Shown here: in pieces, positions 1-64,000 of the stretch
Numbering within the stretch: position 1 is the stretch's first letter
Layout of the letters: every line of letters begins with the position of its first letter
Source: an uncultured Methanobrevibacter sp.
Lineage (GTDB): Archaea > Methanobacteriota > Methanobacteria > Methanobacteriales > Methanobacteriaceae
NCBI GenBank assembly: GCA_900320515.1
Contig: ONSJ01000001.1
Span: 1-64,000, forward strand
DNA: 64,000 nt
Direction: 5' to 3'
Translations under genes and position numbers: made by a program
The notes under the pieces: model-generated
Database searches by the model: none
Told to the model about the DNA's origin: nothing
The model's input: the letters and a program-made list of their open reading frames with translations, nothing else

Positions 1-327
1 GCTAAACAAGCTGAAGAAGCATTAGAAACCGCACAATCTACTGGTAAAGTAGCAAAAGGTACTAACGAAGTAACCAAATTTATCGAAAGAGGAGATGCAG
101 CATTAGTTGTTATCGCAGAAGATGTTGATCCTGCTGAAATCGTTGCACACATTCCTGTATTAGCTGATGAAAAAGAAATTCCTTATGTTTACTTACCAAC
201 CAAAGAACAAGTGGGTATCGCTGCTGGTTTAACTGTTGGTACTGCTTCCGCATGTATTGTTGATGCTGGTGACGCTGAAGCTGCTGTAACTGAAATCGTA
301 GAAAAAGTTGCTGAATTAAAAGAATAG
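1..327 (+). CDS. rpl7ae: Ribosomal protein L7Ae (5' end outside window)
   Basis: The reading frame is open from base 1 and ends at TAG 325-327; the first part of the gene lies outside. L7Ae binds kink-turns in 23S rRNA and is shared by box C/D and H/ACA guide RNPs and RNase P. The visible segment carries the family's core: a [12 protein letters not shown] stretch, then [16 protein letters not shown], the lysine-rich [10 protein letters not shown] and the [17 protein letters not shown] tail. It starts the conserved archaeal order L7Ae-S28e-L24e-Ndk-IF5B. Spacing to the next gene is 34 bases, consistent with one operon. Confidence 0.95.
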
Positions 328-361
328 ATAAATTCTTTTAAGGATTTTTACGGTGATTTAA

Positions 362-568
362 ATGGAAGAAGGAACTCCTGCTGAAGTCATTGAAGTTTTA
401 AAAAGAACTGGTATGACTGGTGAGGTTATGCAAATCAAATGCAGAATCCTCGATGGTAGAGACAAAGGAAGAATTTTAACAAGAAACATTATGGGTCCTG
501 TAAGAAAAGGCGACATTTTAATGTTACTTGATACTATTAGAGAAGCTAAAGAAATTAGAACTCCTTAA
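362..568 (+). CDS. rps28e: Ribosomal protein S28e
   Basis: A 68-residue small-subunit protein of the OB-fold S28e family, at normal family length. It has the typical [20 protein letters not shown] start and ends in the conserved [12 protein letters not shown] tail. It sits near the mRNA exit/E site of the 30S subunit. The ATG follows ACGGTGATTTAA, giving a GGTGAT ribosome-binding site. It lies between L7Ae and L24e as in most Euryarchaeota. Confidence 0.96.
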
Positions 569-582
569 GAAGGTGTAAAAGC

Positions 583-744
583 ATGAGAACTTGTTCATTC
601 TGTAATAAAGAAATAGAAGAAGGTACAGGAAAAATGTACGTTAAAAGAGACGGTTCAATTTATTTCTTTTGTAGCAGCAAATGCGAAAAAAATATGATTA
701 AACTCGGAAGAGTTCCAAGAAAAGTTAAATGGGTTAAACAATGA
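583..744 (+). CDS. rpl24e: Ribosomal protein L24e
   Basis: A 53-residue zinc-ribbon 50S protein. The two cysteine pairs are visible: CSFC at residues 4-7 and CSSKC near residues 30-34, with the family signature [11 protein letters not shown] and RKVKWVKQ at the end. The ATG at 583 is preceded by AAGGTG. Its TGA (742-744) overlaps the ATG of ndk (741), which suggests translational coupling. Confidence 0.95.
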
Positions 745-1193
745 TTCAAAAAAGTTTTGTAATGATGAAACCAGACGCTGTTCAAAGACGTCTCATGGGT
801 AAAATATTATCCCGTTTTGAAGATAAAGGTCTTCAAATCGTAGCATGTAAATTAATTCAAATTGATGAAGATTTAGCAAAAACTCATTATGGAGAACACG
901 CTGAAAAACCATTTTTCCCAAGTTTAGTTGAGTATATTACTTCTTCACCATGCCTTGCAATGGTAATTCAAGGAGAAGAAGCTATTACCACTATCAGAAA
1001 AATCGTTGGAGCAACCAATCCTTTAGAAGCAGATCTTGGAACAATTAGAGGAGACTTTGGTATGGATACCGGAAGAAACATTATTCATGCATCAGACGCT
1101 CCTGAATCTGCAGAAAGAGAAATTGGTCTTTTCTTTAATGAAGACGAAATTTGTGATTATCAAATTATCGATAATGACTTAATTTATGAATAA
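741..1193 (+). CDS. ndk: Nucleoside diphosphate kinase
   Basis: A 150-residue enzyme that transfers the gamma phosphate of ATP to NDPs through a phosphohistidine. Visible: the start [22 protein letters not shown], the P-loop-like segment [24 protein letters not shown], with the active-site histidine in NIIHASD. Length is normal. It overlaps L24e by four bases. The position between L24e and IF5B is the standard archaeal arrangement. Confidence 0.97.
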
Positions 1194-1232
1194 ATTTAGA
1201 TTTTAAAAGCATTTATTATTAAAGAAGATATT

Positions 1233-3023
1233 ATGAGAATCAGATCCCCAATCGTATCAGTTTTAGGACATGTAGACCATGGAAAAACTACATTATTAGA
1301 TTATATTAGAGGTAGTGCTATTGCTGATAAGGAAGCAGGAGGCATTACACAACATATTGGTGCTACAGAAATCCCGAATGATACAATTGAAGAAATCTGT
1401 GGGAATTTTATATCACGATTGTCTATCAAAGATTTAATACCAGGATTATTTTTCATTGATACTCCGGGTCACGCTGCATTCACCAGTTTAAGAAAACGTG
1501 GTGGCGCTTTAGCGGATTTAGCTGTTTTAATTCTTGATATTAATGATGGTTTTAAACCACAAACTTATGAGGCAATAAATATTCTTAAGATGTATAAGAC
1601 TCCTTTTATTGTTGTTGCAAATAAAATCGACATGATTTTCGGTTGGGAAACACATGAAGGGGCATCCTTTAAGGAATCCTTTAATCAACAGGCTCCAAGC
1701 GTACAGCAGACTTTGGACACCAAAATTTATGAGATTGTTGGTACTCTTCACAAAGAGGGATTCCAGTCCGAAAGATTTGACAGGATCAGTAATTTCGCTT
1801 CACAAATCAGTATTATTCCGATTAGTGCTAGGTCTGGTGAAGGGATTATTGAAGTTCTGGCAATGCTTTTGGGTCTTGCTCAGGAATATTTAACAGAACA
1901 GCTTGAAATTAATGAAGATGCTCCGGCTAAAGGTACCGTACTTGAAATCAAGGAAGAAGTCGGTTTAGGTCTTACTATTGACAGTATCATTTACGATGGT
2001 GTTTTGCGAACTAATGATGAAATAGCTTTAATGACCTCTTCAAATGAGGTTTTAACAACTAAGATTAGGTCTATCTTAAGGCCACTTCCACTTGAAGAAA
2101 TGAGGGATTCCAAAAAGAAATTCCAAAAGTTCGACGAAGTTGTTGCGGCTGCAGGTATTAAGATAGCTGCTCCTAATTTGGATGATGTTATTTCCGGTTC
2201 TCCTTTAAGAGTATTGAATGATGAGGAGGATGTGGAAGAGGAAATCCTAAAGGAAATTGAAGATATCACAATCAGCACTGATGATGAAGGTGTTTTGGTT
2301 AAAGCGGATACTTTAGGTTCTCTTGAAGCTATTGTTAAATTGCTTAAGGAATTGGATATTCCTATTCGTGAAGCGGACATCGGTGATGTAAATCGTAGAG
2401 ATATAATCAATTCATCTATTGCTTTAAACGAAAATGATGCACACGGTGCTATCATTGCTTTCAATGTAAATGTTAACTCTAATTCTGTTGAGGACTTAGA
2501 AAATTCAGATGTTAAACTATTCCAGGGCGATGTAATCTATCAGATTATTGAAGATTATGAAGCATGGATTGATGAAATGGAACAAGCAAAGAAAAAGGCA
2601 TTTTATGATGCTATCATTAAGCCTGCTAAATTCATGTCTTTGCCTAAATTGGTTTTCCGTCAAAGCAAACCCGCCATTATTGGAATTGAATCTATTAGCG
2701 GTACAGTTAAACAGGGTCAAACATTAATCAATAAGAATGGTGACTATGTTGGTGTTATAGCAAGTATGGAAGATAAGGGTGAAACATTACCTTCTATCCC
2801 TAGAGGTCAAAGGGTGGCTATGGCAATTAAAGATGCTGTTGTTGGAAAACATTTTGATGAAGGGGACGAATTATATGTTGATGTTCCAGAAAAGCATTAT
2901 AAATTCATTGAAAGGGAATTCAAGGAGAAATTAACAGAAGATGAATTTGAAACTTTATATGAATTTGTTGAAATAAAACGTAAACAAGATCCAGATTGGG
3001 GTAAATTTGGTCTTTTCGAATAA
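1233..3023 (+). CDS. infB: Translation initiation factor aIF5B (IF2-like GTPase)
   Basis: A 596-residue GTPase that promotes initiator tRNA placement and subunit joining. The G1 motif [11 protein letters not shown] is at residues 12-22, the G3 DTPGH near residue 76, and the G4 NKID near residue 131. Domains II-IV follow, ending in the aIF5B-specific C-terminal helices. Archaeal aIF5B lacks the long N-terminal extension of the eukaryotic factor, and this length agrees. No intein is present in the G domain, unlike some archaeal orthologues. Confidence 0.96.
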
Positions 3024-3057
3024 TAAATTATGATTATAAAAATTATGGAGGAATACC

Positions 3058-3441
3058 ATGGCATTCAAAATTGTTGTGTCTCAAAAAGCTGAAACTTATC
3101 AAATGGAAGTTGAAGATGCTAAAGCACTTAACGGTTTAGTCATCGGCGATGAATTTGATGGTTCTATTGTTGGTTTAGATGGTTACACTTTAAAAATAAC
3201 TGGTGGTAGTGATAAAAACGGTTTCACCATGAAAAAAGATGTTCCAGGTACCAGAAGAATAAAAAGTTTATTAACTGGTGGTACAGGATATCATCCAAAA
3301 GCAGATGGTGTTAAAAGAAGAAAAACCGTTAGAGGAAACACTATTGCTGATGATATAGTACAAATCAATACTGTAGTTACTGAAGCTGGTAGCAAATCAA
3401 TAGCTGATATTCTTGGTGCTGGTGAAGAAGAGGAAGAATAG
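3058..3441 (+). CDS. rps6e: Ribosomal protein S6e
   Basis: A 127-residue archaeal S6e of the 30S subunit. The conserved segments GDEFDGSIVGLDGYTLKITGGSDKNGF and DVPGTRRIKSLLTGG-type core are present, followed by the basic RRKTVRGNTI patch. The C-terminus is acidic (GEEEEE), as in other Methanobacteriales. The ATG is preceded by a strong GGAGG at 3046-3050. It lies between aIF5B and aIF2-gamma. Confidence 0.95.
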   Translation: MAFKIVVSQKAETYQMEVEDAKALNGLVIGDEFDGSIVGLDGYTLKITGGSDKNGFTMKKDVPGTRRIKSLLTGGTGYHPKADGVKRRKTVRGNTIADDIVQINTVVTEAGSKSIADILGAGEEEEE

Positions 3442-3491
3442 TTCTACTATTTTTCTCATTACTTTAACTTATAATAAAAAGGTGGTTATCT

Positions 3492-4706
3492 GTGAACGTA
3501 CAGTCAGATGTTAACATAGGTTTAGTTGGTCACGTAGACCACGGTAAGACTACTCTTACTAAGGCATTATCAGGTGTATGGACTGATACTCACAGTGAGG
3601 AAACAAAAAGAGGTATTTCAATTCGTTTGGGTTATGCAGACATTGAATTCAAGAAATGTCCTAACTGCGATGAACCTGAATGTTACACTACTTCTGATAA
3701 ATGTGAAATCTGTGGGAGCGAAACTGAATTAATAAGAAAAGTATCTTTTGTTGATGCTCCAGGTCACGAAACTCTTATGGCAACTATGTTATCTGGTGCT
3801 GCAATTATGGATGGTGCAGTGTTAGTAATTGCTGCAAATGAGTCTTGTCCACAACCACAAACCAAAGAACATCTAATGGCACTTGATGTAATCGGTGTTA
3901 AGGATGTTATTGTAGTTCAAAATAAAATTGATATTGTTTCAAAAGAAAGAGCTATTGAAAGTTATAATGAAATCAAGGAATTTGTTAAAGGTACCTGTGC
4001 AGAGGATGCTTTAATAATACCTGTATCCGCTCAACAAGGCGCTAACATGGATATCTTAATCGAAAACATGCTCAAGCAAATTCAACCTCCTGAAAGGAAC
4101 GTTGATGATACTGCATTAATGCATGTTGCAAGATCATTTGATATCAACAAACCTGGTTCCGGCGCTGATAAAATCAAAGGTGGAGTTATAGGTGGTACAT
4201 TAGTTCAAGGGACTTTCAAACTTGGCGATACCATTGAAATCAGACCAGGCCCTACCAATAATGGAAAAAGGGTTACATTAAAATCAGAGATTATTGGTCT
4301 TGAAGCCAACGGTAAGCAAGTTGAAGAGATTGGTCCTGGAGGACTTGTTGGTATTGCAACCAAATTGGATCCATCCTTAACCAAATCAGATTCATTATCT
4401 GGAACCGTTGCTGGTGAAGAAGGTACATTGCCTGAAGTATTGGACGCTTTTACAATGGAAGCCAATTTACTTGACCGTGTTGTCGGTACTAAAGAGGAAC
4501 GTGAAGTTGCTCCAATTAAGATTAAAGAGCCATTAATGATTAATTGCGGTACTACAACTACTATTGGTGTTGTTACTTCAACCAAGAAAAACAATGTAGA
4601 TGTCACTCTTAAATTGCCGGTATGCGCAAGCCCTGGTGATAGAGTCGCTTTAAGTCGTAGAGTCGGTGCTCGTTGGAGATTAATTGGTTACGGTATTATT
4701 AAGTAG
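3492..4706 (+). CDS. eif2g: Translation initiation factor aIF2 subunit gamma
   Basis: A 404-residue GTPase, the core of the ternary complex that delivers Met-tRNAi. G1 [10 protein letters not shown] is at residues 14-23, G3 DAPGHE near 90, G4 NKID near 145. The zinc knuckle specific to aIF2-gamma is visible as CPNC and CEIC around residues 57-78. The start is GTG at 3492 with AAAGGTGG upstream. The stop is nine bases before the PIN-domain gene. Confidence 0.96.
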
Positions 4707-4715
4707 AGGTAAATA

Positions 4716-5108
4716 ATGAACTCTAAAGAAGTTGTGATTGATACCAATTTTTTTATGGTTCCTTTTCAGTTCAATGTGGATATCATCACTGAACTTGAAA
4801 ATAAATTACCTTCTTATACATTAACTACTCCAAGCTTTGTTATCAATGAATTGAAGGGTTTAAAAAATAATAATAAAGTAAAAGTAAGGTTAAATGCAAA
4901 TTTGGCCTTAAAATTAGCTAATTCTTCAAAAGTTGAAATAAAGGATATTTCATTACTTGAAAACGAAACTGTGGATGATGCGTTACTTAGAGTTTCAGAA
5001 GTTTTAGCTACAAACGATATTGAATTAAAAAATCGTGCAAAAGATAAAGGAATTACAGTCGTATATTTGAGGCAAAAAAAATATATTGCTGTTGAGGGTA
5101 AAATATAA
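4716..5108 (+). CDS. PIN-domain protein, Fcf1/VapC9-like
   Basis: A 130-residue single-domain PIN protein. The first catalytic aspartate is in VVIDTNFFMVP (residues 6-16), a second acidic residue in FVINELKGL, and a later acidic cluster in ATNDIELKNRAKDKG. In archaea this family sits between aIF2-gamma and Rpo7 and is related to the eukaryal rRNA-processing proteins Fcf1/Utp23, so a role in RNA processing is more likely than a toxin. There is no antitoxin gene next to it. RNase activity is inferred from the fold only. Confidence 0.85.
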   Translation: MNSKEVVIDTNFFMVPFQFNVDIITELENKLPSYTLTTPSFVINELKGLKNNNKVKVRLNANLALKLANSSKVEIKDISLLENETVDDALLRVSEVLATNDIELKNRAKDKGITVVYLRQKKYIAVEGKI

Positions 5109-5144
5109 TATTAATTAAACTTATTAAAAAAATGAGGGATTATT

Positions 5145-5723
5145 TTGTATTATAAAACAAAAATTAAAGACATTGTAAGGATTCCTCCTTACAGATTTGA
5201 AGAGCCTCTCAAAGAAGTTGCAATTAAGACATTAAATGAAACCTATGAAGGTCGTTTAGACAAAAAACTCGGTTTACTCATCTGTGTTAATTCAATAGAT
5301 GACATTAGTGAAGGAAAACTCATTATGGGTGATGGAGCTTCATATCATAATGTTGTTTTTGATGCTATTTTCTTTAAACCGGAGCAACATGAGATCTTTA
5401 ATGGTGAAGTAATTGATATTGCAGATTATGGTGCTTTTGTTAGAATTGGAGCTATGGATGGTTTAATTCATGTTTCTCAAGTCACTGATGATTATATTAA
5501 TCATGATGGTAAAAGAGGAGCTTTAATAGCAAAAGAATCTAATAAGACTTTAGGTGTTGGTGACTTAGTAAGGGCTAGAGCAGTTAGCGTTTCTATTAAA
5601 GATGAATCCACTAACAGTATGGAAAATCATAGAAATTCTAAAATTCCGCTTACTATGAGACAAAATAACTTAGGTAAATTTGAATGGATTGAAGAAGCAA
5701 AACAAAAAAGTAAGAAGGTTTAA
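5145..5723 (+). CDS. rpoE: RNA polymerase subunit Rpo7 (E', Rpb7-like)
   Basis: A 192-residue stalk subunit of archaeal RNA polymerase, which pairs with Rpo4 and helps open-complex formation. The N-terminal RNP-like domain covers about residues 1-80; the S1/OB domain begins at [26 protein letters not shown]. The start is TTG at 5145 behind GAGGGAT; no ATG fits. It is followed two bases later by spt4, as in nearly all Euryarchaeota. Confidence 0.95.
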
Positions 5724-5725
5724 TA

Positions 5726-5902
5726 ATGAAAGCTTGTACTGTTTGTAAAATGATTTCAAGTAAAGACCAGTGTCCTAGTTGTGGAAACCCAACTTCAGAT
5801 AATTGGAGCGGTCTTTTGATTATAACTGATCCTGAAGATTCTAAAATTGCTCGTGAATTAAATATTGAAATTCCAGGCGAATATTGTTTAAGAGTAAGAT
5901 AA
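5726..5902 (+). CDS. spt4: Transcription elongation factor Spt4 (RpoE2)
   Basis: A 58-residue zinc-finger protein, which binds the NGN domain of Spt5 and raises RNA polymerase processivity. CTVC (residues 4-7) and CPSC (residues 15-18) supply the zinc ligands; the conserved NWSGLLIITDPEDSKIA segment follows. The normal archaeal length is about 60. The ATG is two bases after the rpoE stop, so the two are coupled. Confidence 0.93.
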   Translation: MKACTVCKMISSKDQCPSCGNPTSDNWSGLLIITDPEDSKIARELNIEIPGEYCLRVR

Positions 5903-5912
5903 GGGTGTTTTC

Positions 5913-6422
5913 GTGTTAAGATTAGATGCAGAATTAAATAAAGATATAATAATTGAGCTCAAAAAGCCTTTAGGTACATTATATCCTGACTTTGAAGATG
6001 CTATTGATGAAATCAAGGCTTCAGAGTTTTTAATTTCTGTTGGGGATGCGACTTTTGCCAATCTTACAAAATACAAATTATATCCTAATATTGGTATAAT
6101 TGATAATTTAATTCAAAGAAAAAATCATACTCATGAAATTATACTTGCAAATCACATTCTAAAAGCTGACAATCCCGCCGGATGCCTCACTGATGATCTA
6201 TGGGAAACCATAGGCGAGGCTCTTGAATTATCTGACAATGGCGAATGTTATGTAATTGAAGTGGCTGGGGAAGAAGATCTTGCAGTTCTTCCTTGCATCT
6301 TGATGGCAAATCCTGAAACTACCATTCTATATGGTCAGCCTAATGAAGGATTGGTGCTTTTAAAAGCTGGTGATTTAAAAAATAAAGCTCAAAAGCTTAT
6401 TGACGGATTTATTAATGAATAA
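5913..6422 (+). CDS. DUF359 family protein, probable GTP-dependent dephospho-CoA kinase
   Basis: A 169-residue member of the DUF359 family. A Thermococcus member of this family was shown to phosphorylate dephospho-CoA with GTP, the last step of archaeal CoA synthesis. Visible: the VGDATFANL segment around residues 41-49 and the acidic VAGEEDLAVLPCILMAN motif around 120-136, with YGQPNEGLVL near the end, all family hallmarks. GTG start at 5913 behind GGGTG. The gene is in the Rpo7-Spt4-S24e cluster, its usual place. Specific substrate is inferred from the family. Confidence 0.86.
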   Translation: MLRLDAELNKDIIIELKKPLGTLYPDFEDAIDEIKASEFLISVGDATFANLTKYKLYPNIGIIDNLIQRKNHTHEIILANHILKADNPAGCLTDDLWETIGEALELSDNGECYVIEVAGEEDLAVLPCILMANPETTILYGQPNEGLVLLKAGDLKNKAQKLIDGFINE

Positions 6423-6440
6423 ATTAAATGAGGTTTTATC

Positions 6441-6761
6441 ATGGAAATTGAATTTATTGAAGAAAAAGAAAATAAATTATTTAACAGAAAGGAAATTAAA
6501 TTTTATGTTGATTACGATGGAGAAGCAACTCCTAAAGTATTAGATATCAAATCTAAATTAATTGCTTTATTAAACACTAAAAAAGAATTAATCGTTGTCG
6601 ACAATGTACAACCACACTACGGTGAACCTAGAGCATTAGGTTATGCTAAAGTCTACGACACTGTAGATGATTTGACTTACATTGAAACTGAACATGTAAT
6701 TGCTAAAAATGCAGAACCTGAAGAAGAACCTGCTGAAGAAGAAGCAGAAGCAGAAGAATAG
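6441..6761 (+). CDS. rps24e: Ribosomal protein S24e
   Basis: A 106-residue 30S protein. The start EIEFIEEKENKLFNRKEI and the segment RALGYAKVYD are typical of archaeal S24e. The last 14 residues are almost only Glu, Ala and Pro (EEEPAEEEAEAEE), an acidic tail common in this order. ATG preceded by GAGGTTTTATC. The next gene, S27ae, starts nine bases after the stop. Confidence 0.94.
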   Translation: MEIEFIEEKENKLFNRKEIKFYVDYDGEATPKVLDIKSKLIALLNTKKELIVVDNVQPHYGEPRALGYAKVYDTVDDLTYIETEHVIAKNAEPEEEPAEEEAEAEE

Positions 6762-6770
6762 GTGATTTAA

Positions 6771-6923
6771 ATGGTAAGAAAATCTGATTTATATGAAGTG
6801 GACGGAGACAAAATCGTTAGAAAAAACCAAATTTGTCCTCGTTGTGGTGAAGGCGTATTCATGGCTGACCACGGTGACAGAGTCGCTTGCGGTAAATGCG
6901 GATACACCGAAATGAAAAAATAG
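6771..6923 (+). CDS. rps27ae: Ribosomal protein S27ae
   Basis: A 50-residue zinc-ribbon protein of the 30S head, equivalent to the C-terminal part of eukaryal ubiquitin-S27a. The four zinc ligands are visible: CPRCGEG at about residue 22 and CGKCGYTE near residue 40. ATG at 6771 behind AGGTGATTTAA. It is the last gene of the operon; a hairpin and long T-run follow directly. Confidence 0.94.
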
Positions 6924-6957
6924 ATTTTTTCAAATCTTTTTATTTCTTTTTTTATTT
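6922..6957 (+). terminator. Terminator after the ribosomal/RNA polymerase operon
   Basis: AGATTT (6922-6927) and AAATCT (6932-6937) form a six-base-pair hairpin with loop TTTC that overlaps the S27ae stop. Then come two long T-rich runs up to about 6957. T-runs are the known terminator signal in archaea; the hairpin may be incidental. Confidence 0.6.
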
Positions 6958-6992
6958 ATTTTATTTTCAATTATTTTTTAGAAGGGATTTTT

Positions 6993-8414
6993 TTGGATAA
7001 TATTAGAAACGGTCGTTTTAAAACTGGAATGACTGATGAAGCAGCTATTTATACTTCATCACTTGAAGCGGATAAACTTCTTTTTGAAGCGGATATCAAA
7101 ACTAATTTTGCACATACTTCAATGTTAAAGCATGAGGGAATCATTGATGAAGAAATTGCAGATAATATCTTATGCGCTCTTGACAGCCTTAAAGAGGAAG
7201 GCTACAAAGCTTTGGTATTTGATCCTTCAGTTGAAGATGTTCACATGGCTATTGAAAACTATGTAACTTCTAAAATCGGCCCTGAAGCGGGTTTTATGCA
7301 CACTGCCAAATCACGTAACGATCAGGTTGCATGTGATGTCAGATTGGTTTTAAGGCAAAAAATCACAGAGCTCCAGATTGGTATTTTGGAATTCATTGAA
7401 GGAATAAATGAAATGGCCGGCGAGCATTTGGAAGATGTTTTCATCGGTTTCACTCACCTGCAGCATGCTCAACCGATTACTATTGCTCATCATTTGATGG
7501 CTCATGTGCAGGCTTTAAAAAGGGATTATGAACGTTTTGAGGATACTTATAAGCGTGTTAATTTAAACCCATTAGGTTCAGCTGCAATGGCAACCACTAG
7601 CTTTCCAATCAACAGGCAGTTGACCACTGACTTGCTCGGTTTTGACGCATATCTGGAAAATTCAATGGATGGGGTTTCAGCAAGGGACTTCATTGCCGAA
7701 GCCGTATTTGATATGGTTTCACTTTGCACCACATTGTCCAAAATCTGTGAAGAGCTGGTTTTATGGAGCACCTATGAATTCGGAGTCATTGAAATGGCTG
7801 ATGAATATTCATCAACTTCTTCTATTATGCCTCAAAAGAAAAATCCTGATGTTGCAGAGCTTGCAAGGGGAAAATGTACTATTGTCAATGGTGAATTGGT
7901 AACAATTTTGACAATCCTGAAAGCCATTCCTTATACATATAACAGGGATTTGCAGGAAATCACTCCGCATTTATGGAATTCAATTAAGGTAACTCAGGAT
8001 ACTTTGTCTATTGTAACCAAAATGCTTCTTTCCGTCGAATTCAAAATCGACAGATGCGCTGAGCTTGCAGGTAAAAACTTTGCAACTGCAACAGACCTTG
8101 CAGATATCATGGTTCGTGAAAAGGAAATACCATTCAGAACCGCTCATAAGATTGTTGGAAGGATTGTTAATGAAGCCACAGCAAACGAAATGGCCGAAGA
8201 AGACATCACTTCCGCATTCATTGATGATATTGCAGTTGATTTAGGTTTTGATGAACTGAATTTGTCAGATGATTTGATTCAAAATGCTTTAAATCCTGCT
8301 GAAAATGTCAGAATCAGATCCGTTCCGGGCGGTCCTGCACCGGAAATGGTTGAAATGGCAAGGGATAATATTAAATCATTCTTAAATGATGAATTCGAAA
8401 AGAAAGGAATTTAA
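6993..8414 (+). CDS. argH: Argininosuccinate lyase
   Basis: A 473-residue enzyme that splits argininosuccinate into arginine and fumarate, the last step of arginine synthesis. The fumarase/ASL superfamily signature [14 protein letters not shown] is at about residues 273-285, the general-acid histidine region is in [14 protein letters not shown] (about 153-167), and [14 protein letters not shown] near residue 105 is the ASL-specific loop. The start TTG at 6993 is 11 bases after GAAGGGA. Length is normal. It has its own transcript, after the terminator of the upstream operon. Confidence 0.96.
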
Positions 8415-8445
8415 CCATTCCTATATTTTTTTTAGTTTTAAAATT

Positions 8446-8472
8446 TTTTAGGTTTACCTAAAATTTAAATAG
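8446..8472 (+). promoter_or_regulatory. Candidate promoter with an inverted repeat, upstream of the 8.5-kb RNA candidate
   Basis: TTTTAGGT (8446-8453) and ACCTAAAA (8456-8463) form a perfect 8-bp inverted repeat with a TT centre. It abuts a TATA-like AATTTAAATAG (8462-8472). A start site 25 bases downstream would fall near 8491, just before the first hairpin of the RNA candidate. The repeat could be an operator, or part of an argH terminator. Confidence 0.4.
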
Positions 8473-8490
8473 TCTAAGTTACAAAAATAG

Positions 8491-8592
8491 TATTGCCAAC
8501 ATAATCACTGGTTATGTGGCACTGTGAGATGTTATTAGAATTACTTAATAAATTATTAAGTAAGGCTCAGCTTCTATTAATATCTCACATCT
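8491..8592 (+). ncRNA. Candidate structured non-coding RNA
   Basis: The 180-base gap between convergent genes holds three nested or adjacent perfect or near-perfect stems. Hairpin 1 runs 8495-8520 (GCCAACATAATC against GGTTATGTGGC, one bulged A, loop ACT). A long stem pairs GTGAGATGTTATTAG (8524-8538) with CTATTAATATCTCAC (8574-8588). Inside it ACTTAATA (8543-8550) pairs with TATTAAGT (8554-8561) over loop AAT. A T-rich end follows. No ORF fits. I do not recognise the family. It could also be a 3' UTR structure of the minus-strand gene that ends at 8595. Confidence 0.45.
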
Positions 8593-8594
8593 AT

Positions 8595-9608
8595 TTATTT
8601 CACCTTATTGAAACTCCAAATTAAGTCAAGAGCTTCACCAGGCTCCAGTGCGCCTGAACGGGTTTCCCTCAATATCCTTTGAATCGAGAATTTTCGCATA
8701 TGTGGAAATTTCTTGTGAACTTCATAAAGCAGAGGACAGCCAAATCCTTTGAATGTCTGCAAATCATAGTTTTTGATTAAGGATTTAATCTCTTGCTTGC
8801 CGACACTTAAACTTGCTGGAAGGTTCAGGCGATATAATGAATCCTCCTGTAAATTTATGCATTGACTGCCTGTTGCAAGCATATCTCCGAATATAATTAT
8901 TGGAATTTCATTGTCTTTTGAATATTGCTTTACTAGCTGACCTGTGTTTTTGGAGCATCTTCCGCAAGGATGCACATTGCCTGTGAAAGATTCGCTGATG
9001 ACATCTGAATAATCGGCTTCAATATACTCGTGTTTGACGCCTAATGATTCAACCAGAACCTTGATGTTCTTTTTGAATTGGTTCGGAAGAATTATGGTTC
9101 CAGGATCAACAGTAACCGCCACAGGATTAAAACCAAGCTTTTTGGCCAGAATAAGTGAAAAGCTACTGTCCACACCACCCGAAAGTGCAACGACGGCTTC
9201 AGTCCTTGAAGATTCTTCAAACTCGTTTTCGCTGAAATATTTGTCGAAATTGAAACTGTAGATATTTTCCAGTTTGCAGTCAATGGTTCTTTCCAGGTTT
9301 TTCAGTCCAGAAGAATCCAAATTGACGTTATGCACGGTCTTTTTGGATAATTTCAATTTATAATTCTTGTTTAAAAAATCTCCATATGATTCAACATGTA
9401 TACTGTCAAGGCCCAGTTTCTCTTTGAGTTTCCCGACAACCCATCCTCCTTTTCCAATTATAGCTGATTTGTCAGGCCTGTCTTCTGTAATAATCCACAT
9501 TTCATTGTTTTCAAAGTAAATCTCCTCAATGAAAATATTCACTTCATCATGACCTATTTCAGCTCTAATGGCATTTACTTCATTCAAAATAAATTCTTTA
9601 GTATACAT
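8595..9608 (-). CDS. PP-loop ATPase with N-terminal KH-like domain
   Basis: A 337-residue protein of the adenine nucleotide alpha-hydrolase (PP-loop) superfamily. The PP-loop VVALSGGVDSSFSL is at about residues 138-151. Upstream, residues 45-75 contain SAIIGKGGWVVGKL, the GxxG loop of a type II KH RNA-binding domain. A CGRC motif lies near residue 218 and a GCPLLYEVHKKFPHMRKFSIQRI segment near the end. Enzymes of this kind modify tRNA or nucleobases, using ATP to activate a carbonyl; KH plus PP-loop suggests an RNA substrate. The product is not identified. Relatives occur across methanogens as uncharacterised PP-loop proteins. Single gene, divergent from the aldo-keto reductase. Confidence 0.72.
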   Translation of the reverse strand: MYTKEFILNEVNAIRAEIGHDEVNIFIEEIYFENNEMWIITEDRPDKSAIIGKGGWVVGKLKEKLGLDSIHVESYGDFLNKNYKLKLSKKTVHNVNLDSSGLKNLERTIDCKLENIYSFNFDKYFSENEFEESSRTEAVVALSGGVDSSFSLILAKKLGFNPVAVTVDPGTIILPNQFKKNIKVLVESLGVKHEYIEADYSDVISESFTGNVHPCGRCSKNTGQLVKQYSKDNEIPIIIFGDMLATGSQCINLQEDSLYRLNLPASLSVGKQEIKSLIKNYDLQTFKGFGCPLLYEVHKKFPHMRKFSIQRILRETRSGALEPGEALDLIWSFNKVK

Positions 9609-9677
9609 CTAATAATTATCTTTAATTTAGAAACTTTTAAAGATTTCTTAAAACATATATTACATTGAGGGAACTAA

Positions 9678-10826
9678 ATGGAATATAGAAAGTTAGGAAA
9701 CACCAATATTGAAGTATCTGAAATAGCCTTTGGGGCTGAATTTTTAGTGGAAAGGCCTTATGAAGATACTGAAGCATTAATTAAAGCCTGTGAGGAAAAC
9801 GGAATTAATTTTGTTGACTGTTGGATGAGCGAACCTGATGTGCGCTCACACCTGGGCCGTGCAATCAAGCCGAATCGTGAAAACTGGGTGATTCAGGGCC
9901 ATATCGGTTCGACCTGGCAAAACAACCAGTATGTAAGAACACGTGATATGGACAAGGTAATCCCTGCCTTTGAGGATTTCATGGAAAGGTTTCAAATCGA
10001 CACCCTTGATTTCGGTATGATTCACTATGTCGACCAGATTGAGGATTATGACAACATAATGAACGGCCCTTTCATCGAATACGTGAGAAAGCTAAAGGAT
10101 GAAGGGACCATAGCACACATCGGGCTCAGCACCCATAATCCTGATATTGGCCTTTTGGCAGCCAAAAATCCTGAAATCGAGCTTTTGATGTTTTCAATCA
10201 ATCCGGCATTTGACATGTTTGGAGCAATGGATGATATTGAAGAGTATCGAAAGGAGGATGCCTATGACAATGATTTTTCCTCAATCAATCCCTTAAGGGC
10301 AGAAATTTATGAGTTATGCGAAAAAAACGGCACTGCATTAACTGTAATGAAAGGATTTGCAGGAGGAAATTTGCTGGCTGATGACACTTCCCCATTTGGA
10401 GTGGCGCTGACACCTGTCCAATGCATTCATTATTCTTTGGAGCAAAAAGGAGTGTCAAGCATTTTTGTCGGTGTCAAGACAGTTGACGAATTAAACGAAT
10501 CCCTGAAATATTGTACAGCAAGCGAAGAAGAAAAGGATTACACTGAAGTTCTGAAGAATGCGCCAAAACATTCGTTCAAAGGCCAGTGCACATATTGTGG
10601 GCATTGCCAGCCATGCAGTTCAGGAATAGATATAGCAATGGTGAATAAACTGTTCGACCTTGCAAAAAACCATGATGAAGTTCCTGCAAGTGTACAGGAA
10701 CATTATAATAACCTGAAATATAATGCTACTGACTGTATCGCTTGCGGAGACTGTGAACCGAGATGTCCATTCGATGTTCATATAGTCGATGTGATGTTGG
10801 ATTCGCAGGATTTGTTCGGATTTTGA
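9678..10826 (+). CDS. Aldo-keto reductase with C-terminal 4Fe-4S ferredoxin domain
   Basis: A 382-residue protein. Residues 1-270 form the (beta/alpha)8 aldo-keto reductase barrel: MEYRKLGNTNIEVSEIAFGAE at the start, IAHIGLSTHNP near 152-162. The tail holds a CTYCGHCQPCSSGID cluster near residue 301 and CIACGDCEPRCPF near residue 354, both ferredoxin-like. This two-part architecture is common in methanogens and anaerobic bacteria, and suggests electron transfer through Fe-S clusters rather than NADPH alone. The substrate is unknown. The ATG is behind TGAGGGA. The catalytic tyrosine is not obvious in the usual spacing, so reductase activity is uncertain. Confidence 0.85.
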   Translation: MEYRKLGNTNIEVSEIAFGAEFLVERPYEDTEALIKACEENGINFVDCWMSEPDVRSHLGRAIKPNRENWVIQGHIGSTWQNNQYVRTRDMDKVIPAFEDFMERFQIDTLDFGMIHYVDQIEDYDNIMNGPFIEYVRKLKDEGTIAHIGLSTHNPDIGLLAAKNPEIELLMFSINPAFDMFGAMDDIEEYRKEDAYDNDFSSINPLRAEIYELCEKNGTALTVMKGFAGGNLLADDTSPFGVALTPVQCIHYSLEQKGVSSIFVGVKTVDELNESLKYCTASEEEKDYTEVLKNAPKHSFKGQCTYCGHCQPCSSGIDIAMVNKLFDLAKNHDEVPASVQEHYNNLKYNATDCIACGDCEPRCPFDVHIVDVMLDSQDLFGF

Positions 10827-10869
10827 TAATGTTTATACTTTGAGGAAACAAAACTATTAAGTGATTATT

Positions 10870-12156
10870 ATGGCTTATGAAATTAAAAACAAAAAAAATA
10901 TATCAACAATTGGTGTACATGCGGGCCAGGAAGAAGTTGATGAAACCGGTTCAAGAGTAACACCAATCTATCAGACTACATCTTATGTATTTGACTCACC
11001 CGAACAGGCTGCAAACAGATTTGCGCTTAAAGAGGGAGGAAACATTTATACCAGGTTAACCAACCCTACAACTGAGGCATTTGAAAAGAGGATGGCTGCT
11101 ATTGAAGGGGGAACTGCAGCATATGCAACCGCTTCCGGAATGTCAGCAATTTTTTATGCAATAATTAACCTGACCCAGGTTGGGGACAATATAGTTTCAG
11201 CGGATAACCTCTATGGCGGAACATATGAGCTGTTCGAAAACACTTTAGAAGAACTGGGACGAACAGTTACATTTGTCGATTCACAATCTCCCGAATTGTT
11301 TGAAGAGGCTATAGACGATAAGACAAAAGCCATTTATGTGGAATCAATTGGAAATCCCAAATTGGATATTCCTGATTTTGACAGGTTGGCCGAAATTGCA
11401 CATTCACATGGAATTCCATTGATTGCTGACAATACCGTTGGAATCGGTTCCGTAAGGCCATTTGATCATGGAGCAGATATCATATCCTCCTCTGCAACAA
11501 AATACATTGGAGGTCACGGTACCACTCTTGGCGGAATCATCATAGAAAAGGGCGATTTCGACTGGATGAACGGCAAGTTCCCAACATTGTCAGAGCCTGA
11601 TGCAACATATAACGGGTTGGTATTTGCTGAGACTTTCAAGGGAGCTGCATTTACAACAAGAATTAGGGCAGTTGTCGGAAGGGATACCGGTGCCGTTCCG
11701 TCACCATTCGGATCATTCCTTTTGTTGCAGGGTCTTGAGACTCTGGGCTTAAGGATTGAAAGGCATGCTTCAAATGCCATGGCTGTTGCACAACACCTTG
11801 AAGCTCATCCTAAAGTCGCTTGGGTAACATATTCCGGTTTGGAATCTTCCCCAAACCACGAAGTCGCTAAAAAGTATGCTGAAAAGGGTTATGGAGGAAT
11901 AGTATCATTCGGTCTTAAGGCAGGTTATGACGGTGCTTTGAAATTCATTGAAAATGTCGAGTTATTGTCATTTTTGGCAAATATTGGAGACGCTAAATCA
12001 CTGGTCGTTCATCCTGCGTCAACCACTCACTCCCAGCTGTCTGAAGAACAGCAATTGTCCACTGGCGTAACTCCTGATTTAATCAGGTTTTCAGTTGGTA
12101 TTGAGGATATCGAAGATATTTTGGCTGATGTTGACCAGGCATTGGATAAAGTCTAA
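10870..12156 (+). CDS. metY: O-acetylhomoserine sulfhydrylase (Cys/Met metabolism PLP enzyme)
   Basis: A 428-residue PLP enzyme that makes homocysteine from O-acetylhomoserine and sulfide. Visible: the family start TIGVHAGQE, GNIYTRLTNPTT near residue 60, the DNTVG and SSSATKYIGGHGTTLGG segment near residue 202 with the PLP lysine in SATKYIGG, and the C-terminal VHPASTTHSQL and RFSVGIED motifs. The GTG at 10861 is in frame, but AAGTGAT there looks like the ribosome-binding site for the ATG at 10870. MetX at 45.5 kb would supply its substrate. Confidence 0.93.
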   Translation: MAYEIKNKKNISTIGVHAGQEEVDETGSRVTPIYQTTSYVFDSPEQAANRFALKEGGNIYTRLTNPTTEAFEKRMAAIEGGTAAYATASGMSAIFYAIINLTQVGDNIVSADNLYGGTYELFENTLEELGRTVTFVDSQSPELFEEAIDDKTKAIYVESIGNPKLDIPDFDRLAEIAHSHGIPLIADNTVGIGSVRPFDHGADIISSSATKYIGGHGTTLGGIIIEKGDFDWMNGKFPTLSEPDATYNGLVFAETFKGAAFTTRIRAVVGRDTGAVPSPFGSFLLLQGLETLGLRIERHASNAMAVAQHLEAHPKVAWVTYSGLESSPNHEVAKKYAEKGYGGIVSFGLKAGYDGALKFIENVELLSFLANIGDAKSLVVHPASTTHSQLSEEQQLSTGVTPDLIRFSVGIEDIEDILADVDQALDKV

Positions 12157-12161
12157 ACATT

Positions 12162-12197
12162 GAAGTTTTTTAAACTTCCCATTTTTTTCTTTTTCAA
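12162..12197 (+). terminator. Hairpin plus T-run after metY
   Basis: GAAGTTT (12162-12168) and AAACTTC (12172-12178) form a perfect 7-bp stem with loop TTT. The following CCCATTTTTTTCTTTTTC is T-rich. This looks like a transcription terminator of metY. Confidence 0.65.
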
Positions 12198-12263
12198 AGA
12201 TAATCATAAAAATTAAAAAGACTTTTTAACTTTTAATACTAAATATATTATATTGGTGATAAG

Positions 12264-12746
12264 ATGGATTTTGATGAAAGACGTATCGATTTAGTTAAAA
12301 CTTCTATTAAAAATGTTAATTCCGGTCAGAAAATCATTTCAAAATCATTGGATAATAAGGTTCATGTTCATTGGCCAAAAGAAGATGAATATTTAGGCAA
12401 TGAATCAATTTTAGACCATTTGACATGTGATGATGCTAATTGGGCTTATGAATATCTTGGCGAAGCAGTTGTTGAACGTCAGGTGCCTGGTGATGGACAA
12501 AAGGCTCACGGCGGAGATATTGAAACCGAGGACGTGAAGGTTGTCAAACTTAGGGTCACAACAGGCAGGGATGAAAATCCGTTAATAGATCTTGCTTTGA
12601 ATCATCCTGAATCTCATGTAAGGATAGCTGCAATTAAAAAAATCGTCAATCCTGCTGTTTTAACCAGTATAATTACTAAAGATGATGAGGATAAAGAGGT
12701 TAAAAAAGCTTGTTTGAATAGATTGGATGAGTTATACATAGAATAA
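12264..12746 (+). CDS. Uncharacterised protein with a C-terminal HEAT-like repeat
   Basis: A 160-residue protein with no function I recognise. Residues 1-100 are a unique domain with several charged strands (for example DNKVHVHWPKEDEYLG). Residues 105-155 contain NPLIDLALNHPESHVRIAAIKKI followed by DDEDKEVKKACLNRLDEL, two HEAT-like helical pairs of the same type as the much longer neighbour six bases downstream. The pair is probably an operon. ATG at 12264 behind GGTGATAAG; a TATA-like TAAATATATTATA stretch lies near 12240. No signal peptide or membrane segment, so it is likely cytoplasmic. Confidence 0.7.
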   Translation: MDFDERRIDLVKTSIKNVNSGQKIISKSLDNKVHVHWPKEDEYLGNESILDHLTCDDANWAYEYLGEAVVERQVPGDGQKAHGGDIETEDVKVVKLRVTTGRDENPLIDLALNHPESHVRIAAIKKIVNPAVLTSIITKDDEDKEVKKACLNRLDELYIE

Positions 12747-12752
12747 GGTATT

Positions 12753-14642
12753 ATGACATCCTATGATGTTATGGAACTCATTAAACGTTCGGACAATCAA
12801 GAAGAAATAATTGATATAGCTCAAAATGATTCCGATTGGCATATCCGCCAATTTGCAGTTGCCTATATTGAAGATGATGAAGCATTAAAAGATATTTTAA
12901 TCAACGATTCCATTAATTCCGTATCCATTAAGGCTATGGAGCAGATCAGTGACATAGATTTTTTAATAGATGTCTGCTTGAACAATCCCTTTTCACATAT
13001 CCGTCTTGCAACTCTAAATAGGATAATCGATGAATCTCTGCTTTTACCGTCTGATTTAACAAGTCTTTTAAATGATGTTGCTTTAAATGACCCAAATGAA
13101 TTCATAGTTAAGCTGGCAGTTGAAAACACTAATTTTAATAATCCTGAAGTCATAATGGCCATTGCCGAGTCGGGGCATGATGTTGAAATCAGAAAATTGG
13201 CCGTTTCCAAAATCACTGATGAGAATGCTTTATCTGATTTTGCATTAAATGATTTAGATGTTTTCATACGCAGGGAAGCCATCTTAAACCCTAATTTATC
13301 TAATTTTGATATCCTGAGTGATGTGATAAGAAATGATGATGACGGATTCAATCGCCACTGGGCATGTGAAAAGATAACTGACAAGGATTATCTGGTCAAA
13401 CTAATTTTTAATAAGTTATTTTACCATCGTCTGGATGATTTGTCACTTAATTCTAATTTGAATTGTGAAGAGTACTTTAAAGAGGTTTATGAAACTTGTG
13501 GTGATGAGTATCATCGTCTTGTTTCGGCATATCTTATTCATGATGAAATCTATTTATCTAATATTGTTTTAAATGAATCTGATGATAAAATCCGACTACA
13601 GGCTATAAAAAACAAGCATTTTTCAAACCAGAAAATCTTAAAAGAATTGATTTTAAGTGAAGACGATTCGGAAATTGTTTTTTGTGCGATTTTAAAAATT
13701 AATGATGAAGATGCGCTGATAAATTATATCAAAAGACATTTGAATGATGACAAAGCCACCTTACAGACAATTTTGCAGGTTAATGATGTTGAATTGTTAA
13801 AGGAATTGTCACGGCATTTAAATCCAAAAATACGTCTTTATGCGATTAAATCATTTTCAAATAATTTCAAAGATGAATACAATTCCATTTTAAAAGATAT
13901 TGCTTTGAGAGATGAAAGCAAAAATGTATGTCTTGAAGCGACTGGGGCAATAACCAATCCTTATGATTTGATGGAGATAGCTGATAAAAATGATGATTGT
14001 GACATCAGAGCTTTGGCATTAAATCTCATTCCTGCTTCCAGATTATTGGATGGCTTTTTGTTTGTCCATAATTCAAATAGGCAATCACTGGACTTCAAGC
14101 AAAAGCTAAAATCATTGGCCTTAAATGAAAAGGATGATGAAATCAGGCATATTGCAATTTCCAAACTTGATGACAAGGAAACTTTAGACAGTATTGCTTC
14201 TCTTGAAAATGATGATTCTGAATTCGCCAAAAGAAGACTGGACTCTCTTTTTGAAGATATTAAGAGAATTGATAATGAGCTTCTACTTAAAAAACTAATT
14301 TCATCAAAAGACAGTGATGTTTCCTATATTGCTCAAAAGACATTTGATGACTGGATTGACAGCCAGAAGCACATAGATGAAATCAGCCGGATTTCAGACA
14401 TTGAAAAACTGAAATCAATTATTAATGAAGACTTTAATTATTATGTTAGATGTGAAGCTGAAGGAAGGCTTGAAAGGTTACTGTTCAACATCAGACTGGA
14501 TGAAATCAATGAGAAGTCAAATCAGGACAAATTGATTGATATAGTAAAAGACGAGACCTTTCCACTTGAAATTAGAAATAAGGCACTTTCAAGAGTCAAT
14601 GACCTTAAATTCAAGGAAAGCTATAAAATTTTGTTAGATTAA
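12753..14642 (+). CDS. Long HEAT-like repeat protein
   Basis: A 629-residue all-helical repeat protein. Units of about 25-35 residues recur from start to end, with a consensus like NDxDxxIRxxAxxxIxDExxLxxIA. Examples: NDSDWHIRQFAVAYIEDDEAL, NPFSHIRLATLNRI, GHDVEIRKLAVSKITDENAL, NDLDVFIRREAI, DCDIRALALNLIP. This is the pattern of HEAT/PBS-lyase scaffold proteins, which bind other proteins. No catalytic motif or membrane helix is seen. It follows the 160-residue gene by six bases and converges with a TPR gene. The partner is unknown; the signalling genes at 17-29 kb are candidates by proximity only. Confidence 0.72.
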   Translation: MTSYDVMELIKRSDNQEEIIDIAQNDSDWHIRQFAVAYIEDDEALKDILINDSINSVSIKAMEQISDIDFLIDVCLNNPFSHIRLATLNRIIDESLLLPSDLTSLLNDVALNDPNEFIVKLAVENTNFNNPEVIMAIAESGHDVEIRKLAVSKITDENALSDFALNDLDVFIRREAILNPNLSNFDILSDVIRNDDDGFNRHWACEKITDKDYLVKLIFNKLFYHRLDDLSLNSNLNCEEYFKEVYETCGDEYHRLVSAYLIHDEIYLSNIVLNESDDKIRLQAIKNKHFSNQKILKELILSEDDSEIVFCAILKINDEDALINYIKRHLNDDKATLQTILQVNDVELLKELSRHLNPKIRLYAIKSFSNNFKDEYNSILKDIALRDESKNVCLEATGAITNPYDLMEIADKNDDCDIRALALNLIPASRLLDGFLFVHNSNRQSLDFKQKLKSLALNEKDDEIRHIAISKLDDKETLDSIASLENDDSEFAKRRLDSLFEDIKRIDNELLLKKLISSKDSDVSYIAQKTFDDWIDSQKHIDEISRISDIEKLKSIINEDFNYYVRCEAEGRLERLLFNIRLDEINEKSNQDKLIDIVKDETFPLEIRNKALSRVNDLKFKESYKILLD

Positions 14643-14645
14643 TAA

Positions 14646-15611
14646 TTATGAGGTTATGTCTTTTTCATGGAGCTTATCCAATATTTCCAATTGGTATGGT
14701 TTTACCTTGTCATAGTTCTGTGGTGTTTTTAAAAGTTCATCAAAGCAGGATAGGGAGTCATTGAATTCTTTTATTCTTCTTAATACGATTGCCTTGTTAA
14801 AAAGGGCATGAATGTAGTTTTCATCAATGCTTAAACATTTATTGAAGCATTCAATTGATTCTTCGAATCTGTCAAATATGAACAATACGCAGCCTTTCTG
14901 GTTTAATGTGTCAATGTCCTCTTCATCGTCATCTAAAATGATATTCATAATGGTCAGTGCCTGCTTTGGATCCTTTTCAATCAACAGCAGTCTCAAGCTT
15001 TTTATTTTTAGCTGGTCATTTCGTGAATCTCCTTTTTTGGGAGTTTTTATCATCAATTCGTTTTGTAAGATTGCTTTGACTTCATTGATTAAAGCTTGAA
15101 CGGACTTTTTGCAGGATCTGTCTGATTTAATTGCATTTTCATAGCAATCTAATGCATCCCATAATTTGCAGTTATTTTTATAGTCGGTGCCTTTTTTAAT
15201 TAATTCATTTGTTTCAGGAGAGTAGTCCATATTGATTCCAATCTTATCGCCGATCAGCTCATTTATTTCATTTTTGAGAATTTTTATGATGTTGTCCAAA
15301 TCGGGATTAATTTCAATCGCCTTATCATAATAAATCAGTGACTGGTTGTAATCTTTTCTGCATTTGCAAATTATTCCCTTGCTTATAAATGCAGAAGGGC
15401 TTTGTTTAATGGATAATGAATAGTCAAAATAGTTTTCCGCTTCGTTCATATGATTTAATTTCATTAATGAGGATCCTTTCCCATTAATGGCCTCAATGTT
15501 TTCAGGTTCGATTTCTAAAATTTCATCAAAAATAGTTATCGCCCTTTCTGTATCGTTTTGCATATAATACAATGCTTCATCTATTTTATCATTGATTCCA
15601 TTAGTTTTCAT
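14646..15611 (-). CDS. TPR-repeat protein
   Basis: A protein of 321 residues if it starts at the ATG at 15611. An in-frame ATG at 15692 would add 27 residues (beginning MMLFFQTTPD) that do not fit the repeat pattern. TPR units are clear: ALYYMQNDTERAITIFDEIL then EPENIEAINGKGSSLMKLNH, IKQSPSAFISKGIICKCRKDYNQ, and near the end DENYIHALFNKAIVLRRIKEFNDS. Such repeats mediate protein-protein contacts. No enzyme domain or export signal is seen. The gene converges on the HEAT-like gene with three bases between stops. Confidence 0.75.
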   Translation of the reverse strand: MKTNGINDKIDEALYYMQNDTERAITIFDEILEIEPENIEAINGKGSSLMKLNHMNEAENYFDYSLSIKQSPSAFISKGIICKCRKDYNQSLIYYDKAIEINPDLDNIIKILKNEINELIGDKIGINMDYSPETNELIKKGTDYKNNCKLWDALDCYENAIKSDRSCKKSVQALINEVKAILQNELMIKTPKKGDSRNDQLKIKSLRLLLIEKDPKQALTIMNIILDDDEEDIDTLNQKGCVLFIFDRFEESIECFNKCLSIDENYIHALFNKAIVLRRIKEFNDSLSCFDELLKTPQNYDKVKPYQLEILDKLHEKDITS

Positions 15612-15692
15612 TTTAATTCCATCAAATCGTTTTTCAATAAAGTTTTTGAAATATAAAAGTAAATCGGGGGTCGTTTGAAAAAATAGCATCAA

Positions 15693-16075
15693 ATACTGTT
15701 AAATCAGTTTTACTATGAGTATTTTGACAGGAATATTGTAGACTATTTTTTGCCATTTTTCAAACACCTATTATGAATTTATTGTACATTAGTATTAAAT
15801 CGCATAAAGCAATTTCTTTCATTAAGTGAAAAAAATTTAGGATATTTTGCCCTCAATAACTTATGGATCAGTGACTTTTCACATATTTTCTTTTATGGGG
15901 ATGGATGTTTCGTCGAAATACTGTATTGTTTTTAAAACTAATGTCATTTTTAGCTGAATCATTCTGAAAAATAATATATATGGTTCAATTCAATAGTATC
16001 TAAAGTTTTTACTTTATACGAGTTATATATTATCAAAAATATAACTTTAATTACTATATCCGTGGATGTGATAAC
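15693..16075. other. Intergenic region, A+T-rich, with promoter-like sequence
   Basis: About 380 bases between a minus-strand TPR gene and the decayed plus-strand gene. It holds no convincing ORF. TATA-like stretches occur at AATATATATGG (near 15972) and GAGTTATATATTATC (near 16019-16033); the second is well placed for the decayed gene. No repeat or RNA structure stood out. Confidence 0.4.
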
Positions 16076-16535
16076 ATGTTTGAATCGAAAGTATATGGGA
16101 CTGTTTAAGTCTTTTCAGATGATATTGACAGCATAGGTGCACATGTCATTCAATTTCTAAACCGGTATGGTGCCGATGAAGTTGATTTTGAACACCCGAC
16201 AATGCGTTTCGAACTGAAGTCACTCACGGTTATAAAAAAAGAAATTGTTCCACATCATTTCATGAAAAGTTTCAGCCAATTAGGGTGGAACATTATTCAT
16301 TATGTGAGCGATGGGTCAGTCATGTAAAGGTATCTCTGATGGAATTATTTTGCTCCTCGTGGGCGGGGACGATAATATGGTCGTTTTAAAGTTAGGGAAG
16401 AGTTATCCTTTGAAGAATTTCAACGTCAGATGGAAGGAATCTGTTACACATCAGTTAAAAAGAAAACAATCGGTGAAATTTCCAGGATATAATTCAATAG
16501 ATAATATTTTAAATAATGTTGAAGATACAGTTTAA
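16076..16535 (+). pseudogene. Decayed gene, family unknown
   Basis: ATG 16076 has a good GGATGTGAT ribosome-binding site, but the frame meets TAA at codon 11 (16106-16108). Past it the same frame reads a protein-like stretch (for example SDDIDSIGAHVIQFLNRYG, FMKSFSQLGWNIIHYVSDG) up to TAA 16325-16327. Beyond that, protein-like coding sequence seems to jump between frames: frame one resumes at 16376-16489 (EELSFEEFQRQMEGICY), while another frame is open 16311-16535 and ends NILNNVEDTV. I read this as one gene of about 150 codons broken by at least one stop and one or two frameshifts. Sequencing error cannot be excluded. I do not recognise the family. Confidence 0.5.
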
Positions 16536-16590
16536 ATAATAGATATTGTAAAACCACTTTACAATTTTAAAGCTTAAAAAAGGTTATAAT

Positions 16591-17391
16591 ATGTCTGAGT
16601 TAAAATATATGGATTTATCCTTGGATGAGATTCTAAAAAATCTTCAAATGTGCAAATCAGTTGTGGCAAACCAGGAAGAGGCTATCTGTAAGTTTAGAGA
16701 TGTCATTTTAACAGCTTCAAACAAGCGTGTGGTGTCCGAAAGAAAAACTACAATATTTCTTGCAGGCGCCGGCAGATCAGGTTTTGTTGCAAAATCATTT
16801 GCAATGAGATTGATGCATTTAGGATTTTATGTATATGTATTCAATGAAACAATAGCTCCTCCAGTCAAGGATGGGGACATAATTATCATTATTTCAAAAT
16901 CCGGTAAATCCAACTCTATAACCCAAATCGTTGAAGATTCCAAAATTGACAATGTCAAGTTTTTAGCTGTATGCGGCAATACAAAAAGTGACCTTGCCCA
17001 AAAGGCTGATGCAAGGATTGTTATTGATTCCCTTCCTCAAACTTTAGTAAGACTTGAGGATTATGATGTTAAAGAGTTTATGGAAACTTTGCCTGGCGCT
17101 TTAATAAACTTTGAAAGTGATGAAAGTGTTAGAAGTAAACTTGAAGCGCTTCCTAAAAAAGCAGCAGATTTAAGTGATAACAAACTGTGGAAGGATATTG
17201 AAGATTTGCCTAGAGAAATTAGGGGAATCAGTAATATCTATCGTCCATTGGAATTGATTTTAATGGGAACTGCCTTTGAAATTTCCGCTTTAGTATTGCT
17301 TGATGCATTGGTTGCCGAATTAATGCAAAGTTTAAACCTGCGTGAAAAAGACTTAAAAGCTTTTCATGATGTGTTAAGTAGTTCAATTTAA
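16591..17391 (+). CDS. hxlB: SIS-domain protein, 6-phospho-3-hexuloisomerase-like, with an insertion
   Basis: A 266-residue sugar-isomerase-fold protein. The SIS core is clear: FLAGAGRSGFVAKSFAMRLM at about residues 55-75 and DIIIIISKSGKSNSI at about 96-110. The end, NLREKDLKAFHDVL, matches the family. Phosphohexuloisomerases convert hexulose-6-phosphate to fructose-6-phosphate and serve ribose-phosphate supply in archaea. Typical members have about 180-200 residues; this one holds an extra segment of roughly 70 between the SIS halves (about residues 145-215). Whether it keeps the usual activity is unclear. It is 29 bases upstream of the FHA gene, perhaps one transcript. Confidence 0.75.
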   Translation: MSELKYMDLSLDEILKNLQMCKSVVANQEEAICKFRDVILTASNKRVVSERKTTIFLAGAGRSGFVAKSFAMRLMHLGFYVYVFNETIAPPVKDGDIIIIISKSGKSNSITQIVEDSKIDNVKFLAVCGNTKSDLAQKADARIVIDSLPQTLVRLEDYDVKEFMETLPGALINFESDESVRSKLEALPKKAADLSDNKLWKDIEDLPREIRGISNIYRPLELILMGTAFEISALVLLDALVAELMQSLNLREKDLKAFHDVLSSSI

Positions 17392-17404
17392 ATCAATAAT
17401 TAAA
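17386..17404 (+). promoter_or_regulatory. Shared upstream element, copy A
   Basis: ATTTAAATCAATAATTAAA overlaps the end of the hexuloisomerase-like gene, 16 bases before the FHA-protein ATG. It matches ATTTAAATCAATACTTAAA (25016-25034), upstream of the second HD-RyR gene, at 18 of 19 positions. Being so close to the start codon it could act as an operator, or be a chance match in A+T-rich DNA. Confidence 0.35.
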
Positions 17405-17420
17405 GTAAGAAGGTTTTATC

Positions 17421-18215
17421 ATGGATGATTCAAAGACAGTTATTCTTGAGAAGGAAGATTCAAGAATTCTATCAACTAAATTAGCGGCTGTTAATAATAA
17501 TGTCAGATTTTCAATTCTGGAAATCTTAAGGGATTTTGAAAGAGTAAACAAAACAAGTGAGGGCACATTTAAAAAAGAGCCATTGTATTCCCGTGAAATC
17601 AATTCAATTCTTTTAAACAATTACAACATTAATATTACTACTCAAATGTTGGGCCAACACTTGAAGCAGCTTGTCGAATCAGACATGATTGAAGAGCTAA
17701 GTGTTAAAAAAGAGGTTCCTAATAAAATAGGCCGCAGAAGTGTAAAAGGATTTACATTAAAGGAAGATGCATTCGATGAACTTTTTTTAGATGTGAGTTT
17801 CCTGTCCGATGAGCTTCTTACATTTTTCGATTTATATAAATCCAATCAAAGATTTTCCGATGGCGAACATTGCGTTTTAACTATTTTCAATGGAGAGGAT
17901 AAGGGTAAAACATTTAAGGTTCACAAGGATGAGACAATCTTGATTGGAAGAAAAGCTAATTTTAATGCTAATGACTTAGCTTCATTTACCATACTTTTAG
18001 ATAATAGCTATTCTACAGTTTCCAATGTTGGCAAACCCCATTTAAAGTTATTCCATAAGGATGACGGATGGTATATATTGGATGAATGCAGTTCCAATGG
18101 AACATACATTGCCGATAGAAAAGTCCCAACAGGAATTGAAACAAAGCTTAAGGCAAATTCATTTTTGAAATTATCTAGAGGTAATGGCGGAGCAGTCATT
18201 TATTGTTCATTTTAA
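17421..18215 (+). CDS. Winged-helix plus FHA-domain regulator
   Basis: A 264-residue protein. Residues 1-20 form an unstructured N-terminus with TVILEKED at 6-13. Residues 25-120 look like a winged-helix DNA-binding domain (VRFSILEILRDFERV, then ITTQMLGQHLKQLVESDMIEEL and a basic GRRSVKGFTL wing). Residues 150-264 form a forkhead-associated domain: LIGRKANF (GR 176-177), a later Ser and His in SNVGKPHLKL, and CSSNGTYI (N226, G227). FHA domains bind phosphothreonine peptides. The neighbours are a Ser/Thr kinase and a phosphatase, so it is probably a phosphorylation-responsive regulator. ATG 17421 behind AGAAGG. Confidence 0.82.
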   Translation: MDDSKTVILEKEDSRILSTKLAAVNNNVRFSILEILRDFERVNKTSEGTFKKEPLYSREINSILLNNYNINITTQMLGQHLKQLVESDMIEELSVKKEVPNKIGRRSVKGFTLKEDAFDELFLDVSFLSDELLTFFDLYKSNQRFSDGEHCVLTIFNGEDKGKTFKVHKDETILIGRKANFNANDLASFTILLDNSYSTVSNVGKPHLKLFHKDDGWYILDECSSNGTYIADRKVPTGIETKLKANSFLKLSRGNGGAVIYCSF

Positions 18216-18234
18216 TTAGATTTTAAATCTAATT
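18214..18234. repeat. 21-bp perfect palindrome at the FHA/kinase junction
   Basis: AATTAGATTT (18214-18223) and AAATCTAATT (18225-18234) are exact inverted arms around one T. The element overlaps the last base pairs of the FHA-gene stop and ends one base before the kinase ribosome-binding site GGTGG (18236-18240). It could be an operator for the winged-helix protein, or an RNA hairpin that hides the kinase ribosome-binding site. Confidence 0.6.
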
Positions 18235-18244
18235 GGTGGTTTGA

Positions 18245-21200
18245 GTGGACTTTGATGGGGCAAAACAGCTAATTGAAGAATTTTTTAATGGCAAATTTGA
18301 AGTTAAAAAATTTCTTGGAGAGGGATCATTTGCAAAGGTTTATTTGGTAAACCATAACTATTTAGATACTTTAATGGCTATGAAAATCATTAAGGAGCCA
18401 TTGAGTCTGTCAACCAATAAAAAAGAAGTTTTTCATGAAGTCACACTTGCATGTCAGCTAAGGCATGAAAATATCATAAGCATTTATGATGCCGCCGAAA
18501 TAACTAATTTTGAAGATGGAAAAAACCATGCTTACTTTGTAATGGAATATGTCTCAGGAGGGGATTTGGAGCAGTTTTTAAATTCATATGCTGAGATTAA
18601 CAGGTTCATGCCAATTGGAGTCAGTTTGGATTTAATAAAACAGATTTTAAATGGATTAAACACTCTTCACTCAGCAAATCCTCCAATAATCCATCGTGAT
18701 TTAAAACCCAATAATGTTTTGCTCAGTTTCAATGAATGCGGCGACATTATCACTAAAATATCCGATTTTGGTTTTGCAAAAGAGATTACCACTACCATTT
18801 CAGACATTGATATAGCAGGCACACGGCCATATATGGCTCCTGAAATCTTCAGTAAAAATGTATCGGCCAGAAGTGATATTTATGCTGTCGGCGTCATGTT
18901 TTATCAGTTGCTGACAAATATGTATCCGTATGATGTTGGAAAATATACTAATGAAGAGCTGATTGATTTAAAGCCATGGTCTGATGAATTAAAACCTCCA
19001 AGCTATTATAATGGACATGTTTGTGAATTGTTGGATGAAATCGTTTTGAAATGTCTTGAATTCAATCCGGATAAACGGTATGGTGATGCAAATGAGCTGC
19101 TTTTGGATGTAAATAATGCCATTGATGAGTATGAGGCAGTTCGGGACTTATCCCCAACCAGTGCCGGTTATGATTCTGATGATGATTATCGTGAATACAT
19201 TGTTAACGATTCAATAGAGGGGGCCTTTAGGCTTGCTAAATGCGAAAATAAACTTGATGACGCCATTGAAATATTGGAAAATGAAGTTTTGAAGGATTAT
19301 GAGGTTCGTAAATTTTACTCTGAAACACTCAGAATTTGGAAATCAAAACGCCCTGATTTGAAATTAATCTCTAAGGCGTTCACCGTTAATCTTAAAGGGA
19401 GGAATTATCATTTGTCTTGCAGCTTGTTGGCAGAAGCAATGGCATATAATCCCTCAATTAAAAGGAAATATTCTCATTATGTCGATTTATGGGAGATTTT
19501 TATAGATTTGGAAAGACAGGGGAGTCTGTTTAAAAGTGTGGAGATGCTTGAAAAGTTGATGGAATCAAATGTTGAGATTCAAGAACTTTATAGGAATATT
19601 CTCCCAACGCTTAAGACATGCTCGGTTGATGAAATTGTTATAGAGGCAATCCGTTTGGTAGGTTTGAATGATTTGTCTGAAGGCGCTAATCTGATGGAGT
19701 TTGCAGTTATTTTGGATGCTGACATTAGGAAAAATTATTCATATAAACTGTCACTATGGAAACAGAATATGGTGATGCATTTCACGCAATCCGATGAAAT
19801 TAAAGCTGATGCAATAGATTATGCCATAGATTTGGGAACAACAGACTCTGTGATATCCTATTATAACGATGGAAATCCTGTTGTCATTAAAAATCACAGA
19901 ACAGGAGAAGAATTCACTCCATCTGCAGTGTTGGTTGATGAAAATGATGATGTGGAAGTTGGTAAAAATGCAAAAGATGCTCTATTGGTGAACACGAATA
20001 ATGCAGTTAGCGAATTTAAGCATAACATGGGCTTTTCAATTCCGTTTAAGTTTGAAAATTCATCCAGGATGATGTTTCCGGAAGAACTGTCTGCCGAGGT
20101 CTTAAAAGATTTAAGAGTGTCAGTTTATGATGAAACAGGGGTAAATATTGAACATGCAGTAATCTGCGTTCCTGCAAATTCCAATCCAATCAAGATAAGG
20201 GCGGTTAATGATGCTGCCGAACTTGCAGGATTCAGATCACATAGTCTTGTATTGGAGCCGATTGCAGTTGGTCTTGCTTATGGCCTTCAAAGGACTAATG
20301 GAATTTGGATGATTTATGATTTGGGCGGAGGAACATTCAATGTAAGCATAATTGCAAATAGCAATGGGGAACTTGAAAAAATTGCAACCGACGGACTGGA
20401 TAATCTTGGCGGAAATTCATTTGATTGGAAGATTGTCAATGACCTTTTCAGACCTAAAATATCCAGCGATTTGAATCTGGATGATTTTAGAAGGGACAAT
20501 CCGAAATTTGTGGATGTTTTTGCAAAACTTAAGGATGCTGCCGAAAATGCTAAATTGGATTTAACCAAAACTGATAACACAGACATATGCGTCAATAATC
20601 TTTTTGATGGTTATGACTTTACATATAATTTAACCAGAGATGAGTTCAAGGAAATCATAGAGTCCTTGGTCAAATATACTTTTAATGTGTCAAGAAATCT
20701 GTTAGACCAGTGTCATCTGGATGATGGGGATATCGATAAGATTATTCTTGTTGGCGGTTCATCGCTCAGTCCAATCGTACAGGAATTCATACGGGATGAG
20801 TTTGATATTGAAATGGAATCGAGCATTAATCCGCTGACTGTAGTGTCCAAAGGTGGGGCAATTTATGCAGGAAATCTTGAAAAACCACATATCGACATTA
20901 AAAAGGAAGCATTATCAGTTCTTTTAGACCATAAAAATGGAATTTTAAGGGGAAAGGTATTTTCAAACGACTTGAAATCCTCATATTTGGGATATGATAT
21001 TGAAATTGAATCAATCAGAGTTCCTTTAAAAATTGACGGATGGTTTTATCTTAGAAATCCTCCCCGAAAGTATGGCATCAGGATTTATGAAAATGGTGAA
21101 TTGCGAGAGCTTGATGAGAAATCGCCTGGCTGTGTTGATGGGGAAATAATGAATATCCCATTTTTGAATGGGGAATTTGGCATAAAGAGTGATATTGATT

Positions 21201-21760
21201 TAAGGGAATTGATGAACCAATATTCAAATTTACTGAATGAAATCGAATATCTTAATGAATATTCATTAATAAATGAGTATGAGGTCCAAAAATATATCGA
21301 AACCCTGCTTGAGATAACTCAAAGGGATAAAATTGCACTAAACCATGCTAAAATTTACATTGATTATTTGGAATCCATTGTTGAAAAGGCAAAAGGGGAT
21401 TTGGAATATTCGATGCTTTTGAAAAATGTAGCCAAAAAGATTGAAATGGTAAAAAGCAAAAATCTGTTTGACATAGGGGATATTGGCAATGATTTGGAAA
21501 ATATGGATTTAAATGAACTTAAAGACATTCATGCTTCTTTGGTTGAAATATATGTGTCATTAAATAGAAACGATGTAATCACCAATTGCTTTTTTAATCT
21601 AAAGCTTGAAGGAATTTACACAAACAATGAAAAACTGGCAGACGAGTTAATTGAAAAAGCGCATGATGCATTAAATCTCAATGATTTTGAAGCTTTATTT
21701 GACATGGTCAATGCATTATTTGAGCTCGATGAACGTGAGGACAGTAGGGAGATTTTATGA
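18245..21760 (+). CDS. Ser/Thr protein kinase fused to an Hsp70-type domain
   Basis: A 1171-residue protein. The kinase domain covers residues 20-295: glycine loop LGEGSFAKVYLV (24-35), Lys47 in AMKII, Glu65 in the C-helix, HRDLKPNN (150-157), DFG (174-176), GTRPYMAPE (192-200). All catalytic residues are present. Residues 310-520 are helical, perhaps TPR-like. An Hsp70 ATPase domain follows from about 527: AIDLGTTDSV, VICVPANSNP (about 640), YDLGGGTFNV (692-701), and VGGSSLSPIVQEF (about 840). The C-terminal 270 residues hold a degenerate beta-rich part and long helices. GTG start at 18245 behind GGTGG. It ends in ATGA overlap with the next gene. Confidence 0.88.
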   Translation: MDFDGAKQLIEEFFNGKFEVKKFLGEGSFAKVYLVNHNYLDTLMAMKIIKEPLSLSTNKKEVFHEVTLACQLRHENIISIYDAAEITNFEDGKNHAYFVMEYVSGGDLEQFLNSYAEINRFMPIGVSLDLIKQILNGLNTLHSANPPIIHRDLKPNNVLLSFNECGDIITKISDFGFAKEITTTISDIDIAGTRPYMAPEIFSKNVSARSDIYAVGVMFYQLLTNMYPYDVGKYTNEELIDLKPWSDELKPPSYYNGHVCELLDEIVLKCLEFNPDKRYGDANELLLDVNNAIDEYEAVRDLSPTSAGYDSDDDYREYIVNDSIEGAFRLAKCENKLDDAIEILENEVLKDYEVRKFYSETLRIWKSKRPDLKLISKAFTVNLKGRNYHLSCSLLAEAMAYNPSIKRKYSHYVDLWEIFIDLERQGSLFKSVEMLEKLMESNVEIQELYRNILPTLKTCSVDEIVIEAIRLVGLNDLSEGANLMEFAVILDADIRKNYSYKLSLWKQNMVMHFTQSDEIKADAIDYAIDLGTTDSVISYYNDGNPVVIKNHRTGEEFTPSAVLVDENDDVEVGKNAKDALLVNTNNAVSEFKHNMGFSIPFKFENSSRMMFPEELSAEVLKDLRVSVYDETGVNIEHAVICVPANSNPIKIRAVNDAAELAGFRSHSLVLEPIAVGLAYGLQRTNGIWMIYDLGGGTFNVSIIANSNGELEKIATDGLDNLGGNSFDWKIVNDLFRPKISSDLNLDDFRRDNPKFVDVFAKLKDAAENAKLDLTKTDNTDICVNNLFDGYDFTYNLTRDEFKEIIESLVKYTFNVSRNLLDQCHLDDGDIDKIILVGGSSLSPIVQEFIRDEFDIEMESSINPLTVVSKGGAIYAGNLEKPHIDIKKEALSVLLDHKNGILRGKVFSNDLKSSYLGYDIEIESIRVPLKIDGWFYLRNPPRKYGIRIYENGELRELDEKSPGCVDGEIMNIPFLNGEFGIKSDIDLRELMNQYSNLLNEIEYLNEYSLINEYEVQKYIETLLEITQRDKIALNHAKIYIDYLESIVEKAKGDLEYSMLLKNVAKKIEMVKSKNLFDIGDIGNDLENMDLNELKDIHASLVEIYVSLNRNDVITNCFFNLKLEGIYTNNEKLADELIEKAHDALNLNDFEALFDMVNALFELDEREDSREIL

Positions 21761-21903
21761 AAAACCGGAATTCCATTGAACCGACAGTGATACTCAATAA
21801 AGAGGATGAGTGTGGATTTTTAGATTTTAATAATCCTGATGATTTATCACAAGTCATCAAGGCACTCAAAAAACTAATGAAAGAAGAGGGTTCTGATGTG
21901 TGA
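21757..21903 (+). CDS. 48-residue protein sharing an N-terminal motif with the FHA protein
   Basis: The ATG (21757) overlaps the kinase TGA, and the TGA (21901-21903) overlaps the phosphatase start (21896), so it is tightly coupled on both sides. The sequence begins MKNRNSIEPTVILNKED; residues 10-17 (TVILNKED) match residues 6-13 of the FHA protein (TVILEKED) at seven of eight positions. The rest, from FLDFNNPDDL on, is acidic then a lysine-rich helix. No known family. The overlap pattern and the shared motif argue that it is a real gene, likely a phosphorylated adaptor or substrate. Its threonine 10 fits an FHA-type pT-x-x-L site; that is inference. Confidence 0.68.
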   Translation: MKNRNSIEPTVILNKEDECGFLDFNNPDDLSQVIKALKKLMKEEGSDV

Positions 21904-22663
21904 TAGGTTAATTGAGTTGCCGAACCATGGTCGTCTGATTGTCGTAACTGATTTGCATGGCAATTTTGATGATTACGCTCATTATTTGAATTTGTGGGAT
22001 GAAACAGACCCTGATTTTCACATTGTCTTTTGTGGGGATTTGATTCATGGCCTTGATGAGGATACAGACGGGTCCGTTGAGATTCTTGACGATGCAATCG
22101 CCAGGTCAGAAAAATATTCCAATTTCCACACTTTGCTTGGAAATCATGAGTGGGCACATATCACAAAGAGGGAAATCTACAAAAATCAAAGGCCTTTGCT
22201 TTCGGGATTTGAAAATCTCATTTCATATAGGAAAGGATGCATTGAACCTCACCTCACAGATTATATCAAATTCTTTAAGACAATGCCCTATTTTGTCAAG
22301 ACTGCTAATGGAATGTTCATTTCTCATTCTGGACCTTCGGACAAGGTCAGATCAATTGAAATATTTAATGAGCTTATTGACAGCGGATATTCCTGTCCAA
22401 TTTTGCATGACTTTTTGTGGAATAGGCATGACCGAGCAACTGACTATACAAAAGATGATGTCGATAGTTTCCTTGATATTGTCGGCTCAAAAGTTATGGT
22501 TGTGGGCCACAGTCCGGTAGAGTCTTATAAGGTATTTGCAAACCAGATTATCATGTCTTCAAGCTTTGCCACAAAAGTAAAAACATATTTGGATATAGAT
22601 TTGGCAATGGAGATTGATGACATCAAAGACGTGCAGAAGCAGCTGAAGTTCATAATTGAATGA
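21896..22663 (+). CDS. PPP-family Ser/Thr protein phosphatase (metallophosphoesterase)
   Basis: A 255-residue phosphatase. The metal-binding motifs are in order: DLHGN (19-23), GDLIHG (47-52), GNHEW (82-86), later SHSGP (about 144) and VVGHSP (about 210). This is the PPP pattern, GDxHG-GDxxxxG-GNHE, in slightly altered form (DLHGN). It would remove phosphates placed by the kinase upstream. The ATG overlaps the preceding 48-residue gene by eight bases. It lacks a signal peptide, so is cytoplasmic. Dinucleoside polyphosphate hydrolases of the same fold cannot be excluded; the context favours a protein phosphatase. Confidence 0.85.
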   Translation: MCDRLIELPNHGRLIVVTDLHGNFDDYAHYLNLWDETDPDFHIVFCGDLIHGLDEDTDGSVEILDDAIARSEKYSNFHTLLGNHEWAHITKREIYKNQRPLLSGFENLISYRKGCIEPHLTDYIKFFKTMPYFVKTANGMFISHSGPSDKVRSIEIFNELIDSGYSCPILHDFLWNRHDRATDYTKDDVDSFLDIVGSKVMVVGHSPVESYKVFANQIIMSSSFATKVKTYLDIDLAMEIDDIKDVQKQLKFIIE

Positions 22664-22731
22664 TTCATTCAAAATCAATTGAAAATACTTATTTAAAAAA
22701 AGATTATAAAGTAATATAGGAGGTGTTAAAC

Positions 22732-24990
22732 ATGAGCGAAAACAACTTGAAGCCATATATCGATAATTTTTTTGATAGTTTAGTATTGTATGATGATAAA
22801 TACAATGGCCACAATTATAAAGGCCTTTTAAAGGCAGGCATTGATGTATTTTTAGAAACAGAGAATTCATATAATGCATATGAGATATACCAAACATTTT
22901 TCATGATCTATCAAATCACAGCAGAAGACAAGTCCGAAAAATCATCAGAGCAAAGCATTGTAAACGAACCTAACACCATTCTTGATTTGGTTAAGATAAT
23001 GAAGAAGTATGAAGAGAATACTGGGGATTTAATTGAAAGACAGAGGGACCATTTCATACACTCCGTAAATGTTTTCCTTTTGGGTCTTGCAGTTTATGCC
23101 CAAAATAAGAGCTACCGTGAAGCCTTTGAAACATACATTCTTAAAAGTCCATATAAAAAGTATTATAGGATTGGCAAAAAGTTATCCCATGAGGAATTTT
23201 TCTATCGCTGGGGAGTGGCATCACTGTTCCACGATATAGGATATCCTGTTGAAATTATAGGAAAGCAGTTGAAAAAGTTCATAAATGATGATGTCAAATC
23301 TATTTCAAGCACTTACGGTGCGGATACAGCAATTGACTTTAAGGATTTCAATGAATTTAACACCATTATAAAAATAGACCATGATTTCGCTGATGAATAC
23401 ACTAAAAATTATCCTGAAGCCAAATTTTTAAATCTGTTCAAGCCAACAGACATTATGGCCCATAAGATTGCAACCGATTTTTCAGATGTTAATGTAAACA
23501 AGGTCGCAAAGCACCTTGACGGTTTTGTAGATGTAATGGGTGAAAATGGATTTATAGACCATGGATTCTTCTCAGCAATTCTGGTTATGAACTCCTATGG
23601 TTATTTAATTCAGAAGTTTGCAAAAAAACACGACTTTTTCTTCTATCCGATAGTGGACAGTGCCACAGCCATTCTGCTTCATAACTATTATAGAAATGTG
23701 CTGCAAAAAAATCCGTTTAACTTGCCGGCACTTCATCCTTTACAAAGTCCTATTGCATTTCTGCTGATTTTATGTGATGAGCTTCAGGAATGGAACAGGC
23801 AACCTTTCGGAATTAAAGATAAGAAAAGAAGCCATGTGAATGATTTGAAATTGATGATTGATGATTCAAACATGGAAGTTGACTATATCGTTAAAAGCGG
23901 TTCAATGGGTCTTGGATTTTCCGAAGACAAAGAGGAACTGATTAATCATGTCCTTTCAATACATAGCATTTTTGATAGAAACTTCCTGATTTACACAAAT
24001 GTGCAGAAAGATGACAGCATCATGAGGGAAATCGTCAAATCAGAAATCCCGGCACCATCCACATTACTTAGAAATGTGGAAAAATTGGCGCTGGAAATAC
24101 ATAAGCAGTATATTGAAACCGCAACCAAGGAGTATAATGAGAAAAAGGATAAGGGTGAAATTGATGACGACGCCGAAAGGGACTTTAAAGAAAAAACCAA
24201 ACCTTTTGACCAATTGTCTTCACACCTTAAACTGGCCAACATTCGCCAGGCAAGGTCCATTCCTAAAAAATTGAACATGATTGGATGTGAACTTGCAGAT
24301 TTGTCCGATAAGCGTGAAGAAATAACCAAGTTTTCCGAAGAGGAAGTAATTGATCTGGCCATTTATGAGCATGATGAATGGTGTGAAGAAAAAATAGGTC
24401 AGGGATGGACTTATGGGGAAGTCAGGGATGATGATAATCTCATCCATGATTGCCTTGTGCCATGGGATGACCTCACACCTGAAGTGCAGCAATATGATAT
24501 TGACCCTGTTGAAAACATTCCTAATCTTGTTAAAAAAATTGATTTGAAGATTGTCAGAAGCAAAATCAGACTCCTGACCATTGAAATGCATAAGTTTTAC
24601 CAACAGAAAAATGGAGGAACAGATGACTTTGATGACCTGCCTGAGTATATTAAGTATTCAAACTATAAGCAGGCTAATTTCCTGGTTAAAATATTGGGTG
24701 AACTTGGATATGATGTGGTTGATTCCCAATCAAAAGGTGAGGCAATTGAATATTTCGATGAGGATGCACTGGAATATTTGGCCAAAAGGGAACATAATGC
24801 ATGGTATAAACTTAAAATCAACTTGGGTTGGAGATTTGCACCTGTTCGTGATGAAAACAGAAAACTAAATCCTAACTTAGTGGAATGGGACGCTTTGAAT
24901 GTTAAAAACAAGGATGACAATAAGAGAACCTTCAAAAACTTGCCTCAAATGTGTAAGAATGTAGATTTAAAGATTGTTAGGAATAGTTAA
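22732..24990 (+). CDS. HD-domain protein with two C-terminal RyR domains, paralogue 1
   Basis: A 752-residue protein. An HD-type phosphohydrolase core lies at about residues 100-350: DHFIHSVNV (His110), SLFHDIGYP (His167-Asp168), DHGFFSA (His277), LLHNYY (His317), CDELQEW (Asp349). Residues 498-610 and 640-750 form two units, each a helical segment with an N..QA pattern followed by a RyR domain (YEHDEWCEEKIGQGWTYG at 546-562; REHNAWYKLKINLGW at 686-700). HD proteins cleave phosphomonoesters or cyclic nucleotides; RyR domains are named from ryanodine receptors and occur in prokaryotic signalling proteins. ATG 22732 follows a full AGGAGGTG; the upstream GTG is part of that site. Confidence 0.8.
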   Translation: MSENNLKPYIDNFFDSLVLYDDKYNGHNYKGLLKAGIDVFLETENSYNAYEIYQTFFMIYQITAEDKSEKSSEQSIVNEPNTILDLVKIMKKYEENTGDLIERQRDHFIHSVNVFLLGLAVYAQNKSYREAFETYILKSPYKKYYRIGKKLSHEEFFYRWGVASLFHDIGYPVEIIGKQLKKFINDDVKSISSTYGADTAIDFKDFNEFNTIIKIDHDFADEYTKNYPEAKFLNLFKPTDIMAHKIATDFSDVNVNKVAKHLDGFVDVMGENGFIDHGFFSAILVMNSYGYLIQKFAKKHDFFFYPIVDSATAILLHNYYRNVLQKNPFNLPALHPLQSPIAFLLILCDELQEWNRQPFGIKDKKRSHVNDLKLMIDDSNMEVDYIVKSGSMGLGFSEDKEELINHVLSIHSIFDRNFLIYTNVQKDDSIMREIVKSEIPAPSTLLRNVEKLALEIHKQYIETATKEYNEKKDKGEIDDDAERDFKEKTKPFDQLSSHLKLANIRQARSIPKKLNMIGCELADLSDKREEITKFSEEEVIDLAIYEHDEWCEEKIGQGWTYGEVRDDDNLIHDCLVPWDDLTPEVQQYDIDPVENIPNLVKKIDLKIVRSKIRLLTIEMHKFYQQKNGGTDDFDDLPEYIKYSNYKQANFLVKILGELGYDVVDSQSKGEAIEYFDEDALEYLAKREHNAWYKLKINLGWRFAPVRDENRKLNPNLVEWDALNVKNKDDNKRTFKNLPQMCKNVDLKIVRNS

Positions 24991-25015
24991 CATTTTTTCC
25001 TTCCTTTTTTCAAGG

Positions 25016-25034
25016 ATTTAAATCAATACTTAAA
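25016..25034 (+). promoter_or_regulatory. Shared upstream element, copy B
   Basis: ATTTAAATCAATACTTAAA, 46 bases before the ATG of the second HD-RyR gene. It matches the element before the FHA gene at 18 of 19 positions. The first HD-RyR gene has a looser form, AAATCAATTGAAAATACTTA, near 22683-22702. ATTTAAAT or CTTAAA could serve as the TATA box. Confidence 0.35.
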
Positions 25035-25080
25035 CTTATTTAATATTAATTCAATATAACTAGTATATATAGGTGGGATT

Positions 25081-27513
25081 ATGGCCGAGGATAATACTAA
25101 AACTAAAAAGTCTAATTTAAGTCAATATGTCGAAAATTTCTTTAATATGATTGAACTTTATGACGATAAAATCGCATTTTATGACAATCAGGATAATCTA
25201 CATTATCATGATTATAAAGGTATTTTAAAAGCAGCTATTGATGTTTTTTTAGAATATGAATCATCCTACACAGCTTATGAAGTTTATGAAACCTTTTTGA
25301 TGATTTATCAAATCACTCCTGAAGATAAAAGTTCAGTCAATGAAAGCAGTTCTAATAGCCTTATAAGTGAACCCAACACTCTTCTAGATTTAGTTGATAT
25401 AATGAGATTGTATGAGGAAAAGACAGGGGATTTAATTGATAGACAGAGGGACCATTTCATTCATTCAGTCAATGTATTCATTTTAGGTTTGGCCATTTAT
25501 GCCCAAAATAAAAACTATCGTAACAGCTTTGAGAAGTATATCCTCAAAAATAAGAATTATACTAAATATTATAGGGATGAAAACAACAACTTTTCCCATG
25601 AGGAATTTCTATACCGCTGGGGTGTTGCATCCCTGTTCCATGATATAGGTTATCCTTTTGAAATCATCGGAAAACAGTTAAATAAAGTCATTGATGATGG
25701 GATTAAATCCATTTCTGTTAGTTATGATGTTGATGCACATTTTGATTTCGCTGATTTCAATGAATTCAACTCCATTACAAAGATATATCCTTATGATTAT
25801 GCCGAAGGGTTTAGAAGCAAGTATACCCGTACAAAGGTTCTGGATTTATTCAAACCTACCGATATCATGGCCCATAAGATTGCTTTGGACTTCCAGTTCG
25901 ATGATGATTATTTCAAAAGACTTGTTAAGCATTTGAATAGGTTTGTCAAGTATATGAATGAGATTGGCTTTATAGACCACGGATATTTCTCAGCGATTCT
26001 TGTATTGAACTCCTATGGTAAATTAATTCAAAAATATGTTGAAAAGAATAAGGATTTCTTCTTTTATCCGATTGTAGACAGTGCTACAGCTATCTTATTG
26101 CATAATTATTACAATAAAACGCTACAAGGTGATTCATTTAAGCTTGGCAGGATGGATCCTGATGATTCTCCTATTGCATATCTATTAATATTCTGTGATG
26201 AGCTTCAGGAATGGAATAGGCGACCATATGGTATTTTGGACAAACAGAAAAATCATGTAAATGACTTTAAAGTCCATATTAATGACACATGCTTCAATAT
26301 TAGATACATTTTAAAAAATGGTTCTATGGGTCTCGGATTTGAAGAGGATAAGGAAAACTTCATCAAAAATGTCTTAAATGTTAGAAAGATATTTGAAGGA
26401 TTTACAATCATCCCTGATGTGGATTTAGATGATATTCAAAGGGATATTTTGATGTCTGATATTCAGGCTCCGGATGTGCTGATGAGGAATATCGAAAAGC
26501 TGGCCGTTGAAGTAAATAGGCAATACAATGAAACTCAAAAAGCAAAGCTTGAAGAGGCCGAAAGTGAAAAAGATGAGGAAAAGATTCGAAAATACACCAA
26601 AAAAGTTAAAGATACCGAGAACTTTGAGGGTTTAAGTTCAAGCTTCAAGATGTCAAATATCCGTCAAGCCAAGTCCATTCCAAAAAAATTAAGCATGATC
26701 GGTTGTGAGATAGCTCACAAAACTGATGAAGAAAAGGCGGATAAAAGAGACTTTAAGGTCAAATTGAATGAAATTGTAGCGGAACTGGAAAGGACAGATG
26801 ATAACTATGATAGTCGTCAGGAAATCCTTGAGCGTTCAGGCAAGGTTGTAAGAATCTTGAGATTTAGTGAGGATGATGTTGACGATTTGGCTGTCTATGA
26901 ACATGAAAGCTGGTGTGAAGAAAGAAAAGGAACCGGCTGGGTTTTTAATGATGTAGATGACTCTAAAAATAAGCGCAGTAGCAGTTTAGTTGAATGGGAT
27001 GCGCTTGATGAGTATACAAAAGAGTTGGATAAGGAAGCCATTAGAAATATTCCTAACCTTTTGGATAAGATAGGCTTAAAGGTCATCAGAAGCAGGCTTC
27101 GCTCATTGACTTATAAAATGAATCAGTTTTATGAAAACGGTAAGCTTGATGGTGATTCCAGTGGTGAATTGGAATTTAATAATTTGGATAAGCATATCAA
27201 GTTTTGCAATTTTAAGCAAGCGGACCACTTGGTTAAAATATTAAAACATAAGGGATATGAATTGGTGCCTTTGAATGATTCAGAGGATCCTATCGAGAAG
27301 TTTTCCAAAGAGGAAATCGAACATTTCGCTAAAATGATGCATGAGAGCTGGTATAAGCTTAAGCTTAATTTGGATAGAACCGGCGGTAAGAATTTCGTGG
27401 AATGGAAGGATCTTAATGAAAATGTTAAGAAAGCGAACAGGAATACTTTCAAGTATCTTCCGGAAATGTGTGCGGATGAGTTCGTTGGATTAAAAATAGT
27501 TAAAAATGATTAA
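25081..27513 (+). CDS. HD-domain protein with two C-terminal RyR domains, paralogue 2
   Basis: An 810-residue paralogue of the preceding gene, similar along its whole length. HD motifs: RDHFIHSVNV, SLFHDIGYP, DHGYFSA, LLHNYY, CDELQEW. RyR unit one: YEHESWCEERKGTGWVF; unit two: MMHESWYKLKLNLDR, a shortened copy that lacks part of the loop after the tryptophan. Differences: a charged insertion of about 50 residues before the first RyR (with EIVAELERTDDNYD) and a longer linker. Adjacent full-length paralogues often form hetero-oligomers. Its own promoter region is likely (91-base gap). ATG at 25081 behind AGGTGGGAT. Confidence 0.8.
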   Translation: MAEDNTKTKKSNLSQYVENFFNMIELYDDKIAFYDNQDNLHYHDYKGILKAAIDVFLEYESSYTAYEVYETFLMIYQITPEDKSSVNESSSNSLISEPNTLLDLVDIMRLYEEKTGDLIDRQRDHFIHSVNVFILGLAIYAQNKNYRNSFEKYILKNKNYTKYYRDENNNFSHEEFLYRWGVASLFHDIGYPFEIIGKQLNKVIDDGIKSISVSYDVDAHFDFADFNEFNSITKIYPYDYAEGFRSKYTRTKVLDLFKPTDIMAHKIALDFQFDDDYFKRLVKHLNRFVKYMNEIGFIDHGYFSAILVLNSYGKLIQKYVEKNKDFFFYPIVDSATAILLHNYYNKTLQGDSFKLGRMDPDDSPIAYLLIFCDELQEWNRRPYGILDKQKNHVNDFKVHINDTCFNIRYILKNGSMGLGFEEDKENFIKNVLNVRKIFEGFTIIPDVDLDDIQRDILMSDIQAPDVLMRNIEKLAVEVNRQYNETQKAKLEEAESEKDEEKIRKYTKKVKDTENFEGLSSSFKMSNIRQAKSIPKKLSMIGCEIAHKTDEEKADKRDFKVKLNEIVAELERTDDNYDSRQEILERSGKVVRILRFSEDDVDDLAVYEHESWCEERKGTGWVFNDVDDSKNKRSSSLVEWDALDEYTKELDKEAIRNIPNLLDKIGLKVIRSRLRSLTYKMNQFYENGKLDGDSSGELEFNNLDKHIKFCNFKQADHLVKILKHKGYELVPLNDSEDPIEKFSKEEIEHFAKMMHESWYKLKLNLDRTGGKNFVEWKDLNENVKKANRNTFKYLPEMCADEFVGLKIVKND

Positions 27514-27540
27514 ATTATAAGTAATTTAATCTCTTTTTTT
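27510..27540 (+). terminator. Terminator after HD-RyR paralogue 2
   Basis: TTAAATTA (27510-27517) and TAATTTAA (27522-27529) make a perfect 8-bp stem with loop TAAG, followed by TCTCTTTTTTT. Confidence 0.6.
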
Positions 27541-27626
27541 ATATTTTATTTTTTTTAATGTATTTTTGTATAATATTTTGATTATTAAGTTAAATTTTTG
27601 TTAATTGGGGATTTTTATGTTTAAGT

Positions 27627-27639
27627 ATCAATATTTAAA
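27627..27639 (+). promoter_or_regulatory. Shared upstream element, copy C
   Basis: ATCAATATTTAAA lies 38 bases before the first channel-like gene. The 13-base core ATCAATA-N-TTAAA (written here with T as N) is also found in copies A and B. TTTAAATAA at 27634 would suit a TATA box with a start near 27660. Confidence 0.35.
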
Positions 27640-27676
27640 TAATTATTTTTACATAAATAATAAATGGTGAATTTTA

Positions 27677-28456
27677 GTGGATATAGTCAATCAACCAATT
27701 TTTCAATTTTCAGTAGAATTAATTATTTTCATTGTTTTAACTGCTGTTGGTGTATTTATTTTGGATAAAATTAGGAACAGCGACAACAGATATCTCAATC
27801 CTCAGGAATTTTTGCCGAAAGATGAGATTCATACGTTAAAACAGGTATTTTATCTTATTTTGATGAGCCTTTGTTTTGTCACTGTTTTATATACATTAAT
27901 CTCAACAAAGTCAGATATACCTTATCTTTCATTTTTTGATATATGTTTATCATTATATATTGCAATAACATTGGATAAGTCATCTCTAAAGAATAAGATT
28001 TTACTGATAATAATAGTTCCGTTCGGATCAATGAGTTATTTCTTTTTTGGATATACATTGGTCGGTTTAGTTGACTTTATTCATGTTCCGGTATTTTTGT
28101 ACTTTGTCAAGTACTATTATAACAAATTCAATTATTATACGGAATCAAATGGTTTGTCCCTGGCAATACTTTTGCTGTTTGTCATTATATTATTCAGTTT
28201 TTTCCTAACTCAAGTGACTGAAGGTAAAAATCCTTTGGATGCCCTGGTAATGGTTTCCAATGCATTCACAAGTAATGGATATGCCGTTTTAGGCAACTCA
28301 ATTCCTGGAAAAATCAATAGCCTATTCCTTGTTTGGGGAGGTTATGTTATTTCTGGTGTAGCCACAGCTTCTTTAACCGCAGCTATCTTGATTAAGCATT
28401 TCAACAAAAGGGTTGAGAAGCTGGAAAGAATAATTGAAGAGGGAAGTGATGAATGA
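27677..28456 (+). CDS. Potassium-channel-like membrane protein, subunit 1
   Basis: A 259-residue membrane protein. Hydrophobic helices lie at about 11-30, 57-77, 84-98, 107-127, 129-146, 160-180 and 215-240. Between the last two is a re-entrant pore-like segment: NPLDALVMVSNAFTSNGYAVLG (residues 185-206 in part). It lines up with the potassium-channel filter region (TxGYG) but reads TSNGYAVLG (198-206). A short charged cytoplasmic tail follows. GTG start at 27677 behind GGTGA. It overlaps a paralogue by four bases, so a heteromeric channel is likely. Ion selectivity cannot be told; the filter is not canonical. Confidence 0.65.
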   Translation: MDIVNQPIFQFSVELIIFIVLTAVGVFILDKIRNSDNRYLNPQEFLPKDEIHTLKQVFYLILMSLCFVTVLYTLISTKSDIPYLSFFDICLSLYIAITLDKSSLKNKILLIIIVPFGSMSYFFFGYTLVGLVDFIHVPVFLYFVKYYYNKFNYYTESNGLSLAILLLFVIILFSFFLTQVTEGKNPLDALVMVSNAFTSNGYAVLGNSIPGKINSLFLVWGGYVISGVATASLTAAILIKHFNKRVEKLERIIEEGSDE

Positions 28457-29253
28457 TGGATGAGATGATAATGACATTATTGATTATTGTGGGCATGGTT
28501 TTACTTTCTATAGTAATCTTTTCCGTTCTGGTTCAGATTTGCAAGTTTGTCTTAATAAAACTAAAATCATCTGAGTCACTTAAAAATTCAAGACTTTTCA
28601 ATCCTCTGGAATATTTCCCTGAAGAGGAGATATCGACCATAAGACAGGTCTTTTATTTGGTAATTATAGTCCTGATTGTTGTTGATATCCTGTATTCAGT
28701 TGTCGGATGGCATGAAAATTTGATAATCTTTTCTGTCTTTGATATTCTTTTATCCCTGCTATTTGCGATAAATGTTAAGTGGGGTTCTTTAAAAAATAAG
28801 ATACTGTTATTCGGATTAATCCCGTTGGGTTCACTGGGTGTGCTGTATTTGGGAGAATATTATGTTATAATTGATGCAATACATTTAATAACCCTTGCAT
28901 ATTTCATTAAGGTCTACTTTAACAAATTCGTCGAATATACTGAGACCAACAGTTTAGGAATAACAATAATACTGTTGTTTTCAATTGTTTTCATTAGTTT
29001 CTTATTCACTATTGTTGTTGAAGATGTTTCTCCTCTTGATTCATTGAACATGGTTTCCAATGCATTTACAAGTAATGGTTATACCGTTTTAGGAAAAACT
29101 GGGCTGGGTAAAGCCGATGCAATATTTTTGGTTTGGAGCGGTTTTTTACTGTCCTGTGTAGGTACGGCCACTTTGACAGTTTCCCTTATAGTGAAACATG
29201 TTGACAGAAAATTTGATAAGTTGGAAGATTTGGCCAAGAAAAAGAAAAATTAG
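28453..29253 (+). CDS. Potassium-channel-like membrane protein, subunit 2
   Basis: A 266-residue paralogue of the preceding protein. The same layout: several membrane helices, RQVFYLVIIVLIVVDILY after an N-terminal helix, then LDSLNMVSNAFTSNGYTVLG (residues 195-214 in part) as pore segment, and a final helix with a basic tail (VKHVDRKFDKLEDLAKKKKN). The filter-like TSNGYTVLG (206-214) is kept in both copies, so it is under selection. ATG 28453 overlaps the previous stop (ATGA). No RCK/TrkA domain is attached; gating may come from neighbouring HD-RyR proteins (inference). Confidence 0.65.
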   Translation: MMDEMIMTLLIIVGMVLLSIVIFSVLVQICKFVLIKLKSSESLKNSRLFNPLEYFPEEEISTIRQVFYLVIIVLIVVDILYSVVGWHENLIIFSVFDILLSLLFAINVKWGSLKNKILLFGLIPLGSLGVLYLGEYYVIIDAIHLITLAYFIKVYFNKFVEYTETNSLGITIILLFSIVFISFLFTIVVEDVSPLDSLNMVSNAFTSNGYTVLGKTGLGKADAIFLVWSGFLLSCVGTATLTVSLIVKHVDRKFDKLEDLAKKKKN

Positions 29254-29299
29254 TTCTTTTTAATAATCCTTAAATATTTTTTTCCATATACTATTAGTG

Positions 29300-30667
29300 A
29301 TGCAGGCTAACGATAATATCGAATCAATCAGAGGAAATCCCCGCAGTGCCATTAACAAATTGGCGTTTCCTACAATATTTTCACTGCTTTTAATGTTTTT
29401 AAACAATCTTATTGATAGTTTTTGGGTCTCAGGCATCAATGCAGATGCTCTTGCCGATTTAGGTTTTATTTCGCCATTGTATCTTGTGATAATTGGCATG
29501 GGCAGTGGTGTGGGTGCAGGTGCCAATTCATTGATTTCAAGATATGTCGGTGCTCAAAGGATTGATGATGCAAATAATGCAGTTATGCACTCAATAATTA
29601 TAACAGTTGTCGTTTCACTTATAGTTTTAATGATAGGTATTTTCTTTTTAGATGATTTGGTGATATTGTTGGGTGCAGGTAGCGTCAGCACATATTGCCT
29701 AAGTTATGGCCAAATCATCTTTTTGTTGAATATTGTCTTTCTGGCACCCAATGTTGCCGCAAGCATCTTTAGGGCGGAAGGTGATGTGGCACGTGCGACA
29801 AACCCATTGATCTTGACATCTGTATTTAACATGATTCTGGATCCTGTTATGATATACGGACTTGATTTGGGCATATTCGGAGCGGGACTTGCGACAGTTT
29901 TGGCATCATTTTTAGGATTCCTTCTGATGTTTTACTGGATATATGTTAAAAGAGACACATTTTTCCAGTTCAAATTCTCAAATTACAAGCGTGAATTGGG
30001 GATATATAAGGAAATCCTTGTGGTTTCACTTCCGGCCTCAACAGAAGAGATAATATTTGCCCTGGTTGCAATTATCCTTAACTATCTTATTATAGTGACT
30101 GCAGGAGTTGCTGAAGTGGCTGCATTCACCATCGCATGGAGATTCATAACAATCGCATTCATTCCAGCTATGGCAATAGGAATTGCGACAATAACCGTTT
30201 CGGGAATAGCTTATGGGGCAAAAAATTGGAAAAATTTCAATGAAACAATCAAATACTCGACATTGTTAGGTTTGGCGATTACAATTTCAATCTGTGCATT
30301 GTTTTTCATATTCGCATACCCTCTTTGCGATTTATTCAACATTCAGGCAGGCAGTCCCGCATTGGTGAGCCGTTCTGCGGAAATATTGAAGTTACTGGCG
30401 TTCTATAATTTTCTGATATCCTTGGGGGCAACTGCAGCCTATACCTATCAGGGTGTTGGCTCCGGTTTCAAGTCACTTGCAATAACAATTCTGCGGGAAC
30501 TGGTATTGAGCATTGCATTGGCCTATATTATGGGGATAACATTTAATATGGGCGTTTTTGGTGTGTATCTGGGAGCAATCATTGGAATGAATATGGGTTC
30601 AATTATAGGTTTTGTTTTTATTTGGATTTTTAATATGAAATTTAAAAAAAGAGTTTTTTCATCTTAA
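29300..30667 (+). CDS. MATE family efflux transporter
   Basis: A 455-residue multidrug and toxin extrusion family protein with about 12 membrane helices. Visible: the start NPRSAINKLAFPTIFSLLL, DSFWVSGINADALADLG, the second half LPASTEEIIFALVAIILNYL, and the late QGVGSGFKSLAIT loop. It probably exports cationic compounds in exchange for Na+ or H+. ATG 29300 directly follows an in-frame GTG. No ribosome-binding site is visible; a TATA-like TTAAATATT (29270-29278) would place the transcript start at the codon, so the mRNA may be leaderless. Confidence 0.9.
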   Translation: MQANDNIESIRGNPRSAINKLAFPTIFSLLLMFLNNLIDSFWVSGINADALADLGFISPLYLVIIGMGSGVGAGANSLISRYVGAQRIDDANNAVMHSIIITVVVSLIVLMIGIFFLDDLVILLGAGSVSTYCLSYGQIIFLLNIVFLAPNVAASIFRAEGDVARATNPLILTSVFNMILDPVMIYGLDLGIFGAGLATVLASFLGFLLMFYWIYVKRDTFFQFKFSNYKRELGIYKEILVVSLPASTEEIIFALVAIILNYLIIVTAGVAEVAAFTIAWRFITIAFIPAMAIGIATITVSGIAYGAKNWKNFNETIKYSTLLGLAITISICALFFIFAYPLCDLFNIQAGSPALVSRSAEILKLLAFYNFLISLGATAAYTYQGVGSGFKSLAITILRELVLSIALAYIMGITFNMGVFGVYLGAIIGMNMGSIIGFVFIWIFNMKFKKRVFSS

Positions 30668-30719
30668 ATTACATATATTATTTATACTATTTTTGCAATA
30701 TCTTATCATAGTGATTAAA

Positions 30720-31511
30720 ATGTCTAAAGATTGGGAAGATATTAAAGTCAACAGACGCAGCAATGATAAGGTTGTTTTTGAATCTCGATTCGTTCAATCC
30801 ATATATGATGGAATTGGATATTTAAAGGATGAAACAACTGAAGTGTTAAAAGAAATTGATTCAGATGAATTCAAACAAAATCTTGATGATATGGATGTTC
30901 AGAGATTTGGTGAAACCGTTATTAATCATTTTTCAGATTTTGCTGACGATTTATCAAAATTTAAGGATGAAGTCATCAATCCTGATGGAGTTCCTGACTT
31001 CATTAAGCAGTCTTCACGTGATGCAAAAATTGCACTGAACAGGGATGAGGAATACCTTCGAGTGGCAAGAAGGAAACTTGATAAAGTGGATTCTGATGAT
31101 GTGGATGGAGCTTATGAGATAAACTCCCGTGTCATTCAGCTATGTGACAAGTCAATTGATTTAAACAATAAAAATTATGAAGCTTACTATCTTAAAGGAG
31201 TGGCATTGACCAACTTGGAGATGTATGATGAAGCAGTTGAAGAGTTCTTCTGCTCTTTGGCTTTAGAAGATAATGTCGAATCAAAATTAGCGATTGCAAA
31301 TGTTAACAGATTAAATAAGGAGTTCAATGATGCAATCAATGTTTATGATTCAGTTTTAGATGATGATCCATTTGGAGCCTTAAAGGGAAAGGCATACACA
31401 TATTATGATTGGCAGAAATATGGCCAGGCCAGTAAGGCATTCCGTGAAGCGAATGAGATTGAAGAGTTGGATGATAAGTCTAAAGAGATCTGGGATGAAT
31501 GCTCATTATAG
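30720..31511 (+). CDS. TPR-repeat protein
   Basis: A 263-residue soluble protein. The true start is probably ATG 30720, with GTGAT as ribosome-binding site; an earlier in-frame start at 30693 would add nine residues. Residues 1-110 are charged with a unique sequence. Residues 130-255 carry TPR-like pairs: DLNNKNYEAYYLKGVALTNL, YDEAVEEFFCSLALED, FNDAINVYDSVLDDDPFGA. It is likely a protein-binding adaptor; the partner is unknown. Its stop overlaps the stop of the convergent ABC gene by six bases. Confidence 0.75.
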   Translation: MSKDWEDIKVNRRSNDKVVFESRFVQSIYDGIGYLKDETTEVLKEIDSDEFKQNLDDMDVQRFGETVINHFSDFADDLSKFKDEVINPDGVPDFIKQSSRDAKIALNRDEEYLRVARRKLDKVDSDDVDGAYEINSRVIQLCDKSIDLNNKNYEAYYLKGVALTNLEMYDEAVEEFFCSLALEDNVESKLAIANVNRLNKEFNDAINVYDSVLDDDPFGALKGKAYTYYDWQKYGQASKAFREANEIEELDDKSKEIWDECSL

Positions 31512-33308
31512 ATTTTCCTTCAATTGGGCATTTAACGTATTGTAATAATATCCTTTAAGGGCAAGAAGCTCTTCATGAGTTCCTTGCTCAATTATTTCAC
31601 CATTCTCAATTACGATAATTCTATCTGCATTTCTTATTGTTGATAACCTATGCGCTATGATAAAGCTGGTTTTTCCTTCCATCAGCTTGTCCATTGCCTT
31701 TTGAATTAACTTTTCTGTTCTTGTATCGACGCTGGATGTTGCCTCATCCAAAATTAGGATTTCTTTTTTTGAAAGTATTGTTCTGGCTATTGTTAAAAGC
31801 TGCTTTTGACCGTGGGATATATTGTCAGTATCCTCATTTAAAACGCTTGCATATCCGTCGCTTGACTGCCTTATGAAATTATCTGCATAAACCTGTCTTG
31901 CAGCATCAATGACTTCACTGTCCCCGGCGTCCAAATTGCCGTAGCGGATATTGTTTGATATGGTGTCTGAAAACAGCCAGGAATCTTGAAGGACCATTCC
32001 AATCAAGGACCTTATGCTGTTTTTGTCGTATTCTTCAATGTCTGCACCATCTATTTTTATGGAACCTGAGTCAATATCATAAAATCTCATGAGCAATTTG
32101 ACGATTGTTGTTTTTCCCGCTCCAGTTTCACCGATGATTGCTATTTTTTGACCTTTTTCAACATTGAATGATAGATTTTTAATTATCTTTTCATTAGGCA
32201 CATATCCAAAGCTGACATTTTCAAATTCTATTCCCTCTTTGATTTCAGTGATTGATTTTTCTGAAGGATTTTCCTCATCTTCATATTCCAGAAATTCGAA
32301 GATACGTTCACTTGCAGCCATTGCAGTCTGAATCTGGCTCATGACTCTTGTAATCTGTTGGATAGGTCTGTTGAAGCTTTGGGTATATTGGAAAAATGCC
32401 AATATGTCTCCAACGGCTATTGCCCTTTGAAGGACAAATGCTGCGCCCATGACCGCAACCACAACATAAGTGAAATTTGAGATGAAATTCATTAACGGTC
32501 CGTTCAGGCTTGAATAGAACTGTGATTTCCATTCGTGGCCAAACCAGTTTTCATTGTCGCTTTCAAATTTCTCCATGGAGATTTCCTCCTGGTTGAATGC
32601 GCGGATTATGTCATGTCCCGTGAATGTCTCTTCAATCTGGGCGTTCAGTGAACCCTTGAACACCAGCTGCTTTAGGAAGTATTTTTGGGAGTATCGTGTC
32701 ATTGCCCTGATTAGTAGGAATGCAATAGGGACAAGAATGACTGTTGCCAATGTCATCCAAACATTGATTGTCAGCATCATTATGAATACTCCGATAAGGG
32801 TGATTACGGCTGTTGTCAACTGTATGAATGATTGTGTAATACCGTTTTGAAGGGAATCAACATCGTTTGTAACTCTTGAAAGGATATCTCCCCTTTTGTT
32901 TTCCTCAACCTTGTCCATTGGCAGGTGAAGAATCTTGTCTATCATCCTTTCCCTTAAGTCATAGCTTATTTTGGTGGATACTTTCACCAGAAGGAAGCTT
33001 TGCAGATAAGAGAAGATGGAGCTGATAACATATAGGATAACCACAATTGTCAAAAGATGGAACAGCGTATCTAAATCGATTGAGCCTGTATGGTGGATGA
33101 TATTGTTTATCCCGTTGAATATTGTTGTGGTTGCCTCGCCTATAAGCAAGGGGGCAACAATCGTAAACACGGTGGATATGACTGCACATATCACTGTCAG
33201 TATTAATCTTATTTTATGGTCTTTAAGGAGACCTAAAATGTTTTTAATTGCTTTTCTGTTGTCTACAGGTTTTTCAGGAGGTTTTCTTTTAAGAGGCCTT
33301 GGACTCAT
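31506..33308 (-). CDS. ABC exporter, fused membrane and ATPase domains (subunit B)
   Basis: A 600-residue half-transporter. About six membrane helices lie in residues 30-320, then a nucleotide-binding domain: Walker A GETGAGKTT, signature NISHGQKQLL, Walker B ILILDEATSSVD, switch HRLST. The ABC signature here is SHGQK rather than the canonical SGGQ. It overlaps the upstream gene by four bases and pairs with it as a heterodimeric exporter of the MdlA/B or LmrCD type. The substrate is unknown; drugs, lipids or peptides are possible. Confidence 0.92.
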   Translation of the reverse strand: MSPRPLKRKPPEKPVDNRKAIKNILGLLKDHKIRLILTVICAVISTVFTIVAPLLIGEATTTIFNGINNIIHHTGSIDLDTLFHLLTIVVILYVISSIFSYLQSFLLVKVSTKISYDLRERMIDKILHLPMDKVEENKRGDILSRVTNDVDSLQNGITQSFIQLTTAVITLIGVFIMMLTINVWMTLATVILVPIAFLLIRAMTRYSQKYFLKQLVFKGSLNAQIEETFTGHDIIRAFNQEEISMEKFESDNENWFGHEWKSQFYSSLNGPLMNFISNFTYVVVAVMGAAFVLQRAIAVGDILAFFQYTQSFNRPIQQITRVMSQIQTAMAASERIFEFLEYEDEENPSEKSITEIKEGIEFENVSFGYVPNEKIIKNLSFNVEKGQKIAIIGETGAGKTTIVKLLMRFYDIDSGSIKIDGADIEEYDKNSIRSLIGMVLQDSWLFSDTISNNIRYGNLDAGDSEVIDAARQVYADNFIRQSSDGYASVLNEDTDNISHGQKQLLTIARTILSKKEILILDEATSSVDTRTEKLIQKAMDKLMEGKTSFIIAHRLSTIRNADRIIVIENGEIIEQGTHEELLALKGYYYNTLNAQLKENL

Positions 33309-35011
33309 GACAATGCCTCCATGCTGTCAATCTGTATATTGACGATTTCCCTGTAGATTTCACAGCTTTCAATTAGTTTATTGTGATTTCCCCTGTCTAC
33401 AATCTCTCCATTGTCAATTACAAGTATCTCATCGGCATCCATGATTGTTGAAATCCTTTGGGACACTATTAATATGGATGAATCCTTCAGGTTTTTTAGA
33501 TTCTCCTTTATCCTGCGCTCGGTATTCATGTCCAGTGCTGAAAAGCAATCATCAAACAAATAAAAATCATGAGTGCCTATTATTGCCCTGGCTATTGATA
33601 AACGTTGCTTTTGACCTCCTGAAAAGTTGGACCCACCTTGAGTAACCTCTTCTGCAAGGTCTTCAACAAAATCGACCTGGGCAAGCTCCAGAGCCTTTTC
33701 AATATCCTCATCGCTTGCATCGCTTTTGCCGATTTTCATGTTGGATTTCACGTCACCCTGAAACAGAATGGCCTTTTGTGGAGTGAACGAAATCTTGTCT
33801 CGCAATGTTTTTAAATTGAAGTTTTTAATATTTTTGCCGTCAATAAGGATTTCTCCGGAGCTTGGATCCTGAAGGCGGGGAATCAGATTGAGGATTGTTG
33901 ATTTTCCGCTGCCGGTTCCTCCAATGATTGCTGTGGTCTTTCCGGGCTTTAACGTAAAATTGATGTCCTTTAAGGTTTCCTTTTCACTTCCTGGATATCT
34001 GTATGAAACGTTTTTGAATTCAATCGTGGAATTGGAGGATATCTCTTTTAAATCTCCGTCGGTGATTGTGATTTCAGTGTTCAGGACTTCACTTACGCGC
34101 CTTCCTGAAACGAGGATTCTTGGCAGGATTATCATGAATGCCCCAATCATTAAAAATGAGGTCACGATTTGTGTTGAATATTGTATGAATGCTATTATGT
34201 CTCCTGTCAGCAATCCTCCGCTCAACGCGTCATATGCACCATAATAGAGTATCAAAACAACCATAAGGTTCATAATCAGGGTCATCAGGGGAAGCATGAT
34301 TAACAGGGTTTTGAACACATAGATATTGACATCGTAGAATTCCTGGTTGACCTTTTGAAACTTGTCTGCCTCATAATCCTGCCTTACAAATGCTTTAATG
34401 ACTGGTATTCCAATTAATATTTCTCTTGTGGTCTTGTTTATTCTGTCGATTATTTCCTGTGTGATTTTGAAGTATGGAAGTACTTTTATGATAACGATTA
34501 TTAGAAGCAGCACCACTGCAATGAAATTCACCAGTATGATCCATGAAAGGTTTGTCTGAAGTTCAAAAACCTTGATTATGCTTCCGATTCCAAGAAGCGG
34601 TGCAAAGATAAGTGTCATGAATATCATTCCTAAGACACTTTGAAGCTGGTTTACGTCATTGGTGGACCTTGTAATCAGTGAGGAACGTGAAATGTGATTC
34701 AGCTCATGATTTGAGAATTTCAAAACCTTTTCATAAATGATTTTCCTCAAATCCTTTGCATAGCCTGAAGCCACTCTGCTTGAAAAATAGGACACTGCGA
34801 CGGTTGCAAGCGCTGAAATCGCCACCATCAAAAGCATCATAATCCCAATATCTATGATGAACTGGAAATTTGTATTTTGAATGCCGACATTAACAATCTC
34901 TGCTGTGTATTGGGGCAGTGTCAGGTCGCAATAAACCTGTATGGATAGGAAGATGAAAATAAAAAATATCTGAGGTATCTTATTTTTCATCGGTTTTAAT
35001 AGTTTTTTCAT
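33305..35011 (-). CDS. ABC exporter, fused membrane and ATPase domains (subunit A)
   Basis: A 568-residue partner of the following gene. Start ATG at 35011 has AGGAG upstream; the longer frame to 35056 lacks one. Six helices lie in the first 300 residues (IFFIFIFLSIQVYCDLTLPQ and others). The ATPase domain has Walker A GGTGSGKST, signature NFSGGQKQRL, and DDCFSALD in place of the usual DEATSALD. The Glu after Walker B is Asp here, and the partner keeps DEATS, so this is the asymmetric type with one degenerate site. The stop overlaps the start of its partner. Confidence 0.92.
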   Translation of the reverse strand: MKKLLKPMKNKIPQIFFIFIFLSIQVYCDLTLPQYTAEIVNVGIQNTNFQFIIDIGIMMLLMVAISALATVAVSYFSSRVASGYAKDLRKIIYEKVLKFSNHELNHISRSSLITRSTNDVNQLQSVLGMIFMTLIFAPLLGIGSIIKVFELQTNLSWIILVNFIAVVLLLIIVIIKVLPYFKITQEIIDRINKTTREILIGIPVIKAFVRQDYEADKFQKVNQEFYDVNIYVFKTLLIMLPLMTLIMNLMVVLILYYGAYDALSGGLLTGDIIAFIQYSTQIVTSFLMIGAFMIILPRILVSGRRVSEVLNTEITITDGDLKEISSNSTIEFKNVSYRYPGSEKETLKDINFTLKPGKTTAIIGGTGSGKSTILNLIPRLQDPSSGEILIDGKNIKNFNLKTLRDKISFTPQKAILFQGDVKSNMKIGKSDASDEDIEKALELAQVDFVEDLAEEVTQGGSNFSGGQKQRLSIARAIIGTHDFYLFDDCFSALDMNTERRIKENLKNLKDSSILIVSQRISTIMDADEILVIDNGEIVDRGNHNKLIESCEIYREIVNIQIDSMEALS

Positions 35012-35025
35012 GATTCTCCTGATAT

Positions 35026-36516
35026 CTATTTGATTCTTTCTTGGGTTACAAACCACTCTTTGGATTTTGCCGGAAGTCTTGTGAATATCACTGAGAAAAT
35101 TACTAATGTTAACACAAGCCCTGTTAAAATTATCACGGAGTCTGTGGTTTTAAGGGCAAGCAATTCCCCAAGGCCTCCAAACCAGATTACAACCAATATG
35201 ACTGGAATGATATATTTTACATGTGCAAGCCACCATTTTCCGAGCTTGAATGCTTTGCTCCTGCCGTTCATAAAATCAATTAACCTTTCAGCTTTGAATA
35301 TCCAGGCAAATAGGATGCATTCCACAAATACTGAGAATATGACGAGAATGTTATTTATGAATATGTCCGTGATTCCAAGGATGTATCCTCCCGAAGAGGT
35401 GGCATAAACCATTGAGATTAGAGCCCCAACCAAACATAGTATTCCGGCGGCTCTGCGTCTTGTAAGGGCAAATTTGTTTTGAATGGAAATTGAAAGCACT
35501 TCAAATGAGGACAGTATGCTGGTCAATCCGGCAATGTAAACAGTAAAGAAGAACATAGGACCTAAAATTAAACCGATGGTTCCAAGGATATTGAACACTT
35601 GGGGGTATGCTACAAAAATCAGGGTTGTTCCCTGTGAAACGATTTCAGAAATTGGGGCTCCTGATTGAAGGGACATGTATCCCAATATTGAGAAGACTCC
35701 CAATGCTGCGAAGTTTTCGAAAGCGCAATTCGCTATGATTACACATATCCCTGATGAAATCAGGTCGATGTTGTCCTCTGTATAGCTTGCATAGGTAAAT
35801 CCTGCACCCATTCCCAAACTCAACGAAAAGAAAATCTGTCCGAATGCGGCCATCCATATGTCAAAATGCCATAGAAGTGACCAGTCCGGATCGAACAGCT
35901 CTGCAAGGCCGATATATGCTCCAGGCAGGGTCAGTGAGAATATGACTATAATGATCATTACAATGAATAATAATGGTACAAATATTTTACAGACTTTTCC
36001 CAGACCTTTATCCAGGTTCTTACGGGATATCAGCCAAATGAAAAACCATCCTATAAGCATGAAAATGGCAATGAATGGAATGAAGTTGGAAACTCCGCTT
36101 AATGAGTCAGTTGCCTGCAGCAGATTGACATTTAAGAAGGTATTCGGATCTGTTCCCCATCCCTTGAAAAAGCTCAAGAAGAAATATATTCCGTCCCATC
36201 CGATGATTGTGGAATAATAGATGGTCATTATGAATATGCCGACAGGTAAAAGCCAGCCATAAACTTCGAATTTAGGTTTGAGCTTTACAATTGCTTTTGT
36301 AAATGAAGCCTGGTAATTGTAACCCACTCCATACTCTAAAATTATAAATGGGATGGCTAATGTTATGATGGCAAACAGATATGGGATATAAAATGCACCG
36401 CCGCCGTTTGAATAAAGTACATATGGGTACCTCCAAATGTTTCCCAGCCCTACAGCAGACCCTATCATTGCGAGAATGAATGCAATATTGCTTCCCCATT
36501 TGTTTTCATTAGCCAT
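35026..36516 (-). CDS. Sodium:neurotransmitter symporter family (NSS) transporter
   Basis: A 496-residue transporter of the LeuT fold with 12 helices. Family hallmarks: WGSNIAFILAMIGSAVGLGNIWRYPY (residues 6-31) with the unwound TM1 segment, NGGGAFYIPY, and SLSLGMGAGFTYASY in helix 6. Members carry amino acids with Na+; the substrate is not predictable here. It ends 15 bases before the ABC gene start, so it may share its transcript. A shadow frame overlaps it on the other strand. Confidence 0.93.
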   Translation of the reverse strand: MANENKWGSNIAFILAMIGSAVGLGNIWRYPYVLYSNGGGAFYIPYLFAIITLAIPFIILEYGVGYNYQASFTKAIVKLKPKFEVYGWLLPVGIFIMTIYYSTIIGWDGIYFFLSFFKGWGTDPNTFLNVNLLQATDSLSGVSNFIPFIAIFMLIGWFFIWLISRKNLDKGLGKVCKIFVPLLFIVMIIIVIFSLTLPGAYIGLAELFDPDWSLLWHFDIWMAAFGQIFFSLSLGMGAGFTYASYTEDNIDLISSGICVIIANCAFENFAALGVFSILGYMSLQSGAPISEIVSQGTTLIFVAYPQVFNILGTIGLILGPMFFFTVYIAGLTSILSSFEVLSISIQNKFALTRRRAAGILCLVGALISMVYATSSGGYILGITDIFINNILVIFSVFVECILFAWIFKAERLIDFMNGRSKAFKLGKWWLAHVKYIIPVILVVIWFGGLGELLALKTTDSVIILTGLVLTLVIFSVIFTRLPAKSKEWFVTQERIK

Positions 36517-36802
36517 ATTATCACTAAAATTATTAACTATTAATTTATTGTTAAAAATATATATTCATTTGTATATTCTGCAAGAAGAGAAAAATTTGAT
36601 TTTGCAATTTTCACTTAACAATGATTTGCCATTATTTCAAAAAATTAAAACATTGAACAATTTCTAAAATAATTACTTATTTCTTTGTTTATTTTTTACA
36701 ATTGTTTTTGTACTTAAATAATTCATAAAATATTTCAAAAAACTATAACATTTATATACTAGTTTGGCTAATTTATGATAGGAATTCAGTGAGGTGAAAA
36801 TA

Positions 36803-37663
36803 ATGAAAAGAATTACTATAGCAATATTAGCTTTAATCCTAATGGGTCTGTTAATCCCAACAGGTTTTGCAACCGATTCCAATCTTGTAATAACATATGG
36901 TGAAAGCACTTATGCAAACAGTGATTATAAATCAGCTGTTGATGCATTCTTTGTAAATCAAGCAAATGTTGATTTGAAAAATGTGGACTCAAAAATAATC
37001 ACTGCCGATCAGGTTAACAAAGTATCAAGCGGAATTACAGGTAAATCTTACTCCTCAGATCAAATATTTTCCTCAGCATTCCTTGATTTGAAAGACAATG
37101 ATAATCTGGAGGTCAGTGTGGACAAGTCAAAGATTACCACAGTAACAGGTAACATGTACATTTCCGCATTGAAATCAGCAGGTATTACCAGTGGACATGT
37201 TTATGTTACAAGTCCAATGCAAGCTACTGGTGAATCTGCTCTTGCAGGAATAATGAATGCATATGAGGAAGCTACTGATGTTAAAATTCCAGATAACGTA
37301 AAAGAAGCAGCAAACGATGAGATTTATACTCAAGCTGAAATCGTGGAAAACTCAGGCGTCGATGCGGAAAAATTATCAAAATTGGTTGATGATGTAAAAC
37401 AGGAGGTATCCGGAGATAATGTGACAGATCACAATACAATTGTAAATATCATTAACAATTATGTCCAGAACAACAATCTCAACATTACAAATTCCGACAT
37501 TGAAAACTTGGCGGACACTATTGAACAAGTGCAAAACGTTCAAGGTGATGTAAACCATTACAAGGACCAAGTTGGCAATCTTTTGAATGGTGGAAATTCA
37601 ACAGGCGGTTTTTCTCTTGACGCATTATTTGACTGGTTTAAATCATTCATTAATGGGATTTAA
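36803..37663 (+). CDS. Secreted DUF1002 protein
   Basis: A 286-residue protein with an N-terminal signal peptide (RITIAILALILMGLLIPTGFA, cleavage after GFA near residue 24). The mature part fits DUF1002: ITADQVNKVSSGITGKSYSSDQIFSSAFLDL, then TVTGNMYISALKSAGITSGHVYVTSPMQATGESALAGIMNAYE (only in part quoted in the family). DUF1002 is found mainly in Firmicutes and in some gut methanogens; function unknown. Residues 210-270 form a helical, asparagine-rich linker. ATG 36803 behind GAGGTGA; GTG at 36794 belongs to that site. Promoter TTTATATACT at about 36750. Confidence 0.85.
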   Translation: MKRITIAILALILMGLLIPTGFATDSNLVITYGESTYANSDYKSAVDAFFVNQANVDLKNVDSKIITADQVNKVSSGITGKSYSSDQIFSSAFLDLKDNDNLEVSVDKSKITTVTGNMYISALKSAGITSGHVYVTSPMQATGESALAGIMNAYEEATDVKIPDNVKEAANDEIYTQAEIVENSGVDAEKLSKLVDDVKQEVSGDNVTDHNTIVNIINNYVQNNNLNITNSDIENLADTIEQVQNVQGDVNHYKDQVGNLLNGGNSTGGFSLDALFDWFKSFINGI

Positions 37664-37750
37664 TTCCCATTAACTTTTTTTACTATAAAGCATTTTATTT
37701 ATATTATTTATTTACCATTAGATTCAGACTTAATATTCTGAGGTGGTATA

Positions 37751-38605
37751 TTGAAATATTTTGGAAATATTTTAAAAATCTCGATTATATTAATTATTAT
37801 CTTAATGGCTGTTGGGTCAATTCATGCTACAGATAATTCATCTTCTAAGGCAATTGATGATTCTGATGATGATTTCGAATTGGATGATTATTTAGATGAT
37901 TCTGATGATGAGGATTTGGATGATTCTGAGTTGGATGATTATTTAGATGATTTTGATGATGAGGATTTGGATGATTCTGAGTTGGATGATTATTTAGATG
38001 ATTTTGATGATGACTGGGCTAATTATTTCAAGAGTTATGATTATCTGGAATATAAGATCATTTCCTATCTGGAAAGATATGGTAACTGTAGTGAAGATAA
38101 TTGGACCGAATCTGAGAGTTTCCATGATGAATATCAAATATATCTTGCCAATTCATCAGATTATACATTAAATGAAAGTGCAGAAGGTTATAATACCTAT
38201 TTAAAGATTTTTGATTCAATAACATCAACATTTGGTGATTATAATTTAACAAATAATCAGACAATGTTCTTAAAATTTTTAATAATCTATTATTTGAATA
38301 ATTACGGTAATGTAAGTGCGAATTATACCTGGAACAAAAGTGAAAGCTTTGAAAATTATACTCCTCCTTTTGACTTTATGGCTGATGCAATGTGTTGTCG
38401 CATTGCAGGAAATGCCGAAGCAGGAGGATCTGGTTATTATTCAGTGGTTTATGCACCTTTAACTTTCATTCAATCTAATAATTTGACTGATGTCAATCAA
38501 ACTTCGCACATTAATCAAACCATCACCGAATCGCAAAATTCGCGGGATTTGAATATATTTGTATTGATATTGGTGCTGGTGCTTATGATTTTAATGTTTA
38601 TTTGA
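37751..38605 (+). CDS. Secreted, acidic-repeat, membrane-anchored surface protein
   Basis: A 284-residue protein. A signal peptide covers residues 1-26 (ILKISIILIIILMAVGSIHAT). Residues 27-95 are almost all Asp, Leu, Glu, Ser, including two exact copies of the 17-residue unit DDEDLDDSELDDYLDDF. The rest has many N-x-S/T sites (NWT, NSS, NLT, NQT, NVS, NYT), as in archaeal N-glycosylated cell-surface proteins. It ends with a hydrophobic helix (IFVLILVLVLMILMFI). Start TTG 37751 behind GAGGTGG. Possible adhesin or cell-wall linked protein. Not a recognised family. Confidence 0.72.
   Translation: MKYFGNILKISIILIIILMAVGSIHATDNSSSKAIDDSDDDFELDDYLDDSDDEDLDDSELDDYLDDFDDEDLDDSELDDYLDDFDDDWANYFKSYDYLEYKIISYLERYGNCSEDNWTESESFHDEYQIYLANSSDYTLNESAEGYNTYLKIFDSITSTFGDYNLTNNQTMFLKFLIIYYLNNYGNVSANYTWNKSESFENYTPPFDFMADAMCCRIAGNAEAGGSGYYSVVYAPLTFIQSNNLTDVNQTSHINQTITESQNSRDLNIFVLILVLVLMILMFI
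37904..38005 (+). repeat. Two exact 51-bp tandem repeats inside the acidic-repeat gene
   Basis: The 51-bp unit at 37904-37954 is copied without change at 37955-38005; a partial, diverged unit precedes it at about 37877-37903. It encodes a 17-residue Asp-rich unit. Perfect identity points to a recent duplication or ongoing slippage, so copy number may vary between strains. Confidence 0.9.
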
Positions 38606-38768
38606 GTTGTAGTTTCTTTTTGAAATTACCTCTCTTTTTTTTTAACTCAATGGATTTTGCATAATTTTCAAGTAAATCACAAATTTTGACCGCTTAATAT
38701 ATATACTATTGAAAAACATAAATAAACTTAATAGCAAATTAAATTTAATTAAATGAAGGTTTGATAAT

Positions 38769-39611
38769 ATGGTTAGGTTTTCACAAACTCTTGATGATGC
38801 ACCATCAAGAAATCAAAAAAAATATTATGCTCGACAGGGGGAACGACAGTATTATGAAGAACGTGGTGCTGACTCCAGAACAATTGACGATATTGTCTAC
38901 AGTCAGTTTCCTAGACCAAAACAGGTTAAAAGACCAGTTCGTAGGGATGAGGAATATGTTAAGCCTGAGGCCTATGAACCGATTAATGTAATTCATGAAC
39001 AACCTCAAATTGAAAGAGAATCTATCAAACCAGATTATTCCAAACCAGAATTGATTTTCCCTGCTGACCAGAACATTCAATTTGGTGTTGAGTATTCCCC
39101 AAATTCAAAACCGCCTGTTATTGGTAATAACTATACAATCCGTTCAAATTCAATTATCTACAATGATGTGGTCATCGGTGATAATTTCAGAACAGGACAC
39201 AATGTTGTCATTCGTGAAAATACCAATATCGGTGATGATGTGCTGATCGGAACAAATACTGTTATTGAAGGTGATGTTATCATTGGAAATGATGTCAGCA
39301 TTCAGTCTAATGTCTACATTCCAACCAATTCTGTAATTGAAGACAATGTATTTATCGGACCTTGTGCTTGTTTTACTAATGATAAGTATCCTGTAAGAAT
39401 CAATTATGAACTTCAGGGACCTAAAATCAGACGTGGAGCTTCAATTGGAGGTAACACAACATTCCTGTCCAATGTTGAAATTGGTGAAGGGTCTATTGTA
39501 GCCGCTGGAGCTATTGTAATACATTCTGTTCCGCCGTTCTATTTGGCTATTGGAACCCCTGCACGTATCAAACCGCTTCCAGACCATTTGAAAGTTCCTA
39601 ACAGATTTTAA
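38769..39611 (+). CDS. Left-handed beta-helix acyltransferase
   Basis: A 280-residue protein. Residues 1-110 are a charged, proline-rich, probably disordered region. From about residue 115 hexapeptide repeats form a left-handed beta helix ([55 protein letters not shown]). The pattern [13 protein letters not shown] and [24 protein letters not shown] is typical of sugar N- or O-acetyltransferases of the WbbJ type. It probably acts in cell-surface polysaccharide or glycan synthesis. ATG 38769 with GAAGGTTTGAT upstream. Confidence 0.78.
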
Positions 39612-39632
39612 TATTTATAATGGAGATTAATT

Positions 39633-39794
39633 ATGGCTAAATATAAATGTAAGATTTGCGGATATGTTTTTGATGAAGATGACATTGAAGAAGGTTTAAA
39701 TATTCCAGCAGGAACCAAATTTGACGATTTGCCAAGTTCATTTAAATGTCCTAAATGTAGAATGGCTAAAGCAATGTTTGAAAAAATAGATTAA
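39633..39794 (+). CDS. Rubredoxin 1
   Basis: A 53-residue protein of normal rubredoxin length. CKIC (residues 6-9) and CPKC (about 39-42) supply four cysteines for one iron. Residue 43 after the second pair is Arg, not the usual Gly. It should be an electron carrier, for example to a flavodiiron protein or rubrerythrin. ATG 39633 with GGAGATTAATT before. First of three tandem rubredoxin genes. Confidence 0.88.
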   Translation: MAKYKCKICGYVFDEDDIEEGLNIPAGTKFDDLPSSFKCPKCRMAKAMFEKID

Positions 39795-39854
39795 TTTTAT
39801 ATATTACAAAGATAAATAATAATAGTAATAACAAATTTAAGGAGATTGTTAATC

Positions 39855-39974
39855 ATGGCAAAGTTTAAATGCAAATTATGTGGATTTGTCACTGACGAGT
39901 TTGATGAACTTCCAGAAGACTACAAATGTCCAATGTGCGGTGCAACTGCTGACATGTTTGAAAAAATCGAATAA
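39855..39974 (+). CDS. Rubredoxin 2 (minimal)
   Basis: A 39-residue rubredoxin-like protein with CKLCGFV and CPMCGATADMFE motifs, so all four iron ligands are kept. The middle segment between the cysteine pairs is about 14 residues shorter than in a typical 52-54-residue rubredoxin. The last residues (FEKIE) parallel those of rubredoxin 1 and suggest a common ancestor. ATG 39855 with AAGGAGATTG. Confidence 0.85.
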   Translation: MAKFKCKLCGFVTDEFDELPEDYKCPMCGATADMFEKIE

Positions 39975-39985
39975 GGTTGTTTAAC

Positions 39986-40096
39986 ATGGCTTATGTTTGT
40001 AAAGTTTGTGGTTTCGTTTTAGAAGAAGACGAATTACCAGAAGATTATGTATGCCCTGTTTGTGGCGTACCCGCAGCAAATTTTGAAGAACAATAA
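39986..40096 (+). CDS. Rubredoxin 3 (minimal)
   Basis: A 36-residue rubredoxin-like protein: CKVCGFVLEEDELPEDY and CPVCGVP, ending FEEQ. It is the smallest of the three and closest to number 2 (shared LPEDY). ATG 39986 with AAGGTTG, 11 bases after the stop of rubredoxin 2. Three tandem copies without a redox partner gene beside them. Confidence 0.85.
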   Translation: MAYVCKVCGFVLEEDELPEDYVCPVCGVPAANFEEQ

Positions 40097-40108
40097 GTTC
40101 TTCATTTT

Positions 40109-40708
40109 TTAAATTTTTTCTAAAAACTGCTTATTTTTAAAATTAACTATTATTTTACCAGAGTATTTTCCAAATATCTTTTCTATATCTCTGTTGTCTT
40201 TTGACACGACATGATAATGCACTTTATCTGAATACTCCTTGTCGATCGCTTCAAGGGAATTGTTTCTGACTTCGGTGTCAGCTATTTTAATGTCTGAATA
40301 TTCAAAAATAAGTTCATAAACATCATATTCCTCAATTTCAACAATGTTGGCTTGACCAACAGTTTCCATGACTGATTTGGAATATGCGCGAACAAGTCCT
40401 CCTGCACCAAGTTTGATTCCGCCAAAATATCTGGTGACGACTGCAGTTACATTATGGAGATCATTTTTCCTTAAAACATTAATCATTGGTTTTCCTGCAG
40501 TTCCGCCGGGTTCTCCATCATCATCAAAGCCCTCTCCGTCGCCAACAATGTAGGCGGTGCAATTGTGAGTTGCGTCACTGTACTTCTGGTTTAGCCTTTG
40601 AATGATTTCCTTTGATTCCTTCTTGTTTTTGGTTGGGTAAAGCCCACATATGAACTGGGATTTTTTAATGTTAATTTCGCTTTGGACTGGTTCTTTAATA
40701 GTTTTCAT
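40109..40708 (-). CDS. YigZ/IMPACT family protein (UPF0029)
   Basis: A 199-residue protein starting at ATG 40708; the longer frame to 40783 runs through A+T-rich promoter DNA. The UPF0029 core is clear: KKSQFICGLYPT, DATHNCTAYIVGDGEGFDDDGEPGGTAGKPM, and TRYFGGIKLGAGGLVRAYS. The C-terminal domain resembles that of RNA- or nucleotide-binding folds. The family includes E. coli YigZ and eukaryal IMPACT; the biochemical function is not settled. Confidence 0.9.
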   Translation of the reverse strand: MKTIKEPVQSEINIKKSQFICGLYPTKNKKESKEIIQRLNQKYSDATHNCTAYIVGDGEGFDDDGEPGGTAGKPMINVLRKNDLHNVTAVVTRYFGGIKLGAGGLVRAYSKSVMETVGQANIVEIEEYDVYELIFEYSDIKIADTEVRNNSLEAIDKEYSDKVHYHVVSKDNRDIEKIFGKYSGKIIVNFKNKQFLEKI

Positions 40709-40776
40709 AATATCAATATATTTATATATCTCGTCAAACATATTAAATTTAATTAATTTAATGAAAGGTGTTAATT

Positions 40777-41223
40777 GTGTCAAGTAGATCTGCTACAGTT
40801 TTAGTAATTTTTATAGTTGCTGTTCTTGCATTTTGTCTTGCAAGTGTCTTTGCAGCCATGACTGGTCCAATTTCAATTTTACCTAATCAAAGTCAATCCG
40901 GAGGAGTATTGGATAATCTTTCGGCAATCACTGATGATAATTCAAACAATAATAAGTATAATTATCAAGATTACAATGATTATTCCGATGATCATTCATC
41001 TAAGGATGATTCTAAAGTTGAAACAACTACGGATGATTCGTCAAGTAATTCGAATTCACATCAAAGTAGTTCGGATTCTAGTTCTACCCATAGTTCAACT
41101 TCATCTGATTCTTCTTCCAAAAATAGTGGAGGTAGTAGTTCCAGTGATGTTGAAACTACAACAGATGATTCTTCTTCCAAAAGTGGTGGTAGCTCAAGTG
41201 ATGTTGAAACCACAACTGGATAA
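40777..41223 (+). CDS. Serine-rich surface protein with N-terminal membrane anchor
   Basis: A 148-residue protein. Start GTG 40777, with AAAGGTG (40764-40770) as ribosome-binding site. A signal anchor follows (VLVIFIVAVLAFCLASVFAAM). Residues 55-148 are Ser, Asn, Asp and Thr rich with the repeated unit VETTTDDSSS at about residues 87 and 126 and a truncated third at the end. Low complexity and likely glycosylated. Family unknown. A second frame of 103 residues covers the same DNA but is a shadow. Confidence 0.7.
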   Translation: MSSRSATVLVIFIVAVLAFCLASVFAAMTGPISILPNQSQSGGVLDNLSAITDDNSNNNKYNYQDYNDYSDDHSSKDDSKVETTTDDSSSNSNSHQSSSDSSSTHSSTSSDSSSKNSGGSSSSDVETTTDDSSSKSGGSSSDVETTTG

Positions 41224-41241
41224 TCATCTTTTCCTTTTTTT

Positions 41242-41934
41242 TTAAAAATCTAACAGTTTTTCGATATCAAATATTACGGAGTTAATTGCCAGATTGAATA
41301 GTCTGTGACCATATTCCTCATCGATGTAAACGCCGTTTTCTTCAACGTCTTTTGCACCTTCTTCAATGTTTGGGTCATCTCTGCGTGCCTGTTTAAATCC
41401 GTGCAGACCTACCTCTTCATACTCATTAACATTGGCCTGATTTTCAAGTTCTTCTTCATTGACAATGCCCAAAACTTTAGCCATTGATAGCTCTCCGCTG
41501 CCTCCGTGAGGGCCTTCTGAAGAGATTACCTTATTGTTGAATGTAATTGCTAAGTCTGTCTTGTCTTCGATGTCCCACAATTCTGCCATCAAGGGAATGT
41601 TTCCTCCATGTGCATTGACGATAACTGCCTTTTCGATATTGAGGAATTTTTTGGCTTGGTTTAATGTAGTGATGACATTTTCTTTTAGCTCATCAAGGGA
41701 AACGTGGACTCCATGGTCAATTGTGTCCAGTTCATATGCTGGAAATATTATTCCTAAAAATTTGGCTCCGGTTAAGAGGGATGACTGAAAGGCGATGTGC
41801 GCTCCAATTTTGGCGTCAGTGTCGATTGGCAATGCAGGACCGTGATTTTCCAGATGTGATCCTAGTGCAATTATTCCGATTTTGTGAACTCCAGGGTCTC
41901 TGATGTTTCCTGCTCTGTATCTTAGCTCTGCCAT
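41242..41934 (-). CDS. arfB: 2-amino-5-formylamino-6-ribosylaminopyrimidinone phosphate deformylase, ArfB (creatininase family)
   Basis: A 230-residue metal-dependent hydrolase. Motifs: GIIALGSHLENHGPALPIDTDAKIG with the creatininase metal ligands Glu, His and Asp, and VIVNAHGGNIPLM. The M. jannaschii enzyme MJ0116 in this family removes formate from the product of GTP cyclohydrolase III, on the route to riboflavin and F420. It sits nine bases after a PUA gene in the same direction. Length and motifs fit well. Confidence 0.88.
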   Translation of the reverse strand: MAELRYRAGNIRDPGVHKIGIIALGSHLENHGPALPIDTDAKIGAHIAFQSSLLTGAKFLGIIFPAYELDTIDHGVHVSLDELKENVITTLNQAKKFLNIEKAVIVNAHGGNIPLMAELWDIEDKTDLAITFNNKVISSEGPHGGSGELSMAKVLGIVNEEELENQANVNEYEEVGLHGFKQARRDDPNIEEGAKDVEENGVYIDEEYGHRLFNLAINSVIFDIEKLLDF

Positions 41935-41943
41935 CTCATCACC

Positions 41944-42426
41944 TTATATTTCAAAGTTCCAGATGTCGTCGCCCACGTAATGTTTGGTTTCAACGGCTTT
42001 TCCGGAATCATTTGCAACCATTTCTTCCCCGCTGATTAGGCTCACTCCCATGGCCAATGGTTTTCCATGGGTTTCATCAATTATTAGAACAATGTCTCCA
42101 GGTTCAACGCCTTCGGAAGCATCAACAATTCCTGGGCTCATGATATCGGCACCATTGCTTACAAATCTGATGGCTCCCATGTCCACAGTAACGGTTTTTG
42201 CATCAATCTGATTGGCAAGTGCTGCCTTAAGTGTTGGGAATGGTTTATCATCAATAATTATAATGTAAGGTTCTCCATCTACCAAAATAAATGAATTAGG
42301 TTCCGCTTCAAGTATTTCAACATTCTTTTTTCCTTGAAGTAAATCTCCATATTCTCCCAATTCGGCTTTTATCTCTTTAATTTTCTTTTTTTTCAAGAAA
42401 TTTCTTTTTTTGACTTTAATTACCAT
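41944..42426 (-). CDS. PUA-domain protein, MCT-1/Tma20-like
   Basis: A 160-residue protein. An N-terminal pre-PUA domain (about 1-80: RNFLKKKKIKEIKAELGEYG) is followed by a PUA domain (TVTVDMGAIRFVSNGADIMSPGI, then EPGDIVLIIDETHGKPLAMG). PUA domains bind structured RNA; the eukaryal relatives MCT-1/Tma20 work in ribosome recycling and re-initiation. It probably is coupled with arfB, which starts ten bases after its stop. The exact role is unknown. Confidence 0.85.
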   Translation of the reverse strand: MVIKVKKRNFLKKKKIKEIKAELGEYGDLLQGKKNVEILEAEPNSFILVDGEPYIIIIDDKPFPTLKAALANQIDAKTVTVDMGAIRFVSNGADIMSPGIVDASEGVEPGDIVLIIDETHGKPLAMGVSLISGEEMVANDSGKAVETKHYVGDDIWNFEI

Positions 42427-42479
42427 GATATCCCAATATTATTTTATTGAATAATATTTTGTATTTAAAATAAATAAAC

Positions 42480-42971
42480 TTATTTGTTAATTAAGGAATA
42501 TTCCTCATCTCTTGAAAAAACATATCTGAAATCTATCGGCTCACCAAACTCCGCAACGCTTATTGGAGAATCTCTTTTTGCATATTTTGTTATTGTGGTT
42601 GCATTCTCATTGCTTAGCTTGCTGATTGCATTGTTGATTATCTCAAGTTCCCTCTGGCTGAATTTGAGATCGGGTATTATGATTAGATAATATCTGTAGA
42701 TTGTTCTGTTATAATAGGGTTCTTTTCTAAAAAACAGATAGTTTTTTGATATCAGCTCTTCGCTGATTTCCCTGAAATGCGTTGGCCTTATTCCTCTTTT
42801 TGATTTGATATATGTTTCATTTGTCAGAAGTTCGCCGTAAAGCTCATAATAATTGAAATCAATGAAATAGAGTATGCTGCAAAGAACAGTCTTTCCAAAA
42901 TTCGGTTTTTGATGGCATTGGGATAATATGTACATTATCAGGTCGATATACTTTTCACGGTTGAATCTCAT
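42480..42971 (-). CDS. Panacea-domain (DUF4065, SocA-like) protein
   Basis: A 163-residue protein. Start ATG 42971 with GTGAT upstream; the frame to 43019 is open but lacks a site. The Panacea signature appears in KTVLCSILYFIDFNYYELYG and ETYIKSKRGIRPTHF. Panacea domains neutralise varied toxins and also act as SocA-type ClpXP adaptors in bacteria. No toxin gene is adjacent: it is an orphan, so a regulatory or antitoxin role is inference. Its promoter carries the 19-bp motif shared with two other genes (see 43034-43052). Confidence 0.72.
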   Translation of the reverse strand: MRFNREKYIDLIMYILSQCHQKPNFGKTVLCSILYFIDFNYYELYGELLTNETYIKSKRGIRPTHFREISEELISKNYLFFRKEPYYNRTIYRYYLIIIPDLKFSQRELEIINNAISKLSNENATTITKYAKRDSPISVAEFGEPIDFRYVFSRDEEYSLINK

Positions 42972-43033
42972 GGGTATCACGATGATGGTTGGATGGAAAT
43001 ATTTTTGTATGAGATTCAATTTAAGTAAAGTGT

Positions 43034-43052
43034 GAGAGCATTTGAAAAGTAA
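43034..43052 (-). promoter_or_regulatory. Shared promoter-proximal 19-bp motif, copy 1
   Basis: On the minus strand this reads TTACTTTTCAAATGCTCTC, seven bases upstream of a TATA-like ACTTAAAT (43019-43026) of the Panacea gene. The same 19 bases are found at 44731-44749 and 52559-52577, each at a similar place before a TATA box. The flanks of copies 1 and 2 match over 26 of 27 bases. Confidence 0.7.
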
Positions 43053-43115
43053 TCGTTGTTAATTATTACTGTCAAGGATAGTTTTTTCTTATATTTTGCC
43101 TAAATTAAGGTAACC

Positions 43116-43123
43116 TTTATATA
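43116..43123 (+). promoter_or_regulatory. TATA box, Lsm-L37e operon
   Basis: TTTATATA preceded by GGTAACC, a symmetric heptamer at the BRE position, with AGGTTATC just after it. A start near 43145 would give a leader of about 118 bases before the Lsm gene, with a small hairpin (AGAGTA/TACTCT, about 43203-43219). The long leader is unusual. Confidence 0.5.
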
Positions 43124-43254
43124 GTAGGTTATCTATAATTAATAGTATTAGTTTTAATTAGGTTTTGTCTTATCTTAACTTGATTATATTATGTCTAATA
43201 AAGAGTAGTATTTACTCTATTCATATTAAAAAACTAAAATTTGTAATAATATAA

Positions 43255-43494
<240 letters not shown>

Positions 43495-43551
43495 GTATTA
43501 TTCAATACTTTTCTAGATTATATTTTTACGATAGCTTAAGGAGGTGTATCA

Positions 43552-43740
43552 ATGTCAAAGGGAACTCCATCAATGGGTAAAAAGAATAAAAAGACCCATA
43601 TCAGATGTAGAAGATGTGGTAAAAACACTTACCATGTACGTAAAAAAGTCTGTGCTTCTTGTGGATTCGGTAGATCCAGCAAATTAAGGAGATACAGCTG
43701 GCAAAATAAAAAATCAACTACTAGACAAAGATTAGTATAA
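43552..43740 (+). CDS. rpl37e: Ribosomal protein L37e
   Basis: A 62-residue zinc-finger 50S protein. It starts [17 protein letters not shown] and has [10 protein letters not shown] and CASCGFG with the four zinc cysteines, then a basic tail (RRYSWQNKK). ATG with AAGGAGGTG upstream. It is probably co-transcribed with the Lsm gene; a terminator follows. Confidence 0.96.
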
Positions 43741-43755
43741 ATTGGTTGAAATTTT

Positions 43756-43797
43756 GAAGATTATTTTAATAATCTTCTTCAAAATACTTTTTTTTAA
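43756..43797 (+). terminator. Terminator after L37e
   Basis: GAAGATTATT (43756-43765) and AATAATCTTC (43768-43777) are fully complementary, followed by TTCAAAATACTTTTTTTTT. It ends the Lsm-L37e operon. Confidence 0.75.
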
Positions 43798-43898
43798 TTA
43801 ATGCTTAATTTCATAGAACTTTTTTTAGATAACTTTATTAACTATTTTTAATTAATTTAGTTCTAAGCATGATGAAATGATTTTCAGGAGGTCATAAT

Positions 43899-44309
43899 AT
43901 GACTGATTTAAATGAAATTGCTCGTGAACATGATGTAGATTTAGAAAACTGTGTTGTTTTTGTAAGAGGTAATGATGATATTTTAGCTGTGGATATTTCC
44001 AATGCAGGAATTAGACAAAGAAGTGATGATACCATGGGTTTTACTTTTTCAATTGCTCCAAAACAGGCATTGGCACTTGAAGAATACTTCAATAAATTCA
44101 CTACCGGTGAAAAATTCTATTTTGATATTTCACAAACAGGATATAGGCCGGTTTATTATAGGGGATTATCTCCAATGACTAAGGAAGTCAGTCAGGAATA
44201 TGAACCAAAATTCAATATTACATTATTTGCTCAAAAGGCAATTGTCGAACCGGAAGATTCATATTTCGCACCGACCTGTGCCTGCTGCGAGTTTTGCCAT
44301 ATTGATTAG
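43899..44309 (+). CDS. Uncharacterised protein with C-terminal cysteine cluster
   Basis: A 136-residue soluble protein I do not recognise. Residues 1-118 alternate strands and helices (for example ENCVVFVRGNDDILAVDISN and MGFTFSIAPKQALALEEYF). The end holds CACCEFCHID, four cysteines and a histidine in ten residues, which could bind a metal or Fe-S cluster. ATG 43899 with a strong AGGAGGTC. The gene stands alone between two terminators. Confidence 0.65.
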   Translation: MTDLNEIAREHDVDLENCVVFVRGNDDILAVDISNAGIRQRSDDTMGFTFSIAPKQALALEEYFNKFTTGEKFYFDISQTGYRPVYYRGLSPMTKEVSQEYEPKFNITLFAQKAIVEPEDSYFAPTCACCEFCHID

Positions 44310-44320
44310 TCTTTGAAATT

Positions 44321-44350
44321 TAAAAAAGGGGAGAACTTCTACAGTTCTCC
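44321..44350 (-). terminator. Terminator for the minus-strand 111-residue gene
   Basis: On the minus strand GGAGAAC (44350-44344) pairs with GTTCTCC (44336-44330), loop TGTAGAA, followed by CCTTTTTTAAA. The stem contains the gene's stop codon. Its other face may also act on the convergent gene. Confidence 0.6.
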
Positions 44351-44674
44351 GTCCAGGGCATCCCATAGGTCTACTGCCCATCCTTGCTTGCCGTCGATTA
44401 CCATGTCAAGCAATCTTACTTTTCCTTCTTTAAAGCGGAACAGCCTGTAGTCCAGTTGTGGCTTTTTAGCACTGCCTTCTTTGTTGCAGTCAAGATAGAT
44501 TCCTTCGCTGTATTCTTCTTCGAAATTTCCTGCTTGCACAAACTCTCCAACTAAGGAATATCCGTTTTTAACACTTTTATCTAACTGATCTACTGTTTTT
44601 AACCATCCGCCTTGTGCTCTAAATTTTATGTCTGGATCGATTCTTGTTATCTCTTCTTGCCAATTAAGTATCAT
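44339..44674 (-). CDS. Uncharacterised protein
   Basis: A 111-residue protein of unknown function. Start ATG at 44674 has AAGGA upstream; the longer frame to 44713 includes the TATA box and is unlikely. It begins MILNWQEEITRIDPDI and contains WLKTVDQLDKSVKNGYS, YSEGIYLDCNKEGS and QGWAVDLWDALD. No membrane segment or known motif. The small size, charge and solitary context resemble small regulators or immunity-like proteins, but that is a guess. It shares a promoter motif with the Panacea gene and the zinc-ribbon gene at 52629. Confidence 0.62.
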   Translation of the reverse strand: MILNWQEEITRIDPDIKFRAQGGWLKTVDQLDKSVKNGYSLVGEFVQAGNFEEEYSEGIYLDCNKEGSAKKPQLDYRLFRFKEGKVRLLDMVIDGKQGWAVDLWDALDGEL

Positions 44675-44730
44675 TATACCAAATCCTTTTTTAATTCTAA
44701 TTTGGCATTTCATATATAAATGAAAAGTGC

Positions 44731-44749
44731 GAGAGCATTTGAAAAGTAA
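44731..44749 (-). promoter_or_regulatory. Shared promoter-proximal 19-bp motif, copy 2
   Basis: Minus strand TTACTTTTCAAATGCTCTC, ten bases upstream of the TATA box TTTATATA (minus strand of 44713-44720) for the 111-residue gene. It lies also within the upstream region of rnc on the other strand. Confidence 0.7.
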
Positions 44750-44834
44750 TATTTATAACTATTGTTATATATACTTATATATAAGTTCAGTTATATAATA
44801 AATAATATTATTAAATATCAAGTCTGGGCTTTAA

Positions 44835-45506
44835 ATGAATTTATTTGAAAAATTTAATATTGAAACTGATGATGAACATTTATATGAGGTTGCATTTACA
44901 CATGCTTCATATGCAACCATTCATGAATTGGATTATAATTATGAAAGACTGGAGTTTCTAGGAGATTCAGTTTTGAGTTTGATTGTATCCGAATATTTAT
45001 TTAAAAAATATCCCCATTATGAGGAAGGGGAATTAACTAAAAAAAGGTCCAACTATGTTTGTCAAAATGCATTGATTTATTACTCTCAAAAGTTAAAGTT
45101 AAAGGATTACCTTCATGTTGCGGCTGAAGAGTCCAATTTGACAAAAAATGAGGTAATATCCATAACTGCGGATATTTTCGAATCATTTTTGGGAGCAATA
45201 TTTATAGATCAGGGCATAGAATTTGCAAAGGAATTCATTTCCAAATGGATTTTTAAATATATTGATCAGGAAAGAGTGTTCTTTGAAGATTACAAATCAG
45301 CAATGAAGGAATACGGTGATGCTGAAGAGGTTTCTATTGAATATCAAATATTGAAGGAATATGGTGTTCCTCATGATAAGACATTCATTATGGCCTGTCT
45401 GATTGACGGTCAGGAAATGGGTGTTGGAAGAGGTAAAAATAAAAAAGAAGCTGAACAAGCAGCTGCAAAAGGCGCAATGCGTAAATTAAGGCTAGGGAGA
45501 AATTAG
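44835..45506 (+). CDS. rnc: Ribonuclease III
   Basis: A 223-residue double-strand-specific RNase. The N-terminal catalytic domain has the signature NYERLEFLGDSVLSLIVSEYLF (residues 35-56) and the second acidic set in ITADIFESFLGAIF (about 108-121). The C-terminal dsRBD runs from about residue 150 (EYGVPHDKTFIMACLIDGQEMGVGRGKNKKEAEQAAAKGAM in outline). RNase III is rare in archaea but is known from gut Methanobacteriales, probably taken from bacteria. It would process rRNA or double-stranded RNA. The stop directly abuts the metX ATG. Confidence 0.93.
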   Translation: MNLFEKFNIETDDEHLYEVAFTHASYATIHELDYNYERLEFLGDSVLSLIVSEYLFKKYPHYEEGELTKKRSNYVCQNALIYYSQKLKLKDYLHVAAEESNLTKNEVISITADIFESFLGAIFIDQGIEFAKEFISKWIFKYIDQERVFFEDYKSAMKEYGDAEEVSIEYQILKEYGVPHDKTFIMACLIDGQEMGVGRGKNKKEAEQAAAKGAMRKLRLGRN

Positions 45507-46973
45507 ATGAACAAAGAATCTGTAGGTGTTGTTGAGACAAAATATTTCCACATTGAAGAACCGATTGATTTGGACAGTGGAGAGGTTATAGACGAAGTTA
45601 CTGTAGCCTATGAAACATATGGTGAACTCAACAAGGAAAAATCCAATGCTATCTTAATTTGCCATGCATTGACTGGTGATGCGCATGCCGCAGGATGGCA
45701 TGAAGGAGACAAGAAACCCGGTTGGTGGGAAATTGTAATAGGTCCCGGAAAAGCTTTGAACACTGAAAAGTATTTCATAATATGTTCCAATGTTTTAGGA
45801 GGATGTAAAGGAACAACAGGTCCAAGTTCAATAAATCCGAAGACCGGCAAGGAATACGGTTTGGATTTTCCAGTCATTACCATTGGCGATATGGTTAAGG
45901 TTCAAAAGAAGCTTATTGATTCATTCGGTATCACTCAGTTGGCTGCCATTATTGGTGGCTCAATGGGCGGAATGCAGGTTCTTGAATGGATGGTTTCATA
46001 TCCCACAATGATGAAAAAGGCAATTCCGATAGCAACAGCCGCCATGTCATCTCCACAGCAAATTGCATTTAATGCTGTAGGACGTCAATCAATATTTTCA
46101 GATCCTCATTGGAAAGGCGGAAATTACTATGAATCAGGTGTGATTCCACGAAATGGATTGTCCTTGGCTCGTATGATTGCTCACATTACCTATTTAAGCG
46201 ATGAATCCATGGACATCAAATTCGGACGAGGCCTTCAGGATAAGGATGAAATCAGTTATGACTTTTCCCTCGATTTCCAGGTTGAAAGCTACTTGAAGCA
46301 TCAGGGAGAAACCTTTGTAAAACGTTTTGATGCAAACAGTTACCTATACATTACAAAAGCCGTTGACCTGTTTGATTTGTCAATAAACGATTCATTGATT
46401 GACGGGTTTAAGAATGTTGAAGCCAAAGTCCAAGTGCTTTCTGTCGATTCAGATTGGCTTTATCCGACTGAACAAAGTACTGACATTGTGACTGCCCTGA
46501 ATGCAAACAACGTTGATGTATCATTCTCAGAAATCAAATCAAACTATGGGCACGATGCATTTCTGCTTGAAAAGGGACAGCTCAATTATCTATTTGCAAA
46601 TTTCCTATCAGAAAGTGTCGTCGAAGACCTGATGATGGAAAACATTGCCACTATCAAGGCAGATGCAGATGTTGTTGAAGCGGCTAAATTGATGTTGGAT
46701 AAGCATGTTACCCACATTCCGGTTGTCACTGATGAAAACAAATTGATAGGAATTGTAACAAGTTGGGACTTGTCCAAATCCATCGCTACCAATTCAAATC
46801 ATCTGACTGACATCATGACAACAACAGTCAAGTACTGTAATGCCGGAGATACAATAGAAGAGATTGCTCGGCATATGCGCAAATTCGACATATCCTGTCT
46901 TCCTGTCGTTGATGAGGACATGGTCGTTTTAGGCTTGATTACAACAGATCAAATCAGTAATTTACTCAGCTAA
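45507..46973 (+). CDS. metX: Homoserine O-acetyltransferase with C-terminal CBS pair
   Basis: A 488-residue protein. Residues 1-370 form an alpha/beta hydrolase: the start [19 protein letters not shown], oxyanion region [15 protein letters not shown], nucleophile [12 protein letters not shown] (about 148-159) with the catalytic Ser, and later DSDWLYP and [11 protein letters not shown] (catalytic Asp and His). Residues 375-488 are two CBS domains ([57 protein letters not shown]). It makes O-acetylhomoserine for MetY. CBS pairs bind adenosyl ligands, so feedback by S-adenosylmethionine is plausible (inference). It starts one base after the rnc stop. Confidence 0.93.
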
Positions 46974-47006
46974 ATTACACTTTTTTTAATTTTTTGGAGA
47001 GATATT

Positions 47007-47699
47007 ATTTCAAGGACTGCTAAATTCATTGATGGTGCCAAAAAGGGTATTCCAATCACTTTCGGTTATGTTCCGATGGGTATTGGATATGCCGCAATTG
47101 CCATAAAAGCGGGCATGACTCCTCTTGAGACCATTTCAATGTCTTTTCTGGTATATGCCGGAGCGGGACAGATTATTGCGGCATCCATGGTTTTGAGCGG
47201 TGCGACTGCAATGGCAATCATACTGACCAATTTTGTAGTTAACTTGAGATATTTTGTGATGTCCACATGTGTATTGAACAAGATTGAAGATTCCAACACT
47301 CCTTTAAACATATTGGCGGCCCATGTGACTGTCGACGAATCATTTGCCATGTTTTCATTAAGTGAGGATTCAAGCATCTGGACATATCTTGGAATTGCAA
47401 TAACTGCATGGCTGAGCTGGTGTCTGGGAGCGGGAATAGGCGTTGTCCTTTTGGATCTGCTTCCGGTAATCGTCACAAACAGTTTCAACATTTCATTATA
47501 TGCATTGTTTGTAGCCATATTGACACCTGCAGTAAAGGAATCCAGACAGATTGCCCTGTTGGTATTGGTAACTGCAGTTTTAAACATTGTCCTAAGTCAG
47601 TTTTTGGGCAACTGGTCCCTAATCGTTTCCACTTTGGTTGGAGCGGCGATTGGAATGTATATAGTTGATGACGAATACTTGCTTTCGGGTGATGCATAA
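47007..47699 (+). CDS. azlC: AzlC branched-chain amino acid exporter subunit, non-AUG start
   Basis: About 230 residues, with a typical AzlC core: FIDGAKKGIPITFGYVPMGIGYA, GAGQIIAASMVLSGATAMAIIL, and NFVVNLRYFVMSTCVLNKIE. The conserved opening lies upstream of the first in-frame ATG (47076), so translation must begin earlier. The in-frame codons there are ATT 47004 and ATT 47007, after GGAGAGA (46996-47002). No ATG, GTG or TTG is in frame from the stop codon on. I choose ATT 47007 by spacing. It forms a two-subunit exporter with AzlD, which overlaps it by one base. Confidence 0.82.
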   Translation: MSRTAKFIDGAKKGIPITFGYVPMGIGYAAIAIKAGMTPLETISMSFLVYAGAGQIIAASMVLSGATAMAIILTNFVVNLRYFVMSTCVLNKIEDSNTPLNILAAHVTVDESFAMFSLSEDSSIWTYLGIAITAWLSWCLGAGIGVVLLDLLPVIVTNSFNISLYALFVAILTPAVKESRQIALLVLVTAVLNIVLSQFLGNWSLIVSTLVGAAIGMYIVDDEYLLSGDA

Positions 47700-48013
47700 T
47701 GGATTATATGGCTTTGGTTATTTTAGGCTGTGCGGTCGTGACATTCATTCCAAGACTGATTCCTGCATTGTTCATCGATAAGTTGGATTTTCCTCCAAAA
47801 GTCGAGAAATTCCTGAATCTGATTCCTTACACTGCCCTTGCGGCACTGATATGTCCGGGGGTTTTGACTGTTGACAATCAGCTGTGGTATATAGGATTGA
47901 TAGGAGCCATTGTGGCAGCAGCACTTGCCTGGAAGAAGGTTCCCCTTGGAGCCATTGTAATATTGACTGTGGTAATTCTAATTGCAGTCTATTCGATCGT
48001 ACCCTTCTTTTAG
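47699..48013 (+). CDS. azlD: AzlD branched-chain amino acid exporter subunit
   Basis: A 104-residue protein with four membrane helices (ALVILGCAVVTFIPRLIPALF, FLNLIPYTALAALICPGVL, WYIGLIGAIVAAALAW, LGAIVILTVVILIAVYSIV). This matches the AzlD family, which assists AzlC. The start codon overlaps the azlC stop. Together they export amino acids such as branched-chain ones in bacteria. Confidence 0.88.
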   Translation: MDYMALVILGCAVVTFIPRLIPALFIDKLDFPPKVEKFLNLIPYTALAALICPGVLTVDNQLWYIGLIGAIVAAALAWKKVPLGAIVILTVVILIAVYSIVPFF

Positions 48014-48043
48014 GGAATTATAGGATAAAAAAGGAGATTTATA

Positions 48044-48601
48044 ATGTTCGGTAATGTTAATGTAGATTTATTTTATTTTTTCAATCACAATTTTCAAAAT
48101 CCGATTTTTGATGCGGTAATGCCGATAGTGACCCACTTTGGAGGATTTAAGGTATTGATAGTTGTGCTGATTGCTATTATAGCATATGCACATTTAAAAG
48201 ATAAGAAAACTCTTAAAAGAATCACTATGTTTGCATTGTTTGCGTTTTTATGCTCTGATGTTGTTACCGCTATCTTAAAGCATCTGATTATGGAACCGAG
48301 ACCTTTTGTAACTTTGGATAATGTGCGTTTGCTGATTGTGGAAACCGATCCTCTTTCATTTCCATCTGGCCATACCACTTCAACAGTGTCATTCGTAACA
48401 TTTTTTGTATTGAACATGAAGGAATTGGCCAAAAAGCATTATAAGATAATTGATGCCGTATTAATATTATTTGCAGTCACAATCCCATTTTCAAGAATGT
48501 ATGTCGGTGTGCACTATCCTGGCGATGTCCTGGCAGGTGCTGTTATCGGTATTTTAGGTGCATGGCTTGTCAACAGGTATAGAACACGAGTGAGAGCTTA
48601 A
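48044..48601 (+). CDS. PAP2-family membrane phosphatase
   Basis: A 185-residue membrane protein of the type 2 phosphatidic acid phosphatase superfamily. The motifs KHLIMEPRPF, PSGHTTSTVS (with PSGH) and SRMYVGVHYPGD are in order, with catalytic residues intact. It probably dephosphorylates lipid or isoprenoid diphosphates in the membrane. The ATG at 48044 has AAGGAGATTT. Ends in a basic RYRTRVRA tail. Confidence 0.92.
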   Translation: MFGNVNVDLFYFFNHNFQNPIFDAVMPIVTHFGGFKVLIVVLIAIIAYAHLKDKKTLKRITMFALFAFLCSDVVTAILKHLIMEPRPFVTLDNVRLLIVETDPLSFPSGHTTSTVSFVTFFVLNMKELAKKHYKIIDAVLILFAVTIPFSRMYVGVHYPGDVLAGAVIGILGAWLVNRYRTRVRA

Positions 48602-49016
48602 TTCAAGCATCATTTTTTTTGGAAAATGCTTTGGTAATTGTATAAGTTTTTTCTGCTTGGAACTATTTTTTCTAACAAAATATGTTATACGAATGTTACA
48701 TATGTTAAAGATACATTACCTCATATATAAACTTTTCGTTTTTAATTTTTTTAAAAAAATTAATTTATTTTTTGTTAAATATTAATTTTATATAAATATT
48801 TATTTTATTTATTATAATAAGTATTAAAAATTGTTTTTTATAAGATTTAATAAGTATTTGATATGTATTCTATTTTTTAATGGATTATATTAATTTTTAT
48901 ATAAACCATAAAGTTTATATACTATGTAATATAACATTAACATATGTAATTAGTTTTTAACATAATTACTGAAGTACTTAAATACTTTTTTGCAAAAAAT
49001 TAATTTGTGGATTACT
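48602..49016. other. Intergenic region with paired palindromic elements
   Basis: About 415 A+T-rich bases. TTACATATGTTAA (48696-48708) and its exact reverse complement TTAACATATGTAA (48937-48949) are present. Several TATA-like stretches occur, including GTTTATATACT (48913-48923) and CATATATAAACTT (about 48722). Close to the start AAGTACTTAAATACTT (near 48972-48987) is nearly symmetric. These could be operators for the Xre regulator. No ORF was found. Confidence 0.5.
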
Positions 49017-49253
49017 ATGAGAACCATGATTAAATATTTAAGACAGGAGCTCAAGATGAGCCAAAAAGAATTGGGTGATAAAGTTGGAGTTACCCGGCAA
49101 ACAATTAACGCGCTTGAAAATGGCCGGTACAATCCTTCTTTATTTTTAGCTTATGAAATAACCCAAGTTTTTAATAAAATGATGTTTAAGGGAGATCGAG
49201 AAAAGTATTTTGTTATGGAAGAAATATTTATTTTCGATGATGATTACTATTAG
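49017..49253 (+). CDS. Xre-family transcriptional regulator
   Basis: A 78-residue HTH protein. The Xre helix-turn-helix is clear at about residues 8-60: LRQELKMSQKELGDKVGVTRQTINALENGRYNPSLFLAYEI. Start ATG 49017, with GTGG ATTACT before; a longer frame to 48990 is less likely. It is the first gene of a set with two DUF4013 proteins, 11 bases before the first. It probably controls that set and itself. Confidence 0.85.
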   Translation: MRTMIKYLRQELKMSQKELGDKVGVTRQTINALENGRYNPSLFLAYEITQVFNKMMFKGDREKYFVMEEIFIFDDDYY

Positions 49254-49263
49254 GTGATAAAAA

Positions 49264-49995
49264 ATGATTTTAGATATATACAAAGATTCACTGGAATATT
49301 CAGCCAAGGACTGGAAAACTTTAGTGATATTGGGAGTAATCTGTTTTTTCAGCTTCTTATTGCTTCCGGCATTTCTGATTACTGGTTATAATTATAGAGT
49401 TATCAACACTGCGGTACATGGGGTTATCAACGGTAGGGATCCACTGCCGGACTTTGAAGATTTGATAAGCATGTTTGTTGATGGAGTAAAGTTTGTAATA
49501 GTTCAGATTTTGTATCTGCTCGTGCCGGCCATTATCTTTTTGATATTCGCCCTTGTTGCAGGACAGACAAATGGCGTTGCGGCATCTGCAATAATGATTA
49601 TCGGATGCATAATAACATTTGTCGCTTTTGTGGTTGCAGAGCTGATGGCTCAAATGGGAATATGTCACATGGCATACAATGACGGTGCATTCTCAAAGGC
49701 ATTTGCTATAAGTGAAATAAAAGAGGTCATAGATGAAATCGGATGGTTTGAATGCATTGCAACCTTCTTGGGGTTGATAATCATAACTTTAGTTATTTTA
49801 TTTGTTGTTTCAGCGATTATTGGAATAATATTTACGGCATTCGGTCTTTCCACTGCTATTTTAGGTATTAATCCAAGTTCAATATTCATTTTAGGCGCTC
49901 TAATCAACATACTAATTACAATGTTCCTGGTCGGACCGTACTTGAGCATATTCAATTCAAGATCAATCGGATTGTTGTACACAATGCAGATATAA
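49264..49995 (+). CDS. DUF4013 membrane protein 1
   Basis: A 243-residue multi-spanning membrane protein. The start LDIYKDSLEYSAKDWKTLVILGVICFFSF and the segment NGRDPLPDFEDLISMFVDGVKFVI fit DUF4013, a family of archaeal membrane proteins of unknown function. About six helices. ATG with GGTGATAAAA. It is followed 11 bases later by a paralogue. Confidence 0.78.
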   Translation: MILDIYKDSLEYSAKDWKTLVILGVICFFSFLLLPAFLITGYNYRVINTAVHGVINGRDPLPDFEDLISMFVDGVKFVIVQILYLLVPAIIFLIFALVAGQTNGVAASAIMIIGCIITFVAFVVAELMAQMGICHMAYNDGAFSKAFAISEIKEVIDEIGWFECIATFLGLIIITLVILFVVSAIIGIIFTAFGLSTAILGINPSSIFILGALINILITMFLVGPYLSIFNSRSIGLLYTMQI

Positions 49996-50005
49996 GGTGA
50001 TTTTT

Positions 50006-50842
50006 ATGGCAAGCATTACTGACTGCGTAGTTGAAGGATTGAAATATCCTTTCAATGACATTAAAAAACTTTTGGGAGTTGGAATATTATGTGTAATAAT
50101 TGATTTGATTTCAATTGTTTTCACTATTAAGACCGTTGATGTAACCAAAATGATTATAGGCACTTTAGAAAAAACCAATGCAACTGGATTCAATCTAAAC
50201 TTTTCTCAATTGCCTAATGGTGACATATATTTGGCTATTGCGATGCTTGTAGTGGGATTCATTGTATCGTTGTTTATAATGGGATATCAGTATGATGTTG
50301 TCAACTTCTCAATAAACAGGAAAGATGACCTTCCGGGATTTGGGGACATCGTGGGCATGTTTATTAAGGGAGTAAAGTATTTCCTTGTATGTCTTGTATA
50401 CAGCATTCCTTCAATGATTGTGGCATTTTTAGCAATACTGGTATCAAACAATTCATCATTATGGTCAGTCATAATGGTAATTTCAGTTTTATTGATAATA
50501 ATCTGTTATTTCATCCTGATTATGGCATTGAACAACATGATTGCACATGACAGCCTTAAAAAGGCATTTGACTTTAGCGAAATAAGGGGCAATATCTCTA
50601 ATCTCGGATGGGTCAAATATATTGGAACAATCCTGTTTACAGTGATAGTGTTCATGATTATCAACATAGCTATAGGAATTGTCATGAGCTTTTTGACTGT
50701 AATATTTGCGGCGACTATTAACAATCAGGCAATAGTCATATCAATAGTCATATCAGTAATTGAAGCATTATTTGTAACCTCATATTGCAGCGTATTTTTC
50801 AGTAGGGTTTGCGGATCGATATATAGAGAAGCGGTCAAATAA
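50006..50842 (+). CDS. DUF4013 membrane protein 2
   Basis: A 278-residue paralogue of the previous gene, with DDLPGFGDIVGMFIKGVKYFLVCLVYS as the matching segment and about six helices. Start ATG 50006, with AAGGTGATTT; the longer frame from 49997 uses this site as codons. Both paralogues lie between a regulator and an ABC transporter, so they may form one stress- or peptide-response set. Function unknown. Confidence 0.78.
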   Translation: MASITDCVVEGLKYPFNDIKKLLGVGILCVIIDLISIVFTIKTVDVTKMIIGTLEKTNATGFNLNFSQLPNGDIYLAIAMLVVGFIVSLFIMGYQYDVVNFSINRKDDLPGFGDIVGMFIKGVKYFLVCLVYSIPSMIVAFLAILVSNNSSLWSVIMVISVLLIIICYFILIMALNNMIAHDSLKKAFDFSEIRGNISNLGWVKYIGTILFTVIVFMIINIAIGIVMSFLTVIFAATINNQAIVISIVISVIEALFVTSYCSVFFSRVCGSIYREAVK

Positions 50843-50903
50843 TTGGGACATTTTTAACCGTTCCAATTTATTTTTTTAATTAATTTTATAGGGAGTTTTT
50901 AAT

Positions 50904-51821
50904 ATGGTAGTCTACGTTATCGAAACAAACAATCTGTCAAAAACATATTCCAGAAATAAGGTTGTCAATTCAGTTAATATGCATGTTGAAAAGGGAAAGA
51001 TTTATGGTCTTTTGGGTAAAAACGGAGCCGGAAAAACCACAACAATGTGCATGCTATTGAATCTCACATATCCAAGCGGTGGAGAAATATTCCTTTTTGG
51101 AAAAGATCCTAAAAGATATTCAAATGAAATCTATCCTAAAATAGGTTCAATCATTGAAACTCCAGGATTTTACGAGAATCTGACAGCATACGAGAACTTG
51201 AAAATCATTGGAAAAATAAGGGGAGACTATAATCCTCAAAAAATTAGGTTAGTTCTTGAAATGGTTAATTTGGCAGATGATAAATCAAAAAGATTCAAAG
51301 ATTTCTCATTGGGCATGAAGCAACGTTTGGGAATAGCTGCAGCTATTTTGCATAATCCGGAATTGCTGATTTTGGACGAACCGATTAACGGTCTTGACCC
51401 TTTTGGAATTAAGGAAATCAGGACATTGCTTAAAAGATTGTCCCATGATTTTGGAATAACTATTCTCATTTCATCGCATATATTGAGTGAAATTGAAAAT
51501 CTTGCCGATGTCATAGGTTTCATGGACAATGGTGTTTTAATCGATGAAATCTCAAGAGATGAATTACATGACAGGTTAAACAAGTTTGTTGAATTTGAAG
51601 TATCTGACATTGGTCTTGCACTCAATGTCTTTAAGAGATTGGAGCTTAGGGAAAATGAGGATTATACATTTGACAACAATACTATCCGTCTCTATTCTCA
51701 TCTGGACATGAGGGACAAATTTAATGCATTGTTTGTTAAGGCAGGAATTGATGTTAGAAAGGTGAACTTATGTGAAGAGAACTTGGAAGAGTTCTTTACA
51801 AGATTCGTTTCCAATAATTGA
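50904..51821 (+). CDS. ABC transporter ATPase (bacitracin/ABC-2 type)
   Basis: A 305-residue ATPase. Walker A GKNGAGKTT, signature DFSLGMKQRLGIA, Walker B LLILDEPINGLDP, and the switch His in ISSHILSEIE. The C-terminal 80 residues match the BcrA/CcmA-type regulatory extension. It pairs with the permease nine bases downstream. ATG 50904 with GGGAG upstream. Confidence 0.92.
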   Translation: MVVYVIETNNLSKTYSRNKVVNSVNMHVEKGKIYGLLGKNGAGKTTTMCMLLNLTYPSGGEIFLFGKDPKRYSNEIYPKIGSIIETPGFYENLTAYENLKIIGKIRGDYNPQKIRLVLEMVNLADDKSKRFKDFSLGMKQRLGIAAAILHNPELLILDEPINGLDPFGIKEIRTLLKRLSHDFGITILISSHILSEIENLADVIGFMDNGVLIDEISRDELHDRLNKFVEFEVSDIGLALNVFKRLELRENEDYTFDNNTIRLYSHLDMRDKFNALFVKAGIDVRKVNLCEENLEEFFTRFVSNN

Positions 51822-51830
51822 GGTGATAAG

Positions 51831-52556
51831 ATGTTAACTTTCATAGAAATGGAATTTTTAAAACTAAAACGATCAAATATTTTCCTGTTGAGCTTAATTG
51901 GAGCCATTTTACCTCCACTTTTAATGTTCATTGCAGTTTTTGCATTTGATGAAGGCCACACTTTCGAATTGCTGTTCAGCAATGTAAATATGTACATGTC
52001 AGCATTATTTGCAATTCTGCTTTATGCAATAATGATTTCCTACCTATTTGGAAGGGAATACAATGAACATACTCTAAAAACAATGCTTACCATTCCTGTA
52101 TCCAGAGGAAAATTCTTGCTCAGTAAATATGTCATGTTTTTAGTATGGATTTTAATATTGACAGTAGTTACAACCCTGTCGACTATGGTATTGGGTTTTG
52201 TTGCAGGGCTTGATGGATTCAGTCTAAAACTCTTCATCGATAGCTTCGCTCAACTCCTCTTTGCAAATGTGTTGTTGTTTTTAACATTCTCTCCATTTGT
52301 ATTTATTTCATTGTTCATTACAAATATGGTTCCTGCAATGGTTGGAGGAGCAGGCCTTGCATTGGTCAATATGATGATTTATGGCCAGACATGGGCACCA
52401 TATGTTCCATGGGTGTGTCCATATTTGATTGCATCCGGCGAGATTGCAGAGTATAGTTCAAGCATTACTCTATCTTACGCGGTTATATTGGCGACTTTTG
52501 CGATTGGATTAGTTATCTCATATATTTACTTTACAAAGACCGATGTTTCACTTTAG
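51831..52556 (+). CDS. ABC-2 family permease
   Basis: A 241-residue permease with six helices (FLLSLIGAILPPLLMFIAVFAF; ALFAILLYAIMISYLFGREY; and others). The loop GREYNEHTLKTMLTIPVSRGKFLLSKY is typical of the BcrB type. With the preceding ATPase it forms a probable antimicrobial-peptide or lantibiotic-resistance exporter, by family analogy. ATG 51831 with AGGTGATAAG. Confidence 0.88.
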   Translation: MLTFIEMEFLKLKRSNIFLLSLIGAILPPLLMFIAVFAFDEGHTFELLFSNVNMYMSALFAILLYAIMISYLFGREYNEHTLKTMLTIPVSRGKFLLSKYVMFLVWILILTVVTTLSTMVLGFVAGLDGFSLKLFIDSFAQLLFANVLLFLTFSPFVFISLFITNMVPAMVGGAGLALVNMMIYGQTWAPYVPWVCPYLIASGEIAEYSSSITLSYAVILATFAIGLVISYIYFTKTDVSL

Positions 52557-52558
52557 GT

Positions 52559-52577
52559 TTACTTTTCAAATGCTCTC
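52559..52577 (+). promoter_or_regulatory. Shared promoter-proximal 19-bp motif, copy 3
   Basis: TTACTTTTCAAATGCTCTC on the plus strand, eight bases before a TATA-like TTTAAATA (52586-52593) of the zinc-ribbon gene at 52629. All 19 bases match copies 1 and 2, and orientation relative to the gene is the same. Confidence 0.7.
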
Positions 52578-52628
52578 TCAAAGAGTTTAAATATTGTGAT
52601 GTTGAAATATTAGGTTGGACGTGATACT

Positions 52629-52904
52629 ATGAATGACTTTGAAAATCAAAAGTTTTGCCAATCCTGTGCAATGCCTATGGCAGATGAAGAACTCTTTGGA
52701 ACCAATGCTGATGGCAGCAAAAACGAAGATTATTGCATATACTGCTTTAAGGATGGAGAATTCACATCAGACATGTCAATGGATGAAATGATGAATTTCT
52801 GCATAGACAAGATGGTTGAAGTTCATCCGGAAATTGACAAGGAGCAGGCAAGTGCAATGATGGGCGAAGTATTTCCTAAATTAAAAAGATGGGCAAATGA
52901 TTAA
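52629..52904 (+). CDS. Zinc-ribbon protein
   Basis: A 91-residue protein. FCQSCAMPMADEE at residues 9-21 and YCIYCFKDGEF at about 36-46 make a four-cysteine zinc ribbon; the rest is helical (SMDEMMNFCIDKMVEVHPEID). It matches the family of small putative zinc-ribbon proteins found in bacteria and methanogens; role unknown. ATG 52629 with GGACGTGATACT. It has its own promoter (shared motif) and a terminator after it. Confidence 0.8.
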   Translation: MNDFENQKFCQSCAMPMADEELFGTNADGSKNEDYCIYCFKDGEFTSDMSMDEMMNFCIDKMVEVHPEIDKEQASAMMGEVFPKLKRWAND

Positions 52905-52927
52905 TTGGCCCGTCAATTCTTTTTTTA
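52903..52927 (+). terminator. Terminator after zinc-ribbon gene
   Basis: AATTG (52903-52907) and CAATT (52914-52918) make a short stem with loop GCCCGT, then CTTTTTTTT. It overlaps the stop codon. Confidence 0.55.
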
Positions 52928-52962
52928 AATTTTAAGTAGTATTAATTCAATAATATTATATC

Positions 52963-54408
52963 ATGTGTTCGATAGTAGGTCTTCAAGGTAGAGTAAAAGC
53001 AGATGATATTGTTAAAATGTTGAAAACCTCAAAATACAGGGGTCCTGACTCATCAGGTCTTTTTTTGGATGAAATTTACACTGACATCGATTTCGATGAA
53101 TTCAGTGATGATAAGGAGTACCCAATAGCTTTTGGCCATAACCTTCTTTCAATTTATGATTTGAACGACAGGGTATCTGAAATGCAGCCTGTAAGCAATG
53201 GCAATCTCACCCTGGTTTTCAACGGTGAAATCTATAACTTTAAAACAATAACTAACCTTCTTTCCAAAGTGGGAGTCCAGAAGGAAATTTTATCCGATGC
53301 CGAAGCGCTGCTTTATCTGATTGACTGCTACAATAAGGATGATCTCATAAAGGCCATTCAGATGGCAATCAGATTGGTTGATGGGGATTATGCATTTGCA
53401 GTCTGGGACGGTGAAAACCTGGCCCTTGCACGTGATCCCCTTGGAGTGAAGCCGCTATTCTATGCACAAAATGATGAGATGAAGGGATTTGCATCTTCCA
53501 GACAGTCACTAAAGGAAGTCGGATTTGAAAAAATAGAAACCTTAAAGCCTGAACATATACTGTTTAACTGGAATGATATAGCTCCAACACAGGCAATATA
53601 TGAAAAGGTATTCGAAGGCGATGTAGCTAAAATTGACAAGATGTTAAAGTTGAGCGTCGCCAAAAGAATCGACGGATTAAGCGAGGTCGGCGTGATATTT
53701 TCAGGAGGCCTTGACAGTTCATATATCGCACTGCTTTTAAAGGAGATTTCAGAAAACATTCCCCTGAAGATTACTCTTTATGCGGTTGGCGCAGAAGGCT
53801 CAAAGGATGTTGAAGCTGCAATCTATGCATCGAAATTCCTCAATCTTGATTTGAAAATCTGTGAGGTTACAGAAGAACTGGTTCGCGAAGCTTTGCCTGA
53901 AGTTGTCAAAGCCATTGGCGATGATAACCTGATGAAGGTTGGTGTTGGCCTCACCACATATTTTGCAACAAAGATGGTTTCAGAAGATGGTCTTAAGGTG
54001 GCATTTTCCGGCCAGGGTGCCGATGAGCTGTTTGGGGGATACAAACGTTATCTGCAAAGCTTTGTTGACGGAACACTCAACTATGATTTGAGGGTGGACA
54101 TGTCAAACATGTATCACGTTAATCTTGAAAGGGATGATGCATGCTCAATGCTTAACGGCGTTGAATTGAGACTGCCGTTTTTGGATAAGAACCTGGTGGA
54201 ATTGGTTTTAAACATTCCGGATAACAAAAAGATAGTTTCTATGCATGATGATATGAGGAAAAGTATCCTGAGAAAATTGGCCTTTGAAGAGGGTCTTGAC
54301 TATGAAATAGCCTACAGGCCTAAAAAGGCGGCCCAATATGGAACAGGAATCGACAAGATATTGAGGAAGAAGATTATTAAGGACACTGACATTTCTCAAT
54401 ATTTATAA
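52963..54408 (+). CDS. asnB: Asparagine synthase (glutamine-hydrolysing)
   Basis: A 481-residue enzyme. The N-terminal glutaminase has the catalytic Cys2 (MCSIVGL), RGPDSSGL, and NGEIYNF. The synthetase domain has the PP-loop GVIFSGGLDSSYIALLL and later VAFSGQGADELFGGYKRY. It makes asparagine from aspartate, glutamine and ATP. It is a short archaeal type (bacterial forms have about 550-620 residues). The mRNA may have a very short leader: a TATA-like TTTAAGTA lies near 52931. Confidence 0.93.
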   Translation: MCSIVGLQGRVKADDIVKMLKTSKYRGPDSSGLFLDEIYTDIDFDEFSDDKEYPIAFGHNLLSIYDLNDRVSEMQPVSNGNLTLVFNGEIYNFKTITNLLSKVGVQKEILSDAEALLYLIDCYNKDDLIKAIQMAIRLVDGDYAFAVWDGENLALARDPLGVKPLFYAQNDEMKGFASSRQSLKEVGFEKIETLKPEHILFNWNDIAPTQAIYEKVFEGDVAKIDKMLKLSVAKRIDGLSEVGVIFSGGLDSSYIALLLKEISENIPLKITLYAVGAEGSKDVEAAIYASKFLNLDLKICEVTEELVREALPEVVKAIGDDNLMKVGVGLTTYFATKMVSEDGLKVAFSGQGADELFGGYKRYLQSFVDGTLNYDLRVDMSNMYHVNLERDDACSMLNGVELRLPFLDKNLVELVLNIPDNKKIVSMHDDMRKSILRKLAFEEGLDYEIAYRPKKAAQYGTGIDKILRKKIIKDTDISQYL

Positions 54409-54750
54409 TATCTTTTAACTTATTTTTTTTAAATTATTATTTTATTTTTCTTTGACTATTTCAAAAACTTTGTCAATTTGAAATTTTTAATTTTATTTAA
54501 AAATTGTTAAATTTAATACATAGGTGGAGTAAAAGCTTCTATCATGCTAAACCAAAAAATTGATACTCTAAATATTATTTTAGATGCTAAATAATACATA
54601 TTTTAAGATTATGATGATAGATTATTCTTTTCAAATCCTCGTTTGTGAAAATTTTTAAATGGTGAGTGAAACTATAATTTTCTGATATATTTTTTTGAAT
54701 CACTGAAAGAACATAAATATTTATTACTTTGATAGAATTAATTGATATTT
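54409..54750. other. Intergenic region
   Basis: About 340 A+T-rich bases. A 16-codon frame (54544-54594) has AGGTGGAG upstream but with 13 bases of spacing; I do not call it a gene. CTTTTCAAAT near 54627-54636 resembles the 19-bp shared motif only in part. AAATATTTA (about 54713) is a TATA-like box that would place the transcript start close to the next ATG. The first bases after asnB are T-rich and may terminate it. Confidence 0.4.
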
Positions 54751-55572
54751 ATGAACATTAAAGCACCTATAATTATGGAGTTAATTTTCATTGTGATTTC
54801 TGTTTTGGTATATATTACAACTTCCAACACATTTTTCATATTCAATTTCCTCTATATCGGAACTGCAATAGCTGTTGGACTGTTTATGATGAGTAAAAAT
54901 AACAGATACGCAAGAAACATGATTATGCTTGCAGTTGGATGTTACCTATTTGTTTATGTTGGAATTTTAGGTCATGAAAACTTGTCCTTGTCCGGATTTT
55001 GGTATTATTTAAGTTTAGGTGTTTTTGAAGGTGCCGTTATTCATTTTCTAATTGCAAAAATCCTTGGTCCATTACTGTTTGGCCGTGGATGGTGTGGCTA
55101 TGCCTGCTGGACAGCAATGATATTGGATTTGTTACCTTATAAAAACCCTCAAAACGAAAGGAAAAACTGGGGGTATGTCAGATACATATTATTTGCAGCA
55201 ATATCATGTGGTGTATGTTCACTATTCTTTTTTAAAGTTTCTAATCTTGATTCAATAATATTTTCCCTATTTATTTTAGGAAATATTATTTATTATATTC
55301 TGGGAATTGCTCTGGCATTTTATCTTAAAGATAATCGTGCATTTTGTAAATATATTTGTCCGATTACTGTATTTTTAAAGATTTCAAGCTACTTTTCACT
55401 TTTAAGAGTTAAAGTTAATGAAAATAAATGCATCAGTTGCGGCAAATGTGTAAGGGCATGTCCGATGGATGTTGAAATGTTAAATAATTCCAGAAAAAGA
55501 GAAAACGGTACGGAATGTATACTGTGCCTTAATTGTGTTCACAGTTGTCCGAATGATGCCGTGAAATTATGA
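54751..55572 (+). CDS. Membrane protein with ferredoxin-type 4Fe-4S domain (NapH/CcoG-like)
   Basis: A 273-residue protein. Five membrane helices in the first 200 residues; the loop LLFGRGWCGYACWTAMILDLLPY holds a CGYxCW motif as in NapH and CcoG. Later CKYICPITVFLK, then a soluble ferredoxin domain CISCGKCVRACPMDVEM and CILCLNCVHSCPNDAV, each with the CxxCxxCxxxCP pattern. It probably moves electrons across the membrane or assembles a metal enzyme. Start ATG 54751; an upstream TTG (54742) is possible. No ribosome-binding site is seen, so the mRNA may be leaderless. Confidence 0.85.
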   Translation: MNIKAPIIMELIFIVISVLVYITTSNTFFIFNFLYIGTAIAVGLFMMSKNNRYARNMIMLAVGCYLFVYVGILGHENLSLSGFWYYLSLGVFEGAVIHFLIAKILGPLLFGRGWCGYACWTAMILDLLPYKNPQNERKNWGYVRYILFAAISCGVCSLFFFKVSNLDSIIFSLFILGNIIYYILGIALAFYLKDNRAFCKYICPITVFLKISSYFSLLRVKVNENKCISCGKCVRACPMDVEMLNNSRKRENGTECILCLNCVHSCPNDAVKL

Positions 55573-55667
55573 TTTGGACAAACAGGTTTAATTTGAAAAA
55601 TTAAGTATTTTCAGTCATCATAATGAATCTTTTTGATTAATTTGATATAATATTAATTATTTTCTAA

Positions 55668-55815
55668 CCCGAATAACGTTGCCATGCCTATGTTATAAGC
55701 GAGCCAATTGTCTCGGCTGTAGTGGAGGTCTGGGTGAAAATAATTGGTGAGCATATACAATATTGAGGAAGCGATCCTTGCTCAGAAAACGAATATTCAA
55801 GACAAAACATAGTGT
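55668..55815 (+). ncRNA. Candidate structured non-coding RNA
   Basis: A stretch with clearly more G+C than its surroundings (about 55678-55790), with no ORF. An outer stem pairs CTATGTT (55688-55694) with AACATAG (55806-55812). Inside, CCAATT (55704-55709) pairs with AATTGG (55742-55747), and AATATT (55759-55764) with AATATT (55792-55797), the latter enclosing the hairpin TGAGGAAG/CTTGCTCA (one mismatch). A TATA-like GATATAATATTAA lies about 25 bases upstream of 55668. I do not recognise the RNA; its features do not fit tRNA, RNase P or SRP RNA as I know them. A regulatory leader of the gatC-like operon is possible but the gap is 150 bases. Confidence 0.45.
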
Positions 55816-55852
55816 TTTAAAATGAATATATTGCAGAGATTTATTTTGGAAC

Positions 55853-55874
55853 CAAAATCGAAAAACCGATTTTG
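55853..55874. repeat. Inverted repeat downstream of the RNA candidate
   Basis: CAAAATCG (55853-55860) and CGATTTTG (55867-55874) form an 8-bp stem with a six-base loop AAAAAC, followed at 55875 by another AAAATCG. It may be a terminator-like or operator element between the RNA candidate and the gatC-like gene. Confidence 0.45.
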
Positions 55875-55969
55875 AAAATCGACAAAGTTTTTGAAAGAGT
55901 ATTTTCTTTAACTTTATTAATGTTAAAAAACATAATAATTATATTATTAATTAATAGGAGTTTATATTA

Positions 55970-56185
55970 ATGACAATCGAAAAAGATGCAGAAGATATTA
56001 TAGAAAAATTCTCAAAAATATTGGAAGACATTCCGGATTCTGACGAAACCTGGTACATTACAGATAATTTAAACCTAACTCGTGAAGATGAAGCTCATGA
56101 GAAAAATCCTGAAAAAATATTAAGAAATGCCAATATTGATAAAGATGGAAATCTTATTGTGAAAAGAGCTGATTGGACAAATTAA
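55970..56185 (+). CDS. gatC: Probable GatC subunit of tRNA-dependent amidotransferase
   Basis: A 71-residue protein: it starts TIEKDAEDIIEKFSKILEDIP and ends DKDGNLIVKRADWTN. In Methanobacteriales the orthologous small gene next to an ACT-domain protein and homoserine dehydrogenase is annotated as GatC, a stabilising subunit of Asp/Glu-tRNA amidotransferase. The C-terminal hydrophobic and charged pattern fits, but the sequence is short and divergent. ATG with AGGAG 7 bases upstream. The following gene begins 11 bases after it, so it is the first gene of this operon. Confidence 0.6.
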   Translation: MTIEKDAEDIIEKFSKILEDIPDSDETWYITDNLNLTREDEAHEKNPEKILRNANIDKDGNLIVKRADWTN

Positions 56186-56196
56186 GAGGGATTTAT

Positions 56197-56682
56197 ATGA
56201 GAATAAACTTGGTTCTAGAACTTTTAGATTCTCCAGGACAGTTAGTTAAAGCATTAGAACCAATAAGTGTGTATGGTGCTAATCTAGTAACTGTCATTCA
56301 TAAGAGAGATTATAAAAACGAAAATGGGAAAGTTCCGGTTCAGCTTACTTTAGAGGGTGAACATGAAGACCTTAAAAAAGTGGTTGACAGATTTGAAGAA
56401 TTAGGATTTTCCATTATTGAATTGGATGGTGTTGTTAGAAAAGAAAAAATCACTACAATATTCTTTGGCCACATCGTAGATCAAGATTTAAGGGACACCA
56501 TGGACAGGATTAATGAATTGGAAGGTGTTGTAATTGTGGCATTCGATATTAAGTTGAACGGTGAGAAAGAATCCACCGCACTGATTAATGTCGAAGCGGA
56601 TATAGGCAAAAAGCAAATAGTATTTGATAAAATTGCAGAAATTGCAGAGGAAAAGAAATTGCTAGTGATTAATGAAGTTTAA
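56197..56682 (+). CDS. ACT-domain regulatory protein
   Basis: A 161-residue protein with two ACT-like parts. RINLVLELLDSPGQLVKALEPISVYGANLVTVIH is the start of the first; FGHIVDQDLRDTMDRINELEGVVIVAFDIK lies in the second. ACT domains bind amino acids and control enzymes; next to homoserine dehydrogenase it probably gives feedback by a product such as threonine (inference). ATG 56197 with AGAGGGATTT; the frame from 56173 is longer but lacks a site. Standard archaeal gene order. Confidence 0.82.
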   Translation: MRINLVLELLDSPGQLVKALEPISVYGANLVTVIHKRDYKNENGKVPVQLTLEGEHEDLKKVVDRFEELGFSIIELDGVVRKEKITTIFFGHIVDQDLRDTMDRINELEGVVIVAFDIKLNGEKESTALINVEADIGKKQIVFDKIAEIAEEKKLLVINEV

Positions 56683-56694
56683 GTGATGATTATT

Positions 56695-57714
56695 ATGGAT
56701 GAATGTAAAGTCATTATTATGGGATTCGGTTCAGTTGGCCAAGGTGTTGCCAATGCCCTATCCATGAAAAAAGATTTAATTAAGGATAAAACTGGTGTTG
56801 CAGTGAAAGTAGTGGCAGCAGCAGATTCATCTTCATCTGCAATCTCACAGGAAGGTTTGGATGAAGAATTACTTGTAAAAACTAAAAATGAAAAAGGAAA
56901 ACTGTCAGTATATCCCGAATTTGGGTCTGATTTAAACGGTGCGGATGTTTTGGATGCTGTAGAATACGATTGTCTTATAGAAGCAACTCCTACAAATATC
57001 GTTGATGCACAGCCTGCACTTTCACTGACCCTAAAGGCATTCGAGCAAGGAAAGGATGTCGTTACATCAAACAAGGGACATTTGGCCTTGAAGTTCAAGG
57101 AAGTTGTTGGTGCGGCTGAAGAGGCTGGCGTTGAATTTAAGTATGAGGCCAGTGTGGGCGGATCAATGCCGATTATCAATTTCACAAAAGATACTTTAGC
57201 TTCCTGTGAAATCAAATCAATCAAAGGTATCCTGAACGGTACCACAAACTACATTTTATCAAGAATGACTTCTGAAGGTTCAGAATATGAGGTCATCTTA
57301 AAGGAATCACAGGAATTGGGTATTGCAGAAACCGACCCGACCCAGGATGTTGAAGGTATTGATGCAGCCTGTAAAACTGTTATTCTGGCAAATTCATTAT
57401 TGGGAATTGATGCAACATACAGTGATGTTAAGGTTGAAGGCATTTCAAACATCAACTCACAGGCTATCGAGCTTGCCAAAAAGGATGATTATCTGATAAA
57501 GTTGATAGCTGAAGTATCTCCTGACAATTTGCAGGTATCTCCTCGTTTGGTTAAAAGGGGAAGTTCCTATGATGTGAGCGGAACATTAAACATGGCTACA
57601 ATCAAAACCGATTTGGCTGATGAGGTATCCGTTATTGGACTCGGAGCGGGTTCCCTTGAAACTGCTTCTGCGATGTTGACCGATTTAATTAGTATTTTAA
57701 AGAATAAAAACTAA
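56695..57714 (+). CDS. hom: Homoserine dehydrogenase
   Basis: A 339-residue enzyme that reduces aspartate semialdehyde to homoserine. The dinucleotide fold is [13 protein letters not shown] at about residues 10-22; the catalytic signature [14 protein letters not shown] is near residue 180. The usual ACT tail of bacterial homoserine dehydrogenase is absent and the separate ACT protein upstream may replace it. Start ATG 56695, using GTGATG as the ribosome-binding site. It provides homoserine for MetX (45507) and for threonine. Confidence 0.93.
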
Positions 57715-57743
57715 TTAATTTTTTTTTACTTTTTTTAGATAAC

Positions 57744-58955
57744 ATGAAATACGTAATTTTTATTCCCGATGGTTCCAGCGATTACCCTGTAGATGAATTG
57801 GAAGGCAAAACCCCTCTTATGGTGGCAAATACTCCGAATATTGACAGATTGGCCAAAAAAGGATTTGGCGGATTTACCAATAACGTCCCTGCACAGTATA
57901 CTCCGGGGTCTGACGTTGCAAACATGAGCATCTTCGGTTTCAATCCGGCAGACTACTATACTGGCCGTGGACCGCTAGAGGCAGGAAGCGAAGGCATTCC
58001 TACAAAGCCTGAAGATGTGATATTCAGATGCAATACCATATTCAGCGAAAGTGATGCAATGGATGATTTCAATGCAGGCCACATTTCCACTGAAGAGGCT
58101 GACGTGCTGATGAAAGGTCTGAACGAATATTTCACCGAAAAGTACCCTGACTTTAAGGGCAAATTCTACACTGGCGTAAGCTACAGGCATCTGTTCATTT
58201 ATTCATGTGACAGCATAGAGGATGCAGAGATTCTCTCAAGCATCAAGACAATGCCTCCTCATGACATTGTTGGTGAAAATCTTTTAGATAACATGTTTGG
58301 AGAATGTGAATTGGCTGAAGAGATTCAAAACATAATGTTTGAAGCAAGAGAATACCTAAAAGACCATGAAATCAATCAGAAAAGGGAAATTCCTGCTAAC
58401 ATGGTATGGCTATGGGGACAGGGCGTAACTCCAAGCTTGCCTAACTTTGAAGAGACCTATGGGATCACAGCTTCAGTAATCACAGGTGTGGACCTTCTTA
58501 AAGGTATTGGAAACTTTGCAGGAATGAACATTATTGATGTTCCAGGTGCAACTGGATATTTCGACACTGACTATAAGCAAAAAGGAGAATATGGTATTGA
58601 AGCATTAAAGGAAACCGATTTATTATTGATTCATATTGAAGCTCCTGATGAGGCCGGCCATGCTCAAAATACAACTGAAAAGGTAAAGGCAATCGAAAGG
58701 ATTGACGAGTTCATTGTCGGTCCGATCATTGAAAGTCTTGAAGGCTCACCATACAGGGGAGCAATATTGCCTGACCACCCGACACCGATAAGCGTTGGAA
58801 CTCACACCCGTGATGATGTGCCGATAATTATATTCGATTCCGAACGTGATGGTGATGATTGCGAATCCTTTGATGAGGAAGGAGTGAAAAAAGGCTCATT
58901 GGAATTCAGGAAAGGACATTTATTAGTTCAAAGATTGATTGATGGAGATTATTAA
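57744..58955 (+). CDS. apgM: Cofactor-independent phosphoglycerate mutase, archaeal type
   Basis: A 403-residue enzyme of the alkaline phosphatase superfamily. It starts VIFIPDGSSDYPVDELEGKTPLMVANTP, has the catalytic Ser in TPGSDVANMSIFGFNP, and metal ligands in HIEAPDEAGHA and LPDHPTP and the later THTRDDVPI. It converts 3-phosphoglycerate to 2-phosphoglycerate in gluconeogenesis. Gene order ACT-hom-apgM is conserved in Methanobacteriales. Confidence 0.93.
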   Translation: MKYVIFIPDGSSDYPVDELEGKTPLMVANTPNIDRLAKKGFGGFTNNVPAQYTPGSDVANMSIFGFNPADYYTGRGPLEAGSEGIPTKPEDVIFRCNTIFSESDAMDDFNAGHISTEEADVLMKGLNEYFTEKYPDFKGKFYTGVSYRHLFIYSCDSIEDAEILSSIKTMPPHDIVGENLLDNMFGECELAEEIQNIMFEAREYLKDHEINQKREIPANMVWLWGQGVTPSLPNFEETYGITASVITGVDLLKGIGNFAGMNIIDVPGATGYFDTDYKQKGEYGIEALKETDLLLIHIEAPDEAGHAQNTTEKVKAIERIDEFIVGPIIESLEGSPYRGAILPDHPTPISVGTHTRDDVPIIIFDSERDGDDCESFDEEGVKKGSLEFRKGHLLVQRLIDGDY

Positions 58956-58956
58956 A

Positions 58957-59592
58957 ATGAAAGTATTACTTGTTAACGGTAGTCCAAATAAAAACGGCTG
59001 TACCTATACAGCATTGACTGAAGTTGCAAAGACTTTGGAAACCCATGACATTGAAACAGAAATATTCTGGATTAAAACAAAACCTATAATAGGATGCATC
59101 GCATGCATGAAATGCGGCGAGAAGGGACAGTGCACATTTGACAATGATGTTGTAAACGAATTCGTTAAAAAGGCATATGATGCGGATGCTTTCGTATTCG
59201 GCTCACCTGTTTATTATGCCAGTGCAAACGGTTCCATGACTTCATTTCTGGACCGTGCATTTTACTCAAACTCCCATGGTGCTGATGGCGAAGCGTTCAA
59301 GCACAAGCCTGGAGCGGTGGTATGCTCTGCAAGACGTGGCGGAACAACCGCAACCTATGATCAGCTGATCAAGTATTTGGGAATCAGCCAGATGCCTATC
59401 ATTTCCTCATTCTATTGGAATATGGTTCATGGAAACACTCCCGAAGAGGTAATGCAGGATGAAGAGGGATTGGGAACCATGAGACAACTGGCCCATAACA
59501 TGGCATTTTTCCTGGAATGTATGAAAGCGGGTGAAGAGAAAGGTTTGACCATAACAGAAGAAGAAAAACCACGTACAAACTTCATCAGGTAA
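58957..59592 (+). CDS. Flavodoxin-fold NAD(P)H-dependent FMN reductase / iron-sulfur flavoprotein type
   Basis: A 211-residue protein. KVLLVNGSPNKNGCTYTAL at residues 2-20 is the FMN phosphate loop; CIACMKCGEKGQC (about 49-61) looks like the cysteine motif of methanogen iron-sulfur flavoproteins, and VFGSPVYYASANGSM binds the flavin ring. Probable electron carrier or oxygen/peroxide detoxifier. Start ATG 58957, one base after the apgM stop, and no ribosome-binding site of its own is clear. Confidence 0.85.
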   Translation: MKVLLVNGSPNKNGCTYTALTEVAKTLETHDIETEIFWIKTKPIIGCIACMKCGEKGQCTFDNDVVNEFVKKAYDADAFVFGSPVYYASANGSMTSFLDRAFYSNSHGADGEAFKHKPGAVVCSARRGGTTATYDQLIKYLGISQMPIISSFYWNMVHGNTPEEVMQDEEGLGTMRQLAHNMAFFLECMKAGEEKGLTITEEEKPRTNFIR

Positions 59593-59595
59593 TTT

Positions 59596-60951
59596 ATGAA
59601 CATATTTAAAACTCCTGAAGGATACTTATATTCAAATAGGGCATTACTTGCTCTATTCATTCCACTTTTAATAGAATACGGTCTTGAATTCTTTGTAGGC
59701 TTTGCCGATTCAGTAATGGTTGCATCATTGGGTGAAGCGGCAATTTCGGGAGTTTCTCTCGTTGACTTTTTAGTTCAACTTCTTATTTTTTCATTTTCGG
59801 CCCTTGCAACAGGCGGTGCCGTCGTAGCCGGACAATATTTGGGTGACAAACAGATTGACAAGGCGCAAAACTCTGCAACCCAGCTTGTTTGGTTTTCGAC
59901 TATTCTGTCAATTGTTCTAATGATTTTGGTAGTTTTGTTAAGGCATTTCCTGATTGGAATCCTCTTCGGTCAAATCGAAGCGGACGTGTGGGCAAATGCG
60001 GATATGTATTTGTATATTGTGGCATTGTCAATTCCATTTTTGGCAATTTATAATGCAGGAGCGGCTATTTTTAGAACAACCAACAATGCAACCGTTCCAA
60101 TGAAGATTTTGCTCATTTGCGATGTATTGAACGTTTTAGGTAATGCATTCTGCATTTACTATTTGGGATGGGATGTTCGGGGTGTTGCTATTCCAACCGT
60201 GATATCAAGGGCATTGGCTGCCGTTTTGATAATGCATTTTGCCGTGGACGATAATTATAAATTACATATCAAAAAGACATTAAAGCATAAGTTTGACTTT
60301 GTTATACTTAGAAAGGTATTGCAGGTCGGCATTCCATATGGTATTGAAAACGGACTGTTCCAATTGGGTAGGGTTTTGGTTTTAAGCATTGTTTCAACAT
60401 TCGGAACAATGGCAATAGCTGCAAACTCTGTCGGTTATGCGATTGGAATTTTTTCGGTTCTGCCAGGTTTTGCAATCAATCTGGGTCTTACTGCAGTGAT
60501 ATCGAATTGTGTCGGTGCAAATGACTATGAGCAGGCCCGATATTACAACAAGAAATGCCTGATTATCGTAATCATTTCACACATTGTCATAAATGTCTTG
60601 ATATTTGCAGGCCTGCCTTTGATTTTGGGCATATACAACCTGTCGGCCCAAACTGCAGTCATGGCCAGTGAAATGATTATATGGCATGGAATCTTTGCAA
60701 TAATAATATGGCCATTGTCATTCACTGTTCCTGCAACATTCAGGGGTGCAGGAGATTCAAAATCAGTAATGTATATCAGTTTGGCAGTGATGTTTGCATG
60801 TAGAATTGGCCTTTCATATGTAATCGCTCAGTGGATGGGAATCGGAGTGTTCGGAACTTGGATTGCAATGTTTATCGATTGGTATGTAAGGGCAGGAATT
60901 TACGTTTACAGATATTTCTCAAATAAATGGACAGAATATAGGGTGGTTTAA
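59596..60951 (+). CDS. MATE family efflux transporter 2
   Basis: A 451-residue membrane transporter with about 12 helices: LLALFIPLLIEYGLEFFVGFADSVMV, and later GIPYGIENGLFQLGRVLVLSIVSTF and FRGAGDSKSVMYISL. It belongs to the MATE superfamily, distinct from the first copy (29300). ATG 59596 overlaps nothing; it follows the flavoprotein stop by three bases. The last codons are followed directly by the GNAT gene. Confidence 0.9.
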   Translation: MNIFKTPEGYLYSNRALLALFIPLLIEYGLEFFVGFADSVMVASLGEAAISGVSLVDFLVQLLIFSFSALATGGAVVAGQYLGDKQIDKAQNSATQLVWFSTILSIVLMILVVLLRHFLIGILFGQIEADVWANADMYLYIVALSIPFLAIYNAGAAIFRTTNNATVPMKILLICDVLNVLGNAFCIYYLGWDVRGVAIPTVISRALAAVLIMHFAVDDNYKLHIKKTLKHKFDFVILRKVLQVGIPYGIENGLFQLGRVLVLSIVSTFGTMAIAANSVGYAIGIFSVLPGFAINLGLTAVISNCVGANDYEQARYYNKKCLIIVIISHIVINVLIFAGLPLILGIYNLSAQTAVMASEMIIWHGIFAIIIWPLSFTVPATFRGAGDSKSVMYISLAVMFACRIGLSYVIAQWMGIGVFGTWIAMFIDWYVRAGIYVYRYFSNKWTEYRVV

Positions 60952-61362
60952 ATAAGGGCAAAAATTACATATAAGAACACACATACATTTAGCAAAAAGC
61001 AGCTGCAGGATCTCTTTTTATCGGTTGACTGGTCCTCAGGTCATTTTCCAGAAAAGCTCGTAATCGCTATGAAAAACTTCGAAACGGTTTATTCCGCATG
61101 GGATGGGGACAAGCTTGTTGGAATGATTTACGTAATGGATGACGGGATAATGAATGCTTATGTGCATTATCTTTTGGTCCATCCCGATTATCAGCTTGAA
61201 GGAATCGGAAAGGAACTTGTTGAGAGAGTTAAAAATCATTATAAGGATTATATGAGAATTGTAGTTGTGGCATATGATGAGGAAATGAAATTCTATGAAT
61301 ATTGCGGTTTTGAAAAGGCAGAGGACGCAAGTCCGATGTTCATAACTGAATTGTGGACATAG
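60952..61362 (+). CDS. GNAT family N-acetyltransferase, non-AUG start
   Basis: The coding frame extends upstream of the first ATG (61069): ITYKNTHTFSKKQLQDLFL and DWSSGHFPEKLVIAMKN precede VYSAWDGDKLVGMIYV. These upstream residues are conserved in this type of GNAT, so the true start is ATA 60952 or ATT 60964, with GGGTGG or AAGGG as ribosome-binding site; no AUG, GUG or UUG fits. The acetyl-CoA loop is HPDYQLEGIGKELVERV. The substrate is unknown. It is immediately downstream of the MATE gene stop (60949-60951). Confidence 0.8.
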   Translation: MRAKITYKNTHTFSKKQLQDLFLSVDWSSGHFPEKLVIAMKNFETVYSAWDGDKLVGMIYVMDDGIMNAYVHYLLVHPDYQLEGIGKELVERVKNHYKDYMRIVVVAYDEEMKFYEYCGFEKAEDASPMFITELWT

Positions 61363-61373
61363 GAGGTGATTTG

Positions 61374-61541
61374 ATGATAGATAATGAAGATATATTTAAT
61401 AAGCTGGTCAGTTCATCAAACTTGACTGATGCACACTTTAAGGTAATACTGGACAATCAGAATTTGATTTTGAAAAATCAGGAAAAGCTGTCAAAACAAT
61501 TGGCGGATATAAGTTCCAAATTGGATAAGCTATTGGAATAG
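61374..61541 (+). CDS. Small coiled-coil protein
   Basis: A 55-residue protein, starting at ATG 61374 with a full AGGAGGTGAT. The second half (FKVILDNQNLILKNQEKLSKQLADISSKLDKLLE) has a heptad pattern of Leu and Ile with many Gln, Asn and Lys, so a parallel coiled coil is likely. Family unknown. It is between GNAT and esterase genes in one transcript. Confidence 0.65.
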   Translation: MIDNEDIFNKLVSSSNLTDAHFKVILDNQNLILKNQEKLSKQLADISSKLDKLLE

Positions 61542-61548
61542 TGGAATT

Positions 61549-62325
61549 ATGGTTCTATTTAGAGGGGATATCAAGTGTAAAAGCCTGCAGAGGCGCACAT
61601 CAATCAGCGTAATATTGCCTGCAGACAATATTCACTTCCTGCAGGATGCAGAAGAAATAGTTCCAAAGCCATACAGGACACTGTATCTGCTTCACGGATT
61701 GTACGGCAGCGACGACATATTTCTTGCAAACACTTCAATTCAGAAGTTTGCCGAAGACAACGGAATAGCAATTGTGATACCGTGTGGAGAAAACAGCTTT
61801 TACGTTGACAATCCAAAGGCACATGCCTATTATGGGGAATATGTCGGTCAGGAACTGCTTGACATTACAAGAAACATTTTTCCCCTTTCACACAGGAGGG
61901 AAGACACTTTCATTGCAGGATTTTCCATGGGAGGTTACGGTGCCGTCAGAAACGGTTTGAAGTATCATGAAAACTTTTCCAAAATCGGAATGATATCTGC
62001 AGCTCTGATAACCGATGATATTGTAAACTACACAGAGGACGGCAATGTTTTGCGCTCCAGAGATTTCTACGAGTCCATTTTTGGTGACTTGGATGAGTTG
62101 AAGGGCTCTGATATGGATCCTAAGGCATTGATTGAGGGGTGTGCGAATGTTCCGGACATTTACATGGCCTGTGGAGAGGATGACTTTTTATTTGAAAAGA
62201 ATATAGATTTTCATGAATTTCTGAAGGATATGGACGTTGATGCTGATTTTGTTAAGGCTTCAGGGGAACACACTTGGGAATTTTGTGATAAGTACATTAA
62301 GGAATTCATTAAGACATTGGGGTGA
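61549..62325 (+). CDS. Alpha/beta hydrolase, esterase of the EstA/FGH type
   Basis: A 258-residue hydrolase: YRTLYLLHGLYGSDDIFLANT (oxyanion area), the nucleophile elbow GFSMGGYGAVRNGL (about residues 124-137), and late GEDDFLFEKN (Asp) and SGEHTWEFCDKYIKEFI (His). The order fits tributyrin esterase or S-formylglutathione hydrolase-like enzymes. No signal peptide, cytoplasmic. ATG at 61549, eight bases after the coiled-coil gene stop. Confidence 0.88.
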   Translation: MVLFRGDIKCKSLQRRTSISVILPADNIHFLQDAEEIVPKPYRTLYLLHGLYGSDDIFLANTSIQKFAEDNGIAIVIPCGENSFYVDNPKAHAYYGEYVGQELLDITRNIFPLSHRREDTFIAGFSMGGYGAVRNGLKYHENFSKIGMISAALITDDIVNYTEDGNVLRSRDFYESIFGDLDELKGSDMDPKALIEGCANVPDIYMACGEDDFLFEKNIDFHEFLKDMDVDADFVKASGEHTWEFCDKYIKEFIKTLG

Positions 62326-62329
62326 AATT

Positions 62330-62701
62330 ATGAAATGTCCAAATTGCGGCAATGAGTTGGATGAGGACAACTACTGTGACGAGTGCATTGAATTTTTCAA
62401 CAACTTGGATGAGGATTCATCTGATTTTGATTTTGAGGAGGAACCGGATTTCGATTCCATGGTAAACAACGGTGATGAAATCTGTCTGAACTGCACATAT
62501 TGGAGCGTAAGTCCATATGGCAGGGCTCATGGAATGTATTGTCGAAGGGGCAATGGCCAGACCGAACCTAACGATTCATGTTTTGACTTTGTTCAGTCTC
62601 ACAGCTTTGCCAATTATGGTGATGAAGGTCAGTTTCAGTTTGATGAAACATCAAGAGACATTTCAAACAAGTTGAATAACTGGAGAAACAGCAGATATTA
62701 A
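62330..62701 (+). CDS. Zinc-ribbon protein with a second cysteine cluster
   Basis: A 123-residue protein. CPNCGNELDEDNYCDECIEFF (residues 3-20 in part) is a zinc ribbon. The middle is acidic (DEDSSDFDFEEEPDFD). A later CLNCTYWSVSPYGRAHGMYCRRG segment and NDSCFDFV give four more cysteines, possibly a second metal site. Start ATG 62330 with GGGGTGAAATT; a longer frame overlapping the esterase is not used. Function unknown. Confidence 0.72.
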   Translation: MKCPNCGNELDEDNYCDECIEFFNNLDEDSSDFDFEEEPDFDSMVNNGDEICLNCTYWSVSPYGRAHGMYCRRGNGQTEPNDSCFDFVQSHSFANYGDEGQFQFDETSRDISNKLNNWRNSRY

Positions 62702-62720
62702 AGGAAAAATTAATTTCCTT
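62701..62720. terminator. Hairpin between convergent genes
   Basis: AAGGAAA (62701-62707) and TTTCCTT (62714-62720) make a 7-bp stem with a six-base loop. It includes the stop of the minus-strand gene and could serve either strand. Confidence 0.4.
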
Positions 62721-63006
62721 CAATTTCTTCGCCGACAATAAGTTTGATGCCTAAAGGTGCTGTAACGGATTCCTTGATTGCTTCACCAAATTCTATGAAT
62801 TCAGGTGTTTGCATGTGGGCCTGTAGAGCTTCCTGACTTTCCCATTTTTCGATGAATATCAGGGAGCCGTCAAGGACATCCTGGTACAGGTTGTAGGATA
62901 TGTTTCCTTCATGTGTTCTTGAGGCGTTGATTAATGTTTCGGCTTGTTTAATTACTTCATCCTTTTTTTCTTCTTTCACTGGTAAATTTGCATTAACGAT
63001 AATCAT
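62710..63006 (-). CDS. Antibiotic biosynthesis monooxygenase (ABM) family protein
   Basis: A 98-residue ferredoxin-fold protein. Typical pattern: MIIVNANLPVKEEKKDEVIKQAETLINASR, then EGNISYNLYQDVLDGSLIFIEKWESQEALQAHMQTPEF. ABM-fold members include YgiN-type quinol monooxygenases; in anaerobes they may act in redox stress. It is a single gene facing pyrG; ATG preceded by AAAAGGTGATAAA. Confidence 0.88.
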   Translation of the reverse strand: MIIVNANLPVKEEKKDEVIKQAETLINASRTHEGNISYNLYQDVLDGSLIFIEKWESQEALQAHMQTPEFIEFGEAIKESVTAPLGIKLIVGEEIEGN

Positions 63007-63151
63007 TTTATCACCTTTTTTTAATTAAAAGTATAAGTGTTTTAACATATTAATTTTGTTCTTTATAATGCATTTTTCACATCAGATTAAATTTTTATAT
63101 ACAATGAGATACTAAAATTATAAATGTAATTTTAATTAGGAGAGGATTTTT

Positions 63152-64000
63152 CTGACAAAGTATATTATTATAACTGGTGGGGTAGTTAGTTCCATAGGTA
63201 AGGGCATAACCTCTGCATCTATGGGAAGAATTTTAAGATCTTATGGTTTAAAAGTTTCAGCTATTAAAATAGACCCATATTTGAACTGGGATTCTGGAAC
63301 ACTCAATCCATATCAACACGGTGAGGTATTTGTAACTCATGATGGTATGGAAACAGACTTGGATTTGGGACACTATGAAAGATTTTTAGATGTTGAGCTT
63401 GATGGAATGGCAAATATTACCACCGGTAAGGTTTATGAATCTGTCATCGCTAAGGAAAGAGAAGGAGGATATCTTGGAGAATGTGTACAGGTTATCCCTC
63501 ATATAACTAATCGTATCAAGGAAATGATTAGGGCAAATTCAGAAAGTGCAGATTATGATGTTGTTCTTGTTGAGCTTGGCGGTACTGTCGGAGATATTGA
63601 AAGCCAACCTTTCCTTGAAGCCTTAAGACAACTCAGAAATGAGGAAGGCAAAGAAAATGTTATGTTTGTCCATGTTACATTTATCCCCTACCTAAATGCA
63701 GCTGGAGAATTCAAAACAAAACCTACCCAACACTCCACAAAGGAATTAAGAAGTGTCGGTATTAATCCTGATGTTATTGTATGCAGGTCACAGGTCCACA
63801 TTGACGACGCCTTGCTTGGAAAAGTTGCTCATTTCTGTGACGTGGACGTTAAGGCAGTGGTCAACACTCCTGATGCAGGAACAATCTATGAGGTTCCTTT
63901 AGTATTGGAGGAACGCAAAATAGGTCAGCTGATTGTTGATAGAATCGGTTTGGATGTTGAGGCAGACTCTTCCAAATTGGACGATTGGGCTAAAATCGTT
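63152..64000 (+). CDS. pyrG: CTP synthase, 3' end outside window, probable CUG start
   Basis: The synthetase domain of CTP synthase. It starts [25 protein letters not shown] with the P-loop-like [10 protein letters not shown], and has [23 protein letters not shown] and [21 protein letters not shown]; the window ends after about 283 codons, before the glutaminase part. It converts UTP to CTP. The conserved opening is preceded by CTG (63152-63154), not by ATG, GTG or TTG, with AGGAGAGGA upstream at 63138-63146. CTG is taken as start; ATT 63146 would overlap that site. Confidence 0.93.

Follow-up and report, generated by a model that had tools for sequence, protein, structure and literature searches.

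The stretch of DNA analyzed here (the window, 64,000 nucleotides from an uncultured Methanobrevibacter sp.) carries a run of genes which are all read from the plus strand (Table 1). An earlier note on this DNA had described eight co-directional and partly overlapping genes. All eight open reading frames were recovered from the window sequence with identical coordinates, and neighboring genes overlap three times, by 4, 8, and 4 nt. Domain scans and motifs also bore out the list of parts, and the names given to them are mostly correct. The run is longer, however, than the eight genes, as a SIS gene upstream and a MATE gene downstream travel with them. The SIS gene lies 29 nt ahead of the FHA gene and keeps this position in several related loci (L037, L038, L041, L050, L052, L054, L055). 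For HD-RyR1, an in-frame ATG at 22732 is a possible alternative start. The domain scans assigned no family to the 48-residue protein and the membrane proteins.

Table 1. Genes of the run and its left boundary, in window coordinates
Feature	Position	Strand	Evidence
O-acetylhomoserine sulfhydrylase-like gene (a name we presume from sequence features), left hotspot boundary	10861..12156	+	92–97% identical across genomes
SIS-domain sugar isomerase-like gene (HxlB-like)	16591..17391	+	Pfam SIS 2e-17
FHA protein, N-terminal helical/winged-helix-like part	17421..18215	+	PF00498 3.8e-6
Ser/Thr kinase (residues about 12–297) fused to Hsp70 ATPase domain (about 527–885)	18245..21760	+	Pkinase 2.1e-50, HSP70 1.1e-70
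48-residue protein with TVILNKED motif	21757..21903	+	20 homologues
PPP-type metallophosphatase (protein phosphatase or ApaH-like)	21896..22663	+	PF00149 (Metallophos) 5.9e-13
HD-RyR1	22723..24990	+	RyR 2.6e-29, two stretches
HD-RyR2, paralogue of HD-RyR1	25081..27513	+	RyR 3.3e-14, one stretch
TM1, membrane protein of likely cation-channel fold, NAFTSNGY loop	27677..28456	+	Fold search, loop conservation
TM2, paralogue of TM1, 4-nt overlap with TM1	28453..29253	+	Alignment to TM1
MATE transporter, right hotspot boundary	29297..30667	+	MatE 4e-38

The phosphorylation genes and the membrane pair

The first of the eight proteins had been read as an FHA domain fused to a winged helix. The FHA domain is found by Pfam; the HxlR-like winged helix reaches a sub-threshold score only. 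The second protein, of 1171 residues, is indeed a complete Ser/Thr kinase fused to an Hsp70 ATPase. The kinase motifs GxGxFAxV, AMK, HRD, DFG, and APE are intact, including the catalytic Lys, HRD, and DFG of eukaryotic-like Ser/Thr kinases, and so are the Hsp70 ATPase motifs. The metallophosphatase contains the motifs DLHG, GD (GDLIHG), GNHE, SHSG, and GHSP. Measured against the PPP signature GDxHG, GDxxDRG, GNHE, it has DLHG, GDLIHG, and GNHE and lacks DRG, and its similarity to ApaH is weak (0.0042).

Two proteins of the run share a threonine motif, which reads TVILEKED (T6) in the tail of the FHA protein and TVILNKED in the 48-residue protein. All 20 homologues of the latter have T[VIL][VIL]LN, and TxxI/L/V is found in 34 of the 41 tails of FHA homologues compared with a background of 23% elsewhere in these proteins. 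Phosphothreonine with Ile or Leu at +3 is a well-known ligand type of FHA domains, and in GarA/OdhI the phosphorylated tail is bound by the protein itself. The intact kinase, FHA domain, and phosphatase together with the shared TVIL motif support the phosphorylation circuit which the earlier note had put forward. Switching would operate through the TVIL motif, and the 48-residue protein is predicted to be a phosphothreonine ligand of the FHA protein. The arrangement is similar to GarA/OdhI–PknB in that an FHA protein with a threonine motif in its N-terminal tail is encoded next to a Ser/Thr kinase. It differs in that the FHA domain of the window comes with a winged-helix-like part and that the motif is found again in a separate protein of 48 residues. 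The similarity to MADS (Mad6), PD-T4-6, and BREX PglW is one of the kinase domain alone: PADLOC matches only this domain and the partner genes are absent, and we therefore rejected membership in MADS, BREX, or PD-T4-6.

TM1 and TM2 are 42% identical and share the same loop, which is invariant around FTSNGY. TM1 was modeled with moderate confidence (pLDDT 75). Every one of the 50 top PDB matches is a cation channel, and the pore region superimposes on KcsA/NaK with TM-scores of 0.62–0.70. A channel-like pair, as had been claimed, is thus supported by the fold. As the E-values are weak (0.03–0.3) and the filter loop reads TSNGY instead of a TVGYG-type selectivity filter, we consider the channel fold likely and channel activity possible.

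Recurrence of the genes at a genomic hotspot

The order SIS–FHA–kinase/Hsp70–48-residue protein–PPP–HD-RyR (one to four copies)–TM1–TM2–MATE recurs, whole or in part, across Methanobrevibacter. From SIS to TM2 it is found in L037, L041, L052, L054, and L055, with MATE as the next gene in four of the five, and many further neighborhoods that we fetched show the same order with some genes missing. Judged from the organism titles in the genome scan the relatives are Methanobrevibacter, many of them out of ruminant samples. A gene order which recurs in many other species is more than a chance assembly. Within the Methanobacteriaceae, HD-RyR is present in 33 of 139 genomes and the FHA protein in 37 of 139. 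The two co-occur across genomes, as the earlier note had envisaged: the FHA protein is encoded in 27/33 genomes with HD-RyR and in 10/106 of the others (p = 5e-15, related species being counted as if independent in these co-occurrence tests).

In four loci (L177, L178, L179, L182) the site is empty and the equivalent of the left boundary gene (10861–12156) lies 47–566 nt from MATE. The whole region is therefore an insertion slot. Its cargo varies. The slot holds a DUF4231 gene, HD-RyR, and TM1 in L048, FHA, a kinase without Hsp70, and the TM pair in L138 (FHA, kinase, and TM pair stand together in L138–L140), and the TM pair with neither kinase nor HD-RyR in L157; in L143 and L153 FHA occurs in or near this slot without the remaining genes. 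It follows that the modules, although linked, do not have to occur together, and the region is an optional island, the modular cargo which this rumen-type methanogen carries at a genomic hotspot. A single fixed system of eight genes, as assumed in the earlier note, had to be given up, as FHA/kinase, HD-RyR, and the TM pair come and go independently of one another.

Such a hotspot could also collect independent modules whose proteins do not act together. FHA alone, FHA–kinase–TM, HD-RyR–DUF4231, and the TM pair alone all occur in or near the slot, and the TM1 family, often as an adjacent TM1–TM2 pair and often without the other genes, is found in 87 of 139 family genomes, which would suit this explanation. 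We nevertheless consider it unlikely, given that many genomes have the same order with overlapping reading frames and that HD-RyR and FHA co-occur. Since the modules are also found apart, the wiring between them as given below is a proposal only.

HD-RyR proteins and their TIR-type neighbors

The two paralogues HD-RyR1 and HD-RyR2 comprise 750–810 residues each. The HD-type core residues of HD-RyR1 are H113, H170-D171, H280, H320, and D352. In this H...HD...H...H...D pattern each position is kept in 52–53 of 54 family members, and the residues are also kept in all bacterial relatives aligned. The Pfam HD profile is silent on the window proteins (PF01966, at best E = 0.028, in 8/42 relatives). 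The HD part named in the earlier note is thus a putative HD phosphohydrolase core which is supported by residues and to which the profile responds weakly. Both proteins match the RyR profile, with scores of 101.7 and 53.3 bits for PF02026 against a curated cut-off of 27.4. Two RyR domains had been proposed for either paralogue; Pfam finds two stretches in HD-RyR1 and one in HD-RyR2.

The first repeat of HD-RyR1 (RyR-A) has H550, W553, H575, and D592, that is, all four ligand residues of RyDEP (H75, W78, H100, D117) at the same intervals (H, W +3, H +25, D +42). In the second repeat (RyR-B: H691, W694, N716, N733) the equivalents of H100 and D117 are replaced by N. HD-RyR2 has HW-S-D in RyR-A, without the H100 equivalent, and HW-G-N in RyR-B. 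In the family, the catalytic-type H and D of RyR-A are kept in 51/54 members and most members have N at the last two ligand positions of RyR-B. In an AlphaFold (AF2) model of HD-RyR1 (pLDDT 87) the N-terminal half is largely made up of helices, and two RyR folds are present. Its best fold match in the PDB is Repeat12 of human RyR3, to which the tandem RyR pair corresponds. Only RyR domains were among the matches listed in the fold search, likewise only RyR structures among those listed in a PDB profile search, and a PDB sequence search with the HD part gave nothing relevant. A viral fold library yielded RyR proteins only, with weak E-values, and the viral contigs scanned for HD-RyR encode no relative.

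According to a recent report (2026, PMC13232231), RyR domains of phages bind cyclic ADP-ribose immune signals (2'/3'cADPR) or cleave them, the proteins acting as sponges or as a glycosidase. In that work six of the eight tested phage homologues bound the signal without cleavage; highly conserved homologues bound only, and the residues did not predict cleavage. Cleavage by an RyR domain can therefore not be read from its residues. A role of the RyR domains as nucleotide-binding modules is supported. Compared with the RyR domains of RyDEP and Repeat12 (PF02026; phages and animal ryanodine receptors), to which we liken it by residues and fold, HD-RyR is cellular, is fused to an HD part, and has N for H100 and D117 in its second repeat. 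HD-RyR appears as a hitherto unnoticed cellular family which joins an enzyme to a sensor. Literature searches on RyR/Methanobrevibacter, prokaryotic RyR/TIR, HD/Thoeris, and FHA-DnaK-kinase returned no account of this operon or of HD-RyR, and work on TIR systems from 2025 may list HD effectors.

We searched for relatives of HD-RyR in one scan of 84,980 genomes. They were found in Chloroflexi, Peptococcaceae, Syntrophomonas, Coriobacteriia, Oscillospiraceae, Omnitrophota, Argoarchaeum, and a Bathyarchaeal lineage; in terms of larger groups, the family occurs in Chloroflexi, Bacillota, Actinomycetota, Omnitrophota, and other archaea. In 24 of the 32 loci outside the Methanobacteriaceae, a TIR, ThsB-TIR, DUF4062, or SLOG/DUF4231 gene lies at most two genes away, often overlapping. 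The label SLOG is our own reading of an N-terminal motif; Pfam supports DUF4231 alone, and this for L048 alone. Immune NAD-type genes account for 22/60 adjacent genes compared with 1/176 at a distance of four or more genes (p = 5e-14), a contrast which is inflated by TIR and DUF4062 profiles built partly from neighboring genes. Ten neighbors, nine of them not seeds, were rerun against Pfam, and each was assigned to TIR_2, ThsB_TIR, or DUF4062.

The arrangements are varied. HD proteins of about 400 residues without RyR are followed by a ThsB_TIR gene with an overlap of 4–8 nt in L125, L129, L130, and L132, and for the last three Pfam makes the ThsB_TIR call. Pfam TIR_2 genes stand by HD-RyR or HD genes in L114, L119, L124, L133, L134, and L135, and DUF4062 neighbors in L103, L107, L110, and L113. 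In L114 and L115, HD-RyR overlaps a TIR-LRR gene by 4 nt, and in the bacterial loci L102 and L108 it is followed by a TrkA_N-RyR protein with a hydrophobic, channel-like N-terminus. In Methanobrevibacter itself two TIR genes adjoin HD-RyR in L042, L045, and L072, and a DUF4062 gene is near it in L057. There are also fusions, namely TIR-TIR-HD-RyR in L067 and in L037, where it is an extra HD-RyR in an operon of the window type, and TIR-TIR-RyR in L071. DUF4062 has been described as a TIR-like NADase in antiphage defense (2026 report, PMC13174449). The earlier note had set the genes apart from kinase-based defense for want of a nuclease; with these neighbors and fusions the distinction does not hold.

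The association extends to whole genomes of the Methanobacteriaceae, where TIR_2 is found in 25/33 genomes with HD-RyR and in 16/106 others (p = 2e-10, with the same counting of related species). It holds in FHA-negative genomes (p = 7e-4), and in HD-RyR-negative genomes FHA and TIR are not associated. Eight of the 33 HD-RyR genomes, some of them incomplete assemblies, gave no TIR match. The domain scan found no TIR gene in the window operon; the two TIR_2 genes of the source genome are located on another contig (C37), and the source genome has no DUF4062 gene.

Suggested mode of action

What we regard as best supported, and as quite likely, is that HD-RyR belongs to NAD-derived-nucleotide immune signaling. 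Because its relatives in many bacteria adjoin NAD-consuming antiviral (TIR-type) genes, the island is probably part of an immune signaling circuit rather than of a plain stress response. The earlier note had suggested the latter, with phosphorylation setting nucleotide turnover and channel gating upon protein-folding or membrane stress and without a role in defense. The one direct pointer to such a trigger is the Hsp70 domain in the kinase. In addition, L149, L156, L165, and L166 have a kinase gene and an Hsp70 gene apart from each other within one cluster, so that the window fusion unites proteins which are neighbors elsewhere, and this ancestral unfused cluster has chaperone genes: in L149 there are, besides Hsp70, genes which we take from sequence features to be ClpB-like AAA and GrpE-like. 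Across distant phyla, HD-RyR is linked to TIR, ThsB, DUF4062, and SLOG genes; this linkage and the patchy, hotspot-borne occurrence of the island speak against a stress circuit, which we regard as improbable. A second conserved gene is also seen beside the Hsp70, ClpB-like, and GrpE-like genes of L149. A fusion of the same two domains, kinase and HSP70, is known from Pirellula (PMC1262709); it is bacterial, and its operon context is not given there.

For the immune circuit we infer the ligand, the HD substrate, the kinase targets, and the antiviral role of the island as follows. The kinase–Hsp70 protein would sense stress, probably when unfolded or foreign protein binds to the Hsp70 domain or is displaced from it. 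Then, the kinase would phosphorylate the TVIL threonine in the N-terminal tail of the FHA protein and in the 48-residue protein. Binding of the FHA domain to its own tail, as in GarA/OdhI, or to the 48-residue peptide would alter the state of the FHA protein with respect to DNA binding or partners, and the PPP enzyme would reset this switch. The output would be the two HD-RyR proteins, whose RyR domains could bind an ADP-ribose-type signal from TIR-type enzymes, which are encoded elsewhere in the source genome and adjacent or fused to HD-RyR in relatives. With the signal bound, the HD domain would hydrolyze a nucleotide, and the channel-fold pair might change membrane permeability. Control of HD-RyR by kinase, FHA, and PPP in this operon is suggested by co-conservation and gene overlap. 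That the island as a whole couples a phosphothreonine switch to an NAD-derived-nucleotide immune output is the explanation which we prefer, and we hold it to be about as likely as not.

Less certain is that HD-RyR is an effector and not an off-switch. As an off-switch, RyR would capture or open cyclic ADP-ribose and HD would remove phosphates, ending TIR signaling and protecting the host. The phage RyR proteins act in this manner as sponges or a glycosidase (PMC13232231), RyR-A has its catalytic-type H and D in nearly all family members, and HD-RyR is constant while its partners vary, being paired in L118, L120, and L121 with SLOG/DUF4231 genes where no TIR is adjacent. The two-gene HD-ThsB loci (L129, L130, L132), however, show no other effector gene and have HD in the effector position, and the loss of the H100 and D117 equivalents in RyR-B suits sensing more than catalysis. 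We thus regard an off-switch as rather unlikely and prefer HD-RyR as an effector.

The position of HD in these loci recalls Thoeris, which consists of a ThsB TIR protein and a ThsA effector and uses cADPR or His-ADPR as signals. In the relatives, HD proteins stand directly beside ThsB_TIR or TIR_2, often with 4–8 nt overlap, in the place of the effector. Instead of a SIR2-SLOG, macro, or caspase-like protein, however, their effector would be an HD protein, either with RyR or lacking it. A TIR gene in the locus, as in Thoeris, is found in relatives only (e.g., L125, L128–L130, L132); in the window operon, control genes for kinase, FHA, and PPP are found in its stead, and domain scans of its eight proteins found no ThsA effector of the described type (SIR2-SLOG, macro, etc.).

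The link between RyR and cyclic ADP-ribose immune signals was first made in 2026, for phage proteins which share the domain with animal channels. HD-RyR is a cellular RyR family whose genes are linked to those of TIR-type NADases across phyla. It offers a specific candidate for the kind of host protein which would read cyclic ADP-ribose-type signals through RyR. Archaeal immune output may also be under eukaryote-like phosphorylation control; if so, a TIR-type pathway would be subject to a eukaryote-like kinase, a phosphopeptide reader, and a phosphatase and be coupled to a cation-channel pair. More tentatively, and with some doubt, we suggest that HD-RyR could be a widespread unnamed class of NAD-nucleotide-gated effectors in bacteria and archaea, with HD-ThsB and HD-RyR-TIR/DUF4062 as new types of TIR signaling and with the Methanobrevibacter output placed under Ser/Thr phosphorylation by a kinase–chaperone fusion.

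There is further similarity to DUF4062 NADases (Swarozyc) and to NACHT/WD40 STAND proteins. HD-RyR adjoins DUF4062-NACHT-WD40/TPR genes in L103, L104, L107, L110, L111, and L113; the source genome differs from Swarozyc in having no DUF4062 gene. In L062, RyR is fused to a WD40 protein.

Possible nucleotide signalling around HD-RyR

TIR_2 matches in the genome of the window are confined to two adjoining genes on contig C37, a possible source in trans of a nucleotide signal. In five two-gene loci an HD protein is paired with one or two ThsB_TIR proteins, the frames abutting or overlapping, and these may be a Thoeris-like type in which the HD protein is the effector. The TrkA_N-RyR proteins carry N-terminal hydrophobic segments, TrkA_N and, at the C-terminus, an RyR domain; we suggest them as candidate nucleotide-gated channels with RyR as sensor. 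The 250-276-residue domain, fused to HD-RyR in one genome (L037), is without Pfam match.

Coordinates of the features (L-handles, loci of relatives, except L163, which belongs to the window's genome; C37, contig of that genome)
Feature	Position	Remark
Repeat protein, 629 residues	window 12753-14642	inside hotspot; HEAT-like by eye
250-276-residue domain gene	L055:9860-10690	between PPP and HD-RyR
same	L054:8502-9260	same
same	L175:2432-3229	same
250-276-residue domain fused to HD-RyR	L037:11181-14246	
TrkA_N-RyR protein	L108:6937-8778	immediately after HD-RyR
same	L102:6839-8458	same
Fusion of HD-RyR, or of RyR alone, with two TIR domains	L037:7937-11149	
same	L067:6843-10133	
same	L071:1154-2698	
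Adjacent TIR-domain genes	L163:7884-9835	C37
HD protein + ThsB_TIR	L129:9998-12216	
same	L130:936-2584	
same	L132:1660-3322	
same	L125:4715-6341	
same	L128:3243-4909	
Unfused kinase + Hsp70 cluster	L149:1-7755	
same	L155:8398-14995	
same	L156:3178-7292	
same	L165:2419-6277	

Unfused kinase and Hsp70

Kinase and Hsp70 are separate genes in four clusters, which probably represent an ancestral phospho-chaperone module. Two of them (L149, L155) contain an uncharacterised gene of 444-457 residues, and that of L149 also GrpE-like and ClpB-like genes.

Integration hotspot and neighbouring genes

The integration hotspot of the window is flanked by an O-acetylhomoserine sulfhydrylase-like gene (10861-12156) and the MATE gene (29297-30667), and among relatives it holds at least five different cargo sets. 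A 599-residue gene adjoining HD-RyR (L036:10090-11889) looks similar to the repeat protein. Elsewhere, a gene pair of HD-RyR and DUF4062 is directly preceded by a KAP-family NTPase gene (L057:5569-7575).

Follow-up and report, generated by a model that had tools for sequence, protein, structure and literature searches.

In Bdellovibrio the FHA-GGDEF protein DgcB (PDB 6hc0/6hc1) has its disordered N-terminal tail bound, around T14, by its own FHA domain; the residues at +2 and +3 are hydrophobic, and the one at +3 is key. Phosphorylation is proposed to switch the output domain there, and self-peptides are likewise bound by the FHA domains of GarA and OdhI (PMC6733907). According to the PDB record 3unn, the FHA domain of MDC1 binds its own phospho-Thr4 near the N-terminus. 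According to two reports, ArnB of Sulfolobus, once phosphorylated by the Hanks-type kinase ArnC, becomes a ligand of the ArnA FHA domain, and the PPP phosphatase PP2A acts on the ArnA-ArnB complex (PMC12852372, PMC7472852). In Mycobacterium tuberculosis a wHTH and an FHA domain are combined in one protein, EmbR, which is under the control of the Ser/Thr kinase PknH (PMC4601284). For methanogenic archaea few targets of Ser/Thr kinases or FHA domains are known. The genome paper of M. ruminantium makes no mention of FHA or Hsp70, a literature search found no paper joining Methanobrevibacter, the FHA domain and a protein kinase, and no description of the operon considered here was found in the literature.

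The window, by which is meant the whole stretch of 64,000 nucleotides analysed, is from a Methanobacteriaceae genome, and the nearest named relatives of its FHA gene are from uncultured Methanobrevibacter of rumen and gut samples. On its + strand genes follow one another for a SIS protein, a wHTH-FHA protein, a kinase-Hsp70 fusion, a 48-aa protein, a PPP phosphatase and two RyR-domain proteins, and the span 17421-21903 takes in the kinase-Hsp70 gene as well as both of the proteins that carry the shared motif discussed below. The features are:

16591..17391, + strand: SIS-domain protein (6-phospho-3-hexuloisomerase-like), which adjoins upstream in most complete loci and is a candidate member of the switch
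17421..18215, + strand: wHTH-FHA protein, 264 aa (tail 1-10; helical/winged-helix part ~11-144; FHA ~150-263)
17436..17450, + strand: Thr6 tail motif T-V-I-L-E (family consensus T-x-[IV]-[LIV]-D)
17949..18104, + strand: FHA phosphothreonine-pocket residues R177, S201, K205, H207, S224, N226, G227 and T228
18245..21760, + strand: kinase-Hsp70 fusion, 1171 aa, GTG start (Pkinase 18-282; Hsp70 ATPase 528-879; C-terminal helical part)
21757..21903, + strand: 48-aa small protein, with 22 copies in 21 genomes
21784..21798, + strand: Thr10 motif T-V-I-L-N in the small protein
21896..22663, + strand: PPP/calcineurin-like metallophosphatase, 255 aa (Pfam Metallophos 5.9e-13)
22723..27513, + strand: two paralogous RyR-domain proteins, 755 and 810 aa (Pfam RyR 2.6e-29 and 3.3e-14)

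The small-protein gene shares 4 nt (ATGA) at its start with the stop of the kinase-Hsp70 gene, and 8 nt at its end with the start of the phosphatase gene, which suggests coupled translation across the three genes. The RyR-protein genes are frequent downstream neighbours in the locus neighbourhoods compared, and their products are possibly the output or the sensor of the switch. Archaeal RyR domains beside a kinase operon are unusual; the tandem pair (22723-27513) has an HD-like motif (FHDIGYP) in its N-terminal half. Further on, at 27677-29300, membrane proteins are encoded in tandem that contain a stretch like that of a channel (TSNGYAVLG), and these recur downstream of the operon in other genomes.

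The FHA protein begins M-D-D-S-K-T6-V-I-L-E-K-E-D13 and the small protein M-K-N-R-N-S-I-E-P-T10-V-I-L-N-K-E-D17. The initial annotation had singled out the agreement of TVILEKED (residues 6-13) with TVILNKED (residues 10-17) at seven of eight positions, with Leu at +3 in both; this is exactly what the proteins hold, and a hydrophobic +3 is kept in orthologues. Shuffling that preserved composition (20,000 trials) gave a 7/8 match 11 times anywhere in the pair and never (0/20,000) inside the first 20 residues of both, and the per-cell rate gives an expectation of 1.1e-5 N-terminal 7/8 matches for this pair. Only one other of the 1,596 gene pairs in the window has a 7/8 match inside both first 25 residues, and its members are true homologues, the match lying in a loop of two GTPases.

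The further expectation, that the motif would be conserved in orthologues, was checked in both families and holds for the core T-x-Φ-Φ-[D/N]. It does not hold for the KED half, which was rejected as a functional part: the exact 8-mer is local, EKED is present only in the window and a near-identical relative, and in other species the FHA tail and the small protein agree at 4-5 residues. Judged from the alignments, the true common tag is T-x-Φ-Φ-[D/N] and ‘KED’ is a local coincidence. The two motifs are not identical, since the residues before the Thr are preferably basic in the small protein and acidic or neutral in the FHA tail, and +4 is Asn in the former and usually Asp in the latter. A scan of the neighbourhood proteins for further N-terminal T-x-Φ-Φ-[D/N] yielded none that recurs; orthologues of the kinase-Hsp70 and the phosphatase have no conserved T-x-Φ-Φ site, and the sites in the SIS and RyR proteins are all internal. 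The candidate FHA-ligand peptides are DDSKTVILEKED and SIEPTVILNKED.

Identification of the FHA domain comes from Pfam (FHA, 3.8e-6), from Foldseek matches to many FHA structures and from conserved pocket residues, and a match to an HxlR-like HTH is weak (E 0.007). The AlphaFold2 model (44 sequences) has a mean pLDDT of 83.6, with residues 1-10 at 47 and so predicted to be disordered. The closest solved folds by Foldseek are FHA domains, including those of ArnA, GarA, OdhI, EmbR and DgcB with its own phosphorylated N-terminal peptide; by PDB sequence profile the closest are CHK2 and ArnA, and GarA and OdhI chains gave no match in that search, their similarity being of fold only. FHA-protein matches are present in 37 of the 139 family genomes. 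Of 49 full-length proteins 36 bear the tag. Its first residue is Thr in 35 of them, and the remaining one, the first member of a tandem pair, has Ser; three of the 36 tails, TLIRN, TEILR and SAILG, were scored by a relaxed pattern. A hydrophobic residue is at +2 in 35/36 and at +3 in 35/36, with forms such as KTVILD, YTEIID and KTVIID, and outside the tag the tail varies in length and sequence across the family. Four synonymous codons are in use for the tail Thr, pointing to selection on the protein. The sequence features of an FHA self-peptide switch, a conserved Thr in a predicted-disordered N-terminal tail and a hydrophobic +3, are present.

Presence of the tail goes with integrity of the pocket. 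R177, S201, K205, H207, S224, N226 and G227 are all intact in 36/36 tailed proteins vs 0/13 tailless ones, where at least one residue is changed, most often K205, N226, S201 or R177. With the strict tail pattern Txx[LIVFM][DNEG] the pocket is intact in 33/33 proteins with a tail and in 3/16 without, and the pocket reduced to R, S and N is intact in 2/13 tailless proteins. General divergence of the tailless proteins as the source of pocket loss is disfavoured, since their other FHA invariants are 92% conserved vs a mean of 67% for R177, S201, N226 and T228; in the five closest tailless paralogues N226 is 20% conserved. A tree built without the tail and pocket columns has four changes of each trait in full agreement, with two pairs on well supported branches. 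The independent events are few, about four with two well supported, which is fewer than a sign test needs for significance. The association, which bears indirectly on binding of the tail by its own FHA domain, is consistent evidence and not a significant test.

Expanded families of tailless wHTH-FHA paralogues with altered pockets lie away from kinases (L104, L106, L108-L110, L112, L113, L188, L189), mostly in the Methanosphaera-like genus g12. They are candidates for phospho-independent FHA regulators.

The 22 copies of the small protein come from a profile search over 152 genomes with acceptance at E below 1e-14. Thr10, Leu13 (+3) and Asn14 (+4) are invariant in 21/21 orthologues, as are Phe21 and Leu22, and Thr is present in all 22 copies. 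The Thr10 codon is ACA, ACT or ACG, five different codons serve for the +3 Leu, and pooled pN is 0.32 vs a pS of 0.70 (pN/pS ~0.45); synonymous variation together with pN below pS argues for selection on the protein. It has no family in Pfam, NCBIfam or PADLOC. AlphaFold2 places a helix at residues 27-45, toward the C-terminus, and the tag in a loose stretch ahead of it, a model of low weight with a mean pLDDT of 73; there is also a conserved FLD(F/L) stretch. Its gene is directly behind that for the fused kinase-Hsp70 in 21 of the 22 cases (two of the 21 are on contigs with the 3′ part of the kinase-Hsp70 alone, and for one the kinase-Hsp70 is read as two ORFs). The 22nd, in G088, follows a decayed kinase-Hsp70, and the FHA gene is also gone there. 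Outside fused-kinase loci the profile gave weak partial matches only in the 152 genomes, and loci in which separate genes encode the kinase and the Hsp70, or in which the kinase is without Hsp70, lack the small protein and still keep the FHA tail. The tail, then, does not need the small protein, and the small protein, to judge by this distribution, needs the fused kinase-Hsp70 gene.

Pfam matches to the fusion are strong (Pkinase 2.1e-50, HSP70 1.1e-70), the HSP70 match covering the ATPase part only. Across 19 fused orthologues there is conservation of the catalytic Lys, HRD and DFG that mark a Hanks-type Ser/Thr kinase, and of the Hsp70 nucleotide-site residues (one orthologue is gapped at the Lys and the glycine loop). 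The phosphatase has the PPP-type metal site, D/H/D/N/H, conserved in 18 relatives, and protein-phosphatase activity is predicted for it; several fused-kinase loci are without an adjacent phosphatase. TTxI/L is present in the activation loop of 13/19 kinases (window kinase region 18245-19090) and may possibly be a second docking site for the FHA domain. No claim of a defence system is made, the PADLOC matches being to many kinase models and along the kinase domain only.

A kinase gene is in the same locus, within ~3 kb, for 30/36 tailed vs 0/13 tailless FHA genes. Among the exceptions, G097 and G041 have a split kinase ~10 kb off, and L086 ends at a contig end with a kinase on another contig of its genome. 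Kinase codons 1-35 survive in G075 beside a truncated RyR gene, from which recent deletion of the kinase is deduced. G098 and G111, which are 99% and 77% complete, keep the FHA Thr with no Hanks-type kinase of this family detected, and so the tag is not strictly dependent on this kinase; the remaining Pfam kinase matches in these two genomes are ORFs of ~535-555 aa, presumably Bud32-type or ABC1-type proteins.

The deletion scar of G075 (L095:5490-5720) joins these codons to the middle of RyR1, from ~residue 277; what has been lost is the remainder of the kinase-Hsp70, together with the small protein, the phosphatase and a portion of RyR1. In a paralogous operon (L148-L153, in G041, G097, G091, G070, G094 and G056) the kinase (~540 aa) and the Hsp70 (~840 aa) are encoded separately, beside genes for a PPP phosphatase, for three proteins of unknown nature (~765, ~500 and ~270 aa) and, in most cases, for a TPR protein; a tagged small protein was not found in it. 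At L087, L090 and L094 of genus g9, the FHA gene and the split kinase and Hsp70 are followed by a gene for a large protein, of up to ~1,590 aa, that starts IFISSSFIDMHAERD and resembles NACHT/STAND-type proteins.

The reading to which we lean, with a confidence a little better than even, is that the operon is a kinase- and phosphatase-run phosphothreonine switch in which the FHA pocket reads both its own tail and the mark on the small protein. Precedent for reading of a self-peptide is strong, with DgcB, GarA and OdhI as examples. The kinase-Hsp70 would phosphorylate Thr6 of the wHTH-FHA tail and Thr10 of the small protein, and the PPP phosphatase would remove these phosphates. The pocket would read a pThr with hydrophobic +2 and +3, and two ligands would therefore be open to it: the regulator's tail, in cis or from another subunit, and the small protein once phosphorylated. 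As a dedicated subunit of the kinase-Hsp70, the small protein would dock on the FHA regulator through its phospho-tag, whereas its FLD(F/L) stretch and the helix at its C-terminus would probably dock on another surface, that of the kinase-Hsp70 being the likeliest. The DNA-binding or oligomeric state of the regulator would then depend on which ligand is bound. Phosphorylation of Thr6 and Thr10, FHA binding of both, competition between them, the direction of the switch and its effect on DNA binding are what we infer. A more far-reaching form of this reading, offered tentatively and with a probability well short of even, is that the 48-aa protein is a dedicated phospho-ligand copying the self-binding tail and that the pocket arbitrates between the tail and the kinase-bound microprotein; this would be an archaeal transcription switch whose Hsp70-fused kinase may sense the protein-folding state.

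The tag could alternatively be for the kinase only, both proteins being its substrates and the FHA domain engaging the activation loop of the kinase or the tail of the FHA protein itself, and not the small protein. Both proteins are indeed encoded with the kinase, the small one strictly linked to it, and TTxI/L in so many activation loops recalls PknB, which reportedly recruits GarA via its own activation loop. However, reading by the FHA domain is indicated by the hydrophobic residue retained at +3 and by the joint conservation of tail and pocket, and the motifs differ upstream of the Thr, where a kinase consensus is expected to be shared; we regard substrate tagging alone as unlikely, if deserving of some weight. 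Invariance of the Thr (22/22 small-protein copies and 35/36 tails), where Val, Ile or Ser would serve a strand, speaks against phosphorylation-independent docking, in which the Thr and three hydrophobic residues, as a short beta-strand or a hydrophobic peptide, would dock both proteins on one site of the kinase-Hsp70, for example in the manner of an Hsp70 ligand. Hsp70 ligands are often hydrophobic and then Lys, the motif is very hydrophobic with a Lys after it in the small protein, and that protein is found only with the Hsp70-fused kinase. Yet FHA proteins beside kinases without Hsp70 (L100-L102) keep the tail, and the fusion's Pfam Hsp70 match lacks all but the ATPase part, so that docking of this kind is improbable.

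Short hydrophobic motifs are common, and the 7/8 identity is limited to the species of the window, with 4-5 residues shared elsewhere, as would fit two unrelated conserved N-terminal segments that happen to be alike in this species. Such convergence is very improbable given an expectation of 1e-5 N-terminal matches for the pair and retention of the core in both families though small proteins are otherwise only ~40-60% identical among genomes.

The initial annotation had proposed that the kinase modifies Thr6 and Thr10 and that phosphorylation switches the FHA domain between self-binding and binding of the small protein. Its observation of the shared motif is confirmed and strengthened, and its interpretation is plausible and partly supported: the Thr is kept wherever the pocket is intact (with one Ser) and is invariant in the small protein, +3 is hydrophobic, the tail is predicted to be disordered and the kinase catalytic residues are intact, and the part that fell away is the unconserved KED. 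The operon brings together a kinase, candidate substrates with exact residues, a putative reader and a putative eraser in rumen and gut methanogens, and makes three sharp predictions: pThr6, pThr10 and one FHA pocket common to both. If the small protein competes with the tail of the regulator, it would be an FHA switch with its self-peptide on a separate microprotein, of which no report was found among the papers searched.

Among known systems, GarA and OdhI of actinobacteria, to which the annotation had likened the tail, would share with it an FHA domain that binds an N-terminal phosphothreonine of the same protein, and Ser/Thr kinase control. Their motif is of ETT type (ETT-S-V-F), however, and is absent from the FHA tail; the parallel is sound for the self-peptide, where it fits DgcB as well, and is an analogy and not membership. 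They are, moreover, small FHA-only metabolic regulators, whereas here a wHTH precedes the FHA domain. ArnA is a zinc-finger protein and ArnB a vWA protein, with no Hsp70 fusion and no shared tail motif reported in the accounts consulted, and neither a zinc-finger FHA protein nor a vWA partner was present among the proteins scanned here. EmbR has a BTA domain between its wHTH and FHA domains; the 264-aa protein, which has no Pfam match to BTAD or the OmpR type, has another kind of wHTH, a small partner and an Hsp70-fused kinase. MDC1 is a human DNA-damage scaffold and its context is unrelated. The likeness to DgcB lies in a Thr in a predicted-disordered N-terminal tail with hydrophobic +2 and +3; its output, however, is a bacterial diguanylate cyclase, in place of an archaeal winged helix, and no separate small protein with the tail motif is described in the account consulted (PMC6733907), whereas here there is one. 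By analogy with these, the system would be a variant of the FHA self-peptide switch and not a new kind of system. What sets it apart, as far as sequence can tell, is the same tag on a regulator and on a separate microprotein, together with a kinase fused to Hsp70.
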